From Allacma fusca (taxonomy: Eukaryota; Arthropoda; Collembola; Symphypleona; Sminthuridae), in NCBI GenBank assembly GCA_947179485.1, contig OX359245.1, positions 22,493,067 to 22,557,066 on the forward strand: 64,000 bases of DNA. Direction: 5' to 3'. The notes beneath the pieces were generated by a model. The model was not told the origin of the DNA. It did not search any database and saw nothing but the letters and a program-made list of their open reading frames with translations. How positions within the stretch are numbered: position 1 is the first letter of the stretch; each line of letters starts with the position of its first letter. Positions 1 to 64,000 of the stretch are shown here, in pieces. The position numbers were made by a program, and so were the translations under genes.

Positions 1-2480
1 ACCGACTTGCTTTGCTGTATTGTGAAATAATATAGTACATAGCGGGTTGCTTTATAAGCAAATGAGACGCGAAGGTTTGAATTGTAAAGCCAAAGCCGCG
101 AAGGTTTGAATTGTAAAGCCAAGGCCGCGAAAGTTTAATTCAGAGAAAGTGGTCAATAATAATGACTAGCTCTTACTATATAGGTATACGCTCTAGCGTG
201 TTGCTAACCGGGGTTAGACCTATCATGACATTTCAGGTTTTATTATTTTCAGAGTATATAATGGTACTAGTAAAAGCCCCGTGCTTCGCACAGGAGCAAT
301 TACTTGTGTAAATAAATAGTGTAAATAGTGTAAATAGTGTGAATAATAAAAGTGTAAATGGCAATAGATCTCGTATCAAGGCCTGTCGAGAAGGCTTAAT
401 ATTAATATCCCGCTTCGCCAGGCAAAGTAATCTCATATAAGACGTGAACTATTAACTGTAAGACTAACAATTCGTTTCATATAGGTAGTTGGCAATTCAT
501 ATTATTTATAATATTAATAACATATATAATGTATATATTATATATAATTATTTTATTTATTCAATCAAAATATTATGGGGCAACAGCTTCCGGCCCAAAG
601 TTTTCTCTCAAACTCAATATTTGGCTAAACACGTGGAATTTAATTAATCGCTTGATCAATTTAATACCAACGTCGTTATTAAACCTTGCTGCTGCATCAC
701 TGTATGGTGCTTCACCCCTTAGTGGATCAGCACAACGCGCTGATCAAATATGATCTTTTCTGTTAGTATAATTTGTATATAAATCCGTTGTACCGCAATA
801 TTGTAACTGAAGCCTCAGACACTGGACCCATTGATTATTTAAAATAGAAAAAAATGGAAGGATTTCATATTAGCGCAACACATTTAACTTGCTCTAGTTA
901 CTAAAGTCCATGGTTCCTACAAATCAATCCTTACTTCCTAATGATATTTTTAGGGATATAAAGATCAAAACTCTGCATGCTAAGGCTTGTAATTATTCTT
1001 CCTTATAAGAATCCCACACGAATGTGAACTAAGTTCAGCCATTAAAATTCTCCTCTTATCAAATTATTCAGTACTGTAACCGAACGTAGTTTTTCTCACT
1101 ACCAGTCTTAATTTAATCCAAATTTAATGATTTATGTGTGATGTTTATAATAATTATGATTAGCGCTTTTAAGTGATAATCTAAAATGGCGTAATATTGA
1201 GAGCTTCCAGTTGGCTGCAAGCAGTTGGTATATAGCCGAGAAGCAAAGCGAGCTGAGCGAACTAAAAAAGCTCTCCTCTGCGTCCGAGTCTCAGCTTTCA
1301 GCCCGCTGTGCTTCTCGGCTTGTTGCATATACCACCGACTTGCTTGGCTATATAGGGAAATAATATAGTACATACCGGCTTCCTATATAGTGAAATAAAC
1401 CTTAGTGAAATAAGCCCGGAAGGTTTTGAATTCGTGAAATAAGCCGCGAAGGTTTAAATTGTAAAGCCAAGGCCGCGAAAGTTTAAATCAGAGAAAGTTC
1501 TCAATAATAATAAAGGACTAGTAAAAGCCCCGTGCTTCGCACAGGAGCAATTACTTGTGTAAATAAATATCGTAAATAATAAGTGTAAATGCAATAGATC
1601 TCGTATCAAGGTCTGTCGAGAAGTATTAATATTGATATCCCGCTTCGCCAGGCAAAGTAATCTCATATAAGACGTGAAGTATTAACTGTAAGACTAACAA
1701 TTCGTTTCATATAGGTAGTTGGTAATTCATCATCAAAATATTATGGGACAACAGCTTTCGGCCCACTAAAGTTTTCGCCCAAACTCAATATTTGGCTATA
1801 CACGTGGAATTTAACTAATCCCTTGATCAATTTAATACAAACATCGTTATTAAACCTTGCTGTTGTATCACTGTATGGTGCTTCCCCCCTTAGTGGATCA
1901 GCACAACGCGCTGATCAAATATGATCTTTTATGTTATTATAATTTGTATATAGATCCGTTGTCCCGCAATATTGTAACTGAAGCCTCGGACACTGGACGC
2001 ACTGGTTATTTAAAACAGAAAAAATGAAAGGATTTCATATTAGCGCAACACATTTAACTTGCTATAGTTACTAAAGTCCATGGTTCCTACAAATCAATCC
2101 TTACATCCTAATGATATTTTTAGGGATATAAAGATCAAAACTCTGGATGCTAAGGCTTGTAATTATTCTTCCTAATAAGAATCCCACACGAATGTGAACT
2201 AAGTCCAGTCATTAATATTCTCCTCTTATCAAATTAATCAGTACTGTAACCGAACGTAGTTTTTCTCACTACCAGTCTACCAGCTTCTTACTACCAGCTT
2301 TGCTGTATAGTGAAATAATATAGTACATACCGGCTTGGCTTGCTATATAGTGAAATAAGCCGGGATGGTTTGAATTCGAGCAAATAAGCCGCGAAGGTTT
2401 GAATTGTACTACAAACGCGCGAAGGTTTAAATCAACAGAAGTGCTCAATAATAATAAAGGATATATAATAGTACACTAAT
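1..2480. repeat. Tandem duplication of an unidentified repeat (about 1.2 kb unit, 2+ copies)
   Basis: Two long copies lie head to tail: copy A about 1-1112 and copy B about 1333-2277. A third partial copy covers about 2296-2480. Shared landmarks are the block beginning GTGCTTCGCACAGGAGC (281 and 1532) and the block ending CTCACTACCAGTCT (near 1108 and 2278). The offset falls from 1251 to 1170 bp along the unit, so the copies differ by indels and are not recent. Inside copy A, positions 68-135 hold a short tandem repeat around GCGAAGGTTTGAATTG. No protein-like frame or transposon terminus was recognised, so the family is unknown. Confidence 0.75.
1225..1337. repeat. Imperfect palindrome (hairpin) between the two duplicate copies
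   Basis: GGTATATAGCCGAGAAGC near 1227 is mirrored by the reverse complement of GCTTCTCGGCTTGTTGC near 1311-1335, with a loop of roughly 70 bp. It lies in the junction between the two large repeat copies. It could be a short foldback MITE or an end of the repeat family. Confidence 0.6.
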
Positions 2481-2623
2481 GTGTAAATGAATACTAATAC
2501 TGCAGTTTTGTAAACATGACCCAAAAAAGTTTCGAATTATGAAATTATTCATTTGCCTTATAAGCTAGAGTATAAGCTACGCTTCTTCGTGTATTCACTG
2601 GATTCATTGGGCTATATTCCCAC

Positions 2624-4033
2624 TAGTACTCGGAACAGTTCAGTTCGATTCAAAATTTGCAGTTCAGTTCAGTTTGAGCAGTGAACTGAAACGAAAATTC
2701 GGTTCAGTTCAGTTCAGTTTCACCCGATGAACTGAATTGAATTGGTGAATCAAACAGTTCAGTCGCAGTATTTGGTAAACAATAACAATTGCGGATGTAC
2801 ACACCTGGAGCTCCGAATTTAGTCATTCGAGTCAATCCCAGAAATAACTGATTTCTTTTTCCTCTTAACCTGTTCCTAATTGCATTCACCATAGCAATCA
2901 GTGCACTGGAGAATGCAGTTAGTTGATGATGGTAATGTACGTGGAATGACCCTGTTTCAGAATCTGCGTTTAGTAATCCATTGCTTCCTTTTAGCATTGC
3001 AGCTTTGGGCGAATTCAGTATTTACATTTTCCTTAGGATTCGTATCAATTTTAATTGTTTTAGCTCCATAATCAAACCAGAATTTTAAGTAGCTGTTGAA
3101 GTTTTAAAGAAAGTAATGCGAAATGCAACTTCTTTATCCCCAAGCGTGGTCCAGCAACAGCAATATCCCATGGAATTATTAAAAGAAAAATTGTTAAATA
3201 ATAAAGTAGTTAATAAACTGTTCATTATTCGTTAAATAACTATGTATGGGAATAAAAGATAAGAATGTACGTTGGTGGCGACATTTCCAGCAAGGAGCCC
3301 ATTTGCAAACAATTTGAACTGCAGTTTGCATTACATGGTTCAGTTCGATTCAAATACTGAATCGAACTGTTCAGTTCAGTTCAACAGCTGAACTGAACTC
3401 TATTTGTACCAGAGATGCGCAGCCTTTGAAGGCTAGCCTTCCAAGAAGGCTTCCTTGAAGGCGGAAAGGTAACTTTCTTAGCGTTTCAGAAGGAATGGAA
3501 GGATGGGGACACTTTTTCCTGAAGGCTGAAGGAAGCCTTCACAAAAACTAGCAGTGAAGGATTGTGAAGGAAGGGTTCCTAAATATTAGCACTCTGCGGT
3601 CGAGAAGGCTTCCAGGTACACGAAATATCTACATACATATAACGTGAAAGCATAGCATATGCAACGACGCTTTGCTGCTAGCGCAACAATACAGACAATT
3701 CGTGAAGTCACAACTGACAATGTGTGCCCGCTCTCTTCACTGCACTGAATCCTGCTGGTGAAAAACGTTTTTAAGCGGGTTGTAGTTTCAAATTGAAGGA
3801 AGGCTATTTTTATAAGAAGGATGAAGGCAAAAATGAGTGTATGTAATTTGGAAGGAAGGGTGAAGGCAGGCAGATTTTTTAGAGGGCTTCATTCTACGAC
3901 ATGTTGAAGGGGTAATTTGTACGGAATTTGCGCCTTCGAAGGCTTGAAGGAAGGCTATTTCCTTTGCGCATCTCTGATTTGTACTGAATCAAACGGAATT
4001 TTTCGGTTTTGAACTGAACTGGTCCGAGTACTA
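2624..4033. mobile_element. hAT-like non-autonomous DNA transposon (MITE), host of a nested MITE
   Basis: The element starts TAGTACTCGGA and ends with its exact reverse complement TCCGAGTACTA. It is flanked by a perfect 8-bp target duplication, ATTCCCAC, at 2616-2623 and 4034-4041. An 8-bp duplication is the hAT superfamily signature. Both ends are filled with repeats of the motif AGTTCAGTTC/GAACTGAACT. A second hAT MITE (3410-3976) is inserted in its right part. A minus-strand frame at 2704-2997 resembles no transposase that I know. Confidence 0.88.
3410..3976. mobile_element. hAT MITE nested in the 2624-4033 element
   Basis: The terminal inverted repeat is CAGAGATGCGCA. A perfect 8-bp target duplication, ATTTGTAC, lies at 3402-3409 and 3977-3984. 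The interior repeats the motif GAAGGCTTCCTT/GAAGGAAGG many times in both orientations, with no coding frame. It is younger than the element it sits in. Confidence 0.92.
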
Positions 4034-4041
4034 ATTCCCAC

Positions 4042-4630
4042 CATCACAAGTTGAATGATCTCTACATTATAACCGCCACTTTCTGTATGTGGCTATTAAA
4101 CTTTCGTGCTCTACTGTGCGCGAATTTACAAGCGCGCTAGATTTAGGCATGCAATAAGTCTCCACAAGGGAACGTGTACAAATTATGTCATCCAAATAGT
4201 GGGTGGGTGCCTTTGAAGTTCTATGATACGAGATGACAGAGTCCATGGGTCTCTACCGTATTATATGACATGTTCCCAATGTCATCTATTCTTTACTTAA
4301 TTTAAATATTTACCTGGAACTTCAAAAATGACTTTCCTAATTTTTATTCAGGATTCGGTGGATCAACATGTACAGCTTCCAATGACTATTCCTTTAATTT
4401 CGTGTGACACGAACAAATTGCGAATCGCAGGAATTGTTTTTCACTTTCAGCGCTTTACGAACAACCATAAAGTATGTACATACATTCCGCAAACTGACAC
4501 GATGATGTCATTTTCAAGGGTGGGTCAGTGCATTTATGAACTTATGAAACAAAACGACAGGAGTGATAGGGTCCTATAATCGCCCTTTTTTAGATGAAAT
4601 AATTTGTACACGTTTGGACTATTATTATTA
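4042..4630. other. Non-coding stretch with a diverged interspersed repeat
   Basis: No gene is seen. Around 4130-4175 a segment (GCGCGC.AGATTTAGGCAT and onward) resembles 9825-9865, so both are diverged copies of one unnamed repeat. An 83-codon open frame at 4328-4579 resembles nothing known to me and is probably chance. Confidence 0.5.
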
Positions 4631-5111
4631 GGGTTCATTCTTTTATTACGTCATCACCAAAGGGGGGAGGGGGGGGACGAGAAGAAATGTCGATGATGAA
4701 GGTAGGAGGGGGGGGAGGGTTTAGTAGAAATGACGACAGTAACATCATCCGCGGGAAAATCAAATGTTTACTGAACTTATTACTAAAAAACTAAAAGCTA
4801 AAGTTGAAAAAAGCTGAAAGTGATCTGCGTAGACTAGTCTATTCACAGTACTATTAATTGTATGAGTGAAACGTACTGGATTAGCCGTGTTTAGACTCCT
4901 TCATATTAATACGAATCAAAACTGTTCCACGTGATATTGTCACCGGCAAAACATGTGCCACGGGTGTATCAGTGGTTACTGATGACGTAATAAAAGCAGG
5001 GGGAGGGGAGTGTAAACAGTCGATGATGAACATGATGATGGTCTGGACAAGGGGGAGGGGGGGGGGTAAAAATATGGCAAAATTTTGATGACGTAATAAA
5101 AGAATGATCCC
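4631..5111. mobile_element. PIF/Harbinger-like MITE with G-rich tracts
   Basis: Inverted termini read GGGTTCATTCTTTTATTACG on the left and, in reverse complement, GGGATCATTCTTTTATTACG on the right. They are flanked by TTA (4628-4630 and 5112-5114). A 3-bp TTA/TAA duplication with GG-starting termini fits PIF/Harbinger. Runs of G (about 4660-4720 and 5000-5066) lie just inside both ends. No transposase frame is present. Confidence 0.75.
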
Positions 5112-7120
5112 TTATTGGAGTTATCGGGGCAGGTCGGGTCGTACTTTATACACATCCTGTGGGATGCGGACGGGTTCGGGTTGGATGTAAACATGCGCGG
5201 TGCCTGAAAGTAGCCCGCAAAACAAAATTAATTTAAATTTCAATCTGCGATGCTTAGGATTTTTCCATTAGAATTGCCCATTTGTACTTGCTCGCATGAT
5301 TGTGCGTTTGTAAGTGGTGGTTGTTCCTATTCCTGTTTCAACAGCCCCCAAGCTGGGCTGAACCGCCTCAACTGAACCCGGGCGGGCTGTAGTCTGGTGC
5401 GGGTCTAACAAAATATGGTCGGGACGGGGCGTTAGTGCTGTCCATGGGAACGGAAATTTGGTACCCATACCTGTTCCTGTACCTGTACCCATTTTTTCAG
5501 GAACTAACGCAATGGTCCTGTTCCTGTTCCCATAAAAATGGGTACCAATTCAAAGTTCTTGGACCTGTTCCTGCAGGAACAGGAATGTTCCTGTTCCTGT
5601 TCCCAAAAGTACTTAATAACCAGCAGAAAAGTACAACCTACACATTTATGCCCCAGGTAACTCTATTTATGCGTCGATTAAAAAAAACCAAACGTCAAAT
5701 CGACTGTATTAAAATAAATAACAGCACACCATCTCCAATACATTTAGCTACTCGAATTTAAATGAGAATTCAGTAACAGTCATTAAATTAATCATCGCAG
5801 AGCAAAGTACAGTAGTAACTGAAATTAGCCAAGACAAGTAGCACTTTCAATACACTTTTGCTGAACTAATTAGGATAAAAGTACGCTGGAGTTTTCTGAG
5901 ATACAATTTTGGGCTAAAGTTCCAGAGTGTTCTGTTTTTGTCACGTGTTAAATAACAAATTATTATTATTTTGTTAGAAAATAACGTACGAAAGAGTGAC
6001 TTATTTGACATGTTGCGACGTACTTATGAAATAATATTTTATTTGTGAGGTATTTTTATATTATAAACTCCAATTTTTTAAATATGTGACTTTAGCCAGC
6101 TTTTCTAATTTTACAAAATAAGTCACAAAACAGTATGTTGCAAATAATTTTAATCTTCAACTTGATTACATGATAAAATTATAGAAACATACCGTTTCCA
6201 AAAAGGTTGAAACCTGGAGCCTGTTGATATAGACATATTTATGGAAAAATAAGAATAATTCTATTTTCCTTATTTTGTTGTAAAAAATCGCTTGTACACC
6301 GTGTCTGTAATTATTTAGATTTCAAGAACAAACATATTCCGGCAAAAATGAAACACAAAAAGATAAAATAGTTGTTAAAAGATTAACAATATCATTGTTT
6401 GTGAGCTTCAAAACTCGTCGTCATCTAAATGTATTTATTGTTACATTTTGAACTCCTAGAATTATTACACTGGTTTACTACGGCTGATTCAATGCAGTTT
6501 TCAAAGTCAACACAAAATTTGCTACGGAAGCTCCAAGTTTTGACATATATTATAACCGTCGCATTGTATGTATCTAATGAAAGTAAAATTTTCTATACTT
6601 TACAAGCCATTATCAAAATACAGAATTTATGCTGGCACTGTGCAAATTGTTCTTTCCAAATCCAAAAGTTTTTTTTAATGTACAGCGTTGAAGGTTTGCA
6701 ACTCCGTTGGGGGTTATTGAAATAGCCAATAGAGAATTAGACGAATTAAATTCTTTTTTTAAATCAAGTATAACATTTTCTAAAACTGGATGGGTTTGAT
6801 TATACTATGAAAAACTCCCTTATATTCGCTAAAGGAGCAATACAGGTCATAGTGTATAAGTTTCTGTAAAAATGCCCAAAATGACTGCCGAAAATGCCCA
6901 AAATGCCGGGAATTTTCAGAGTAAGGCATTTTCAGGGCATTTTCAGGAGGGCAGGCATAAAACCGATGGCATTTTCATTTGTGCAACCCTGATCACCTTC
7001 GCCTAGAAATGTCAACTAATTTGTCCTTGCAGCCCAAATGTACCTGGTTTTTTAAGGGCGAAGTTGGTTTATTCAAGTGTCAATGAAGTCAATACAGGTA
7101 TTGTTTTTCACCCACGACAC
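5112..7120. other. Non-coding stretch with short self-similar repeats
   Basis: No gene is recognised. Positions 5430-5610 hold a self-similar block built from CCTGTTCCTG and its complement. Positions 6866-6990 hold a small block built from GCCCAAAATG/GGGCATTTTC. Both resemble the interiors of the hAT MITEs elsewhere, but I found no clear target duplications. The rest is AT-rich sequence with no structure I can name. Confidence 0.5.
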
Positions 7121-7126
7121 CTTTGG

Positions 7127-8830
7127 TTAACCATAAGGTCCGACCATACAGCAAATTAAAAGGCAGAAACAAGTCAAAATAAGAAACCCGGTCGTAACAT
7201 AATAACATACGCATACATAAATGGATATCAAGGTGGTGTATGATCTCTTCGGCCTGTAAGTATATATTCTAAGAGCCTTTATAAACGCACCATAATTCAA
7301 TTCCCTTAGTCTCACCTGAGGAGGTAAACAATTCCAACAGTTAGCATATGCAAACATTGCAACATACATTGCAACATACATTGCAACATACATGTATACA
7401 TTGCATACATGCAAAGTGGTGTATGATCTCTTCGGCCTGTAAGTATATACATTCTAAGAGCCTTTATAAACGCACCATAATTCAATTCCCTTAGTCTCAC
7501 CTGAGGAGGTAAACAGTTCCAACAGTTAGCATTAGCACATGCATACATTACATTCTTCTCCGCTATTTTAGATTTCATCATAGGGACGAATACAGAAACA
7601 CTGCTAGCTGACCTAAGGTTTGAGGGGTTGAATTTCAGAAGGATTACAGAATTAATATACTTAACTGCATGACCAAAATAAACAAGGGAGTATATAAACT
7701 TTCCAGAGTAGTAAATTATACGCTCAGGAAGTGTGAGCACATTATACTGTTCATATAACGTTGAGAGGTTGCAAACAGCTACACGTTTACTACCATTAAG
7801 AGTACATAAAAATTTACCAATTTTACTCTGAATGAGCTCAAGTTTGTTTTTTCCTACATTTGACAATTCTAATAAACAGTAGTCAATGTGACTAAATACA
7901 TAGGCGTTGGTAACTAGTATCTTCGTATCCATAGTTGAAAACCTCTTAATTCGTAGTATCCCACCCATAGTTTTTGTAATTTTCATGAGTACATAATTGG
8001 CATGCTCGCCAAAGTTAAGTTTGTCATCAAGGAATACACCTAAATATTTAAAAGACCACACTCTATCCAATTCTTCACCATCAACCTCTAGCTTACAGTC
8101 AGTGTTAATAGCCTACGGGGATTTGTTAAACAGTGCATACTTAGGTTTACTTATATTTATATATTTTTTATAGAATTTTCTTTCATCCAGGTTGCATCCG
8201 TCTGTAAAGTGCATCAATATAAATATCATAAAGAAATACCATAAAATCGTCAGCATAGCATAACCAGTCAATAACATCATATCCTTTCAAACAATCACCT
8301 ATATCTATAAAGATGTATATAAATAACGCCGGCCCTAATACTGACCCAGCAGGCACACCATTTAAGTCAGAAATGGGATTAGATAAGGAATTATTTACAT
8401 ACATTTTAAAGCTACGCTTATACAGGTAATCAGCAGTAAAACTCAATAAGTGGAGATCGCATTTAAATTTAGTGTGCTTTTTATTTAACAAAATTAGCCT
8501 AGACACAGAGTTAAACGCTTTCTTCAGGTCAATAAATACAGCAAGTACTTTAACTAGAGGCGGATTTAGGTGGACACATAATTTGTGTATAAGGGCAAAC
8601 ACAACAGTAAAACATGAGCGTCTACGTCTAAAACCATGCTGTTGCTCATCAACATAATTATCAAGCATATTGACCAGTCTTTTACACACAATTTTCTCAA
8701 GGAGCTTATTTAAAAATGGTAATGTATATATAGCCCTATAGGAATCAGCATCGTCCATACTCCCTTTACCTTTATAAAGCGGTTATTAAGCATTATGTTA
8801 GGTTTAGTACATTGTGGTGATGACAGATGA
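7127..8830 (-). mobile_element. LINE fragment (CR1/Jockey-like non-LTR retrotransposon), 5'-truncated
   Basis: The minus strand carries the reverse transcriptase. From 8758 to 8183 it shows the order LEKIVCKRL, QHGFRRRRSC, VFIDLKKAFNSV, NGVPAGSVLGPALF and the catalytic CYADDF box. From 8070 to 7312 it shows the thumb and C-terminal part (KYLGVFLDDKLNF, then LPPQVRL near the end). The two parts are in different frames and separated by a stop, so the copy is dead. The endonuclease is missing at the 5' side. The 3' tail lies at low coordinates and is duplicated with short ATGTTGCA-type repeats. Fingers, palm order and the FxDLKKAF and YADD motifs identify a non-LTR RT; the clade is inferred. Confidence 0.85.
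7232..7531 (-). repeat. Tandem duplication of the LINE 3' end with microsatellite between
   Basis: About 115 bp is present twice (7232-7345 and 7416-7531), nearly identical. The copies are separated by repeats of CAACATACATTG. This is the 3' terminus of the minus-strand LINE. Such tail duplication can arise during target-primed reverse transcription or by later slippage. Confidence 0.75.
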
Positions 8831-8949
8831 TTTTTTCCCGACAAGTTACGATTGCCTAGTACCGATTTCAACCTGTTCCAACGCCAAGGTTGCACATCCA
8901 GTGAAGCTGCAAAAGTATCCTCGTCACCCAACTTTAAATCGGTCATGGA

Positions 8950-10008
8950 AGGTCAATACAATTTGACTGTAGCGGAAATTTGGCTTTTTTCGAAATGGCA
9001 TCTGGCCAAGTACAGACATGCCTCTCCTGCCTCCGACTGGCTTATTCTTGTTACCATAGAGTGGCTCTTTATATGTAATGAGCAGACATGTGTAACCTCG
9101 TGTAGGATTCCCATAAGCGACGTCCCGGGATGACCCTGGGGCGTCACAACAGTGTCCGCTCAGGCTGTATTTCTGAAATACTTGTTTATTACTTGTTTAA
9201 GGTAAAACCGACGACGCAAATGTGTTCCATATAATACCAGGAGCTTAAATTAAGATTTAGAGCCCATTCGGGTAATAGGATACCAGGCCTAGGTTAGCAT
9301 GGTTAAATGACGATTAATGCAGTTTGTGTTGGCAAATTAGAATCAAACATAATGCAAATCCACTTAAGGCTTGGAGTATGTGGCTTTACTGTTCACACAA
9401 ATATCCGGCGGGTACTGCAACCGGGTAATGCAATGCCCGATATTCATAAATTCGGGATTTTCAGTGCTTTAATATATTTTAATGCTTGTTAGGCGTCAGA
9501 TTATCTTCGTACTAATGACATCCGGCATTGCACCCAGGTATACCATAATATTTATGAACAGGTGTGTTACGCACGCCTCTTGCTTCCGATTGACTTGTGT
9601 TTGTTACCAAACAGTGACTGTCAGTCTTCGATTACTTGTCAACCATAGATTGACTCTTTATCCTTTATTATTAAAGAGCACTTTCTGTCCGTTCATGTAA
9701 AGTTTCGCGCGATCTTAATTCAGTGACCTTACAAAACGCCCAAAAGGTGGCACGCCAAGCACTCTCTACTATTAACTAGCACTACCTGTCCATTTATTTA
9801 AAGCGCTACTCTTAATGTAAGCGCGCACGATTTAGGCATACAACAAGTCTCTACGACAGGGCTTGATTCGTAAGCCGTTTAGCTTTCTACATGCACCCCA
9901 AAAACCACTCGAAGTAATTGTCCATGTGAAGTATAGGGCTTTTACTAGTTTGTATTATGAGTCAACTATCGAGTTTCAAATTGTTAATCCGGTTGCAGGA
10001 TATTTACG
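8950..10008. other. Non-coding stretch with diverged repeats
   Basis: No gene is recognised. Segments near 9010-9070 (GCCTCTCCTGCCTCCGACTG) and 9565-9660 (GCCTCTTGCTTCCGATTGAC) resemble each other. Positions 9825-9865 resemble 4130-4175. These look like old copies of an unnamed interspersed repeat. Confidence 0.45.
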
Positions 10009-10260
10009 TTGCATCTACATACATGCTTCTATTTCGCGCTGAAAATCATGAAAAATCATCGGCCTATCGGAGGCAAGACAAGCGTTCGTAACACACCTGT
10101 CCTTAATTGGCCAAGTGTCATTTCCCAATGCCCCGACAGTACATTGCATTCACATAGATGTTTTTATTTCGCAGTGGATAGTCTGAAACATCAAGGGACA
10201 GTCAGAGATAAGACAGGCCAGCTGCCAGCGACCATTTCCAAATGGCTCGACAGTATAACC
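10009..10260 (+). repeat. Two diverged tandem copies of a ~135-bp sequence
   Basis: Positions 10015-10140 and 10150-10255 share the order TATTTCGC, then GAAAATC or GAAACATC, then AGACAAG or AGACAGG, then CATTTCC and CGACAGTA. The similarity is moderate. No coding meaning was found. Confidence 0.5.
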
Positions 10261-10297
10261 TCGCGGTTCAGCCGTGCTGATCAGATATGCTATCTAC

Positions 10298-10638
10298 CAG
10301 GGGCCGGGTTTTTGTAAATCTCCCTGGAAGATTATTTCTGAATTTCCCTGCTGAACCAAATGTCCCTGCATGGAGATCCTCGATGATTTCAAAAATCCCT
10401 GCTGAAAAAAAGGTCAGAGATTTTCAAACTCCCTCTTGGAAAGAATAATTTCCCTGCAAGTCGTCAAATCCCTGTAAAATAAGGTCAACCAATTTGAAAA
10501 TCCCTGCCAAAAAACATCGACGAATTTTAAAATCCCTTTTCGCAAAATAGAATCCCTTCACTTTGAGATTTTCCCTGCCGGAAATATTTTTTACCCTGGG
10601 AAGAATCTTCCCGTATTCCCACTTAAATCCGACCCCTG
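10298..10638. mobile_element. hAT MITE with CCCTG-rich interior
   Basis: The ends are CAGGGGCCGG and, in reverse complement, CAGGGGTCGG. They are flanked by the perfect 8-bp duplication CTATCTAC (10290-10297 and 10639-10646). The interior repeats AATCCCTGC-type motifs about every 30 bp. A fragment at 24166-24236 matches its right end. Confidence 0.92.
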
Positions 10639-11340
10639 CTATCTACCTTATAGCCTGGCTGGCTGGCAGGTAGCCTGCTGCCTCACATTACCTGATGTCC
10701 TGTAGTAACAAAGGCTAGTAAATGCAATAGTAATCTAAAATACGACCATTTCAAGAAAAATCATATTACCGCAACTGGGCATATACTAACGTTTGAAAAA
10801 TAAGTTCAATCAATCGTTTGTTTAACTTTCAAACCTACTCGTCACTGAGATATCTAGTAGTTAAAACATTAAAAGTTTAGAGAATAGGTGAGGTATGGTT
10901 AGTATTTTGTGTACATACATATTTACATGTTTATACGCTACCTCATTTAGTTTTCTGTGGTTAAACAGAGACATGATCTTACGTTTTACCTAATCTGCCA
11001 GTAAAAAACATTTTACTTGCCTGGTATCATGGGTAACGCAGTTATCGACAAGCAAACACGACAACATCCACAACCGGAACTTGCTGCTACGTCTTGACAC
11101 TAACAATTGGATCGCAGTTAAGTGGTAAGGACGTTAAAACGACAAAGCAAAGTAAGGGTTGTTTTGGGGAAACCAGTTTTTTTAAATGCTTAATTCCACC
11201 TAGTTATTTTCAAATATGTTTTGGAGCTGATTGATAGTAAATTTATGGGATTTACAGGACGTTATTTAAGAAATCAGTACATTGATAATTCAGGCCCTGA
11301 TCAGTAAAAATAGTAAGCAAGGTTGAGGAAATTCAGCTTG
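10639..11340. other. No gene recognised
   Basis: AT-rich sequence without clear frames, splice-flanked exons or inverted repeats that I could pick out. Confidence 0.4.
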
Positions 11341-11342
11341 AT

Positions 11343-11435
11343 TGATGTATCGCTCGATTGATGGCGAGGGAGAGTGCGAGCAGGGTATATTCCATCCCTC
11401 GCACAAAGAGGCAGAGGGGGAGAAAAATGCCCATC
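11343..11435 (+). repeat. Interspersed repeat copy matching 20299-20391
   Basis: About 93 bp beginning GTATCGCTCGATTGATG and ending CCATCTATGG is nearly identical to 20299-20391. The second copy continues into sequence ending GGCAACACTG, a hAT-like terminus. Both are therefore probably fragments of one hAT-type family with a CCCTCACGAGGG-like interior. Confidence 0.65.
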
Positions 11436-11633
11436 TATGGTCCCAGGTCTTTTAGGAACCAAGGTCTTATAATTTTCGCGGTCTATTGCCTGAGGTCATT
11501 TTGAAAAGGTTTTTTGACGAAAGTCATTTGAAAAGGTGTTTTGTCGACGGTCATTTTGAAAAGGTTTTCTGTCGTAGGTGTTACTGCAAAGTTCTTATGT
11601 CCCAGGTCTTTTGGATAAGGTCTTTTGGGAACC

Positions 11634-12757
11634 ATAGGTCGGCGAACTCACCTCGAACTCAGCTGCATGAGTGCGAGTGCCAAATCCGAGTTCCGTCAAA
11701 GCCAGGAATGCACTCCCCTAGGATTCCACTCCCATCCTGACTGCGGAGCAGGGTGGTTGTTAGCTTTATTTCTTGTAAAGGTTCCCCGGCTACCTTAAAG
11801 CTACGATTGACTGCTGTCATTCCAACTGCATGCAGCTGGGTATACTGACACCCTTAAGTCACTGTCTGCTGTGATTGGGCTCATCTGTATTGGTGCTGGA
11901 CCTGAATCTTGGATTACCTTCGGATCTCCCCCCTCTGCTCACTATTTTATTCCCATGTGCCTAGTTGGTGTGTGAAAATATTGTAGTAATGTCAAGCAAC
12001 GTAGCTTCCTGTGGAGTGTGTATGCTCAAAATAAGGAAGTTGGCACTATTCTTACATTGCTCTCTCTGTACTATTAAATACCATAGGATATGTGTATGTA
12101 TGAGTTTACCGGTGTACAGATCTATTAATTTAGATATGTGGCATTGTGCTTCCTGTGTACAAAATAACGTAATTCTTGACAATAGCTTATTAAATATTCA
12201 CCTAAGCTTACCCTGTACTGTAGATGACCCTGTTATCTACAACGCTCACTGTATTCAACGTAAGTTAGTAAAATGTATGTACCTCAACATGAATAACTTT
12301 GTGCAACATAAATTGGAGGAGGTAAAATCAATGATTTTTGAAAAAACAATTGATATTTTTGCTGGCGTAGAAACATTTTTTAATTCCGAAACAAACCTAG
12401 GTACTTACTCTGTCCCTGGATACAACTTGGTTGCCGTGTCTACGCACTGTTATATGATGAGATTATATTGAGCCCTTGATGTACTATGGTCTTTTTTATG
12501 CCAAAGAAAAGCACGTGGAAGAATAAGAATCCTTAAATGAGCATAACATTTCAATTGTGGATTGAGTGCTTGAGTTCCAGTTAAAGAACTCGGACTCACA
12601 TATATGAGTGCACCTGCGATTCCTGTGCCCTCGAACTCAAAACTTGAGTGCATTCCTGGCTTTGACGGAACTCGGATTTGGCACTCGCACTCATGCAGCT
12701 GAGTTCGAGGTGAGTTCGAGTGCTGCTCTCAAAACTCATGAGTTCGCCGACCTATGG
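11634..12757. mobile_element. Element with ~100-bp inverted arms enclosing a LINE fragment
   Basis: The left arm (11634-11735, beginning ATAGGTCGGCGAACTCA) is inverted on the right (12607-12756, ending TGAGTTCGCCGACCTAT). Both contain the same 60-bp core (CTCAGCTGCATGAGTGCGAG and onward). Direct repeats of TTGGGAAC flank the ends, offset by a base or two. This is consistent with an 8-bp hAT-like duplication inside a repeated sequence. The centre (about 11746-12480) is a LINE 5' fragment. Confidence 0.7.
11989..12471 (+). CDS. LINE fragment: PHD finger followed by start of AP endonuclease
   Basis: An open frame of about 160 codons. Residues 7-60 form a C4HC3 PHD-type finger: CGVC, a CSLC pair, HRIC, then WHCASC. 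From about residue 95 the sequence reads VKCMYLNMNNF and later DIFAGVETFF and IPGYNL-like SVPGYNLVAV, the opening of an AP-type endonuclease of a non-LTR retrotransposon. PHD fingers are known in the first ORF of CR1-like elements. Here finger and endonuclease share one frame only about 40 residues apart. The frame ends before the catalytic core, and no reverse transcriptase follows. It may be the 5' end of the same family as the LINE at 7.1-8.8 kb. Confidence 0.7.
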   Translation: MSSNVASCGVCMLKIRKLALFLHCSLCTIKYHRICVCMSLPVYRSINLDMWHCASCVQNNVILDNSLLNIHLSLPCTVDDPVIYNAHCIQRKLVKCMYLNMNNFVQHKLEEVKSMIFEKTIDIFAGVETFFNSETNLGTYSVPGYNLVAVSTHCYMMRLY

Positions 12758-12867
12758 TTGGGAACCAAGGTTTTATAGTTTTCGCGGTCTTTTGGGAAAG
12801 TTCTTTTGGATAAGGTCTTTTGTCGAAGGTGTAATGTTTGCCGTTCTTCTATCGTGATACCCACCGT

Positions 12868-13435
12868 CAAAGCTGGGCAAACGAATTGCCTATATTAAAT
12901 CATACATACATTTTATAGTTTTCAAAGAGCATACATTTTGCATACATAAATTTTTCCAGAAATTTAATCATACATATATGCATATAAATAAATTTATGCA
13001 TAAATATATGTACACGTGCCTATAAAAGTGTATGTTGAACGTTATGAACCTTTATAAAACTAAATACAATTTATGATGGTTAAGTTTAAAAATATTAATT
13101 TCTAGTGTCGTAGGTTTCAGTCAAAACGTCTAGAAATCGTTTGCATTGCAGCAGGAAATAACAAATGCGAATACACCAATAGACACAGATCATGCCAAGA
13201 AAATACAGATGGAGTTCGCTGAGCATACACGGTGCATACATACCTAAATCTCCCGGCCTTTTATACATACATACATACTCGTACATACAGTATTCACAGC
13301 ATACATATATCATACATTTTTTTAGTAGAAACTTGCAGCCTACATATATTGCATACAAATATTCGGAAAATGTGCGAACATACATAAAAAACTGCATATA
13401 TTTATGCATAAATATAGGACATGTGCCCACCTTTG
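12868..13435. mobile_element. hAT MITE (CAAAG.TGGGCA family), ATACAT-rich
   Basis: The ends are CAAAGCTGGGC and, in reverse complement, CAAAGGTGGGC. A perfect 8-bp duplication, CCCACCGT, lies at 12860-12867 and 13436-13443. The interior is rich in CATACATATA-type repeats. The element at 32846-33653 has the same termini and belongs to the same family. Confidence 0.92.
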
Positions 13436-13689
13436 CCCACCGTAGTAATTGAGTGTGAGGTCGTGAGGTGCGTGCGGTCTGCCTACAAGAGGTAGACGAA
13501 CACGGAGGGGAAAAGTAATTTACATATGTACACAGCTGTAGGATTCGTGGTTTTGAAACCTGGATTCACAGGTCAGCTGAGATCTATATACATTAATAAA
13601 TACAACCGAGTGCCTGTTAAACCTGATAAAATTAAAACGAATAATTAAAGTTGGCTACCGGGAATTATCTTTATTTTTCTCCGCAATTT

Positions 13690-14840
13690 TCAAGACGAAT
13701 TCACCAGATTTACACCTCAACCTATTTAAGTCGGAACTTAAAATTCTACTATCAGGTATTTATAAATTATAATAAAAATAATAATAATTCCTACAAAGCC
13801 TTTTTTAAATGGAAATAAAGCAAAGCAGAAGTTGCTGTTAATGCTTGGGAATATTCCACCAGCGGATATATTGTGAGACAAGATAGAAACAGTGAAGAAA
13901 GAAAGATTGAAATGTTAATATTTTAGATGTTCATTAGCCTTGTCTCACATGTTCAGTTCGAGAGACCCCAATTATATTAAGCTCAAGTAACTGTCCATAA
14001 AATTTGCTACAAATACAATGTTTCACAGTATGATAAACCACAGGCCGTTTATGAAAAACTGGCAACTCGTCTTTGCCGCATCTTTCCTCCTTGTAATGAA
14101 TTTCCCCAACTTTGTTTACTGTTCTTGCAGGTCATGCCAACAATACCCAACGTGATGACCTTTGTGATAGCGGAAACTGGGTCAGGCTAAAACCGAGAAC
14201 AGAGAACGATTGAGAACAGATCAAGCCGGCTCGAATTAAGATACTCCGAGAATAGAAAATAAGAATCAAGAAATTCTTCGGCTAGAACCGAGAACAGAGA
14301 ACTGGAGCAAGAACCAGAAACAGAGAACTGGAGCAAGAACCAGAAACAGAGAACTGGAGCAAGAACCAGAAACAGAGAACTGGAGCAAGAACCAGAAACA
14401 GAGAACTGGAGCAAGAACCAGAAACAGAGAACTGGAGCAAGAACCAGAAACAGAGAACTGGAGCAAGAACCAGAAACAGAGAACTGGGGACAACAACCAA
14501 GAACAGAAAACTGGGGACAATAACCCAGATTAAATTTGTAAGGGCCCAATTTAATTAATTTAATTGAAAAATACGAACTTAAATTAATTAAAATTATTAT
14601 TAATTTCAGTCAAGTTCATTCAGCTTCTTGATATTCGCTTCACTCCAAGATTCCCGGTTGGCAATGTCCCTAAGTCTGGGGTAACTAGGATTCTTGTTAA
14701 GTATGAGTACAAAGACATGTTCCCTTATCATGGGAAACTTCGGGACATTGTTAACCCAGAATCTTCCAGTAAAGCCAATATCAAGAAGTTGAATGAACTT
14801 GTCAAATTAAATAATTTTGCAGGTTTCTTTTAAATATATT
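13690..14840 (+). other. Coding-like, splice-flanked open stretches of an unrecognised gene or relic
   Basis: Several plus-strand stretches look coding. Positions 13695-13755 lie between an AG and GTATTT and read TNSPDLHLNLFKSELKILLS. Near 13797 a frame reads PFLNGNKAKQKLLLMLGNI. Positions 13970-14185 are open for about 70 codons (QYDKPQAVYEKLATRLCRIF) and contain a good acceptor, TTACTGTTCTTGCAG. Positions 14609-14834 are open for 74 codons after TTAATTTCAG and contain VTRILVKYEYKDMFPYHGKL. I do not recognise the product. The frames do not join cleanly, and a 26-bp minisatellite lies between them. It may be a host gene in pieces, a pseudogene or a transposon relic. Confidence 0.35.
14275..14521. 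repeat. 26-bp minisatellite
   Basis: Perfect or nearly perfect copies of ACTGGAGCAAGAACCAGAAA plus CAGAGA start at 14301, 14327, 14353, 14379, 14405, 14431 and 14457. Variant units lie at both edges (CTGGGGACAA.AACC.AGA). The length is not a multiple of three, so all frames stay open. The minus-strand reading full of FLVLAPVLCFW is therefore an artefact. Confidence 0.9.
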
Positions 14841-14981
14841 ATACTTACTCTAAAAAGTTTCTCTATCCAACCTAATAATTAAAAAAAATTATGGAATACC
14901 TCGGAACTTAAATAAGGTGTGCAACAACCATTTAGTCAACTCTCCAATATCATACATTTGCTGCAAATTAATGTTTCCAGT

Positions 14982-15678
14982 TAGGCATGTTCCTACCGTT
15001 CTTTTTAAAAATACGGTAATTATTACCGTTACCGTAAAGTGGAAAAACTCCGGTAATATTTTTAAGGAACGGTATTGTAAATTAATCAGATTATTGGAAA
15101 AACATGAATATAAGTCGATTTTTATGCTATGCGTGTGAACATATGAAGTGAAAAATCCAACATAATTATTCAACAGTCAGTTTAGCATCTTTTATGGTAA
15201 TTAATGTGAGAGTATTAAATGTGCAGAAATTCCTAATATAATAGCTAACTTGAAAAAAAATCTTTTTCTCCTTTTTCATTCGTATGAAAAATATGAAAAT
15301 CTTGTGATCCAAAAAATATAGAAGAAGGGTTACGTTAACTTAACAGCAGTATAATGCACACAAGTTACACAAATAGATCACACTTAATAAAGTGCATCAC
15401 GTACTTATTACTTATAGGCATATTTTTATCAACAAAGAAATCCAAAAACTTGGCTGAGGGCTTATTATTAATTATTACTGTCTGTATTTCCAATTCAGAA
15501 TTGAATTGGTCCGAGCACTTGACCACAAGTTTATGAGCGTCGTGCTGGATTGACGATATCGTATGGAGATACGATATCGCTTCAAAAAACCGAAAATTAT
15601 CGTAGCATACCGTACCTCAAATTTTTACGGTAATAATTACGGTATTACCGTACTACAATACCGTAGTTAACATGTCTA
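14982..15678. mobile_element. hAT-like MITE with ACCGTA-rich interior, upstream of GDE1
   Basis: It starts TAGGCATGTT and ends AACATGTCTA. The flanking 8-mers are TTTCCAGT (14974-14981) and TTTCCAGC (15679-15686), 7 of 8 matching. Both ends are filled with ACGGTAATTATTACCGT-type motifs. A short fragment near 15493-15520 (GAATTGAATTGGTCCGAGC) matches the right end of another hAT MITE family. The element ends about 110 bp before the GDE1 start codon. Confidence 0.85.
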
Positions 15679-15786
15679 TTTCCAGCCTCTTTACAATTCA
15701 AGTCGAAGTAGTTACATTCATAATCATTTTTTTGTTGTTTTTACTCATTGTTTTTAATGATATTTTAGAATAACTGGAAAATCAAC

Positions 15787-16518
15787 ATGACGTCCAATTA
15801 CCAAAACTTTAAGGCATTAAGGGACATGTTGCCGTGCTTTTATGTTTGTGCAAGTGTATATGCATGCTACCTTGGTTTCAACGGAATTATGGTGACTGGA
15901 GTCTTGTTTAGTGTTTTGGCATTTTGCAGCCTCAGTTTAACACTAAACTATTTTAAAATTGAATCTGCACCGTTAGAACATTGTGAAGGTGTATTTGGAG
16001 ACCCCAAAGAATACGTTGGATTTCTTTCGTATAACGAAAGCGCTGGTATGTCTACGACAATCGTTGGACTTTTACGCTATCTTGACAAATCGTGTGGGAT
16101 TGCAGCCAACCTAGAACCTCCAGATGGAACTGAGGAATATGACAGTACCGCAAGATCACATCCAAACGCTGTAATTATTGGTCACCGGGGAGCTGGTTTA
16201 GATGCCCCAGAAAATTCTCTTTCTGCATTTCGTTTGTGCAAGAGTCGTGGATGTGATTTTGTCGAGTTAGATGTAGCGCTTACGAAAGACAAAGTTTTAG
16301 TTGTTTTTCATGACGATGACTTGCTAAGGATGGCTGGTTTAAGAAACAAAATAAGTGAAATGACTATAGAAGAGCTACAAGTGGTGGATATTTCTGTTTA
16401 TCATCCGCTAAAGGAAAAATTTCCTGAAGAGAAGATTCCAACCTTCAACGAGGTAGTGCAACTACTCCTGGATTTGAAAATGCGATTCTTTATCGATTTA
16501 AAAGATACAGATTCTGAG
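15787..16518 (+). CDS. GDE1: GDE1 coding exon 1 (residues 1-244)
   Basis: It contains the N-terminal membrane segment, the lineage-specific linker (about residues 60-130) and the catalytic HRG, PEN, ELD and HDDD motifs. It ends at GAG before GTAAGT, phase 0. A pyrimidine-rich tract followed by TATTTTAG at 15761-15768 could be the acceptor of a 5' UTR intron. Confidence 0.9.
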
Positions 16519-19500
16519 GTAAGTATTTCAGAGGCTGGTCCGCTTAAATCAAAGTGAAGGGGTGGGGTTAGTCAAAAATATTACTTCATTACAAGCAGGC
16601 ACTCCGGAATAAGGGGGGACAGGAGGGACACTGTCCTCCCTCCCAAAAAATGTCTGGGAAGGACAAATAATACAACTGTCCCCCCTACTTTTCAGGAACT
16701 AAATTAGTTTTGTCCTGACTTTTTCTGTCAAAACTGCAATAAAAACTGCAAATCCTGTGTAAATCGCTATTAATTGTATTTAAAAAACTTGAAGTTCTTG
16801 AAAATTGAGCAAATCTGTACATCAGATGTTAATATGAGCTAGATAACTTAAAATACTGTGTTACCTTATAAGTACGTACATACTTTTATACGCACTAGCA
16901 AAGTAGCCAAAATTAATTAACCGTTTTGTCCCCCCCCCCACTTTTTCGGACGTTCCGGAGTGCCTGATTACAAGTATACTGTACTTTACTTGTATCGAGA
17001 AAGTATTTACTGGAATAATTAGGTTCAAGTACAAGTTCAAGCCAAGTTACGCGTCTAACTTGAACGTCAAGTTGTTATTAAGTTCGAGTTCTATAAAATG
17101 AACTTGAAACTTGGGTGCTTGGATACATAAGTTCCTTGAGACACTTGATTCATCAAATGCTAGTGCGGTTATTGTTGAGACAATTTTTCAGAGTTCAAGT
17201 CAAGTTCAAGACCTACAGAAAATGCTAGTCAAAATTTAGAGAATTTCCTTGTCAAGACTGAAAATAGATTTGAGACGTAATTATCTGGCCGCTGTAACGA
17301 GTTTTCAAACTTTGAAAAAGAAATTAGTCACGGCTATTATTTTTGTCCATCAGAAAACGTTTCGACACGTTATAAAAACGATAAAAAACGTCCTGATTTC
17401 GTCCCGAAATAACACGGGTCCAGAATGAGAATGGAAATGTCCCAAAACATTTCCATCCTCATGATGTCATGATCTGTTTACGTCCCAGTCGGAGCAAACG
17501 CTCTACATTCCACTATCTTTGTAAGAACACTGCCATCAGAAACTGGAAGACGTGCTCTTATATAGGGGGAGAAATCCACATTTTATAGCACGAGAATATT
17601 CCCAAACCTAAAAAATTATGTATGATTTTGCGAACAAGTTACTACATTATATAGTTCTGAATTTAATTGTATTCAGAACTATAGCCAGAACTGTCATGAT
17701 AAAATGGGATGTATTATCAAGCGGAAGCTGTACTTTAAGAAGTTTATGGTTATACGACAAGAAAGAATACCCTAGGCGGAAAATTATCAGAATCTCAAAA
17801 ATTTTAAGGGGTTGTATATCAATTTTCAAAAATCAATTTTGAGGAAAAATTCGCCGTGTTTTTCTGCACAAAGGCAATGAAAGAGTTTGTGATAACCGTA
17901 ACTATATTAGACTGAACAATCATTGTATTACAATAAAAATAGATACTCGTTTATGCGTAGATGCTTTAAATTGATGAGATTGGTGTAAATGAAACTAATA
18001 GAGCGGTGCTAAATATCTATGAATTATGTTATAGTGCAGAGACTTTTATTGAAGTTTGTGCTAATTTCATTTTAGGTGGTAACGGCTGTTTGCGACGCGT
18101 TTACAAGAAATCCTGAATTGTACCATACGGCTGTTGTATCATCATTTTTCGCAAAAGTGATTTATGACGTAAGTATCTTTCGCTTATTTAGAAGCACATA
18201 TGGTCAAATGTATGAGATATGTTATTATTTTCTAAAGTCGACAAAATTACTCCTTGATAAATATCAAAAAGAATAAATTGTAGAGACAAAAACGCTCTTC
18301 ATAAATCCTTTGGTCTACTCTCGGTGTCTGAACGTCATACATATTGTTGCGTCTACCACTCGAACTATTTAATCAGTCAGAGCGACGATTGTCTAATTGA
18401 AACCATGATGATATCTCAGGAGAGTAGGATAACTAGGAACTAATTTTCTCGAAATCTCACTCAATTCTTCATTTTTTCACCGTTTCTACCAATACCGAGT
18501 GATTAAAATAAGGAAACTAATCCCCAGAAAAATACGTGTACATGTTAGCCTTAACGATGTTTACTTAACTTGAGTAAATGGCTCGTCAGTAATCCCTTTG
18601 TAAGTCTAATAACAAGATCTATATGGGTGTTGTAACCCGAGAGTAACTTAATGGAGAAATTATGCTCAATTTGATAAGAGAAGATTTCCTCAATGATTTG
18701 TTGTCCACCAAGAAATTGTGATACTTTTCATCAACAACAATTTAATACCAGAAAAGAACAATTTAGCTATGTTACTATGTTAGATGCAAGGATGATAATT
18801 TTTATATACGACTGTAGTCGTCGACTCTCCAATGATCACTCTCACTTCCTCATTCCGTGTTGAAGCATATCATATTAGGCAAGCTAAATATCAATAATTA
18901 TGAAATTTTATAAATCCACTTAAAGAAATATCTAAACATGTTCAAACTAGCAACTATTCTTCTTTCGTCTCCAATGCAATTATTTTTCATGACTCAGTTC
19001 TGAACAATGGGTTTGTTTTTTCAAAGCGGACCGTGCAAGGTTGAATATTTTTTTAACATAAAGTACATGTCATGTACATAAATATATTTCGAATATCGTG
19101 GTCAACCCTCACACCAATTTTGATTGGTGTAGGACCAATCATATCTAATCTAAATACTTTAATTTGAAGATGATGAGGGCATACATGGGCACCCTCACGA
19201 GGGATTGAGGGATGCCTCGCCCTCTCTCTCACAAACTGCGAGGGTGATGGCGAGTACACGTTGATTTTAGGCGTCCTCATGAACTTGAGGGAGAGGACCT
19301 ATGAATAGGATGTGGAAAGAGTGTGAGGCAGAGTACACATGTAAGCCCTCATGACCTTCTCTTACCTGAATCGTTATGCGAAATTCATACATATATTGTT
19401 CTGTAGCAAGAGCAACTTCATAACGTCTTAGGTATATGGTTTATGGCCCTGCAAAAAAATCCCAGTTTTAATTTTTAAAAGTAAAAGGTCTTCTTGTTTA

Positions 19501-22500
19501 GGTTACAATTTCTCATATTAAACTCCAGAAAAAAATTTCATTTTAGGATGTCCGGGTGACATGGTCATTTGTAAACAAGGGTACCTGGGCTTTATATTTG
19601 ATTAATGCTGTTTTCAGGCCCCACTATTGAATATTACTGGTCTGAGGTTATGGAACCTATTTGTGACTCATCTTTATTAACCAGAGACGTAGAAAAAGTC
19701 AAAGACCAACAAAAATGTCTTTTATAACAAAAAATTGTAGTTGAACTACTGAAAGTTTTCCATTTTGCAAACAATTAAAATATAAGGAAGATAGGCACTT
19801 TTTACCGATGAATTAGAATTTTAAACTTGTTTTTTACGTTATTTTCAGGACAAAATCGAAAAAACATTGTAAATTTTTCAAGTTTTTTATACTTTTTACA
19901 ATTATGTCAACCACGAAACCTAATATGTACCTGTACCCAAATACCTGGGTAAAAACTGTACCATTAATGGGCACTATTTTGAATACAGTAGTTTATTTCA
20001 ACAACAATTTTTTTAAAATTGTTTTGAACGCTAGGTTGTAGGAAATTTTTTAAACTTTCTAAGCTATCCAAAAGTTCCGTACGGTCAGAACTGGGGGAAT
20101 GTCGACACATATTGAAGTGGTCATATTTGAACCAAGTTTCCGCGAAAAAGTTATTTGAAGGCACAGGTATTGTATGAAATTGAAGGGGGGTTATTTACGT
20201 GTAATATAAAATAACGAGGGCCCTCATGAGTGCGAGGGAGAGGGGTGTATTTTAAAAGTAGCCCCTCACGAGGGTGAGGACGAGGACAACCCGTAGCGTA
20301 TCGCTCGATTGATGACGAGGGAGAGTGCGAGCAGGCTATATTCCATCCCTCGCACAAAGAGGCAGAGGGGGAGAAAAACGGCCATCTATGGATGAGGGAA
20401 GGCAACACTGCTGCCCGCCAAGTTTTAATTCTATTCTATTCTGTTTACAACTAAGTCTTGTATATTCAAGTCCTATTATATTCTGCTAAAGGTTTGGCGA
20501 GGCTATTCAAGCCTATTCCTATTCCAACAAAATTAGATAATTCCTATTCTATTCCTATTCAAATTCTATTCATCAGCAAATAAAAACCGCGCGTTGAAAT
20601 CTAGCGGATAAAGCGCGCTGTACAAATATAACTACATTTTCTTTCACAATTCCAATTTAAAGGTCCTTGAATAAATTATAACTTGTTATTGACAATGATA
20701 ATAAAATAACTGATATTTACCAAATTTACGAGTCACTTCCAGGCAGAAGAGAATTAAACGGGCGTATAAATAATTACTTGTACTTAGGGTATGTCGATTG
20801 AAAATGCCCTGCACTATTTGCCCGCCCAGCTGACGATGCCCAGCAGGCATGCCCACATGCCTAGATTTTGGGCAAGTAGGCAACTTTTCAAAATGCCCAG
20901 TTTTGGGCATTTTGGGCAAGGCAAATTGGGCAAGTATCTGTTATACTGTTATATACATATATTATATGTAAGTGTATAATAATAATTATTAATTAATTAC
21001 TATAACTAATTACTTTATTCTATAAAAAGACCGCAGATCAACTATAGTATAATTTTTGGACAACATTTTATTCATCAAACACGTAGTTATAGCATTCAGT
21101 TAATGAAAGTTTTAATCAATCGTAAATAACGAGAGACGCTCAGCTTAATTGAATGCAATAAAATAGACTTCTAATATTTCAAGGTCTTCATCGTCAGACA
21201 CGATTTCAGAAACTTTATTTTGAAACCTGTCAATATCTTCAAAAATGTATGAGCGGAAGTTAATGATTTCCAGACCTTGATTCTTTTTTGCTAACGATTC
21301 TGACTTTTTAAGCGCCCACTTGATCTTAGAAAATTTGTCTACCTTTACAGCAGCAATTCCATTTCGATTTTTTTGCAAGAAGGGCGAACTGTATGGAAAA
21401 GCTTCTTTCCACAGCCGCGGAACTTATCGGGATAGAAAACAGCCTCAGGGCAAATTTTGAAATCAGGTCTGCTTGACTGAATGTAGACATGTTTCTCCAG
21501 TAAGAAATGGGGTCTTTTTCAAACATCCAATTTTAATTATTTTACATTTGGTCGCTGCGAGGGTTGTTCCATTTTCGACGAGGTTGCGGAGGATGTTGAC
21601 GAATCCATTGGAGTTTCGTTGCTACTATCACTACTATCAAATTCTTCCACATCAACTATTACTGTACTGCTGTTTGTTAGAAGAAGCAAATACCCGTTGA
21701 ACGCTTAAACTCGCCTTAGTGCACTTCGAAATATGCTTTTTACATTTGACTGTGTGCCTCTGCTGTGTATTTGCACAGTAATAATTACGTTTTACTTTGT
21801 TTAACGTATTCGGAATGCCAAACCATATTTTTTGATTCCCACGAGACATTTATAAACGTTTTCTAATGAGTTTAAATTGATGACTTGACTAATTCTGAAG
21901 ATACCTGGCGATGACTCTGTAGACATTGAATAGTAGCACAATTTATGTAGACCGTAAACGTAAACTGCAGCACATATACTTTACGATAAACGCAAGCAAA
22001 ACGATCAACAATCGTCCGAGCTTTCAGTAAACCAAGATAGCATGGATTGATATTGCCAAGTTCATGATAATTTCGATTTTTCATAATGTGTGTATAAAGT
22101 CATGATTCTTATTTGCCCAATTTGCCCTTAACGAATATGCCCGTGCCCAATATGCCCAGCATGCCCAAAAATGCCCAATTTGCCCACGAATGAAAATGCC
22201 CAGAATGCCAGGGCATTTTGGGCGGGCAGCATGCCCAAAATGCCAGGGCATTTTCAATCGACATACCCTACTAGTACTTAACAATTGGCAGTTAACAGGC
22301 CTGAATTAATAAAGTGATGCCTACCCTCAAAATATATTTCTAGCTTTCAGGGTGGCAATTCCGTAGACTCAAGGAAAAACTTAGTTATAAACAGCTTCAG
22401 ATCTCGTTAACTATACACGCTGAAGATGTACGTTAAGCATTGGACGTTGTACAAATTCTGTCATTGACTTTAAGCCCTTAATATTCTGATTTGGTCAAAG

Positions 22501-25500
22501 GTTGTAGAAGTTATCCTCAAATCTTTTTTTTTCAAGGGGGGGTAAGTGCATATCTACGCTTTGCGTTTTTTACGAAAACGAATTTTTTCAAAAGTTGAAA
22601 ATTAATTTTTGCGAATCAGTAAAAAAGCATCTTCGTAAAAAAGAATAATGCTAAATATTTTGAATTACCTTTTGTTGACTTGAACAGGATTAAGTTGTAG
22701 TAACACTTGGTTACCATATCGTTAGCGTGATTATAATTTAAGCCTGTCCCAGTCAACAAAAAAAATTAATATCCATCCGCAAATGCGGATGGTAACTTAA
22801 TGTGTACTATACTGTCGCTCTTCAGTACAGCTCATTGGCGCCCGAGTCTCATCGTCTCATGTAATGGGACGGCATGAAGTTTCAATTTTGACGACAGCCT
22901 TCTTTGAATTAGTAGTTTGATATAAGTTAGACTATTTTGCGTGACGCAAGAACGCTGCGCCATGCGGTTGTTTGTGCAAATGTAAGGGCTGCATACTCGT
23001 TATTACGCTGCATGATAGCGCGCCTCTTACCTCCACAAGACAATCCTGCGTGTGTACGTGTAAATACAAGTGCATGGCCCCTTTTGTGTATCTGTATATG
23101 AATTACCCGTTTCGGTTTTTCTCGATTTTGAAGACGGGCCAACTCTAATGTGCAACATTTTTTAATTTTAAATTGTGGTACCAATGCAGTCTTGTCGTTT
23201 AAGCTTCTAAAAATGTGCACATTAGAGTAGGCCCGTAGTGAAAAAAAATCTATAATGTAGACAAATTTACATTACAATTTAAAAAAAACGAAATATTATT
23301 AAAACGTAAAAAATTATTTTAGTTTTCCGGTTATTCGGATTTTAGACATTCAAAATCGTTTTTAAGAAAAAAACATTTCCCCACAATTTTTTTCACAGCA
23401 TTCTGCATTTAAGTGCTTATATGAAAATATTGTTTAACAAAGTGACTTTCGTTTCTATCCGCTTTGAAAAAATCAAACCCATATTACTAATCATAATCAT
23501 TCCTGATCATGAAAGTAAATATCGTTCTTACATAAAATCCTTAAATATTTTCAATATTGTGGCTGTTATCTGCAACTGTGCTGTTGAATCAGTTAGATTA
23601 GTGGTCGGAATAGTTCAGTTCAAAACTGAAAATTTCAGTTCAGTTCAGTTCAGTTTGGTTCATACAAATTTTGGTTCACTTCGATACACAAACCAAATTG
23701 AATGGTTCGGTTACAGCGTAAAACTGAACTGAACTGAATCGTTTGAACTGATTGTTACGTATACACAATACAGCCTGTTTCTGTCATGACGCACTTCTCA
23801 TCTCTGACGGTTGCATTTACCGTGCTATATAATTATATATATATATATATATATATGTGTATTATAAATTAATTAATATAATAATAATAATAATATCGCT
23901 AATAATATAACTATTCGCGTTATAGTTTTAACCTGGCGCGTTAAACTGTTTTGTTAATCAGTTCAGTTCAATTCATACAGGAAACTGAACTGAAGAATAT
24001 AGCTAACAACTGAAATGTTGATTTTCGATTCAGTTCATTTTGTGAACCGAACTAAACTGAATTTTGCGAACCAAACTGAACTGGTCCGACCACTAAGTCA
24101 AATGATCAAGGTTATAACGGTAGGATTTTTGTTTTGTTACGACGATAGCATAAAATCCCCTTACCGTTCAAATTTTCCCTGCCAGAAATTGTTTCCCTTG
24201 GAAGAATTTTTGATCTTCCCAAAAATTCCGACTTTGGACTATCATAAAGTTTCTGGACTTGAATTTCAATCAATTCCTCCCAGCATGGTTGGTGAATCGA
24301 TGACGGTGAGGTGAGGTCTTAACTTATCCATCTGTTTAAGGGGCGTCCATATATTGCGTAAACATATCGTGGGTACGGGAGGGTCATACGTTGTATGCAT
24401 ATGTTTATGGTGAATACAGGGGGTGTGGGGAGCAAGAAATGATTGTCATAGAGCAACACATCGTTTTGTCACGTTTTGTAATGATTCTGAGCACGACAAA
24501 TTTTCTAATGCAGATAAGAAGACGTGATCCTAAAATAATTGGATGTATGGCTTGGCGACCCAGTGCACTCCAATACAAACATTGGTCAGTGGATGGGCAG
24601 AATTTGGAACTACGCTATACTTTATTTATTCAAAATTGGCTTGCCTGTGGCTGGGATCGTTTTCATGACTGGTTAATGTGGCGCTTCCATTGGTGGTTTT
24701 TGGGACTGTCTGCAGTACTACTTCAGAAGGATGCCGTCTCAAAGTACTTTTTTTGTTGTAAATATAATGTCATGAGAGCGAATGTTAAAATGTTTTACTT
24801 ATCTGCTAAAGTGTCGAAGAAATTTTTTGTAGAATTATATTAGTCTACATATTAATTCATATCACAAATTAAGTCGTCAGAGTAGTTTTTAGGGAAATGG
24901 CGAAGTGCTTGATGATGGAAACCAGTAATCGGAACGATTCAATTCAGTTTTTTCATACACAATAGAAGCATTACAGCATTACATATATAAGATATGATTG
25001 ATAATAAAATGACATAAATTAGGATTGTTAATTTGTCATCACATCAATCGGTTCAGTTTCATCTTGAATTGAATAAAAAACGCAGTGAATTCAACTGGAC
25101 CGAAAATTTCCAATTTAGAATTGAATTGGTCTGAGCAATAATTGAAAGAATTACATACCTACAAAGTATTTATAAATACTTTGTATACTAGTATACTAGT
25201 AGAATGGACGCTTATCGGTTTATGATTAAGGATTGGACATTTAACCATGAGTTCTGGCATTCTGGCGAGGAAGTCTTTTACAATTACTTAGTTTAATGAA
25301 CCTTTGACCCAACGCTAGAAAACAGATCTGTGTAATGGATAGGATGAATTTAAGGTAGTTCTGAGGAAGAAAAATGACGTGCGTTCCTGGAATGTTGAAC
25401 TTATAGACTCCATTCAAGTACTCTGCAGTTTGGGAACTCCCAGATAGTTATATGTAATTAAATAGTTGTAGTAGTATATATATAGTTATGTATATAAATA

Positions 25501-28500
25501 TTAGGCATGAGCGTATCGTTCAATTTTAAAATATCGTTAATATCGGTATCGTTAACAAGAAAAATCACGATACCGATATCCATGAGCGATATATCGGTAT
25601 TTGATTAAATTTAAAACAATGTACTAATTTTGATGCAACTCTATCAGATTTAACGTATCTTTGCAGAATATTCAATGCTTGTAATTTATTCTCCTTAAAA
25701 CAGCCTGTAAAATCAAATTCCTTGAAAGATTGAACTTTAAGACCTGTAATACTTCACTTATGACATGCCCTGGATTTTTTCATATTAGGAACTGGAGAGC
25801 TGGTAAACGGTGGATCGTTTGAACATCAATAATTTAAGTAAAATGATTCCGTTCAATTCAAACTGAACCAATGGGTTCAGTTCCGTCTTGAATTGAATCG
25901 AAATTTTCCGACTCAGAATTGAATTGGTCCGAGCACTATCGGCATCGGCCAGCTCAAACAAAGTTTGAAAATGCTTTTTTACTACAAATAAGCATTTGTT
26001 TTTTTTTGTATTACTAGATTTGACAGTACTATTTTTTTTTATTTGTAAAAAAAAATCACTTCGACTCAACGTATGCAGTAATCCATGTAAATAACATATT
26101 GCAGGAGCGGAAGCTCAAATCAATAAAAATATACATACATATTAGGTATGATTGTTTTTCTGTATCGTTGAGTAGCCTAACGATTGTTTTTTTGCTGTGT
26201 AAGTGAATTAATTAATTTGCATTTTCACTTTATTATTCCTTCATTTGTTGTTAATGTTTAAATACAAGAATAAACATTGTGACTTTTGTGAAGAAAATGG
26301 TGTAATCAGTAATAGGCAAAGGTGGGTTTGTTACTAAATTACAAAATTCAAAAGGAAATAAGATCTTTAGAGAAACAACATAATAACAAATGGAGAAAAG
26401 TGGCTAGAATTTGTTTAGACATCGGGTCTGGAAAAAGTTCCGTAACCTGCGAACCCGGTTAGTCGGGGAAGTGACCCGTCATTGTCGGGGATTTTAGATA
26501 CAAGGGAAGTCGGAAATTTGTTTGAAATTTCCCTGGCGGGGTCGTCTGGAAAACTCGACGAAGTTGGAATTTTTTTGGTAATTTGGATGGCGGGGTCGTC
26601 GGGAAAACTCGACGAAGTCGGAATTTTTTTGGAAAATTGGGTGGCGGGGTCGTTGGGAAAACTCGACGAAGTCGGAAATATTTTGGAAAATTGGGTGGCG
26701 GGGTCGTCGGGATAACTCGACGAAGTCGGAAATATTTTGGAAAATTGGGTGGCGGGGTCGTCGGGATAACACGACGAAGTCTGAAATTTTTTGAAAATTT
26801 CGGTGGCGGGGCGGACGGCAAAACTCGACGAAGTCGGGAATTTTTTGGAAATTAGGGTGGTGGGGTCGTTGGGAAAACTCGATTATGTCGGAAAAATTTG
26901 GAAAATGGTAGTCCCAATTTAGGGTAGTCGGGTGTTTGGAACTTATTCTAGACCCGGACCGTACCCGCCCGTAACCCGTCAAACGTAATAATTTTTACCC
27001 GTACCCGCTCGAAGCCCGTGCGGGCCGGGCTTTTTGCGGGCTTACCCGTAAATTATAACCGCCCGAGATGCTCTACTATGAAGTCTTTCGAAGCCAGCAA
27101 TAGCTGGCTGTGCAGTGCTAGTTTAATTCTAATTCAGTAGCTTTTTAAATCATACTACACTGGATTTTGCAATTTACACATTTTACCTGTGCCGGGTATT
27201 ATAAAAAGGTGGTGCAATGCCCGGAAGTCAATAGAACGAGAATGGTCTGACACCCAAAAATCATTAAAACAATGCTGCAGCCAAAATAATGAAGTTCTGT
27301 TTCTTCTATATATATTTCCTGGCGTGAAATATATATATATATATATATGCAATTATGCAATTTTTTAAACGTCGTGCAGACGTCACTTCATATTCGAGTG
27401 TATACATGCTTGTGCACTCTTGTACACGGCATTTAAATTATTTCCATAATACAGCATTTAAGAATTTGAGTGATTGAACTTTAAGGACATAATAAGTGCT
27501 ATGTGAAGTGCACCTTAACACCTTTCATTTTTCTTAATCGATTTCAATTTCACCTAATGTCTAACGGGTCTGGAAAAAGTTCCAAACACCCGACTAACCA
27601 AAATTGAGTNNNNNNNNNNNNNNNNNNNNNNNNNNNNNNNNNNNNNNNNNNNNNNNNNNNNNNNNNNNNNNNNNNNNNNNNNNNNNNNNNNNNNNNNNNN
27701 NNNNNNNNNNNNNNNNNNNNNNNNNNNNNNNNNNNNNNNNNNNNNNNNNNNNNNNNNNNNNNNNNNNNNNNNNNNNNNNNNNNNNNNNNNNNNNNNNNNN
27801 NNNNNNNNNGGTAAAATGTGTAAATTGCAAAATCCAGTGTAGTATGATTTAAAAAGCTACTGAATTAGAATTAAACTAGCACTGCTCAGCCAGCTATTGC
27901 TGGCTTCGAAAGACTTCATAGTAGAGCATCTCGGGCGGTTATAATTTACGGGTAAGCCCGCAAAAAGCCCGGCCCGCACGGGCTTCGAGCGGGTACGGGT
28001 AAAAAATATTACGTTTGACGGGTTACGGGCGTGTACGGTCCGGGTCTAGAATAAGTTCCAAACACCCGACTACCCTAAATTGGGACTACCATTTTCCAAA
28101 TTTTTCCGACATAATCGAGTTTTCCCAACGACCCCACCACCCTAATTTCCAAAAAATTCCCGACTTCGTCGAGTTTTGCCGTCCGACCCGCCACCGAAAT
28201 TTTCAAAAAATTTCAGACTTCGTCGAGTTTTCCCGACGACCCCGCCACCGAAATTTCCAAAAAATTACCGACTTCGTCGAGTTTTCCCGACGACCCCGCC
28301 ACCGAAATTTCCAAAAAAGTACACATCGTCGAGTTTTCCCGACGACCCCGCCACCGAAATTTCCAAAAAATTACCGACTTCGTCGAGTTTTCCCGACGAC
28401 CCCGCCACCGAAATTTCCAAAAAATTACCGACTTCGTCGAGTTTTCCCGACGACCCCGCCACCGAAATTTCCAAAAAATTACCGACTTCGTCGAGTTTTC

Positions 28501-31500
28501 CCGACGGCCCCGCCACCGAAATTTCCCAAAAATGACCGACTTCGTCGAGTTTTCCCGTCGACCCCGCCACCGAAATTTCCAAAAAATGACCGACTTCGTC
28601 GAGTTTTCCCGTCGACTCCGCCACCGAAATTTCCAAAAAATGAACGACTTCGTCGAGTTTTCCCGGCAACCCCGCCACCGAAATTTCCAAAAAATTACCG
28701 ACTTCGTCGAGTATTCCCGCGGACTCCGCCACCGAAATTTCCAAAAAATGACCGACTTCGTCGAGTTTTCCCGGCAACCCCGCCACCGAAATTTCAAAAA
28801 AATTACCGACTTCGTCGAGTTTTCCCGACGACCCCGCCACCGAAATTTCCAAAAAATTACCGACTTCGTCGAGTTTTCCCTGCAACGCCGCCACCGAAAT
28901 TTCCATAAAATTACCGGCTTCGTCGAGTTTTCCCGGCAACCCCGCCACCGAAATTTCCAAAAAATTACCGACTTCGTCGAGTTTTCCCGACGACCCCGCT
29001 ACCGAAATTTCCAAAAAAGTACCGAATTTGTCGAGTTTTCCCGGCAACCCCGTCACCGAAATTTCCAAAAAATTACCGACTTCGTCGAGTTTTACCTGCA
29101 ACGCCGCCACCGACATTTCCAAAAAATTACCGACTTCGTCGAGTTTTCCCGGCAACCCCGCCACCGAAATTTCCAAAAAATTACCGACTTCGTCGAGTTT
29201 TCCCTGCAACGCCGCCACCGAAATTTCCATAAAATGACCGGCTTCGTCGAGTTTTCCCTGCAACGCCGCCACCGAAATTTCCAAAAAATTACGGACTTCG
29301 TCGAGTTTTCCCTGCAACGCCGCCACCGAAATTTCCATAAAATGACCGGCTTCGTCGAGTTTTCCCTGCAACGCCGCCACCGAAATTTCCAAAAAATTAC
29401 CGACTACGTCGAGTTTTCCCGGCAACCCCGCCACCGAAATTTCCAAAAAATTACCGACTTCGTCGAGTTTTCCCTGCAACGCCGCCACCGAAATTTCCAT
29501 AAAATGACCGGCTTCGTCGAGTTTTCCCTGCAACGCCGCCACCGAAATTTCCAAAAAATTACCGACTACGTCGAGTTTTCCCGGCAACCCCGCCATCGAA
29601 ATTTCCAAAAAATGACCGACTTCGTCGAGTTTTCCCGACGACCCCGCCAGCCAAATTTCTATGCATCTAAAATCCCCGACTATGACGGGTCATTTCCCCG
29701 ACTAACCGGGTTTGCAGGTTAGGGAACTTTTTCCAACCGCTTACAAACAGACATCTCACATTCACACTCACGGAAGTAATTACTAGTACATATCATATTA
29801 TACATTACTAGTACATACGGTCTGAACTTATGAGGTGCTGAAAACATGCTTTATGTGAGTACACCCGAAGATGCATAAACAAACTTCGGCTTCGCCAATG
29901 GAAAATACACGCCAATAGTGAATACATGCATGTTACATACCGCAAATAAACCGGGTAGTACTAAACTACATATAGATGAGCCAATAGCCCCAAACTCCCT
30001 CCATATAATGGTAACCTTCTTCTGTTCTAATCAGCATAAACCTTCAGTTTAAGTCAGCTTAGAATACCTGTGAGTGGTCAACCCATCATAACGAAGAGAG
30101 GATGGAGATAAGCCCTCGGACATTTCCCCGCCGTACATAATCCCTCCGATGATAATCCCTCCGGATGTATTCCCTCCCGAGTTGGAGAGTATCCGGTCGG
30201 TTGTACGACAGCATGAGACACTGCAACTTAGATTGCAGTTGCTATAGCAACTGTGATTCTTAATTCGTTGCATCCAAATCATAACGAAGACAATAAGAAT
30301 ACGGGTATTCCTATTTCGCCAATTACGTGACTTGCTTAAGTAAATCAATTACAATGCTCTATAGTTCAAAACGAATGAGACTCGGTCAGTCAGTGGTAAC
30401 CATCTACCTGCTCCCGATTAAATTCGAAAACACTGATTTTGACAGGTTAGCGTCAGTTACATAGATTACAGATCCAAAGTGCCTGATAATGAAGGTGCTA
30501 GATTTTGTTCAGCAATTAGATCGATTGGATCACTTTGTCCGACTCCCTGAAGTATTCCATGCCTTTGTCGAGATGAGAGGAAAGTTTCCAGTGACTAAGT
30601 TAGAGAAATCTTCTCGTATTTCCAAAATAACTATTTAGGAGAAGATTTGGGAGTCGTCAGGTTTCCGATACCCTTTGGGGAGGTAAGAGCAAGGTTTCAA
30701 AATGCCCATTCAAGGACAAATAATGCTAAAGAGGATTGGCACTTTAGGTTCAACAGCTTGCATTCTAAGGCCAGCCCAAAAATGTATACAAGTCTCAGTA
30801 CCATTCGTTCCGAAGAATAACATTTTGCTCACGAGTACGACAAAATTAACAATAGTTTTGTTCCTGGTCGTATTAGAAAAGTTTAGTAATCGATGCTCGC
30901 ATCAGAAACATTGTGCAAAACCACGAGAATCAGGTTTATGCAAACTATTAGGAATTCCTCGAAGCTTTTCAGCATTGCCTTCACGACTTTCTTCAGGGAG
31001 TTCTACTATTGGCTGACTCATAATCATGTTCCTATGTCTTATGTTTTTATACGAATACTTTAAAAATAATTATGTTTGTGATCTTGATAGCATTTTATTT
31101 ACAAATAAATCGCTGTTAATTGCAAATCTTTTGATTTGTTTTCCCGTTTGATTACTCCTGAATTGTAAACCTAACCCCTGAACACAATTAAAAGTTACTG
31201 CTATTTGCCATAGTTTATAATCGAATTAAATATATTAATCATGCGTTGATTTTATTTACTGACTACGTAGCATTTCCATGGAAAAATACTTCTGTTGTTT
31301 CAGACAGGGTTTATCTCCATTTGTGGTGGGATTTTCTACGGAGGGATTATATCAGAAGGGTTGTCTCCGGAGGGAAAATATCCGACCACGTAACGAAGGG
31401 ATACAATCGCGTACAAATAACAACTACTTGAGTTTAGTTCAATTAAAGGCACTAGGGGGACGTTTCATGGTGGTATATGGTAGCCGTATTATATTGTATG

Positions 31501-32156
31501 TAAATGTACTAAATTAAATGCTAATTCATTGGCTCTATTGTCCTTTGAGGTATTTCAATTTTAAGAATTTCCTTTCCAAGATCTCAGATAATTTAGTGAT
31601 CCTGAGGAAATTCGACAATTCCGTCGAGAGCGGCAAATATTGTGTAATATGCCCAAATTTCTGGGAATAATGTCTCAAGACATGCTCTGAAGATCACTAG
31701 TGTTCACCAATTACACGATTTACTTACAAAGATGAAAATTCGAAATCTAAAGCAGAAACAAAATAGTTCGTTTTAAAATAGTGTAAATTGCTGATTTTTG
31801 TATGCAATTCAAACCGTCGAATTCCTGCTGGTTTGTCTGTATTTGTATGTTTATATACTGACTTCTGACACTATGCATGCAGTGGTCCAGTCTGTAGTGG
31901 TCAAATGTTGGCGTCCCCAGAAAATTATGTAAAGATTTTACTGTACCTGTTAATAATTTGTATAGATGCTTTTTGGGAACTTATTCTTGACACCACTTTT
32001 TGCAGGCACGATTTGCAGATATGGCATCAACGGGGTGTGCGTGTTTTTGTCTGGACTGTCAACAACCCATTGGAGAAACTCTTTTTCAGTGATATCGGAG
32101 TTGGTTACCTAACGGATACGCTTCACGGCAACTTTTCACTATCAAAATGTACGTAG
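15787..32156 (+). CDS. GDE1: Glycerophosphodiester phosphodiesterase 1-like membrane enzyme (4 coding exons)
   Basis: Coding exons are 15787-16518, 18076-18168, 24514-24743 and 32006-32156. The introns have GT-AG ends and phases 0, 0 and 2, giving 401 residues. The family hydrolyses glycerophosphodiesters to glycerol-3-phosphate and an alcohol, is metal dependent and is membrane bound. Visible motifs are HRG at 133-135, PEN at 141-143, ELD at 160-162, HD at 175-176 and FIDLKD near 238-243. A hydrophobic segment covers about residues 16-56. A second, FLGLSAVLL, is at 337-345, just before QKD.VS, where vertebrate GDE1 has its second membrane segment. Vertebrate GDE1 is about 331 residues; the excess here is mostly a 60-70 residue insert between the first membrane segment and HRG. 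The chosen ATG has an in-frame TAG 21 bp upstream, but that TAG may itself end a 5' UTR intron. No break was seen. Confidence 0.9.
16596..16966. mobile_element. hAT MITE in GDE1 intron 1
   Basis: The ends are CAGGCACTCCGGAA and its inverse TTCCGGAGTGCCTG. A perfect 8-bp duplication, ATTACAAG, lies at 16588-16595 and 16967-16974. Subterminal runs of GGGGGGACAGG and TTGTCCCCCC face each other. It starts only 78 bp after the donor site of exon 1. Confidence 0.94.
16975..18075. other. Rest of GDE1 intron 1: self-similar CAAGTTCAAG block
   Basis: Positions 17021-17215 begin TAGGTTCAAGTACAAGTTC and end with an approximate inverse ending AAGACCTA. The interior repeats CAAGTTCAAG, as in a hAT-type MITE, but I see no clear target duplication. 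Positions 17340-17500 hold shorter inverted motifs (AAACGTTTCGACACGTT and GGAAATGTCCC). The remainder shows nothing. Confidence 0.5.
18076..18168 (+). CDS. GDE1: GDE1 coding exon 2 (residues 245-275)
   Basis: It follows CATTTTTAG and precedes GTAAGT, 31 codons, phase 0 on both sides. It reads VVTAVCDAF, then ELYHTAVVSSFFAKVIYD. This matches the family segment before the strand ending in VIY. Confidence 0.88.
18169..20784. other. GDE1 intron 2, left part: CCCTCACGAGGG repeats, otherwise unremarkable
   Basis: 18169-19040 shows nothing I can name. From about 19170 to 20410 there are several GAGGGNGAGG/CCTCACGAGGG motifs. Positions 20299-20391 match 11343-11435, and the block ends GGCAACACTG at 20403-20412, a common hAT terminus. 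The left end was not found. Positions 20430-20580 are low complexity, built on TATTCCTATTC. Confidence 0.5.
20785..22270 (-). mobile_element. hAT transposon with remnants of transposase (internally deleted)
   Basis: The termini are TAGGGTATGTCGATTGAAAA and its exact inverse. They are flanked by CTTGTACT (20777-20784) and CTAGTACT (22271-22278), 7 of 8 matching. Subterminal blocks repeat GCCCAAAATGCCC. On the minus strand, 21849-21652 begins with a BED-finger-like segment (YYCANTQQRHTV, then HISKC). Positions 21526-21326 carry the hAT C-terminal dimerisation signature (ADLISKFALRLFSIPISSAAVERSFS). Positions 21378-21145 hold a shifted tail. The catalytic middle is missing and frames are broken, so it cannot make its own transposase. 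Confidence 0.9.
22279..23598. other. GDE1 intron 2, middle: one short palindrome, otherwise nothing
   Basis: An inverted pair GGCCAACTCTAATGTGCA (about 23139) and TGTGCACATTAGAGTAGGCC (about 23214) encloses about 60 bp and could fold back as a small MITE. A 97-codon minus-strand frame at 22927-23220 overlaps it and resembles nothing known. No exon-like sequence was recognised. Confidence 0.5.
23599..24095. mobile_element. hAT MITE, relative of the 2624-4033 element
   Basis: The ends are TAGTGGTCGGA and its inverse TCCGACCACTA, close to the TAGTACTCGGA termini at 2624. Flanking 8-mers AGTTAGAT (23591-23598) and AGTCAAAT (24096-24103) match at 6 of 8. The interior is again made of CAGTTCAGTTCAG-type repeats. 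A TA dinucleotide run lies at 23827-23856. Confidence 0.82.
24104..24513. other. GDE1 intron 2, right end
   Basis: Positions 24166-24236 match the right end of the hAT MITE at 10298-10638 (TTTCCCTGCCAGAAAT and onward). The rest leads to the acceptor TTTTCTAATGCAG of exon 3. Confidence 0.55.
24514..24743 (+). CDS. GDE1: GDE1 coding exon 3 (residues 276-352)
   Basis: It reads IRRRDPKIIGC.AWRPSALQ, then a long aromatic segment and FLGLSAVLLQKDAVS. This corresponds to the vertebrate GDE1 region RDVITALTHRP to CGISAFLMQKDFVS. The donor is AA|GTACTT, phase 2. The frame stays open upstream to 24391 by chance, but the acceptor at 24512-24513 fits the family alignment. Confidence 0.88.
24923..25140. 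mobile_element. Short hAT MITE (GAATTGAATTGG family) in GDE1 intron 3
   Basis: The ends are diverged inverted repeats, CGGAACGATTCAATTC and GAATTGAATTGGTCTG. The flanking 8-mers ATGGAAAC and ATTGAAAG match at 6 of 8. Right-end fragments of the same family occur near 15493-15520 and 25915-25938. Confidence 0.6.
25149..26423. other. GDE1 intron 3, left part: self-similar fragments, no gene
   Basis: Positions 25510-25600 repeat ATATCGGTATCG in both orientations. Positions 25845-25938 hold a right-half copy of the GAATTGAATTGGTCCGAGC hAT family. No exon or other frame was recognised. Confidence 0.5.
26424..27187 (+). repeat. Left arm of a large inverted repeat with 54-bp minisatellite (6-7 units)
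   Basis: It starts GGGTCTGGAAAAAGTTCC and passes into 6-7 units of 54 bp (core GGCGGGGTCGTCGGGAAAAC). It closes with GGAACTTATTCTAGACCC at 26955, an inverted copy of its own start, so 26424-26955 looks like a MITE. A second block built on ACCCGTACCCG follows. The whole arm is repeated in reverse complement from 27810 to about 29739. Confidence 0.88.
27188..27609. other. Centre of the inverted repeat, left of the gap
   Basis: A unique-looking AT-rich stretch with a TA run at 27328-27350. From 27566 another copy of the terminus GGGTCTGGAAAAAGTTCC begins and runs into the gap. No gene was seen. Confidence 0.5.
27610..27809. other. Assembly gap (200 N)
   Basis: A block of exactly 200 N, the usual size of a placeholder gap. 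The homology of the inverted arms reaches its right edge without a break. Confidence 0.99.
27810..29739 (-). repeat. Right arm of the inverted repeat with expanded 54-bp minisatellite (about 27 units)
   Basis: It is the reverse complement of 26424-27187, but the minisatellite is expanded from 6-7 to about 27 units (roughly 28160-29650). The unit core is GACTTCGTCGAGTTTTCCCG. Unit types differ mainly in one block (CGACGACCCC, GGCAACCCC or TGCAACGCC), and these alternate locally. Because 54 is divisible by three and the unit lacks stops in several frames, open frames of 194-447 codons appear on both strands. I regard these as by-products, not genes. Confidence 0.88.
29740..30440. other. GDE1 intron 3: CCCTCCG-rich block, no gene
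   Basis: Positions 30100-30200 carry repeated ATAATCCCTCCG and GGAGATAAGCCCTC motifs. Similar motifs in the opposite orientation lie at 31305-31385. They may be the two ends of the MULE-like element in between. Confidence 0.5.
30500..31020 (+). mobile_element. MULE-like transposase relic in GDE1 intron 3
   Basis: A plus-strand reading near 30682-30800 gives VRARFQNAHSRTNNAKEDWH followed by FRFNS. This resembles the RTNNxxEGWHxxFNS signature near the C terminus of Mutator-like (MULE) transposases. Downstream reads HEYDKINN and VPGRIRKV in the same general frame, with stops in between. The relic is short and decayed. The CCCTCCG-rich blocks at 30100-30200 and 31305-31385 may be its ends. Confidence 0.55.
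31021..32005. other. GDE1 intron 3, right end
   Basis: The GGAGGGATTAT-type block lies at 31305-31385; otherwise unremarkable sequence leads to the acceptor CACTTTTTGCAG of exon 4. Confidence 0.45.
32006..32156 (+). CDS. GDE1: GDE1 coding exon 4 (residues 352-401) and stop
   Basis: Its first base completes an AAG codon with exon 3, then HDLQIWHQRGVRVFVWTVNN follows. This matches the vertebrate C-terminal segment with GI.VVGWTVN and YITDS (here YLTDT). The stop is TAG at 32154-32156. Confidence 0.88.
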
Positions 32157-32172
32157 AACGCAGTGAACGTAA

Positions 32173-32190
32173 AATAAACTGAACAATAAA
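32173..32190 (+). terminator. Two polyadenylation signals of GDE1
   Basis: AATAAA occurs at 32173-32178 and 32185-32190, 17 and 29 bases after the stop codon. A very short 3' UTR is implied. Confidence 0.7.
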
Positions 32191-32845
32191 GTATAATTAA
32201 AAAAATAATACAATGAATAAAAGCTAAATCTAGATCGAATTTCATTTAATCCAGATTTGGTGGTTTCGAAATACAACTTTGCTAACGAGGTATTTTAGTG
32301 TTATCATTGAACTAATGCTAGATTCAAACGTTTAGGTAGATTAATTGTTAGTACAACAGTTATATACATATATAGCTATATATATTATATATATAGCTTC
32401 TAATGTGGTCAACATTTTTGTTCCGTAGGAAATTCCGTTCCGTTCCGAAACCTACAAATACAATTGTTTCCGCATCCGTTCCGAATGTCTCGACAACGGA
32501 ACATTTGAATTTGAAACGTGTAAACAAAGTAAAGTTTCGTTCCGTCACAGTTTGTGTTTTGTTCCAGAATATGCTAATTTTTCTGTCCCGAACCCGTTCC
32601 GTTCCGAAAGCATACCGGAAGTTTTCACGATATATCATGATATGCAATTATACTACCTGTGACACCCGCAACCATAATAATAATCATGTGCAAGATTGTT
32701 ATTTGAATATTAATAATTTCTTTTGTGTATTTTAAAATATTAATGATTTTATTCTAAACAAGGAATGACAATCATTAATTGAAATAGCTAGTGGTACTAC
32801 TTAAAACGGCACATTTTGTCCTAGATTTTGCTCTAAGCTTTGTCG
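32191..32845. other. Intergenic: TTCCG-rich self-similar block
   Basis: Positions 32425-32640 repeat GTTCCGTTCCG-type motifs in both orientations, like a hAT-type MITE interior. I did not find clear termini or a target duplication. A similar block lies at 33985-34200. Confidence 0.5.
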
Positions 32846-33653
32846 CAAAGGTGGGCAAAATAGTTTACCTCGCCTATATCCTACATATATTTTTAACACC
32901 CGATCCTGCCAACAATATGCCTACATTAGAGTCGCTAAAAAATTTTTAACGACATATATGGACGGATTATTCGCAAGCCTACCTAGATGGCTACTTTTTT
33001 AAAAAGAAAACTATTGCCTACATATACGCCTACATATTCCTAAAAAAATCCATTGCCTACATTTAAGCCTACCAAATTTTAGCATATATTTGCGTCTATA
33101 TGTAACAGTCTATAGGAAATCTATGATGATATAGGAACGCGTGTTGTCTCCCTACACAACAATTTCCCTTATGTCAAATTGAGATTCTCCGGGTGTTATA
33201 CGTTTTATTAATTCATCACAAACTTACAATTAGGTATAACATACATAATTAAAGCAGCCCCACTAACAATAAGGTAGTTATGTGTAGTATGAATGATCAG
33301 GATAACTAATTTGAAAACCACGTGAAAATTAAACAAATTTTTAACATGACTGCACTTAAAAACAACATTAATTTCTTAGCTATTCAATTTTAGTAAAAAA
33401 TTAAGGAAGCACTATTTAAACAGTGAAAATGGAAAAAGGATAGTAGGTACATCAACCTAACATATAAATGCGCACGCCTACATTTAGCCTACATTTATAT
33501 GAATAAGTTATTATGCCCAACACATTTTATAGGCAATCTACATAACAAGTTATCCCCCTATCCTATAATGGCTATAATTTATAGGAGAATTGTTTTGCAG
33601 CCTATATTTTGCATACTTGAAGGGCCTATATGTAGGGGAGGCGCCCACCTTTG
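32846..33653. mobile_element. hAT MITE (CAAAGGTGGGC family), GCCTACATAT-rich
   Basis: The ends are CAAAGGTGGGC and its exact inverse GCCCACCTTTG. A perfect 8-bp duplication, CTTTGTCG, lies at 32838-32845 and 33654-33661. The interior repeats GCCTACATATT. It is the same family as 12868-13435 but longer. Confidence 0.93.
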
Positions 33654-33661
33654 CTTTGTCG

Positions 33662-34605
33662 TAATAATAAAGTATAATAGATTGCCCGCAATAGTTGCAT
33701 TTAAATCCTTTCATGTAAAATGCTTGCACACGGTGGACAATAATCTATCAGCAGTAATTTCTTGCTTCATTAGTGCAACTAAATAATACCACAGAATTTT
33801 CATTTCGAAAAATTCGCCAATGTTTATTAAATAAAATGTTGTATAAGTACATAAATGAGTTCATGTTTTATTTTCACATTATAAATTACGTCGGTTTGCG
33901 GGATTAAATAATATTTATGCAAATAGAATCAGTAAATGTGTCCATCGAACACCATTTTTTGACAAGCATAAAAGCGATCGTAGGCGCGTCGCGAAACCGT
34001 ACCGGGATCGAAACGGAACAGAATAATTCCGAGTTCCGATTACATAAATTAGGCGACTTTTTCCTTACCGAAGCTCTGGAACGTCCCAGTCCCAGTGTGG
34101 TCGGTACAATTGCGCATGTTACGGTTGTGTCCCGATTTAATTACGGAACCAAAAAAATACCCGAAATTGTTCCGTTCCGTTTCTGAACACGGAACTTCGG
34201 GATTTCGGAAACACGAAGGAAGCTTTATATACGACCAGCAATTTTGATGTCCGTATTTGCATGCATATTTTATTTGAAGATTTTTATCTTTTACGCACAG
34301 TTCAAATGTGGCATCCATTGTAGTCAAAACTGTTGTATAATTTTGTGTTATTAGATATTAATTATTGTGATTATGCTAATTATGATAATGTATAATTTGC
34401 TTGTATTCATGCGATTACACATTTATTGGAATCGTGTATCTTTATTTTATGACTGTACATTCATTGCCATTAATGTACTTCGTATACATGTTTTTCCTAC
34501 TCGTACGTCTGTAATACTATTATTTGAATGTCCCTTATATCAGATACATGCATGTTAAACGTGTATATGAATGCCATACTCCCTATACATGGGTATTGTA
34601 ACAGC
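33662..34605. other. Intergenic: second TTCCG-rich block, no gene
   Basis: Positions 33985-34200 are made of ACGGAAC/GTTCCG motifs related to 32425-32640. The rest is AT-rich with nothing recognised. Confidence 0.45.
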
Positions 34606-34609
34606 ATCG

Positions 34610-34702
34610 TGAGTCAACGTCCAGAACGATTCTCCTCCAGCTTTCCCTTCATCAGAGGCTTCGTTAAGCCATCAGCTAGCTGCTCCGTTGTTTGGATTTG
34701 AT
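34610..34702 (-). mobile_element. Copia RNase H end fragment (fossil)
   Basis: A minus-strand reading contains TTEQLADGLTKPL, the conserved end of Copia RNase H. It directly abuts the LTR-like segment at about 34705-35045. Confidence 0.7.
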
Positions 34703-34704
34703 AT

Positions 34705-35045
34705 AGGTATTTATCATGTCTGTAATATTCCATTGTTGTAATGTCATATTCATTTTGTTTATTTATTGTATTACTCAAAGTACCTTGTCAAGTTTTAGCC
34801 TTATCAGGTATGACTAATGTAAGTTTGAGGCATGAGTCACAGATATGAAGGCATTCCACGGAACCCTTTTAGAATGTCTTTCACTTTTCCTACTCGGATT
34901 TCCTGTATAAATACCAAGCCCTTTCCCATTCTCAATACACTTCGATTTCAACTTTTCTACTAGTAACTTGCTCCTGTAAATAAATACTTTTCAGCCTCTT
35001 TTGAAATAGAGCTTTTCATTAAGTTGAGTAATTTATATTTCAACA
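34705..35045 (+). repeat. Copia LTR-like segment
   Basis: It is homologous to the right arm of the paired-LTR segments further right. In plus orientation it carries TGTATAAATACC (TATA-like), then an AATAAA-like GTAAATAAATAC, and it ends TTTCAACA. These parts are in LTR order. Confidence 0.65.
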
Positions 35046-36960
35046 GCCCGAGAAGGAAGATCATCCCTCAGCCCATCTAATCATCAAGCAACGATGCTAG
35101 TGATGGCGATGATGATAGTAACTCGTCCAATGATGCAAACCCACCGGACGACGCCCCACTCTTTTCGGATACAGAAACTACGGAATCGTCCGGACCATCT
35201 TCACCACATACTCCAGGAAAGTCGGACCCAGCCCCTACCACAGCAACTCCAGCGACGTCCAGGACTCGCAGAGGGATTGTCCATACGCCGGATGGAGACT
35301 TTGTGGCTGATGTTCCAGGAAAGGATGCCGAGCCAACCATCCCACGTCCCAAGAAGTTGACAGCTCCCTTCCGTGAAGTTTCCTTCACGTACCGAGGGTT
35401 GATGTGAGCCATCCTGTCATGCCAGAGTTTGGCTGTCTGCTCCTTGGGAAGAAACTTGCTCACGTTGGCTCGGATTTCCATGCATATTGGTCGGAACTTC
35501 ATGATGTACACGTAGGCCACTGGTCCGGGAAGCTTGTCCTGCATGAAGTAGACGGCCTTCTCTGCTGATCTCAGGATGTTGTATCCAGTTTTCCGAGCGA
35601 CGAGTCCTTTCGAGAACAGGTTGGTTGCACCAGGGATGTAGAAGACGCCCTCGATTTGGATTTTCTCCCACTGGTGTCCCATTTAAGCTTCCAGAGTTAC
35701 AACGCCTTGTCCTATGGCTTGGATGCTCGCGTTGTCTGCAAGGATGATTTTCCTCGTCTCGTCCTCCGGGAAAGGCGTGTTGGATGAAAACCAGTCCTTG
35801 TTCCCACATACGTGGTTTGTAGCACCTGAGTCACTGATCCAGTCACCAGCTGATAAGTCATCGAATCTTTCTATGAATGCGCGTACAACGCACGTATCTT
35901 TGGGGTTAGCTTTCCTGCTTTGTCCATTATCGGATCTTTTAAAACTGTTTCGAGCATTAAAACCAAATGCTCGTCCGTTTCCGGAACTTCTTTCATTATC
36001 AGTCTCTTTTGGTTTTGATCTACAGTCACGCTTAAAATGACCGGGCTTACCGCAGTTGAAGCATTTTCCCTTAGGTTTGGCAGGCCTTCCATCTTCCGAC
36101 GAGAAGAAAGACTCCAAGGAGTCTTTCTTCTCCTTAGATACGTTGAACCGGAAAGCTTTTGTGGCTGTTGCCTCTTCTTCTTGTACGTCTGACTCATCAG
36201 CCTGATTTTGGAATTCCTCCTTCTTCAGGAGGGCCTTCAAAGGCACCAGAGTTTGGTGCTTGAGTGGGATAATGTCCAAGGCTGTCCTTAGGGTAGAGTA
36301 CTTCCTGGGGAGAGATGAATCATTTTTGGTAATAATTTGGAACAAGCGGTAATTATTACCGTTAGTTCAGGTTGTTCCATCCCCATTTCCACGAGTGCGT
36401 TGGCCAGCTTCTCAATCTCCATCATGGCATCAACCAGTGACTCATCCTTCCCAATCGTGTACATCATGAATTTCGTTAACGTTTGTTGGATATTGAGGGA
36501 GCTGCAGTCTGAGTTGGCCACCTTCAGCTTCTCGAACATCTCGTAGGATGAATCACACGTGTAGATGTGATTGAATTGCACGTCATACACCGTTGAACTG
36601 ATGATGTTTTGGGCTTCCAAATCCTTCTTGATCCAGGCCTTTACCAAGTCATCATCGTCTGGTCTGTCTTCTGCTCCTAGGACTACTCCCCAAAAGTCGT
36701 GTGTCTTCAGCAGCAAGGTCACCTGGAACTTCCACCGGTTGAAGTTTGATCCGTTCAACTTCACGAAGACGTCAGACTTGACTTTAGAAATTTTGCTTGG
36801 ATAAAATTTGTCACAAATTGCAGAATTATTCACAATACTCTCAAAACCAACTGAAACTTCACTAAAGCTTGTTAAAACTTGCGTAGAATATTCTAACTTC
36901 AAATTGAACTGAATTTGTAAACTAAATTCCCGCATTCACAATTTAAATTCCGTAGAAAAT
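35046..36960 (-). mobile_element. Copia gag, protease and integrase-side fossil
   Basis: Minus strand, from right to left. The gag region (36935 to about 36290) contains FNRWKFQVTLLLK, typical of Copia gag. It is followed by a CCHC knuckle, CFNCGKPGHFKRDC, near 36060. The protease signature ISDSGATNHVCG lies near 35840. Finally an integrase-side piece contains KLWHDRMAHIN near 35420. It is broken, with several breaks, and lacks reverse transcriptase. The LTR to its right faces the same way. Confidence 0.85.
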
Positions 36961-36974
36961 ACCTAACGCTTAGC

Positions 36975-37810
36975 TACCATGAGATAAATAATCAAGAAAT
37001 GGTTCGTTAAATGAACAGATTTCAACAAAGTATAAAAACCGTAGTAAAAGTTTATTCAGGAGTGAATTGGGAAGAGTAACCTCCTCAAGCGACAAAATTC
37101 AAGTGTATGGAAAAGAGAAAGGGCATTTGCATTTCTAGCAAAAGGCCGAGTAACAAAAGTGAAAGGGACGGTCAGGTCCAGTACAATATTTGGGATTGCT
37201 TCCTATGACTCATGGCATATAAAAAGGCTAAGCCCTAATTCCAGGAACTGGGCTTAGTCATACCTTTGGGTTTAGGAAGGGTATTCCAGTTCACAGAACT
37301 GGGGCCATACAAGTATTATATAACACGTAAAAAGGGGGCATGACATACTGTGATGCCAAATTAGTAATCCTGCATTATTTTTGTTTTGTCTATGATTCGT
37401 TGTTGATTCTCTTGTTATGGTCCTTAATAGTCTTAGTATGTCATTGATATAGGTATGTCATGTCTGTAATATCAATTGTTGAAATGTCATATTCAGCATG
37501 TATATTTATTGTATGACTCAAAGTACCTTGTCAAGTTTTAGCCTTATCAGGTATGACTAATGTAAGTTTCCTGGAAAAGGGCTTATATTATTTATTTGCA
37601 TGAGTCACAGATATGAAGGCATTCCACTGGTCACTTTTAGAATGCCTTTTACATTTCCTACTCGGCTTTTCTGTATAAATACCGAGCCCTTTTCCATTCT
37701 CAACACACTTCGATTTAACTGTTCTACAAGTAACTTGCTCGTGTAAATTAATAATTTCAAGCCTCTTGAAATAGAGCTTTTCTTTGAGTTGATTAATTCA
37801 TATTTCATCA
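36975..37810. repeat. Paired inverted Copia LTRs, copy 1
   Basis: Two diverged LTRs of about 350 bp stand head to head. The left arm reads on the minus strand and the right arm on the plus strand, with about 120 bp between. Both show, in order, TATGACTAA, a TATA-like box, a pyrimidine-rich CTTTCYCWTTCTC block, and an end in ATCA. The left arm is the upstream LTR of the gag-bearing fossil. Confidence 0.7.
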
Positions 37811-38321
37811 CATGATGAGCCCATCAACCACGTATATGGCAAGAATTACTAGGTGGTTGCTGATTTCCCCAAAGAACACACTGGGCTCGTGTTGGGCAGC
37901 CTGGAGTCCAAGGGCGGTAAGGCAGTCCGAGAACTTCTTATTACAGCATCGCGGTGATTGTTTGAATCCATAAATGCTTTTCCGAAGTCGCAGGACCATA
38001 TCTGCACCAGTAACTTCGTATCCCTGGGGGATCTTGATGTAGATTTCCTCATCCAGGTTTTCATGCAGGAATGCAGTTTTAACGTCAAACTGCTCCATGG
38101 CGAGTTTCTGTGAGGCGGCAATGTTGAGCAGGAGTCGGATTGACTCGTTTCGTGCTACAGCTGCAAACGTCTCGAAGTAGTCCACTCCTTCTTCCTAACT
38201 GTATCCTCGGATGACCAAGTGGGCTTTGTACCGCTGAATGCATTCATCTTTGTTGATTTTAATTGTTAGGTTCCGGATGTCAACGTGGTTCCTCTTGATC
38301 TGTCTTTCAAGGTCATTGATG
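37811..38321 (-). mobile_element. Copia reverse-transcriptase fragment, array copy 1 (fossil)
   Basis: Minus-strand Copia RT piece with FAAVAR, QFDVKTAFLH, EEIYIKIPQGY and an ending in the YVDDGLI region. Broken; only part of the RT domain is present. Confidence 0.85.
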
Positions 38322-39155
38322 TGATGAATAATCGAGAAATGGTTCGTAAAATGAACAGATTTCAACGAAGTATAAAAACCGTAGTAAAGGTTTATTCAGG
38401 AGTGAATTGGGAAGAGTAACCTCCACAACAGACAAAATTCAAGTGTATGGAAAAGAGAAAGGTTCTTTGCATTTATAGCGAAAGGCCGAGTAACAAAAGT
38501 GAATGGGACGGTCAGGTCCAATACAATATTTGGGATGGCCTGCTATGACTCATGGCATATAAAAAGGCTAAGCCCTAATTCCAGGAACTGGGCTTAGTCA
38601 TACCGTAAGGTTTAGAAAGGGTATTCCAGTTAACACTACTGGGGCCAGACAAGTATTATATAACAAGTGTAAACAGGGGGTATGACATACTGTGATGACA
38701 AATTAGTAATCCTGCATTATTTTTGTTTTGTCTATGATCCGTTGTTGATTCTCTTGTTATGGTCCTTAATAGTCTTAGTATGTCTTTGATATAGGTATGT
38801 CATGTCTGTAATATCACATTGTTGAAATGTCATATTCAGCATGTATATTTATTGTATGACTCAAAGTACCTTGTCAAGTTTAACCCTTATCAGGTATGAC
38901 TAATGCAAGTTTCCTGGAAATGGGCTTATAGTATTTATTGGCTTGAGTCACAGATATAAAGGCATTGCACTGGTCCCTTTTAGAATGCCTTTCACTTTTC
39001 CTCCTCGGCTTTCCTGTATAAATACCGAGCCCTTTCCCATTCTCAACGCACTTCCATTTCATCTGCTGTACTAGTAACTTGGTCCTGTAAATTAATACTT
39101 TTAAGCCTCTTTTGAAATAGAATTTTGATTAAGTTGATTAATTCATATTTCATCA
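38322..39155. repeat. Paired inverted Copia LTRs, copy 2
   Basis: 834 bp, beginning TGATGAATAATCGAG and ending ATATTTCATCA, so the outer ends are themselves inverted (TGATGA/TCATCA). Same internal plan as copy 1. Confidence 0.7.
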
Positions 39156-39666
39156 CATGATGAGCCCATCATCCACGTATATGGCAAGAATTACTAGGTG
39201 GTTGCTGATTTCCCCGAAAAACACACTGGGCTCGTGTTGGGCAGCCTGGAGTCCAAGGGCGGTAAGGCAGTCCGAGAACTTCTTATTCCAGCATCGCGGT
39301 GATTGTTTGAGTCCATAAATGCTTTTCCGAAGTCGCAGGACCATATCTGCACCAGTAACTTCGTATCCCTGGGGGATCCTAACGTAGATTTCCTCATCCA
39401 GGTCTCCATGCAGGAATACAGTTTTAACGTCAAACTGCTCCATGGCGAGTTTCTGTGAGGCGGCAATGTTGAGGAGGAGTCGGATTGACTCGTATCGTGC
39501 TACAGCTGCAAACGTCTCGAAGTAGTCCACCCCTTCTTCCTAACTGTATCCTCGGATGACCAAGTGGGCTTTGTACCGCTGAATGCATTCATCTTTGTTG
39601 ATTTAAATTGTTAGGTTCCGGATGTCAACGTGGTTCCTCTTGATTTGTCTTTCAAGGTCATTGATG
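39156..39666 (-). mobile_element. Copia reverse-transcriptase fragment, array copy 2 (fossil)
   Basis: Same RT piece as copy 1, 1345 bp further on, including the IYGLKQSPRCW and YVDDGLI motifs. Only part of the domain is present. Confidence 0.85.
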
Positions 39667-40500
39667 TGATGAATAATCGAGAAATGGTTCGTAAAATGAA
39701 CAGATTTCAACGAAGTATAAAAACCGTAGTAAAGGTTTATTCAGGAGTGAATTGGGAAGAGTAACCTCCACAACAGACAAAATTCAAGTGTATTGAAAAG
39801 AGAAAGGTTCTTTGCATTTATAGCGAAAGGCCGAGTAACAAAAGTGAATGGGACGGTCAGGTCCAATACAATATTTGGGATGGCCTGCTATGACTCATGG
39901 CATATAAAAAGGCTAAGCCCTAATTCCAGGAACTGGGCTTAGTCATACCGTTAGGTTTAGAAAGGCTATTCCAGTTAACACTACTGGGGCCAGACAAGTA
40001 TTATATAACAAGTGTAAACAGGGGGTATGACATACTGTGATGACAAATTAGTAATCCTGCATTATTTTTGTTTTGTCTATGATCCGTTGTTGATTCTCTT
40101 GTTATGGCCCTTAATAGTCTTAGTATGTCTTTGATATAGGTATGTCATGTCTGTAATATCCCATTGTTGAAATGTCATATTCAGCATGTATATTTATTGT
40201 ATGACTCAAAGCACCTTGTCAAATTTAAGCCTTATCAGGTATGACTAATGAAAGTTTCCTGGAAAAGGTCTTATAGTATTTATTTGCATGAGTCACAGAT
40301 ATGAAGGCATTCTACTGGTCCCTTTGAGAATGCCTTTCACTTTTCCTCCTCGGCTTTCCTGTATAAATACCGAGCCCTTTCCCATTCTAAACACACTTCG
40401 ATTTAACTGTTCTACTAGTAACTTGCTCGTGTAAATTAATACTTTTAAACATCTTTTGTAATAGAGCTTTTCATTTAGTTGATTAATTCATATTTCATCA
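39667..40500. repeat. Paired inverted Copia LTRs, copy 3
   Basis: 834 bp, with the same boundaries and plan as copy 2. Confidence 0.7.
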
Positions 40501-41010
40501 CATGATGAGCCCATCATCCACGTATATGGTAAGAATTACTAGGTGGTTGCTGATTTCCCCGAAAAACACACTGGGCTCGTGTTGCGCAGCCTGGAGTCCA
40601 AGGGCGGTAAGGCAGTCCGAGAACTTCTAATTCCAGCATCGCGGTGATTGTTTGAGTCCATAAATGCTTTTCCGAAGTCGCAGGACCATATCTGCACCAG
40701 TAACTTCGTATCCCTGGGGGATCTTTACGTAGATTTCCTCATCCAGGTCTCCATGCAGGAATACAGTTTTAACGTCAAACTATTCCATGGCGAGTTTCTG
40801 TGAGGCGGCAATGTTGAGGAGGAGTCGGATTGACTCGTATCGTGCTACAGCTGCGAACGTCTCGAAGTAGTCCACCCCTTCTTCCTAACTGTATCCTCGG
40901 ATGACAAGTGGGCTTTGTACCGCTGAATGCATTCATCTTTGTTGATTTTAATTGTTAGGTTCCGGATGTCAACGTGGTTCCTCTTGATTTGTCTTTCAAG
41001 GTCATTGATG
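40501..41010 (-). mobile_element. Copia reverse-transcriptase fragment, array copy 3 (fossil)
   Basis: Same RT piece, 1345 bp after copy 2. Broken, partial. Confidence 0.8.
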
Positions 41011-41844
41011 TGATGAATAATGAAGAAATGGTTCGTAAAATGAACAGATTTCAACGAAGTATAAAAACCGTAGTAAAGGTTTATTCAGGAGTGAATTGAG
41101 AAGAGTAACCTTCACAACAGACAAAATTCAAGTGTATTTAAAAGAGAAAGGTTCTTTGCATTTATAGCGAAAGGCCGAGTAACAAAAGTGAATGGGACGG
41201 TCAGGTCCAATAAAATATTTGGGATGGCCTGCTCTGACTCATGGCACATAAAAAGGCTAAGCCCTAATTCCAGGAACTGGGCTTAGTCATACCTTTAGGT
41301 TGAAAAAGGGTATACCAATTATCAGTACTGGGGCCATACAAGTATTATATAACACGTGTAAACAGGGGGTATGACATACTGTGATGACAAATTAGTAATC
41401 CTGCATTATTTTTGTTTTGTCAATGATGCGTTGATGATTCTCTTGTTATGGTCCTTAATAGTCTTAGTATGTCATTGAAATTGGTATGTCATGTCTGTAA
41501 TATCCCATTGTTGAAATGTCATATTCAGCATGTATATTTATTGTATGACTCAAAGTACCTTGTCAAGTTTAACCCTTATCAGGTATGACTAATGCAAGTT
41601 TCCTGGAAATGGGCTTATAGTATTTATTGGCATGAGTCACAGATATAAAGGCATTGCACTGGTCCCTTTTAGAATGCCTTTCACTTTTCCTACTCGGCTT
41701 TCCTGTATAAATACCGAGCCCTTTCCCATTCTCAACGCACTTCCATTTCATCTGTTGTACTAGTAACTTGGTCCTGTATATTAATACTTTTAAGCCTCTT
41801 TTGAAATAGAATTTTGATTAAGTTGATTAATTCATATTTCATCA
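41011..41844. repeat. Paired inverted Copia LTRs, copy 4
   Basis: 834 bp, with the same boundaries and plan as copies 2 and 3. Confidence 0.7.
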
Positions 41845-42353
41845 CATGATGAGCCCATCATCCACGTATATGGCAAGAATTACTAGGTGGTTGCTGATTT
41901 TCCCGAAGAACACACTGGGCTCGTGTTGGACAGCCTGGAGTCCAAGGGCGGTAAGGCAGTCCGAGAACTTCTTATTCCAGCATCGCGGTGATTGTTTGAG
42001 TCCATAAATGCTTCTCCGAAGTCGCAGGACCATATCTGCACCAGTAACTTTGTATCCCTGGGGGATCTTGGCGTAGATTTCCTCATCCAGGTCTCCATGC
42101 AGGAATGCAGTTTTAACGTCAAACTGCTCCATGGCGAGTTTCTGTGAGGCGGCAATGTTGAGGATGTCGGATTGACTCGTATCGTATTACAGCTGCGAAC
42201 GTCCCGAAGTAGTCCACTCCTTCTTCCTGTCTGTATCTTCGGATGACCAAGCGGGCTTTGTACCGCTGAATGGATACATCCTGGTTGAATTTAGTAGTTA
42301 GGTTCCGGATGTCTACGTGGTTCCTCTTGATTTGTCTTTCAAGGTCATTGATG
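41845..42353 (-). mobile_element. Copia reverse-transcriptase fragment, array copy 4 (fossil)
   Basis: Same RT piece, 1344 bp after copy 3. Broken, partial. Confidence 0.82.
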
Positions 42354-43181
42354 TGATGAATAATCAAGAAATGGTTCGTAAAATGAACAGATTTCAACGA
42401 AGTATAAAAACCGTAGTAAAGGTTTATTCAGGAGTGAATTGGGAAGAGTAACCTCCACAACAGACAAAATTCAAGTGTATGGAAAAGAGAAAGGTTCTTT
42501 GCATTTATAGCGAAAGGCCGAGTAACAAAAGTGAATGGGACGGTCAGGTCCAATACAATATTTGGGATGGCGTGCTCTGACTCATGGCACATAAAAAGCC
42601 CTAATTCCAGTAACTGAGCTTAGTCATACCTTTAGGTTTAGCAAGGGTATTCCAGTAATCAGTACTGGCGCCATACAAGTATTATATAACAAGTGTAAAC
42701 TTAGGGTATGACATACTGTGATGACAAATTAGTAATCCTGCATTATTTTTGTTTTGTCTATGATCCGTTGTTGATTCTCTTGTTATGGTCCTTAATAGTC
42801 TTAGTATGTCATTGAAATTGGTATGTCATGTCTGTAATATCCCATTGTTGAAATGTCATATTCAGCATGTATATTTATTGTATGACTCAAAGTACCTTGT
42901 CAAGTTTAACCCTTATCAGGTATGACTAATGCAAGTTTCCTGGAAATGGGCTTATAGTATTTATTGGCTTGAGTCACAGATATAAAGGCATTGCACTGGT
43001 CCCTTTTAGAATGCCTTTCACTTTTCCTCCTCGGCTTTCCTGTATAAATACCGAGCCCTTTCCCATTCTCAACGCACTTCCATTTCATCTGCTGTACTAG
43101 TAACTTGGTCCTGTAAATTAATACTTTTAAGCCTCTTTTGAAATAGAATTTTGATTAAGTTGATTAATTCATAGTTCATCA
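42354..43181. repeat. Paired inverted Copia LTRs, copy 5
   Basis: 828 bp, same plan as the other copies and slightly shorter. Confidence 0.7.
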
Positions 43182-43677
43182 CATGATGAGCCCATCATCC
43201 ACGTATATGGCAAGAATTACTAGGTGGTTGCTGATTTTCCCGAAGAACACACTGGGCTCGTGTTGGACAGCCTGGAGTCCAAGGGCGGTAAGGCAGTCCG
43301 AGAACTTCTTATTCCAGCATCGCGGTGATTGTTTGAGTCCATAACTGCTTCTCCGAAGTCGCAGGACCATATCTGCTCCAGTAACTTTGTATCCCTGGGG
43401 GATCTTGGCGTAGATTTCCTCATCCAGGTCTCCATGCAGGAATGCAGTTTTAACGTCAAACTGCTCCATGGCGAGTTTCTGTGAGGCGGCAATGTTGAGG
43501 ATGAGTCGGATTGACTCGTATCGTATTACAGCTGCGAACGTCCCGAAGTAGTCCACTCCTTCTTCCTGTCTGTATCTTCGGATGACCAAGCGGGCTTTGT
43601 ACCGCTGAATGGATACATCCTGGTTGAATTTAATAGTTAGGTTCCGGATGTCTACGTGGTTCCTCTTGATTTGTCTT
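43182..43677 (-). mobile_element. Copia reverse-transcriptase fragment, array copy 5 (fossil)
   Basis: Same RT piece, 1337 bp after copy 4. It stops abruptly at 43677, where the array gives way to other sequence. Partial. Confidence 0.84.
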
Positions 43678-43907
43678 TACAATAGTCTACATACAATAGG
43701 AGGTTTGACACACAATACACAAACAGTATGGGCTATGACATACTATACATATACAAAAGGGGGTTAGACTTACAGAATAGATACCTTACAGGCATGCATA
43801 GGATAAAAAGGTCATTTAAATAAATGTAATATCAGTCATACATGAATCCAATGAATGTATAATAGCATAACGAGTATACAAGACATTATCATAATTATTA
43901 TATCACA
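43678..43907. other. Junction between the Copia array and the satellite
   Basis: About 230 bp of AT-rich sequence with two loosely similar GGGCTATGACATACTATAC/GGGGGTTAGAC blocks. Not coding. Confidence 0.5.
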
Positions 43908-45939
43908 AGATTCTTACGAGTTCAGCAAACACTTTAAAAAGTGACCAGAGCAACGAAACGTCATTTTCATCGCATTTTTAGATTGTCCATTCATCTCAAA
44001 TTCGAGAATTGAGTTTTGGCAGACTGACCGAGTGTACTTTCAAAGAATCTGGAGATTCATTCGAGTTTAGCAAACACATAAAATATGACCAGAGCAATGG
44101 CACGTCATTATCATCGCACTTTTTAGTTTGTCGATTAATCTCAAATTTGAGAATTGAGCGTTGGCAGACTGAACGTGTGTACTTTAAAAGTATGAGGAGA
44201 TTCTGACGAGTTCTGCAAACACCTAAAATGTGAATTTTTATTGCAATTTTTCGTTTGTCGATTTATCTCGAATTCGAGAAATGAGCTTTGGCAGACTGAC
44301 CAAATGTACTTTTAAAGTATGAGGAGATTCGGACGAGTTCAGCAAACACCTTAAAATGTGACCAGAGCAACGACACTTCATTTTCATCGCATTTTTAAGT
44401 TTTTCGATCCATCTCAAATTCGAGAATTGAGCTTCGGCAGACTGACCGAGTGTACTTTCAAAGTGTGAGGAGGTTCTGACGAGTTCAGCAAACTTCAATT
44501 TCATCGCTATTTGAAAAGTTTTTCAAATCATCTTAAATTCGAGAATTGATCTTTGGAAGACTTCCTGAGTGTATTCCCAAAGTTTAAGGAGATTCGGAGG
44601 AGCACAGCAAACACGTTAAACAGTGACCATCGCAACGAGACCTTATTTTTATCGCTATGTTTAGTTTTTCGATTCATCTTAAATGCGACAATTGAGCTTT
44701 GGCAGACTGTCCGAATGTATTCCCCAAGTTTGAGGATATTCGGACGAGTTCGGCAAACACCTTAAAAAGTGACCTAAGCGAAACGTCATTCTCTTCGCTT
44801 TTTCCAAAGATTTTCGATTTATCTCATATTCAAAAATTGAGCTTTGGCAGACTGCCCGAGTGTATTCCCAAAGTTTAAAGAGATTCGGGCGAGTTTAGCT
44901 AACACGTTAAACAGCTAACATCGCAACGAGACCTCATTTTCATCGCTATTTGTAAAGTTTTTCGATTCAACTTAAATTCGAAAATTGAGCTTTGGAAGAC
45001 TGTCCGAGTTTATTCCCAAAGTTTCAAGAGATTCGGACTATTTAAGCAAACAACTTACTAAGTGACCTCAGCGACACCTCATTTTCATTGCTTTTTCCAA
45101 AGATCTTCGATTCATCTCAGATTCGAGAATTGAGCTTTGGCAGACAGCCCGAGTGTATCCCTAAAGTTTAAGGAGATTCGGACGAGTTCGGAAAACACCT
45201 TAAAAAGTGACCATAGCAACGAGACCTCATTTTCTTTGCTATGCTTAAAGTTTTTCGGTTCATCCCAAATTCGAGAATTGAGCTTTGGAAGACTGCCCGA
45301 GTGTATTTTCAAAGTTTAGAGATTCGGAAGTGCTCAGCAAACACGTTAAACAGTGACCATAGCAACGAGACTTTATTTTGATTGCTATGTTTAGTATTCC
45401 GATTCAACTCAAATGCGAGAATTGAGCTTCGGAAGACTGCCCGAGTGTATTTTCAAAGTAAAGAGATTCGGACGAGCTCAGCAAACACGTTAAACAGTGC
45501 GCATAGCAACGAGACCTCATTTTCATCGCTATTTGTAAAATTTTTCGATTCATCTTAAATTCGAGAATTGAGCTTTGGTAGACTGTCCGAGTTTATTCCC
45601 AAAGTTTCAAGAGATTCGGACTATTTAAGCAAACAACTTACTAAGTGACCTGAGCGACACGTCATTTTCATTGTTTTTTCCAAAGATTTTTGATTCATCT
45701 CAGATTCGAGAATTGAGCTTAGGCAGACTGCCCGAGTGTATCCCCAAAGTTTAAGGAGATTCGGACGAGTTCGGCAAACCCCTTAAAAAGTGACCATAGC
45801 AACGAGACCTCATTTTCTTTGCTATGCTTAAAGTTTTTCGATTCATCCCAAATTCGAGAATTGAGCTTTGGAAGACTGCCCGAGTGTATTTCCAAAGTTT
45901 AGAGATTCGGACTAGCTCAGCAAACAACTTACTAAGTGA

Positions 45940-46601
45940 TGTTGTGTTACGTAATAAGATGTAATGCGTAATAAATGGTAGTATTACATGTAGTTGTAAT
46001 TATATGTCATAATAAAAATTAAGCAAATTAATAAGTACAAGCAAGGCATGAATAAGCAGGGAATAAATAAGCAAGCAATAAATTCTCAGCCGTATTGGAA
46101 TTGGACATCTAAAGAACCTTATTCAATATTGAAATAGCTGGAAAACTACAAACCAACTTTGATTTCAAGTTTCCTGTGACAACAGGAAACCGCTATCGCA
46201 AGTCCACAATAATCAACAAATAGAAGCTAAGCGTATAATAAAACCTTATTCGGAACTCTCCAAAATAAAAACTATATGTTAAGTTTTTCCTTATTATACA
46301 GTGGAATAAAATGTTACAACAGAATTAAATGTATGAAATATTACTGTAATAATCAGACCCGAAATTCACCGAAAATTCCCAACCCACATTTTCTGGTTAG
46401 GAATTTCCTATACTTGATTATACTTTTCCCCTTCTGGAATGTTCTATAAAATATTATTGATTCCCGATTTGTTATAAATAGGATAATCATAAACACTTTA
46501 AAACAGTCCAAGTTTATCTTTGAAATCAAACAGTTAAATAAAGTCAAATTGGAATTTATCTTATTCCTTCATTCATCATATTATTTTATGTTATAACAAC
46601 A
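45940..46601 (+). mobile_element. Solo LTR in satellite, copy 1
   Basis: It begins TGTTGTGTTACG and ends TATAACAACA, so the ends are inverted TGTTG/CAACA. It is flanked by the 5-bp duplication AGTGA (45935-45939 and 46602-46606). TATA-like GTTATAAATAGG and the AATAAA in TTAAATAAAG lie in LTR order. No internal region is present. Copia-like by its termini. Confidence 0.85.
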
Positions 46602-48358
46602 AGTGACCTGAGCGACATGTCATTTTCATTGCTTTTTCCAAAGATTTTCGATTCATCTCAGATTCGAGAACTGAGCTTTGGCAGACTGGCCGAGTCTATC
46701 CCCAAAGTTTAAGGAGATTCAGACGAGTTAATCAAACAATTTAAAAAGTGACCTGAACGACATATCATTTTCATTGCTTTTTCCAAAGATTTTCGATTCG
46801 TCTCAGATTCGAGAATTAAGCTTTGGTAGACCGCCCGAGTGTATTCCCAAAATTAAAAGAGATTCAGGCGAGCTCAGCAAACACGTTAAACAGTGACCAA
46901 ATCAACGAGTCCTCATTTTCATCGCTATTTTTAAAGTTTTTCGATTCAACCCCAATTCGAGAATTGAACTTTGGCAGACTTCCTGAGTGCATTCCTAAAG
47001 TTTAAGGAGATTCAGACGAGCTCAGCAAAGACGTTAAACAGTGACCATAGCAACGAAACCTATTTTTTATCGCTATGCTTAAAGTTTTTCGATTCGTTAA
47101 AAATTCGAGAATTGAGCTTTGGCAGCCTGCCCGAGTGTATCCCCAAAGTTTAAGGAGATTCGGACGAGTTCGGCAAACCCCTTAAAAAGTGACCATAGCA
47201 ACGAGACCTCATTTTCTTTGCTGTTTAAAGTTTTTTGAATCATCCCAAATTCGAGGATTGAGTTTTGGAAGACTGCCTGAGTGTATTTCTAAATGTTAAA
47301 GAAATTCAGGCAAGCTCAACAAACACATTAAATAGTGACCATAGCAACGACACTTCATTTTCATCGCTATTTGTAAAGTTTTTCGATTCATCTTAAATTC
47401 GAGAATTGAGCTTTGGCAGACTGCCCGAGTTTATTCCCAAAGTTTAGAGATTCGGACTATTTAAGCAAACAACTTACTAAGTGACCTGAGCGACACCTCA
47501 TTTTCATTGCTTTTTCCAAAGATCTTCGATTCATCTCAGATTCGAGAATTGAGCTTTGGCAGACAGCCCGAGTGTATCCCTTAAGTTTAAGGAGATTCGG
47601 ACGAGTTCGGAAAACACCTTAAAAAGTGACCATAGCAACGAGACCTCATTTTCTTTGCTATGCTTAAAGTTTTTCGGTTCATCCCAAATTCGAGAATTGA
47701 GCTTTGGAAGACTGCCCGAGTGTATTTTCAAAGTTTAGAGATTCGGAAGAGGTCAGCAAACACGTTAAACAGTGACCATAGCAACGAGACTTTATTTTGA
47801 TTGCTATGTTTAGTATTCCGATTCAACTCAAATGCGAGAATTGAGCTTCGGAAGACTGCCCGAGTGTATTTTCAAAGTAAAGAGATTCGGACGAGCTCAG
47901 CAAACACGTTAAACAGTGCGCATAGCAACGAGACCTCATTTTCATCGCTATTTGTAAAATTTTTCGATTCATCTTAAATTCGAGAATTGAGCTTTGGTAG
48001 ACTGTCCGAGTTTATTCCCAAAGTTTCAAGAGATTTGGACTATTTAAGCAAACAACTTACTAAGTGACCTGAGCGACACGTCATTTTCATTGTTTTTTCC
48101 AAAGATTTTCGATTCATCTTCGATTCGAGAATTGAGCTGAGGCAGACTGCCCGAATGTATCCCCAAAGTTTAAGGAGATTCGGACGAGTTCGGCAAACCC
48201 CTTAAAAAGTGACCATAGCAACGAGACCTCATTTTCTTTGCTATGCTTAAAGTTTTTCGATTCATCCCAAATTCGAGAATTGAGCTTTGGAAGACTGCCC
48301 GAGTGTATTTCCAAAGTTTAGAGATTCGGACTAGCTCAGCAAACAACTTACTAAGTGA

Positions 48359-49021
48359 TGTTGTGTTACGTAATAAGATGTAATGCGTAATAAATGGTAG
48401 TATTACATGTAGTTGTAATTATATGTCATAATAAAAATTAAGCAAATTAATAATTACAAGCAAGGCATGAATAAGCAGGGAATAAATAAGCAAGCAATAA
48501 ATTCTCAGCCGTATTGGAATTGGACATCTAAAGAACCTTATTCAATATTGAACAGAGCTGGAAAACTACAAACCAACTTTGATTTCAAGTTTCCTGTGAC
48601 AACAGGAAACCGCTATCGCAAGTCCACAATAATCAACAAATAGAAGCTAAGCGTATAATAAAACCTTATTCGGAACTCTCCAAAATAAAAACTATATGTT
48701 AAGTTTTTCCTTATTATACAATGGAATAAAATGTTACAACAGAATTAAATGTATGAAATATTACTGTAATAATCAGACCCGAAATTCACCGAAAATTCCC
48801 AACCCACATTTTCTGGTTAGGAATTTCCTATACTTGATTCTACTTTTCCCCTTCTGGAATGTTCTATAAAATATTATTGATTCCCGATTTGTTATAAATA
48901 GGATAATCATAAACACTTTAAAACAGTCCAAGTTTATCTTTGAAATCAAACATTTAAATAAAGTCAAATTGGAATTTATCTTATTCCTTCATTCATCATA
49001 TTATTTTATGTTATAACAACA
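48359..49021 (+). mobile_element. Solo LTR in satellite, copy 2
   Basis: Same LTR, same AGTGA flanks, same monomer position as copy 1. It was copied with the higher-order unit rather than inserted anew. Confidence 0.85.
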
Positions 49022-50630
49022 AGTGACCTGAGCGACATGTCATTTTCATTGCTTTTTCCAAAGATTTTCGATTCATCTCAGATTCGAGAACTGAGCTTTG
49101 GCAGACTGGCCGAGTGTATCCCCAAAGTTTAAGGAGATTCAGACGAGTTAATCAAACAATTTAAAAAGTGACCTGAACGACATATCATTTTCATTGCTTT
49201 TTCCAAAGATTTTCGATTCGTCTCAGATTCGAGAATTAAGCTTTGGTAGACCGCCCGAGTGTATTCCCAAAATTAAAAGAGATTCAGGCGAGCTCAGCAA
49301 ACACGTTAAACAGTGACCAAATCAACGAGTACTCATTTTCATCGCTATTTTTAAAGTTTTTCGATTCAACCCCAATTCGAGAATTGAACTTTGGCAGACT
49401 TCCTGAGTGCATTCCTAAAGTTTAAGGAGATTCAGACGAGCTCAGCAAACACGTTAAACAGTGACCATAGCAACGAAACCTATTTTTTATCGCTATGCTT
49501 AAAGTTTTTCGATTCGTTAAAAATTCGAGAATTGAGCTTTGGCAGCCTGCCCGAGTGTATCCCCAAAGTTTAAGGAGATTCGGACGAGTTCGGCAAACCC
49601 CTTAAAAAGTGACCATAGCAACGAGACCTCATTTTCTTTGCTGTTTAAAGTTTTTTGAATCATCCCAAATTCGAGGATTGAGTTTTGGAAGACTGCCTGA
49701 GTGTATTACTAAATGTTAAAGAAATTCAGGCAAGCTCAACAAACACATTAAATAGTGACCATAGCAACGACACTTCATTTTCATCGCTATTTGTAAAGTT
49801 TTTCGATTCATCTTAAATTCGAGAATTGAGCTTTGGCAGACTGCCCGAGTTTATTCCCAAAGTTTAGAGATTCGGACTATTTAAGCAAACAACTTACTAA
49901 GTGACCTGAGCGACACCTCATTTTCATTGCTTTTTCCAAAGATCTTCGATTCATCTCAGATTCGAGAATTGAGCTTTGACAGACAGCCCGAGTTTATTCC
50001 CAAAGTTTAAAGAGATTCGGACGAGTTAAGCAAACAACTTAAAAAATGACCTGAGCGACACGTCATTTTCATTGCTTTTTTCAAATATTTTCGATTCATC
50101 TCAGATTCGAGAATTGAGCTTTGACAGACAGCCCGAGTGTATCCCTAAAGTTTAAGGAGATTCGGACGAGTTCGGAAAACACCTTAAAAAGTGACCATAG
50201 CAACGAGACCTCATTTTCTTTGCTATGCTTAAAGTTTTTCGGTTCACCCCAAATTCGAGAATTGAGCTTTGGAAGACTGCCCGAGTGTATTTTCAAAATT
50301 TAGAGATTCGGAAGAGCTCAGCAAACACGTTAAACAGTGACCATAGCAACGAGACTTTATTTTGATTGCTATGTTTAGTATTCCGATTCAACTCAAATGC
50401 GAGAATTGAGCTTCGGAAGACTGCCCGAGTGTATTTTCAAAGTAAAGAGATTCGGACGAGCTCAGCAAACACGTTAAACAGTGCGCATAGCAACGAGACC
50501 TCATTTTCTTTGCTATGCTTAAAGTTTTTCGATTCATCCCAAATTCGAGAATTGAGCTTTGGAAGACTGCCCGAGTGTATTTCCAAAGTTTAGAGATTCG
50601 GACTAGCTCAGCAAACAACTTACTAAGTGA

Positions 50631-51292
50631 TGTTGTGTTACGTAATAAGATGTAATGCGTAATAAATGGTATATTACATGTAGTTGTAATTATATGTCAT
50701 AATAAAAATTAAGCAAATTAATAATTACAAGCAAGGCATGAATAAGCAGGGAATAAATAAGCAAGCAATAAATTCTCAGCCGTATTGGAATTGGACATCT
50801 AAAGAACCTTATTCAATATTGAACAGAGCTGGAAAACTACAAACCAACTTTGATTTCAAGTTTCCTGTGACAACAGGAAACCGCTATCGCAAGTCCACAA
50901 TAATCAACAAATAGAAGCTAAGCGTATAATAAAACCTTATTCGGAACTCTCCAAAATAAAAACTATATGTTAAGTTTTTCCTTATTATACAATGGAATAA
51001 AATGTTACAACAGAATTAAATGTATGAAATATTACTGTAATAATCAGACCCGAAATTCACCGAAAATTCCCAACCCACATTTTCTGGTTAGGAATTTCCT
51101 AAACTTGATTCTACTTTTCCCCTTCTGGAATGTTCTATAAAATATTATTGATTCCCGATTTGTTATAAATAGGATAATCATAAACACTTTAAAACAGTCC
51201 AAGTTTATCTTTGAAATCAAACAGTTAAATAAAGTCAAATTGGAATTTATCTTATTCCTTCATTCATCATATTATTTTATGTTTTAACAACA
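50631..51292 (+). mobile_element. Solo LTR in satellite, copy 3
   Basis: Same insertion copied. The preceding unit is 147 bp shorter than the standard unit, one monomer fewer. Confidence 0.85.
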
Positions 51293-53049
51293 AGTGACCT
51301 GAGCGTGATGTCATTTTCATTGCTTTTTCCAAAGATTTTCGATTCATCTCAGATTCGAGAACTGAGCTTTGGCAGACTGGCCGAGTGTATCCCCAAAGTT
51401 TAAGGAGATTCAGACGAGTTAATCAAACAATTTAAAAAGTGACCTGAACGACATATCATTTTCATTGCTTTTTCCAAAGATTTTCGATTCGTCTCAGATT
51501 CGAGAATTAAGCTTTGGTAGACCGCCCGAGTGTATTCCCAAAATTAAAAGAGATTCAGGCGAGCTCAGCAAACACGTTAAACAGTGACCAAATCAACGAG
51601 TCCTCATTTTCATCGCTATTTTTAAAGTTTTTCGATTCAATCCCAATTCGAGAATTGAACTTTGGCAGACTTCCTGAGTGCATTCCTAAAGTTTAAGGAG
51701 ATTCAGACGAGCTCAGCAAACACGTTAAACAGTGACCATAGCAACGAAACCTATTTTTTATCGCTATGCTTAAAGTTTTTCGATTCGTTAAAAATTCGAG
51801 AATTGAGCTTTGGCAGCCTGCCCGAGTGTATCCCCAAAGTTTAAGGAGATTCGGACGAGTTCGGCAAACCCCTTAAAAAGTGACCATAGCAACGAGACCT
51901 CATTTTCTTTGCTGTTTAAAGTTTTTTGAATCATCCCAAATTCGAGGATTGAGTTTTGGAAGACTGCCTGAGTGTATTACTAAATGTTAAAGAAATTCAG
52001 GCAAGCTCAACAAACACATTAAATAGTGACCATAGCAACGACACTTCATTTTCATCGCTATTTGTAAAGTTTTTCGATTCATCTTAAATTCGAGAATTGA
52101 GCTTTGGCAGACTGCCCGAGTTTATTCCCAAAGTTTAGAGATTCGGACTATTTAAGCAAACAACTTACTAAGTGACCTGAGCGACACCTCATTTTCATTG
52201 CTTTTTCCAAAGATCTTCGATTCATCTCAGATTCGAGAATTGAGCTTTGGCAGACAGCCCGAGTGTATCCCTAAAGTTTAAGGAGATTCGGACGAGTTCG
52301 GAAAACACCTTAAAAAGTGACCATAGCAACGAGACCTCATTTTCTTTGCTATGCTTAAAGTTTTTCGGTTCATCCTAAATTCGAGAATTGAGCTTTGAAA
52401 GACTGCCCGAGTGTATTTTCAAAGTTTAGAGATTCGGAAGAGGTCAGCAAACACGTTAAACAGTGACCATAGCAACGAGACTTTATTTTGATTGCTATGT
52501 TTAGTATTCCGATTCAACTCAAATGCGAGAATTGAGCTTCGGAAGACTGCCCGAGTGTATTTTCAAAGTAAAGAGATTCGGACGAGCTCAGCAAACACGT
52601 TAAACAGTGCGCATAGCAACGAGACCTCATTTTCATCGCTATTTGTAAAATTTTTCGATTCATCTTAAATTCGAGAATTGAGCTTTGGTAGACTGTCCGA
52701 GTTTATTCCCAAAGTTTCAAGAGATTCGGACTATTTAAGCAAACAACTTACTAAGTGACCTGAGCGACACGTCATTTTCATTGTTTTTTCCAAAGATTTT
52801 CGATTCATCTTCGATTCGAGAATTGAGCTTAGGCAGACTGCCCGAGTGTATCCCCAAAGTTTAAGGAGATTCGGACGAGTTCGGCAAACCCCTTAAAAAG
52901 TGACCATAGCAACGAGACCTCATTTTCTTTGCTATGCTTAAAGTTTTTCGATTCATCCCAAATTCGAGAATTGAGCTTTGGAAGACTGCCCGAGTGTATT
53001 TCCAAAGTTTAGAGATTCGGACTAGCTCAGCAAACAACTTACTAAGTGA

Positions 53050-53712
53050 TGTTGTGTTACGTAATAAGATGTAATGCGTAATAAATGGTAGTATTACATG
53101 TAGTTGTAATTATATGTCATAATAAAAATTAAGCAAATTAATAATTACAAGCAAGGCATGAATAAGCAGGGAATAAATAAGCAAGCAATAAATTCTCAGC
53201 CGTATTGGAATTGGACATCTAAAGAACCTTATTCAATATTGAACAGAGCTGGAAAACTACAAACCAACTTTGATTTCAAGTTTCCTGTGACAACAGGAAA
53301 CCGCTATCGCAAGTCCACAATAATCAACAAATAGAAGCTAAGCGTATAATAAAACCTTATTCGGAACTCTCCAAAATAAAAACTATATGTTAAGTTTTTC
53401 CTTATTATACAATGGAATAAAATGTTACAACAGAATTAAATGTATCAAATATTACTGTAATAATCAGACCCGAAATTCACCGAAAATTCCCAACCCACAT
53501 TTTCTGGTTAGGAATTTCCTATACTTGATTCTACTTTTCCCCTTCTGGAATGTTCTATAAAATATTATTGATTCCCGATTTGTTATAAATAGGATAATCA
53601 TAAACACTTTAAAACAGTCCAAGTTTATCTTTGAAATCAAACAGTTAAATAAAGTCAAATTGGAATTTATCTTATTCCTTCATTCATCATATTATTTTAT
53701 GTTATAACAACA
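53050..53712 (+). mobile_element. Solo LTR in satellite, copy 4
   Basis: Same insertion copied, 2419 bp after copy 3. Confidence 0.85.
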
Positions 53713-55321
53713 AGTGACCTGAGCGACATGTCATTTTCATTGCTTTTTCCAAAGATTTTCGATTCATCTCAGATTCGAGAACTGAGCTTTGGCAGACTGG
53801 CTGAGTGTATCCCCAAAGTTTAAGGAGATTCAGACGAGTTAATCAAACAATTTAAAAAGTGACCTGAACGACATATCATTTTCATCGCTATTTTTAAAGT
53901 TTTTCGATTCAACCCCAATTCGAGAATTGAACTTTGGCAGACTTCCTGAGTGCATTCCTAAAGTTTAAGGAGATTCAGACGAGCTCAGCAAACACGTTAA
54001 ACAGTGACCATAGCAACGAAACCTATTTTTTATCGCTATGCTTAAAGTTTTTCGATTCGTTAAAAATTCGAGAATTGAGCTTTGGCAGCCTGCCCGAGTG
54101 TATCCCCAAAGTTTAAGGAGATTCGGACGAGTTCGGCAAACCCCTTAAAAAGTGACCATAGCAACGAGACCTCATTTTCTTTGCTGTTTAAAGTTTTTTG
54201 AATCATCCCAAATTCGAGGATTGAGTTTTGGAAGACTGCCTGAGTGTATTACTAAATGTTAAAGAAATTCAGGCAAGCTCAACAAACACATTAAATAGTG
54301 ACCATAGCAACGACACTTCATTTTCATCGCTATTTGTAAAGTTTTTCGATTCATCTTAAATTCGAGAATTGAGCTTTGGCAGACTGCCCGAGTTTATTCC
54401 CAAAGTTTAGAGATTCGGACTATTTAAGCAAACAACTTACTAAGTGACCTGAGCAACACCTCATTTTCATTGCTTTTTCCAAAGATCTTCGATTCATCTC
54501 AGATTCGAGAATTGAGCTTTGGCAGACAGCCCGAGTGTATCCCTAAAGTTTAAGGAGATTCGGACGAGTTCGGAAAACACCTTAAAAAGTGACCATAGCA
54601 ACGAGACCTCATTTTCTTTGCTATGCTTAAAGTTTTTCGGTTCATCCCAAATTCGAGAATTGAGCTTTGGAAGACTGCCCGAGTGTATTTTCAAAGTTTA
54701 GAGATTCGGAAGAGGTCAGCAAACACGTTAAACAGTGACCATAGCAACGAGACTTTATTTTGATTGCTATGTTTAGTATTCCGATTCAACTCAAATGCGA
54801 GAATTGAGCTTCGGAAGACTGCCCGAGTGTATTTTCAAAGTAAAGAGATTCGGACGAGCTCAGCAAACACGTTAAACAGTGCGCATAGCAACGAGACCTC
54901 ATTTTCATCGCTATTTGTAAAATTTTTCGATTCATCTTAAATTCGAGAATTGAGCTTTGGTAGACTGTCCGAGTTTATTCCCAAAGTTTCAAGAGATTCG
55001 GACTATTTAAGCATACAACTTACTAAGTGACCTGAGCGACACGTCATTTTCATTGTTTTTTCCAAAGATTTTCGATTCATCTTCGATTCGAGAATTGAGC
55101 TTAGGCAGACTGCCCGAGTGTATCCCCAAAGTTTAAGGAGATTCGGACGAGTTCGGCAAACCCCTTAAAAAGTGACCATAGCAACGAGACCTCATTTTCT
55201 TTGCTATGCTTAAAGTTTTTCGATTCATCCCAAATTCGAGAATTGAGCTTTGGAAGACTGCCCGAGTGTATTTCCAAAGTTTAGAGATTCGGACTAGCTC
55301 AGCAAACAACTTACTAAGTGA

Positions 55322-55984
55322 TGTTGTGTTACGTAATAAGATGTAATGCGTAATAAATGGTAGTATTACATGTAGTTGTAATTATATGTCATAATAAAAA
55401 TTAAGCAAATTAATAATTACAAGCAAGGCATGAATAAGCAGGGAATAAATAAGCAAGCAATAAATTCTCAGCCGTATTGGAATTGGACATCTAAAGAACC
55501 TTATTCAATATTGAACAGAGCTGGAAAACTACAAACCAACTTTGATTTCAAGTTTCCTGTGACAACAGGAAACCGCTATCGCAAGTCCACAATAATCAAC
55601 AAATAGAAGCTAAGCGTATAATAAAACCTTATTCGGAACTCTCCAAAATAAAAACTATATGTTAAGTTTTTCCTTATTATACAATGGAATAAAATGTTAC
55701 AACAGAATTAAATGTATGAAATATTACTGTAATAATCAGACCCGAAATTCACCGAAAATTCCCAACCCACATTTTCTGGTTAGGAATTTCCTATACTTGA
55801 TTCTACTTTTCCCCTTCTGGAATGTTCTATAAAATATTATTGATTCCCGATTTGTTATAAATAGGATAATCATAAACACTTTAAAACAGTCCAAGTTTAT
55901 CTTTGAAATCAAACAGTTAAATAAAGTCAAATTGGAATTTATCTTATTCCTTCATTCATCATATTATTTTATGTTATAACAACA
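55322..55984 (+). mobile_element. Solo LTR in satellite, copy 5
   Basis: Same insertion copied, 2272 bp after copy 4. Confidence 0.85.
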
Positions 55985-56721
55985 AGTGACCTGAGCGACA
56001 TGTCGTTTTCATTGCTTTTTCCAAAGATTTTCGATTCATCTCAGATTCGAGAACTGAGCTTTGGCAGACTGGCCGAGTGTATCCCCAAAGTTTAAGGAGA
56101 TTCAGACGAGTTAATCAAACAATTTAAAAAGTGACCTGAACGACATATCATTTTCATTGCTTTTTCCAGAGATTTTCGATTCGTCTCAGATTCGAGAATT
56201 AAGCTTTGGTAGACCGCCCGAGTGTATTCCCAAAACTAAAAGAGATTCAGGCGAGCTCAGCAAACACGTTAAACAGTGACCAAATCAACGAGTCCTCATT
56301 TTCATCGCTATTTTTAAAGTTTTTCGATTCAACCCCAATTCGAGAATTGAACTTTGGCAGACTTCCTGAGTGCATTCCTAAAGTTTAAGGAGATTCAGAC
56401 GAGCTCAGCAAACACGTTAAACAGTGACCATAGCAACGAAACCTATTTTTTATCGCTATGCTTAAAGTTTTTCGATTCGTTAAAAATTCGAGAATTGAGC
56501 TTTGGCAGCCTGCCCGAGTGTATCCCCAAACTTTAAGGAGATTCGGACGAGTTCGGCAAACCCCTTAAAAAGTGACCATAGCAACGAGACCTCATTTTCT
56601 TTGCTATGCTTAAAGTTTTTCGATTCATCCCAAATTCGAGAATTGAGCTTTGGAAGACTGCCCGAGTGTATTTCCAAAGTTTAGAGATTCGGACTAGCTC
56701 AGCAAACAACTTACTAAGTGA

Positions 56722-57384
56722 TGTTGTGTTACGTAATAAGATGTAATGCGTAATAAATGGTAGTATTACATGTAGTTGTAATTATATGTCATAATAAAAA
56801 TTAAGCAAATTAATAATTACAAGCAAGGCATGAATAAGCAGGGAATAAATAAGCAAGCAATAAATTCTCAGCCGTATTGGAATTGGACATCTAAAGAACC
56901 TTATTCAATATTGAACAGAGCTGGAAAACTACAAACCAACTTTGATTTCAAGTTTCCTGTGACAACAGGAAACCGCTATCGCAAGTCCACAATAATCAAC
57001 AAATAGAAGCTAAGCGTATAATAAAACCTTATTCGGAACTCTCCAAAATAAAAACTATATGTTAAGTTTTTCCTTATTATACAATGGAATAAAATGTTAC
57101 AACAGAATTAAATGTATGAAATATTACTGTAATAATCAGACCCGAAATTCACCGAAAATTCCCAACCCACATTTTCTGGTTAGGAATTTCCTATACTTGA
57201 TTCTACTTTTCCCCTTCTGGAATGTTCTATAAAATATTATTGATTCCCGATTTGTTATAAATAGGATAATCATAAACACTTTAAAACAGTCCAAGTTTAT
57301 CTTTGAAATCAAACAGTTAAATAAAGTCAAATTGGAATTTATCTTATTCCTTCATTCATCATATTATTTTATGTTATAACAACA
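56722..57384 (+). mobile_element. Solo LTR in satellite, copy 6
   Basis: Same insertion copied, only 1400 bp after copy 5. About seven monomers are missing from this unit. Confidence 0.85.
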
Positions 57385-59141
57385 AGTGACCTGAGCGACA
57401 TGTCGTTTTCATTGCTTTTTCCAAAGATTTTCGATTCATCTCAGATTCGAGAACTGAGCTTTGGCAGACTGGCCGAGTGTATCCCCAAAGTTTAAGGAGA
57501 TTCAGACGAGTTAATCAAACAATTTAAAAAGTGACCTGAACGACATATCATTTTCATTGCTTTTTCCAGAGATTTTCGATTCGTCTCAGATTCGAGAATT
57601 AAGCTTTGGTAGACCGCCCGAGTGTATTCCCAAAACTAAAAGAGATTCAGGCGAGCTCAGCAAACACGTTAAACAGTGACCAAATCAACGAGTCCTCATT
57701 TTCATCGCTATTTTTAAAGTTTTTCGATTCAACCCCAATTCGAGAATTGAACTTTGGCAGACTTCCTGAGTGCATTCCTAAAGTTTAAGGAGATTCAGAC
57801 GAGCTCAGCAAACACGTTAAACAGTGACCATAGCAACGAAACCTATTTTTTATCGCTATGCTTAAAGTTTTTCGATTCGTTAAAAATTCGAGAATTGAGC
57901 TTTGGCAGCCTGCCCGAGTGTATCCCCAAACTTTAAGGAGATTCGGGCGAGTTCGGCAAACCCCTTAAAAAGTGACCATAGCAACGAGACCTCATTTTCT
58001 TTGCTGTTTAAAGTTTTTTGAATCATCCCAAATTCGAGGATTGAGTTTTGGAAGACTGCCTGAGTGTATTTCTAAATGTTAAAGAAATTCAGGCAAGCTC
58101 AACAAACACATTAAATAGTGACCATAGCAACGACACTTCATTTTCATCGCTATTTGTAAAGTTTTTCGATTCATCTTAAATTCGAGAATTGAGCTTTGGC
58201 AGACTGCCCGAGTTTATTCCCAAAGTTTAGAGATTCGGACTATTTAAGCAAACAACTTACTAAGTGACCTGAGCAACACCTCATTTTCATTGCTTTTTCC
58301 AAAGATCTTCGATTCATCTCAGATTCGAGAATTGAGCTTTGGCAGACAGCCCGAGTGTATCCCTAAAGTTTAAGGAGATTCGGACGAGTTCGGAAAACAC
58401 CTTAAAAAGTGACCATAGCAACGAGACCTCATTTTCTTTGCTATGCTTAAAGTTTTACGGTTCATCCCAAATTCGAGAATTGAGCTTTGGAAGACTGCCC
58501 GAGTGTATTTTCAAAGTTTAGAGATTCGGAAGAGGTCAGCAAACACGTTAAACAGTGACCATAGCAACGAGACTTTATTTTGATTGCTATGTTTAGTATT
58601 CCGATTCAACTCAAATGCGAGAATTGAGCTTCGGAAGACTGCCCGAGTGTATTTTCAAAGTAAAGAGATTCGGACGAGCTCAGCAAACACGTTAAACAGT
58701 GCGCATAGCAACGAGACCTCATTTTCATCGCTATTTGTAAAATTTTTCGATTCATCTTAAATTCGAGAATTGAGCTTTGGTAGACTGTCCGAGTTTATTC
58801 CCAAAGTTTCAAGAGATTCGGACTATTTAAGCAAACAACTTACTAAGTGACCTGAGCGACACGTCATTTTCATTGTTTTTTCCAAAGATTTTTGATTCAT
58901 CTTCGATTCGAGAATTGAGCTTAGGCAGACTGCCCGAGTGTATCCCCAAAGTTTAAGGAGATTCGGACGAGTTCGGCAAACCCCTTAAAAAGTGACCATA
59001 GCAACGAGACCTCATTTTCTTTGCTATGCTTAAAGTTTTTCGATTCATCCCAAATTCGAGAATTGAGCTTTGGAAGACTGCCCGAGTGTATTTCCAAAGT
59101 TTAGAGATTCGGACTAGCTCAGCAAACAACTTACTAAGTGA

Positions 59142-59804
59142 TGTTGTGTTACGTAATAAGATGTAATGCGTAATAAATGGTAGTATTACATGTAGTTGTA
59201 ATTATATGTCATAATAAAAATTAAGCAAATTAATAATTACAAGCAAGGCATGAATAAGCAGGGAATAAATAAGCAAGCAATAAATTCTCAGCCGTATTGG
59301 AATTGGACATCTAAAGAACCTTATTCAATATTGAACAGAGCTGGAAAACTACAAACCAACTTTGATTTCAAGTTTCCTGTGACAACAGGAAACCGCTATC
59401 GCAAGTCCACAATAATCAACAAATAGAAGCTAAGCGTATAATAAAACCTTATTCGGAACTCTCCAAAATAAAAACTATATGTTAAGTTTTTCCTTATTAT
59501 ACAATGGAATAAAATGTTACAACAGAATTAAATGTATGAAATATTACTGTAATAATCAGACCCGAAATTCACCGAAAATTCCCAACCCACATTTTCTGGT
59601 TAGGAATTTCCTAAACTTGATTCTACTTTTCCCCTTCTGGAATGTTCTATAAAATATTATTGATTCCCGATTTGTTATAAATAGGATAATCATAAACACT
59701 TTAAAACAGTCCAAGTTTATCTTTGAAATCAAACAGTTAAATAAAGTCAAATTGGAATTTATCTTATTCCTTCATTCATCATATTATTTTATGTTTTAAC
59801 AACA
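59142..59804 (+). mobile_element. Solo LTR in satellite, copy 7
   Basis: Same insertion copied, 2420 bp after copy 6. The following unit is interrupted at 61087 by the Ty3/Gypsy element. It shares an ending variant (GTTTTAACAACA) with copy 3, a sign of exchange between non-adjacent units. Confidence 0.85.
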
Positions 59805-61087
59805 AGTGACCTGAGCGACATGTCATTTTCATTGCTTTTTCCAAAGATTTTCGATTCATCTCAGATTCGAGAACTGAGCTTTGGCAGACTGGCCGAGTGT
59901 ATCCCCAAAGTTTAAGGAGATTCAGACGAGTTAATCAAACAATTTAAAAAGTGACCTGAACGACATATCATTTTCATTGCTTTTTCCAAAGATTTTCGAT
60001 TCGTCTCAGATTCGAGAATTAAGCTTTGGTAGACCGCCCGAGTGTATTCCCAAAATTAAAAGAGATTCAGGCGAGCTCAGCAAACACGTTAAACAGTGAC
60101 CAAATCAACGAGTCCTCATTTTCATCGCTATTTTTAAAGTTTTTCGATTCAACCCCAATTCGAGAATTGAACTTTGGCAGACTTCCTGAGTGCATTCCTA
60201 AAGTTTAAGGAGATTCAGACGAGCTCAGCAAACACGTTAAACAGTGACCATAGCAACGAAACCTATTTTTTATCGCTATGCTTAAAGTTTTTCGATTCGT
60301 TAAAAATTCGAGAATTGAGCTTTGGCAGCCTGCCCGAGTGTATCCCCAAAGTTTAAGGAGATTCGGACGAGTTCGGCAAACCCCTTAAAAAGTGACCATA
60401 GCAACGAGACCTCATTTTCTTTGCTGTTTAAAGTTTTTTGACTCATCCCAAATTCGAGGATTGAGTTTTGGAAGACTGCCTGAGTGTATTTCTAAATGTT
60501 AAAGAAATTCAGGCAAGCTCAACAAACACATTAAATAGTGACCATAGCAACGACACTTCATTTTCATCGCTATTTGTAAAGTTTTTCGATTCATCTTAAA
60601 TTCGAGAATTGAGCTTTGGCAGACTGCCCGAGTTTATTCCCAAAGTTTAGAGATTCGGACTATTTAAGCAAACAACTTACTAAGTGACCTGAGCGACACC
60701 TCATTTTCATTGCTTTTTCCAAAGATCTTCGATTCATCTCAGATTCGAGAATTGAGCTTTGGCAGACAGCCCGAGTGTATCCCTAAAGTTTAAGGAGATT
60801 CGGACGAGTTCGGAAAACACCTTAAAAAGTGACCATAGCAACGAGACCTCATTTTCTTTGCTATGCTTATAGTTTTTCGGTTCATCCCAAATTCGAGAAT
60901 TGAGCTTTGGAAGACTGCCCGAGTGTATTTTCAAAGTTTAGAGATTCGGAAGAGCTCAGCAAACACGTTAAACAGTGACCATAGCAACGAGACTTTATTT
61001 TGATTGCTATGTTTAGTATTCCGATTCAACTTAAATGCGAGAATTGAGCTTCGGAAGACTGCCCGAGTGTATTTTCAAAGTAAAGAG

Positions 61088-61542
61088 TGTAAGAAATGTG
61101 TATTTCTCACATACATGCCACATCTAAATCAGCTTTACTTTATAATTGTGTAGCTTGAAGCTGAACGCTATATTGCAACACTGGAAACGCGGTGGCGTCC
61201 AGAGTCAGAATATATAAAGTCATTTCCATGCTTTAACGCCCCAGTGTCTCTGGAGCGTCTGAACAGTAATCTTGTAGCTGGACTAGTAGAGTTGGAATAA
61301 ATTTCTATTATTTGTTGTATTCCATCAACTCCGACATCGGACCTCACCTTGGCTTATTGTTGGCTATTATTGGGTTTCCATCCTTCACTCATTTTTATTA
61401 TATTTTTACCCATATATTTTGGCAATTGTTTTGAAGGTTATTTTTCTAGGAAATCCTTAATGTAATGGCTGGTTGCTCATTTTAATTATATTTGCTTTTA
61501 CATATTAGTAGTAGCACGGTCTGAGCACCCACACCCTTTACA
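61088..61542 (+). repeat. 5' LTR of the Ty3/Gypsy element
   Basis: 455 bp, from TGTAAGAAATG to CACCCTTTACA, with inverted TGTAA/TTACA ends. A TATA-like TATATAAA lies at 61211-61218 and AATAAA at 61296-61301, the order expected of U3, R and U5. A primer-binding-like TGGCGACCGTGG starts at 61545. Confidence 0.85.
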
Positions 61543-62469
61543 ACTGGCGACCGTGGATTTCGGACTTGTTTCTAATTTTTGGACGGCCATGAGAACTGCT
61601 GACTGATGGGATTAATTTTTTGCTGTTGTTTCCGAATTTTTGACCAACACCTGACTGGAATTATCCTGCATTTTGTTTCCTCCAAATAATTTTGGTGAGC
61701 GGAAGCTTAGGTGTATCCTGAGCTGACTTTAATTAAATACAGCACTAGTGTATCTCGGGCTTACTATATGCAGTATATAGAGCAGGAAAAATTGTTTTTT
61801 ATCAGAAAAATCTCATTTTAAATGTCATTTTAGTTTCTAAATTCTGTTACAAAGTAAGGTAACATGCTAAAATCTCAGTAGTCAGTGTTGGTTGATCATT
61901 ATTAATTTATACATTACAGAGAGTTCGTAGTAGAGAGAAACAGCAGTAGAGAAATATAAAGATTAATGTTATTTAATAATCGTGGTCAAATTCAAAGCGA
62001 TAATATTTTTTACAGCTAATTATAAAGTAATTTAGCCTCAGTCAGTGCAGTTCCATTAAAATAAAGTATCACACATACATATACGTACAGTAGGAAAGTA
62101 CAAAAGTTGGTCGGAGCGTTTCTTCGCAAGTCTAATCTGAATAAGTTATGTAATAAAGAGAAATAATTAGGCCAAGCAAAGCAACAGGTGAAGAAGGTCA
62201 TTGTTTTTTTAAAAGAGTCCAGTATTTTAAGAGGAAGCTAATAACGACAGCTAAAGGTTCAAAATAAATTACGCAAAACCTCAGCACACTCTTGATTTCA
62301 GCATTTTTGGGTTTTTAAACTTGCCATTTGAATAAAGCTTTAAATAAAGCCAGAAATATTAAAAGGTATTTATAGTCGTTTGATAAGCAGAGTTGCAGGT
62401 TACTTATTGTGTTACCATCGATTTGCACATTGGAAGTCCCCTCAGTTGAGTAAAATACATTCAAATTTA
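61543..62469 (+). other. 5' leader of the Ty3/Gypsy element
   Basis: Non-coding leader between the LTR and the first gag ATG. The gag frame is open upstream to 62380 but without an ATG before 62470. Confidence 0.6.
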
Positions 62470-63855
62470 ATGAGCAAAGCTGACAAGGCTATTATTAACC
62501 AGAGTATTCCGGTCATTGACTCAAACTCATCCAGGGCTCAAAGACAGGTCAATAGGCAAACAAGGATAGTTTCATCTGCATCAAGTACCTCAACTACTCA
62601 TACACAACTACCTTTAACAATGGCAGAGGCATGGTTCAATGCATTACCAGATGACGAGAAAGCCCATGTTAGGTTTTTTATCAACCAAGGCAAATTGGAG
62701 AGTGCTAATTATTTAAGAATAGCGGAAAATGCAGCTATGGCTGCCAATAGATTAGTGCAAGCAGCTTCATCAGCAGCAACAGCAGCTCCAGTTGCAGCAA
62801 CTCATAATGTAGTATATTCAAATGTCACAATGCAGCCTCCATCTTATGATAAGAAGAGAATGACCGCAAATCATTATTTTGATTCTGTGGAAAAGTTTTT
62901 TAAGCTTCAGCATCATGCTGATGACAAATTTGTGTATCTTTTTGGGTCAATTCTCAAGGGCGATTCGTTAAAATGGTATCAGAACAGCGTTACAAGTACC
63001 ACTACTTGGAATGAGTTGAAGACTGCATTTAAATCGGAGTTTGACACTAATTTTGATGAGAAAGAAAGAAGGAAGTTGCACGCCACTAAAACACAGAGAC
63101 ATACAGAATCAGTAGCAGAATATGTCTATGAGATGCTATTTTTAGCTACTCAGGTTGATAGTACAGAGGTCATGAAAGAAAAACTTCGTAGAGCATACCA
63201 AGGCCTACATCATAAAATCTATGCTGTTATCAAATGGGACCCTGACCAGGCAAATCCAACTCCAGGTAATTTAATTGCTGCGGCAGAAGACGCCCTTAGA
63301 GTTTTGCATAAGTCTCAAGTACTAGACAAATTAGGAAAGGACGGTCTTCCACCTTTAGCAGGAGTTGAGAGGAAAGACAAGCCTGAGCGAGCTGACCAAG
63401 ACAAGTCAGCAAAGGATGAGAAGAATGATCAGTCGAAAAGTAGTTCTTATAGGGGTAAAGGGAATTTTAGAGGAAAGTCTCGTGGAGGATTCAGAGGCAA
63501 TTCTAGAGGTAAACCTTATTGGTTGCGAAACCAAGATACAAAGTCTGATCAAAACAGTAGTAGTTCCAGTCAGCAATCACACACTTCTAGTTCCGGTTCC
63601 GATAAAAATAGGAAGAACGGGTTTGACAAATCACAAGGAAAGGTCAACATGAAAGTCAAATGTAATGCATGCACAGGCTATGGGCATTTAGAAAAAAATT
63701 GTCCAAGCAAGAACAAAGGAATAATGATGTCTTTCCAGCATACGTCAGTACAATGTTGGGTATGTGGAGGAGAAGGGCACGTTAGTCACCAGTGTTCATC
63801 TGAAGTCAGTAAACCTCAGCATGAGTCAGTATCTGACGATTCGGGGGAATGCTAG
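62470..63855 (+). CDS. gag: Gag of the Ty3/Gypsy element
   Basis: Structural protein that packages the element RNA, 461 residues from the first in-frame ATG. The N-terminal third is low complexity. A capsid-like region begins near residue 134 (YFDSVEKFFKLQHHADDKF, then SLKWYQNS and WNELKTAFKSEF), as in retrotransposon gag proteins. A basic, glycine-arginine-rich stretch follows (RGKGNFRGKSRGGFRG). Two CCHC knuckles close it: CNACTGYGHLEKNC at 398-411 and CWVCGGEGHVSHQC at 429-442. Two knuckles and a separate pol frame fit Ty3/Gypsy. Confidence 0.9.
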   Translation: MSKADKAIINQSIPVIDSNSSRAQRQVNRQTRIVSSASSTSTTHTQLPLTMAEAWFNALPDDEKAHVRFFINQGKLESANYLRIAENAAMAANRLVQAASSAATAAPVAATHNVVYSNVTMQPPSYDKKRMTANHYFDSVEKFFKLQHHADDKFVYLFGSILKGDSLKWYQNSVTSTTTWNELKTAFKSEFDTNFDEKERRKLHATKTQRHTESVAEYVYEMLFLATQVDSTEVMKEKLRRAYQGLHHKIYAVIKWDPDQANPTPGNLIAAAEDALRVLHKSQVLDKLGKDGLPPLAGVERKDKPERADQDKSAKDEKNDQSKSSSYRGKGNFRGKSRGGFRGNSRGKPYWLRNQDTKSDQNSSSSSQQSHTSSSGSDKNRKNGFDKSQGKVNMKVKCNACTGYGHLEKNCPSKNKGIMMSFQHTSVQCWVCGGEGHVSHQCSSEVSKPQHESVSDDSGEC

Positions 63856-64000
63856 CGGGACAGTTTGGTACTGTCCCACAAACACTATTTATTTTAGCAC
63901 CCATATCATCCGTAAATAATGAAGACAGACCTCCGACTACCACATTACATATTGATGGTAAAAATATCAGAGCACTGGTAGATACAGGGTGTTCACATTG
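63837..64000 (+). CDS. pol: Start of pol (protease) of the Ty3/Gypsy element, partial
   Basis: The frame lies at -1 relative to gag and overlaps its end slightly, an arrangement for which -1 frameshifting is known in this family. It reads TLFILAPISS, then LHIDGKNIRALVDTGCSH. The DTG triad is the aspartic protease active site. The rest of pol lies outside the window. Confidence 0.82.

Follow-up and report, generated by a model that had tools for sequence, protein, structure and literature searches.

How does an LTR come to stand at one and the same position in successive units of a satellite? The question is raised by a 64,000-nucleotide stretch of the Allacma fusca genome (hereafter the window; C1:22493067-22557066, in an assembly of 392.7 Mb and 91 contigs), in which monomers of approximately 147 bp are interspersed with closely similar LTRs. 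A reading made from the sequence alone had described seven copies of a 662-bp LTR, spaced 1400 to 2420 bp apart and bordered by AGTGA, and had proposed a single insertion followed by loss of the element's interior and amplification of the LTR together with its neighboring monomers. BLAST searches and a check of the flanks confirmed the seven copies, their spacing, and their borders. The features concerned are the following:

43908..61087, + strand, left edge of the approximately 147 bp satellite array (TRF, profile search, monomer typing)
45935..45939, + strand, left target-site duplicate AGTGA of LTR copy 1
45940..46601, + strand, solo LTR copy 1, 662 bp (BLAST, flank inspection)
46602..46606, + strand, right target-site duplicate AGTGA of LTR copy 1
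48359..49021, + strand, solo LTR copy 2 (BLAST with copy 1, flank inspection)
50631..51292, + strand, solo LTR copy 3 (BLAST with copy 1, flank inspection)
53050..53712, + strand, solo LTR copy 4 (BLAST with copy 1, flank inspection)
55322..55984, + strand, solo LTR copy 5 (BLAST with copy 1, flank inspection)
56722..57384, + strand, solo LTR copy 6 (BLAST with copy 1, flank inspection)
59142..59804, + strand, solo LTR copy 7 (BLAST with copy 1, flank inspection)
C1:22563622, 22567210 (interrupted), 22573552, 22575388, and 22576785, starts of LTR copies 8-12, right of the window

The window LTRs (n = 7) measure 662-663 bp, share 98.8-100% identity with copy 1 by BLAST, and follow one another at intervals of 2419, 2272, 2419, 2272, 1400, and 2420 bp. 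The count of seven holds for the window, but the array is larger, with five further copies outside. Altogether, at least 12 LTRs span 38.4 kb of C1, measured from the beginning of the first to the end of the last; the number is a minimum, as the genome search considered only the best-scoring candidates. All 12, the interrupted copy included, have TG...CA termini, starting with TGTTGT and ending with ACAACA, and each is followed by AGTGACC. The left duplicate is AGTGA in nine of them, so that AGTGA stands on both sides of every window LTR (7/7). In the other three, all outside the window, it is AGTAA, which we read as one inherited change. Identical AGTGA flanks, noted earlier for the seven window copies, are thus present at nine LTRs in all and altered on the left side of three. 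The exact left LTR-satellite junction occurs nine times genome-wide, always within the C1 array.

The satellite was resolved by a monomer profile search, which returned 379 forward monomers in seven stretches, and by typing 254 monomers of at least 100 bp from C1:22537-22597 kb at an 8% cut. This typing defined the following units:

45940..48358, + strand, canonical higher-order unit, LTR + N O P Q R S I J K L M J*, 2419 bp
48359..50630, + strand, 11-monomer unit, N O P Q R S I I J K J*
53050..55321, + strand, 11-monomer unit without O (monomer typing)
55322..56721, + strand, 5-monomer unit, N O P Q J*

The canonical unit comprises the LTR and 12 monomers, in agreement with the amplified unit proposed earlier. 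Monomers of different higher-order types differ by 20% and those within a type by 0.3-4.2% (type K by 0.3%), while the three canonical units differ by less than 1%, as in a higher-order repeat. Monomer N occurs 12 times, each time directly to the right of an LTR, and the monomer to the left is of type J in 11 of 12 cases; the position within the unit is therefore constant, as had been claimed. The twelfth left monomer, at the interrupted LTR, is cut by the end of the locus and was typed as a singleton; over its last 20 bases it agrees with the other left monomers. The J* subtype that precedes the LTR varies by 1.0% among 11 copies and lies 5.7% from 13 other J monomers. In order, the units contain 12, 11, 12, 11, 5, 12, 12, 20, 20, 8, and 5 monomers; one holds K L M J three times, and the seventh, of 12 monomers, is divided by an 8,990 bp insertion. 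Typing thus upheld the earlier observation that unit lengths differ by whole monomers, and such differences point to unequal exchange. The two 2272 bp units lack different monomers and so arose by different events.

The array had been bounded at 43908 and 61087. Its left edge does lie inside the window, where the eight leftmost monomers (43941-45057) are single diverged types, but 61087 is an insertion point, and the array resumes at C1:22563144. To the right of the last LTR, N O P Q are followed by other monomer types. Contig C1 was read without gaps over 22537-22602 kb and sampled beyond. In samples of 4000 bp taken at 22660, 22740, and 22820 kb, satellite covered 3860, 3896, and 3890 bp; a 6000 bp sample at 22926 kb contained 3366 bp of it, and a 10000 bp sample at 22960 kb contained 8689 bp. 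No satellite was found at 22597-22602 kb or 22975-22979 kb, and no LTR match was found in the C1 satellite samples or at 22950-22970 kb. The LTR units sit at the left edge of a satellite array of roughly 435 kb, which from 22602 to 22950 kb is represented by four short samples. Genome-wide, a single 20-base word of the satellite was counted 499 times on the forward strand and 2790 times on the reverse strand. Among the best hits, reverse-strand matches are scattered over C8:50.56-51.54 Mb, where 4868 bp of a 5 kb sample is satellite. The layout of the two blocks, at C1:22.54-22.97 Mb (sampled) and C8:50.56-51.54 Mb, suggests a (peri)centromeric role for the array.

Several other repeats and sequences were noted around the array. 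Directly to its left lies a second LTR-bearing tandem array (36979-43678) of five units of approximately 1340 bp, each with an LTR of approximately 470 bp; neighboring units are 95% similar and those four steps apart 91%, and the one unit tested carries a truncated copia-type RVT_2 domain. A 54 bp minisatellite forms two related arrays on opposite strands (26506-26894 and 28115-29659; TRF). The window yielded no Rfam matches at gathering scores and no tRNAs with ARAGORN. Elsewhere in the assembly, the COI sequence of contig C91, with 12 TGA codons in frame, reads through without a stop under mitochondrial tables 4, 5, and 9. Judged by eye, table 5 gives the best reading, a sign of an invertebrate and probably of an arthropod. 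Near-complete COI copies on the large contigs C12, C5, and C8 are probably nuclear mitochondrial insertions.

Whether the LTRs go back to one founder can be judged from their own substitutions. The genome search for this LTR outside the satellite, suggested earlier as a check, yielded 12 pieces among its best-scoring candidates, seven of them full-length. With the interrupted array copy and the five truncated outside pieces set aside, the 11 unbroken array LTRs differ from one another by 0.45% on average and by 1.06% at most (55 pairs), and from the seven full-length outside LTRs by a mean of 3.9%. Ten private substitutions are fixed in all 11 and absent from all seven. Because these substitutions are common to 11 of 11 copies, and the same flanks to 12 of 12 (with one left-flank variant in three), descent of the array LTRs from one insertion is supported, as the sequence-only reading had it. 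The state before insertion is also represented. When the two flanks are joined with one AGTGA, they align without gaps to related junctions that lack the LTR, at up to 92.6% identity, and 345 of 406 BLAST hits of the joined flanks span the junction. These junctions, which belong to related monomers and are not the site itself, would display the pre-insertion state and mark AGTGA as a 5 bp target duplication.

The interior of the element is missing from the array, as had been surmised. Its LTRs are bordered by neither a PBS-like stretch nor a purine-rich tract, whereas such a neighbor is present at eight of the 12 LTR pieces outside the array: a PBS-like stretch after three (L015, L019, and L024) and a purine-rich tract before five (L016, L017, L018, L020, and L021). 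We take these stretches for putative PBS and PPT from their position beside the LTR. TG...CA ends and a short target duplication, combined with the absence of the interior, PBS, and PPT seen in outside homologues, characterize the array copies as solo LTRs. We infer that recombination between the two LTRs of the element was the route of loss.

The parent of the captured LTR can be approached through its relatives. The LTRs at C1:77940110 and 77962930 form a pair that agrees in its 5 bp flanks, CAACC, and differs at four of 663 sites. At locus L018 on contig C10, upstream of a family LTR (L018:4624-5286), an open frame carries DUF5641 (L018:222-962, E 1.8e-30), a domain that we take to mark the C-terminus of BEL/Pao pol. 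With this BEL/Pao-type pol end, the parent element appears to be BEL/Pao-like. In order toward the LTR, the DUF5641 frame is followed by two others, one combining a rhodopsin-family receptor with Phlebovirus G1 and one carrying Phlebovirus G2.

The receptor domain that the parent element unexpectedly appears to carry is the most unusual observation made here. A 7tm_1 match (E 1.7e-22) lies between DUF5641 and the phlebovirus-type envelope domains G1/G2, within L018:853-2616 (C10:6560853-6562616). The order DUF5641, 7tm_1, Phlebovirus G1, Phlebovirus G2 recurs at two divergent copies, 40% and 44% identical, where it was assembled from separate pieces (L038-L040 on C8 and L041-L043 on C10), and the best open frames reach 3651 aa. 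A 265-residue receptor segment has 92 matches in the genome, in tiers of 90-100%, 72-75%, and about 33-45% identity; some of the 92 are fragments of a single locus, and ordinary receptors of the host may account for the weakest. Pfam and an upstream first-helix stretch in one copy suggest a whole seven-helix receptor; by a simple hydropathy count, every receptor piece fell short of seven helices. A literature search, which covered few subscription journals, returned no title reporting such elements with a receptor, and the words 'receptor', 'GPCR', and 'phlebovirus' are absent from the main text of a BEL/Pao survey (PMC3118150).

Joint amplification of LTR and satellite, the next step of the earlier proposal, is reflected in their divergence. 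Compared pairwise, the three canonical window units differ at 6, 4, and 2 of 662 LTR sites and at 12, 14, and 14 of 1756 satellite sites; the two parts have diverged similarly, which argues that they were amplified together. LTR distance is correlated with right-flank distance (Spearman 0.59) and left-flank distance (0.41) over 45 non-independent pairs from ten copies. Among the ten units, variation is higher in the right flank, at 2.4%, than in the LTR, at 0.46%, or in the left flank, at 0.5%, which indicates that flanks were also exchanged with other monomers.

We are highly confident, on the evidence of one assembly, that a single insertion, loss of the interior, and then amplification and reshuffling by unequal exchange best explain the locus. 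A BEL/Pao-like retroelement would have entered one monomer junction of the approximately 147 bp satellite once, leaving a 5 bp target duplication. Recombination between its two LTRs would then have deleted the interior, and the resulting solo LTR would have become, with neighboring monomers, a higher-order unit. Unequal exchange between misaligned monomers would have raised this unit to at least 12 copies, which would still be reshuffled by the whole-monomer steps seen between units. Later elements inserted into single units.

Other origins were weighed against this sequence of events. Repeated independent insertions at a preferred monomer site, each later reduced to a solo LTR, might be suspected from the identical site and duplicate in 7/7 window copies, and a review describes some TEs as favoring centromeric regions (PMC5857280). 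However, separate arrivals would have to share ten private substitutions in 11/11 copies and lie far closer to one another than to outside LTRs; LTR and flank distances would not be expected to correlate, and similar junctions number in the hundreds without having received an LTR. The shared private substitutions already argue against this origin, which we reject as extremely improbable. Derivation of the satellite from the LTR element is also disfavored: the satellite is present in LTR-free stretches, and its profile had no match in 12 outside LTR loci, in which the element interior is only partly covered.

Near-identical tandem units are difficult to assemble, and all data come from a single assembly, so that a few real units might have been multiplied or rearranged by the assembler. 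Against such an artefact, which we hold to be very unlikely, the units are not uniform in length or in the monomers they contain, they have private changes, and two bear later insertions of their own with flanking duplications. A closer competitor concerns only how the unit was multiplied. Rolling-circle replication of an excised circle, with reinsertion, would also produce tandem LTR-satellite units, and the low variation of type K monomers would agree with it; yet units of 5, 8, 11, 12, and 20 monomers, and the tripled K L M J, require in-register exchange anyway. We infer unequal exchange in preference to the rolling circle, which seems unlikely, though less so than an artefact.

Two later insertions interrupt single units. 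The first begins at the right end of the window array:

61088..64000, + strand, continuing to C1:22563143 (L009:1-6077), later LTR retroelement in one repeat unit, not part of the unit (gag, CCHC knuckle)

This element of 8,990 bp has gag and CCHC domains and a 4 bp flanking repeat, AGAG, and its insertion is placed after the amplification. The other, an LTR element of 2.7 kb, lies inside one satellite LTR (L010:632-3335; C1:22567698-22570401). Its own LTRs are 98.7% alike and share 91-92% similarity with those of the 1340 bp units. It is flanked by a target duplication of 51-53 bp, which greatly exceeds the typical 4-6 bp.

A separate question is whether the LTR also brought transcription to the satellite. 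Its signals, given for copy 1, are:

46473..46480, + strand, TATA box TATAAATA, LTR position 534, in 11/11 unbroken array copies
46537..46542, + strand, AATAAA downstream of the TATA box, LTR position 598, in 11/11 unbroken array copies

The interrupted copy, too, has both TATAAATA and the downstream AATAAA in its right part, and transcription of the array from the LTR is possible. The LTR might even owe its retention to its promoter and polyadenylation signal, through which the array would be transcribed in LTR-to-LTR units. The presence of both signals in every unbroken copy would suit such retention, as would the absence of AATAAA from the satellite part of 7/7 window units (of which the 8,990 bp insertion truncates the seventh). 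However, six of the seven contain the variant ATTAAA in their satellite part, and with 17 variable columns among the copies, the chance that none strikes the 14 bp of TATA box and AATAAA is 0.70, so that their preservation gives no sign of selection. We consider retention for transcription improbable, and it is equally doubtful that the captured LTR turned a promoterless satellite into a chain of transcription cassettes. If it did, cassette RNAs would start in one LTR, run through up to 12 or more AATAAA-free monomers, and receive their poly(A) tail at the following LTR; such RNAs of set length could feed silencing or centromere function.

Satellites were already said to capture transposons, and co-amplification of the two is described in human pericentromeres and in rye (PMC4425911, PMC4857426). 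In humans, HERV-K111 and K222 proviruses lie in (peri)centromeric CER repeats, where, as in the present array, retroviral sequence was multiplied by recombination; the target duplication and flanking repeats served as tracers there, and K111 solo LTRs are mentioned (PMC4425911). K222 differs in occupying many loci on nine chromosomes and in keeping pro, pol, and env, whereas the array described here has a solo LTR, one known location, and a regular 12-monomer unit (PMC4425911). The pSc200 and pSc250 arrays of rye have adjacent TEs and are enriched in solo LTRs, and their account likewise invokes recombination and co-amplification of tandem repeats with TEs (PMC4857426). In rye, however, the TEs lie in regions flanking the arrays, whereas here the LTR is within the repeat unit (PMC4857426).

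Two reviews place the array in a wider frame. Tandemized retroelements, TE-derived satellites, and exchange between LTRs have been surveyed, and in those systems, as here, repeated segments that include LTRs serve unequal exchange (PMC12628747). In contrast to such TE-derived satellites, the present satellite also extends over long LTR-free stretches, which makes the LTR a passenger and not the source of the monomer (PMC12628747). Centromeric higher-order repeats, with monomers 70-80% and units 97-99% alike, resemble this array in having TE insertions among their units (PMC5857280). Those insertions are drawn as scattered among the units (PMC5857280), whereas the TE piece described here recurs as a regular component of its unit.

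The array is a clear worked example of known TE-satellite co-amplification, for which no first report is claimed. Its particular feature is a solo LTR held constant in a regular 12-monomer unit whose founder, LTR-free relatives, and later steps are all readable. Through private changes, LTR-free junctions, and whole-monomer steps, the path from a single insertion to a satellite unit can be traced event by event. The LTR serves as a tag by which exchange inside a single array can be measured, and it offers a ready test of whether a captured promoter transcribes a satellite.
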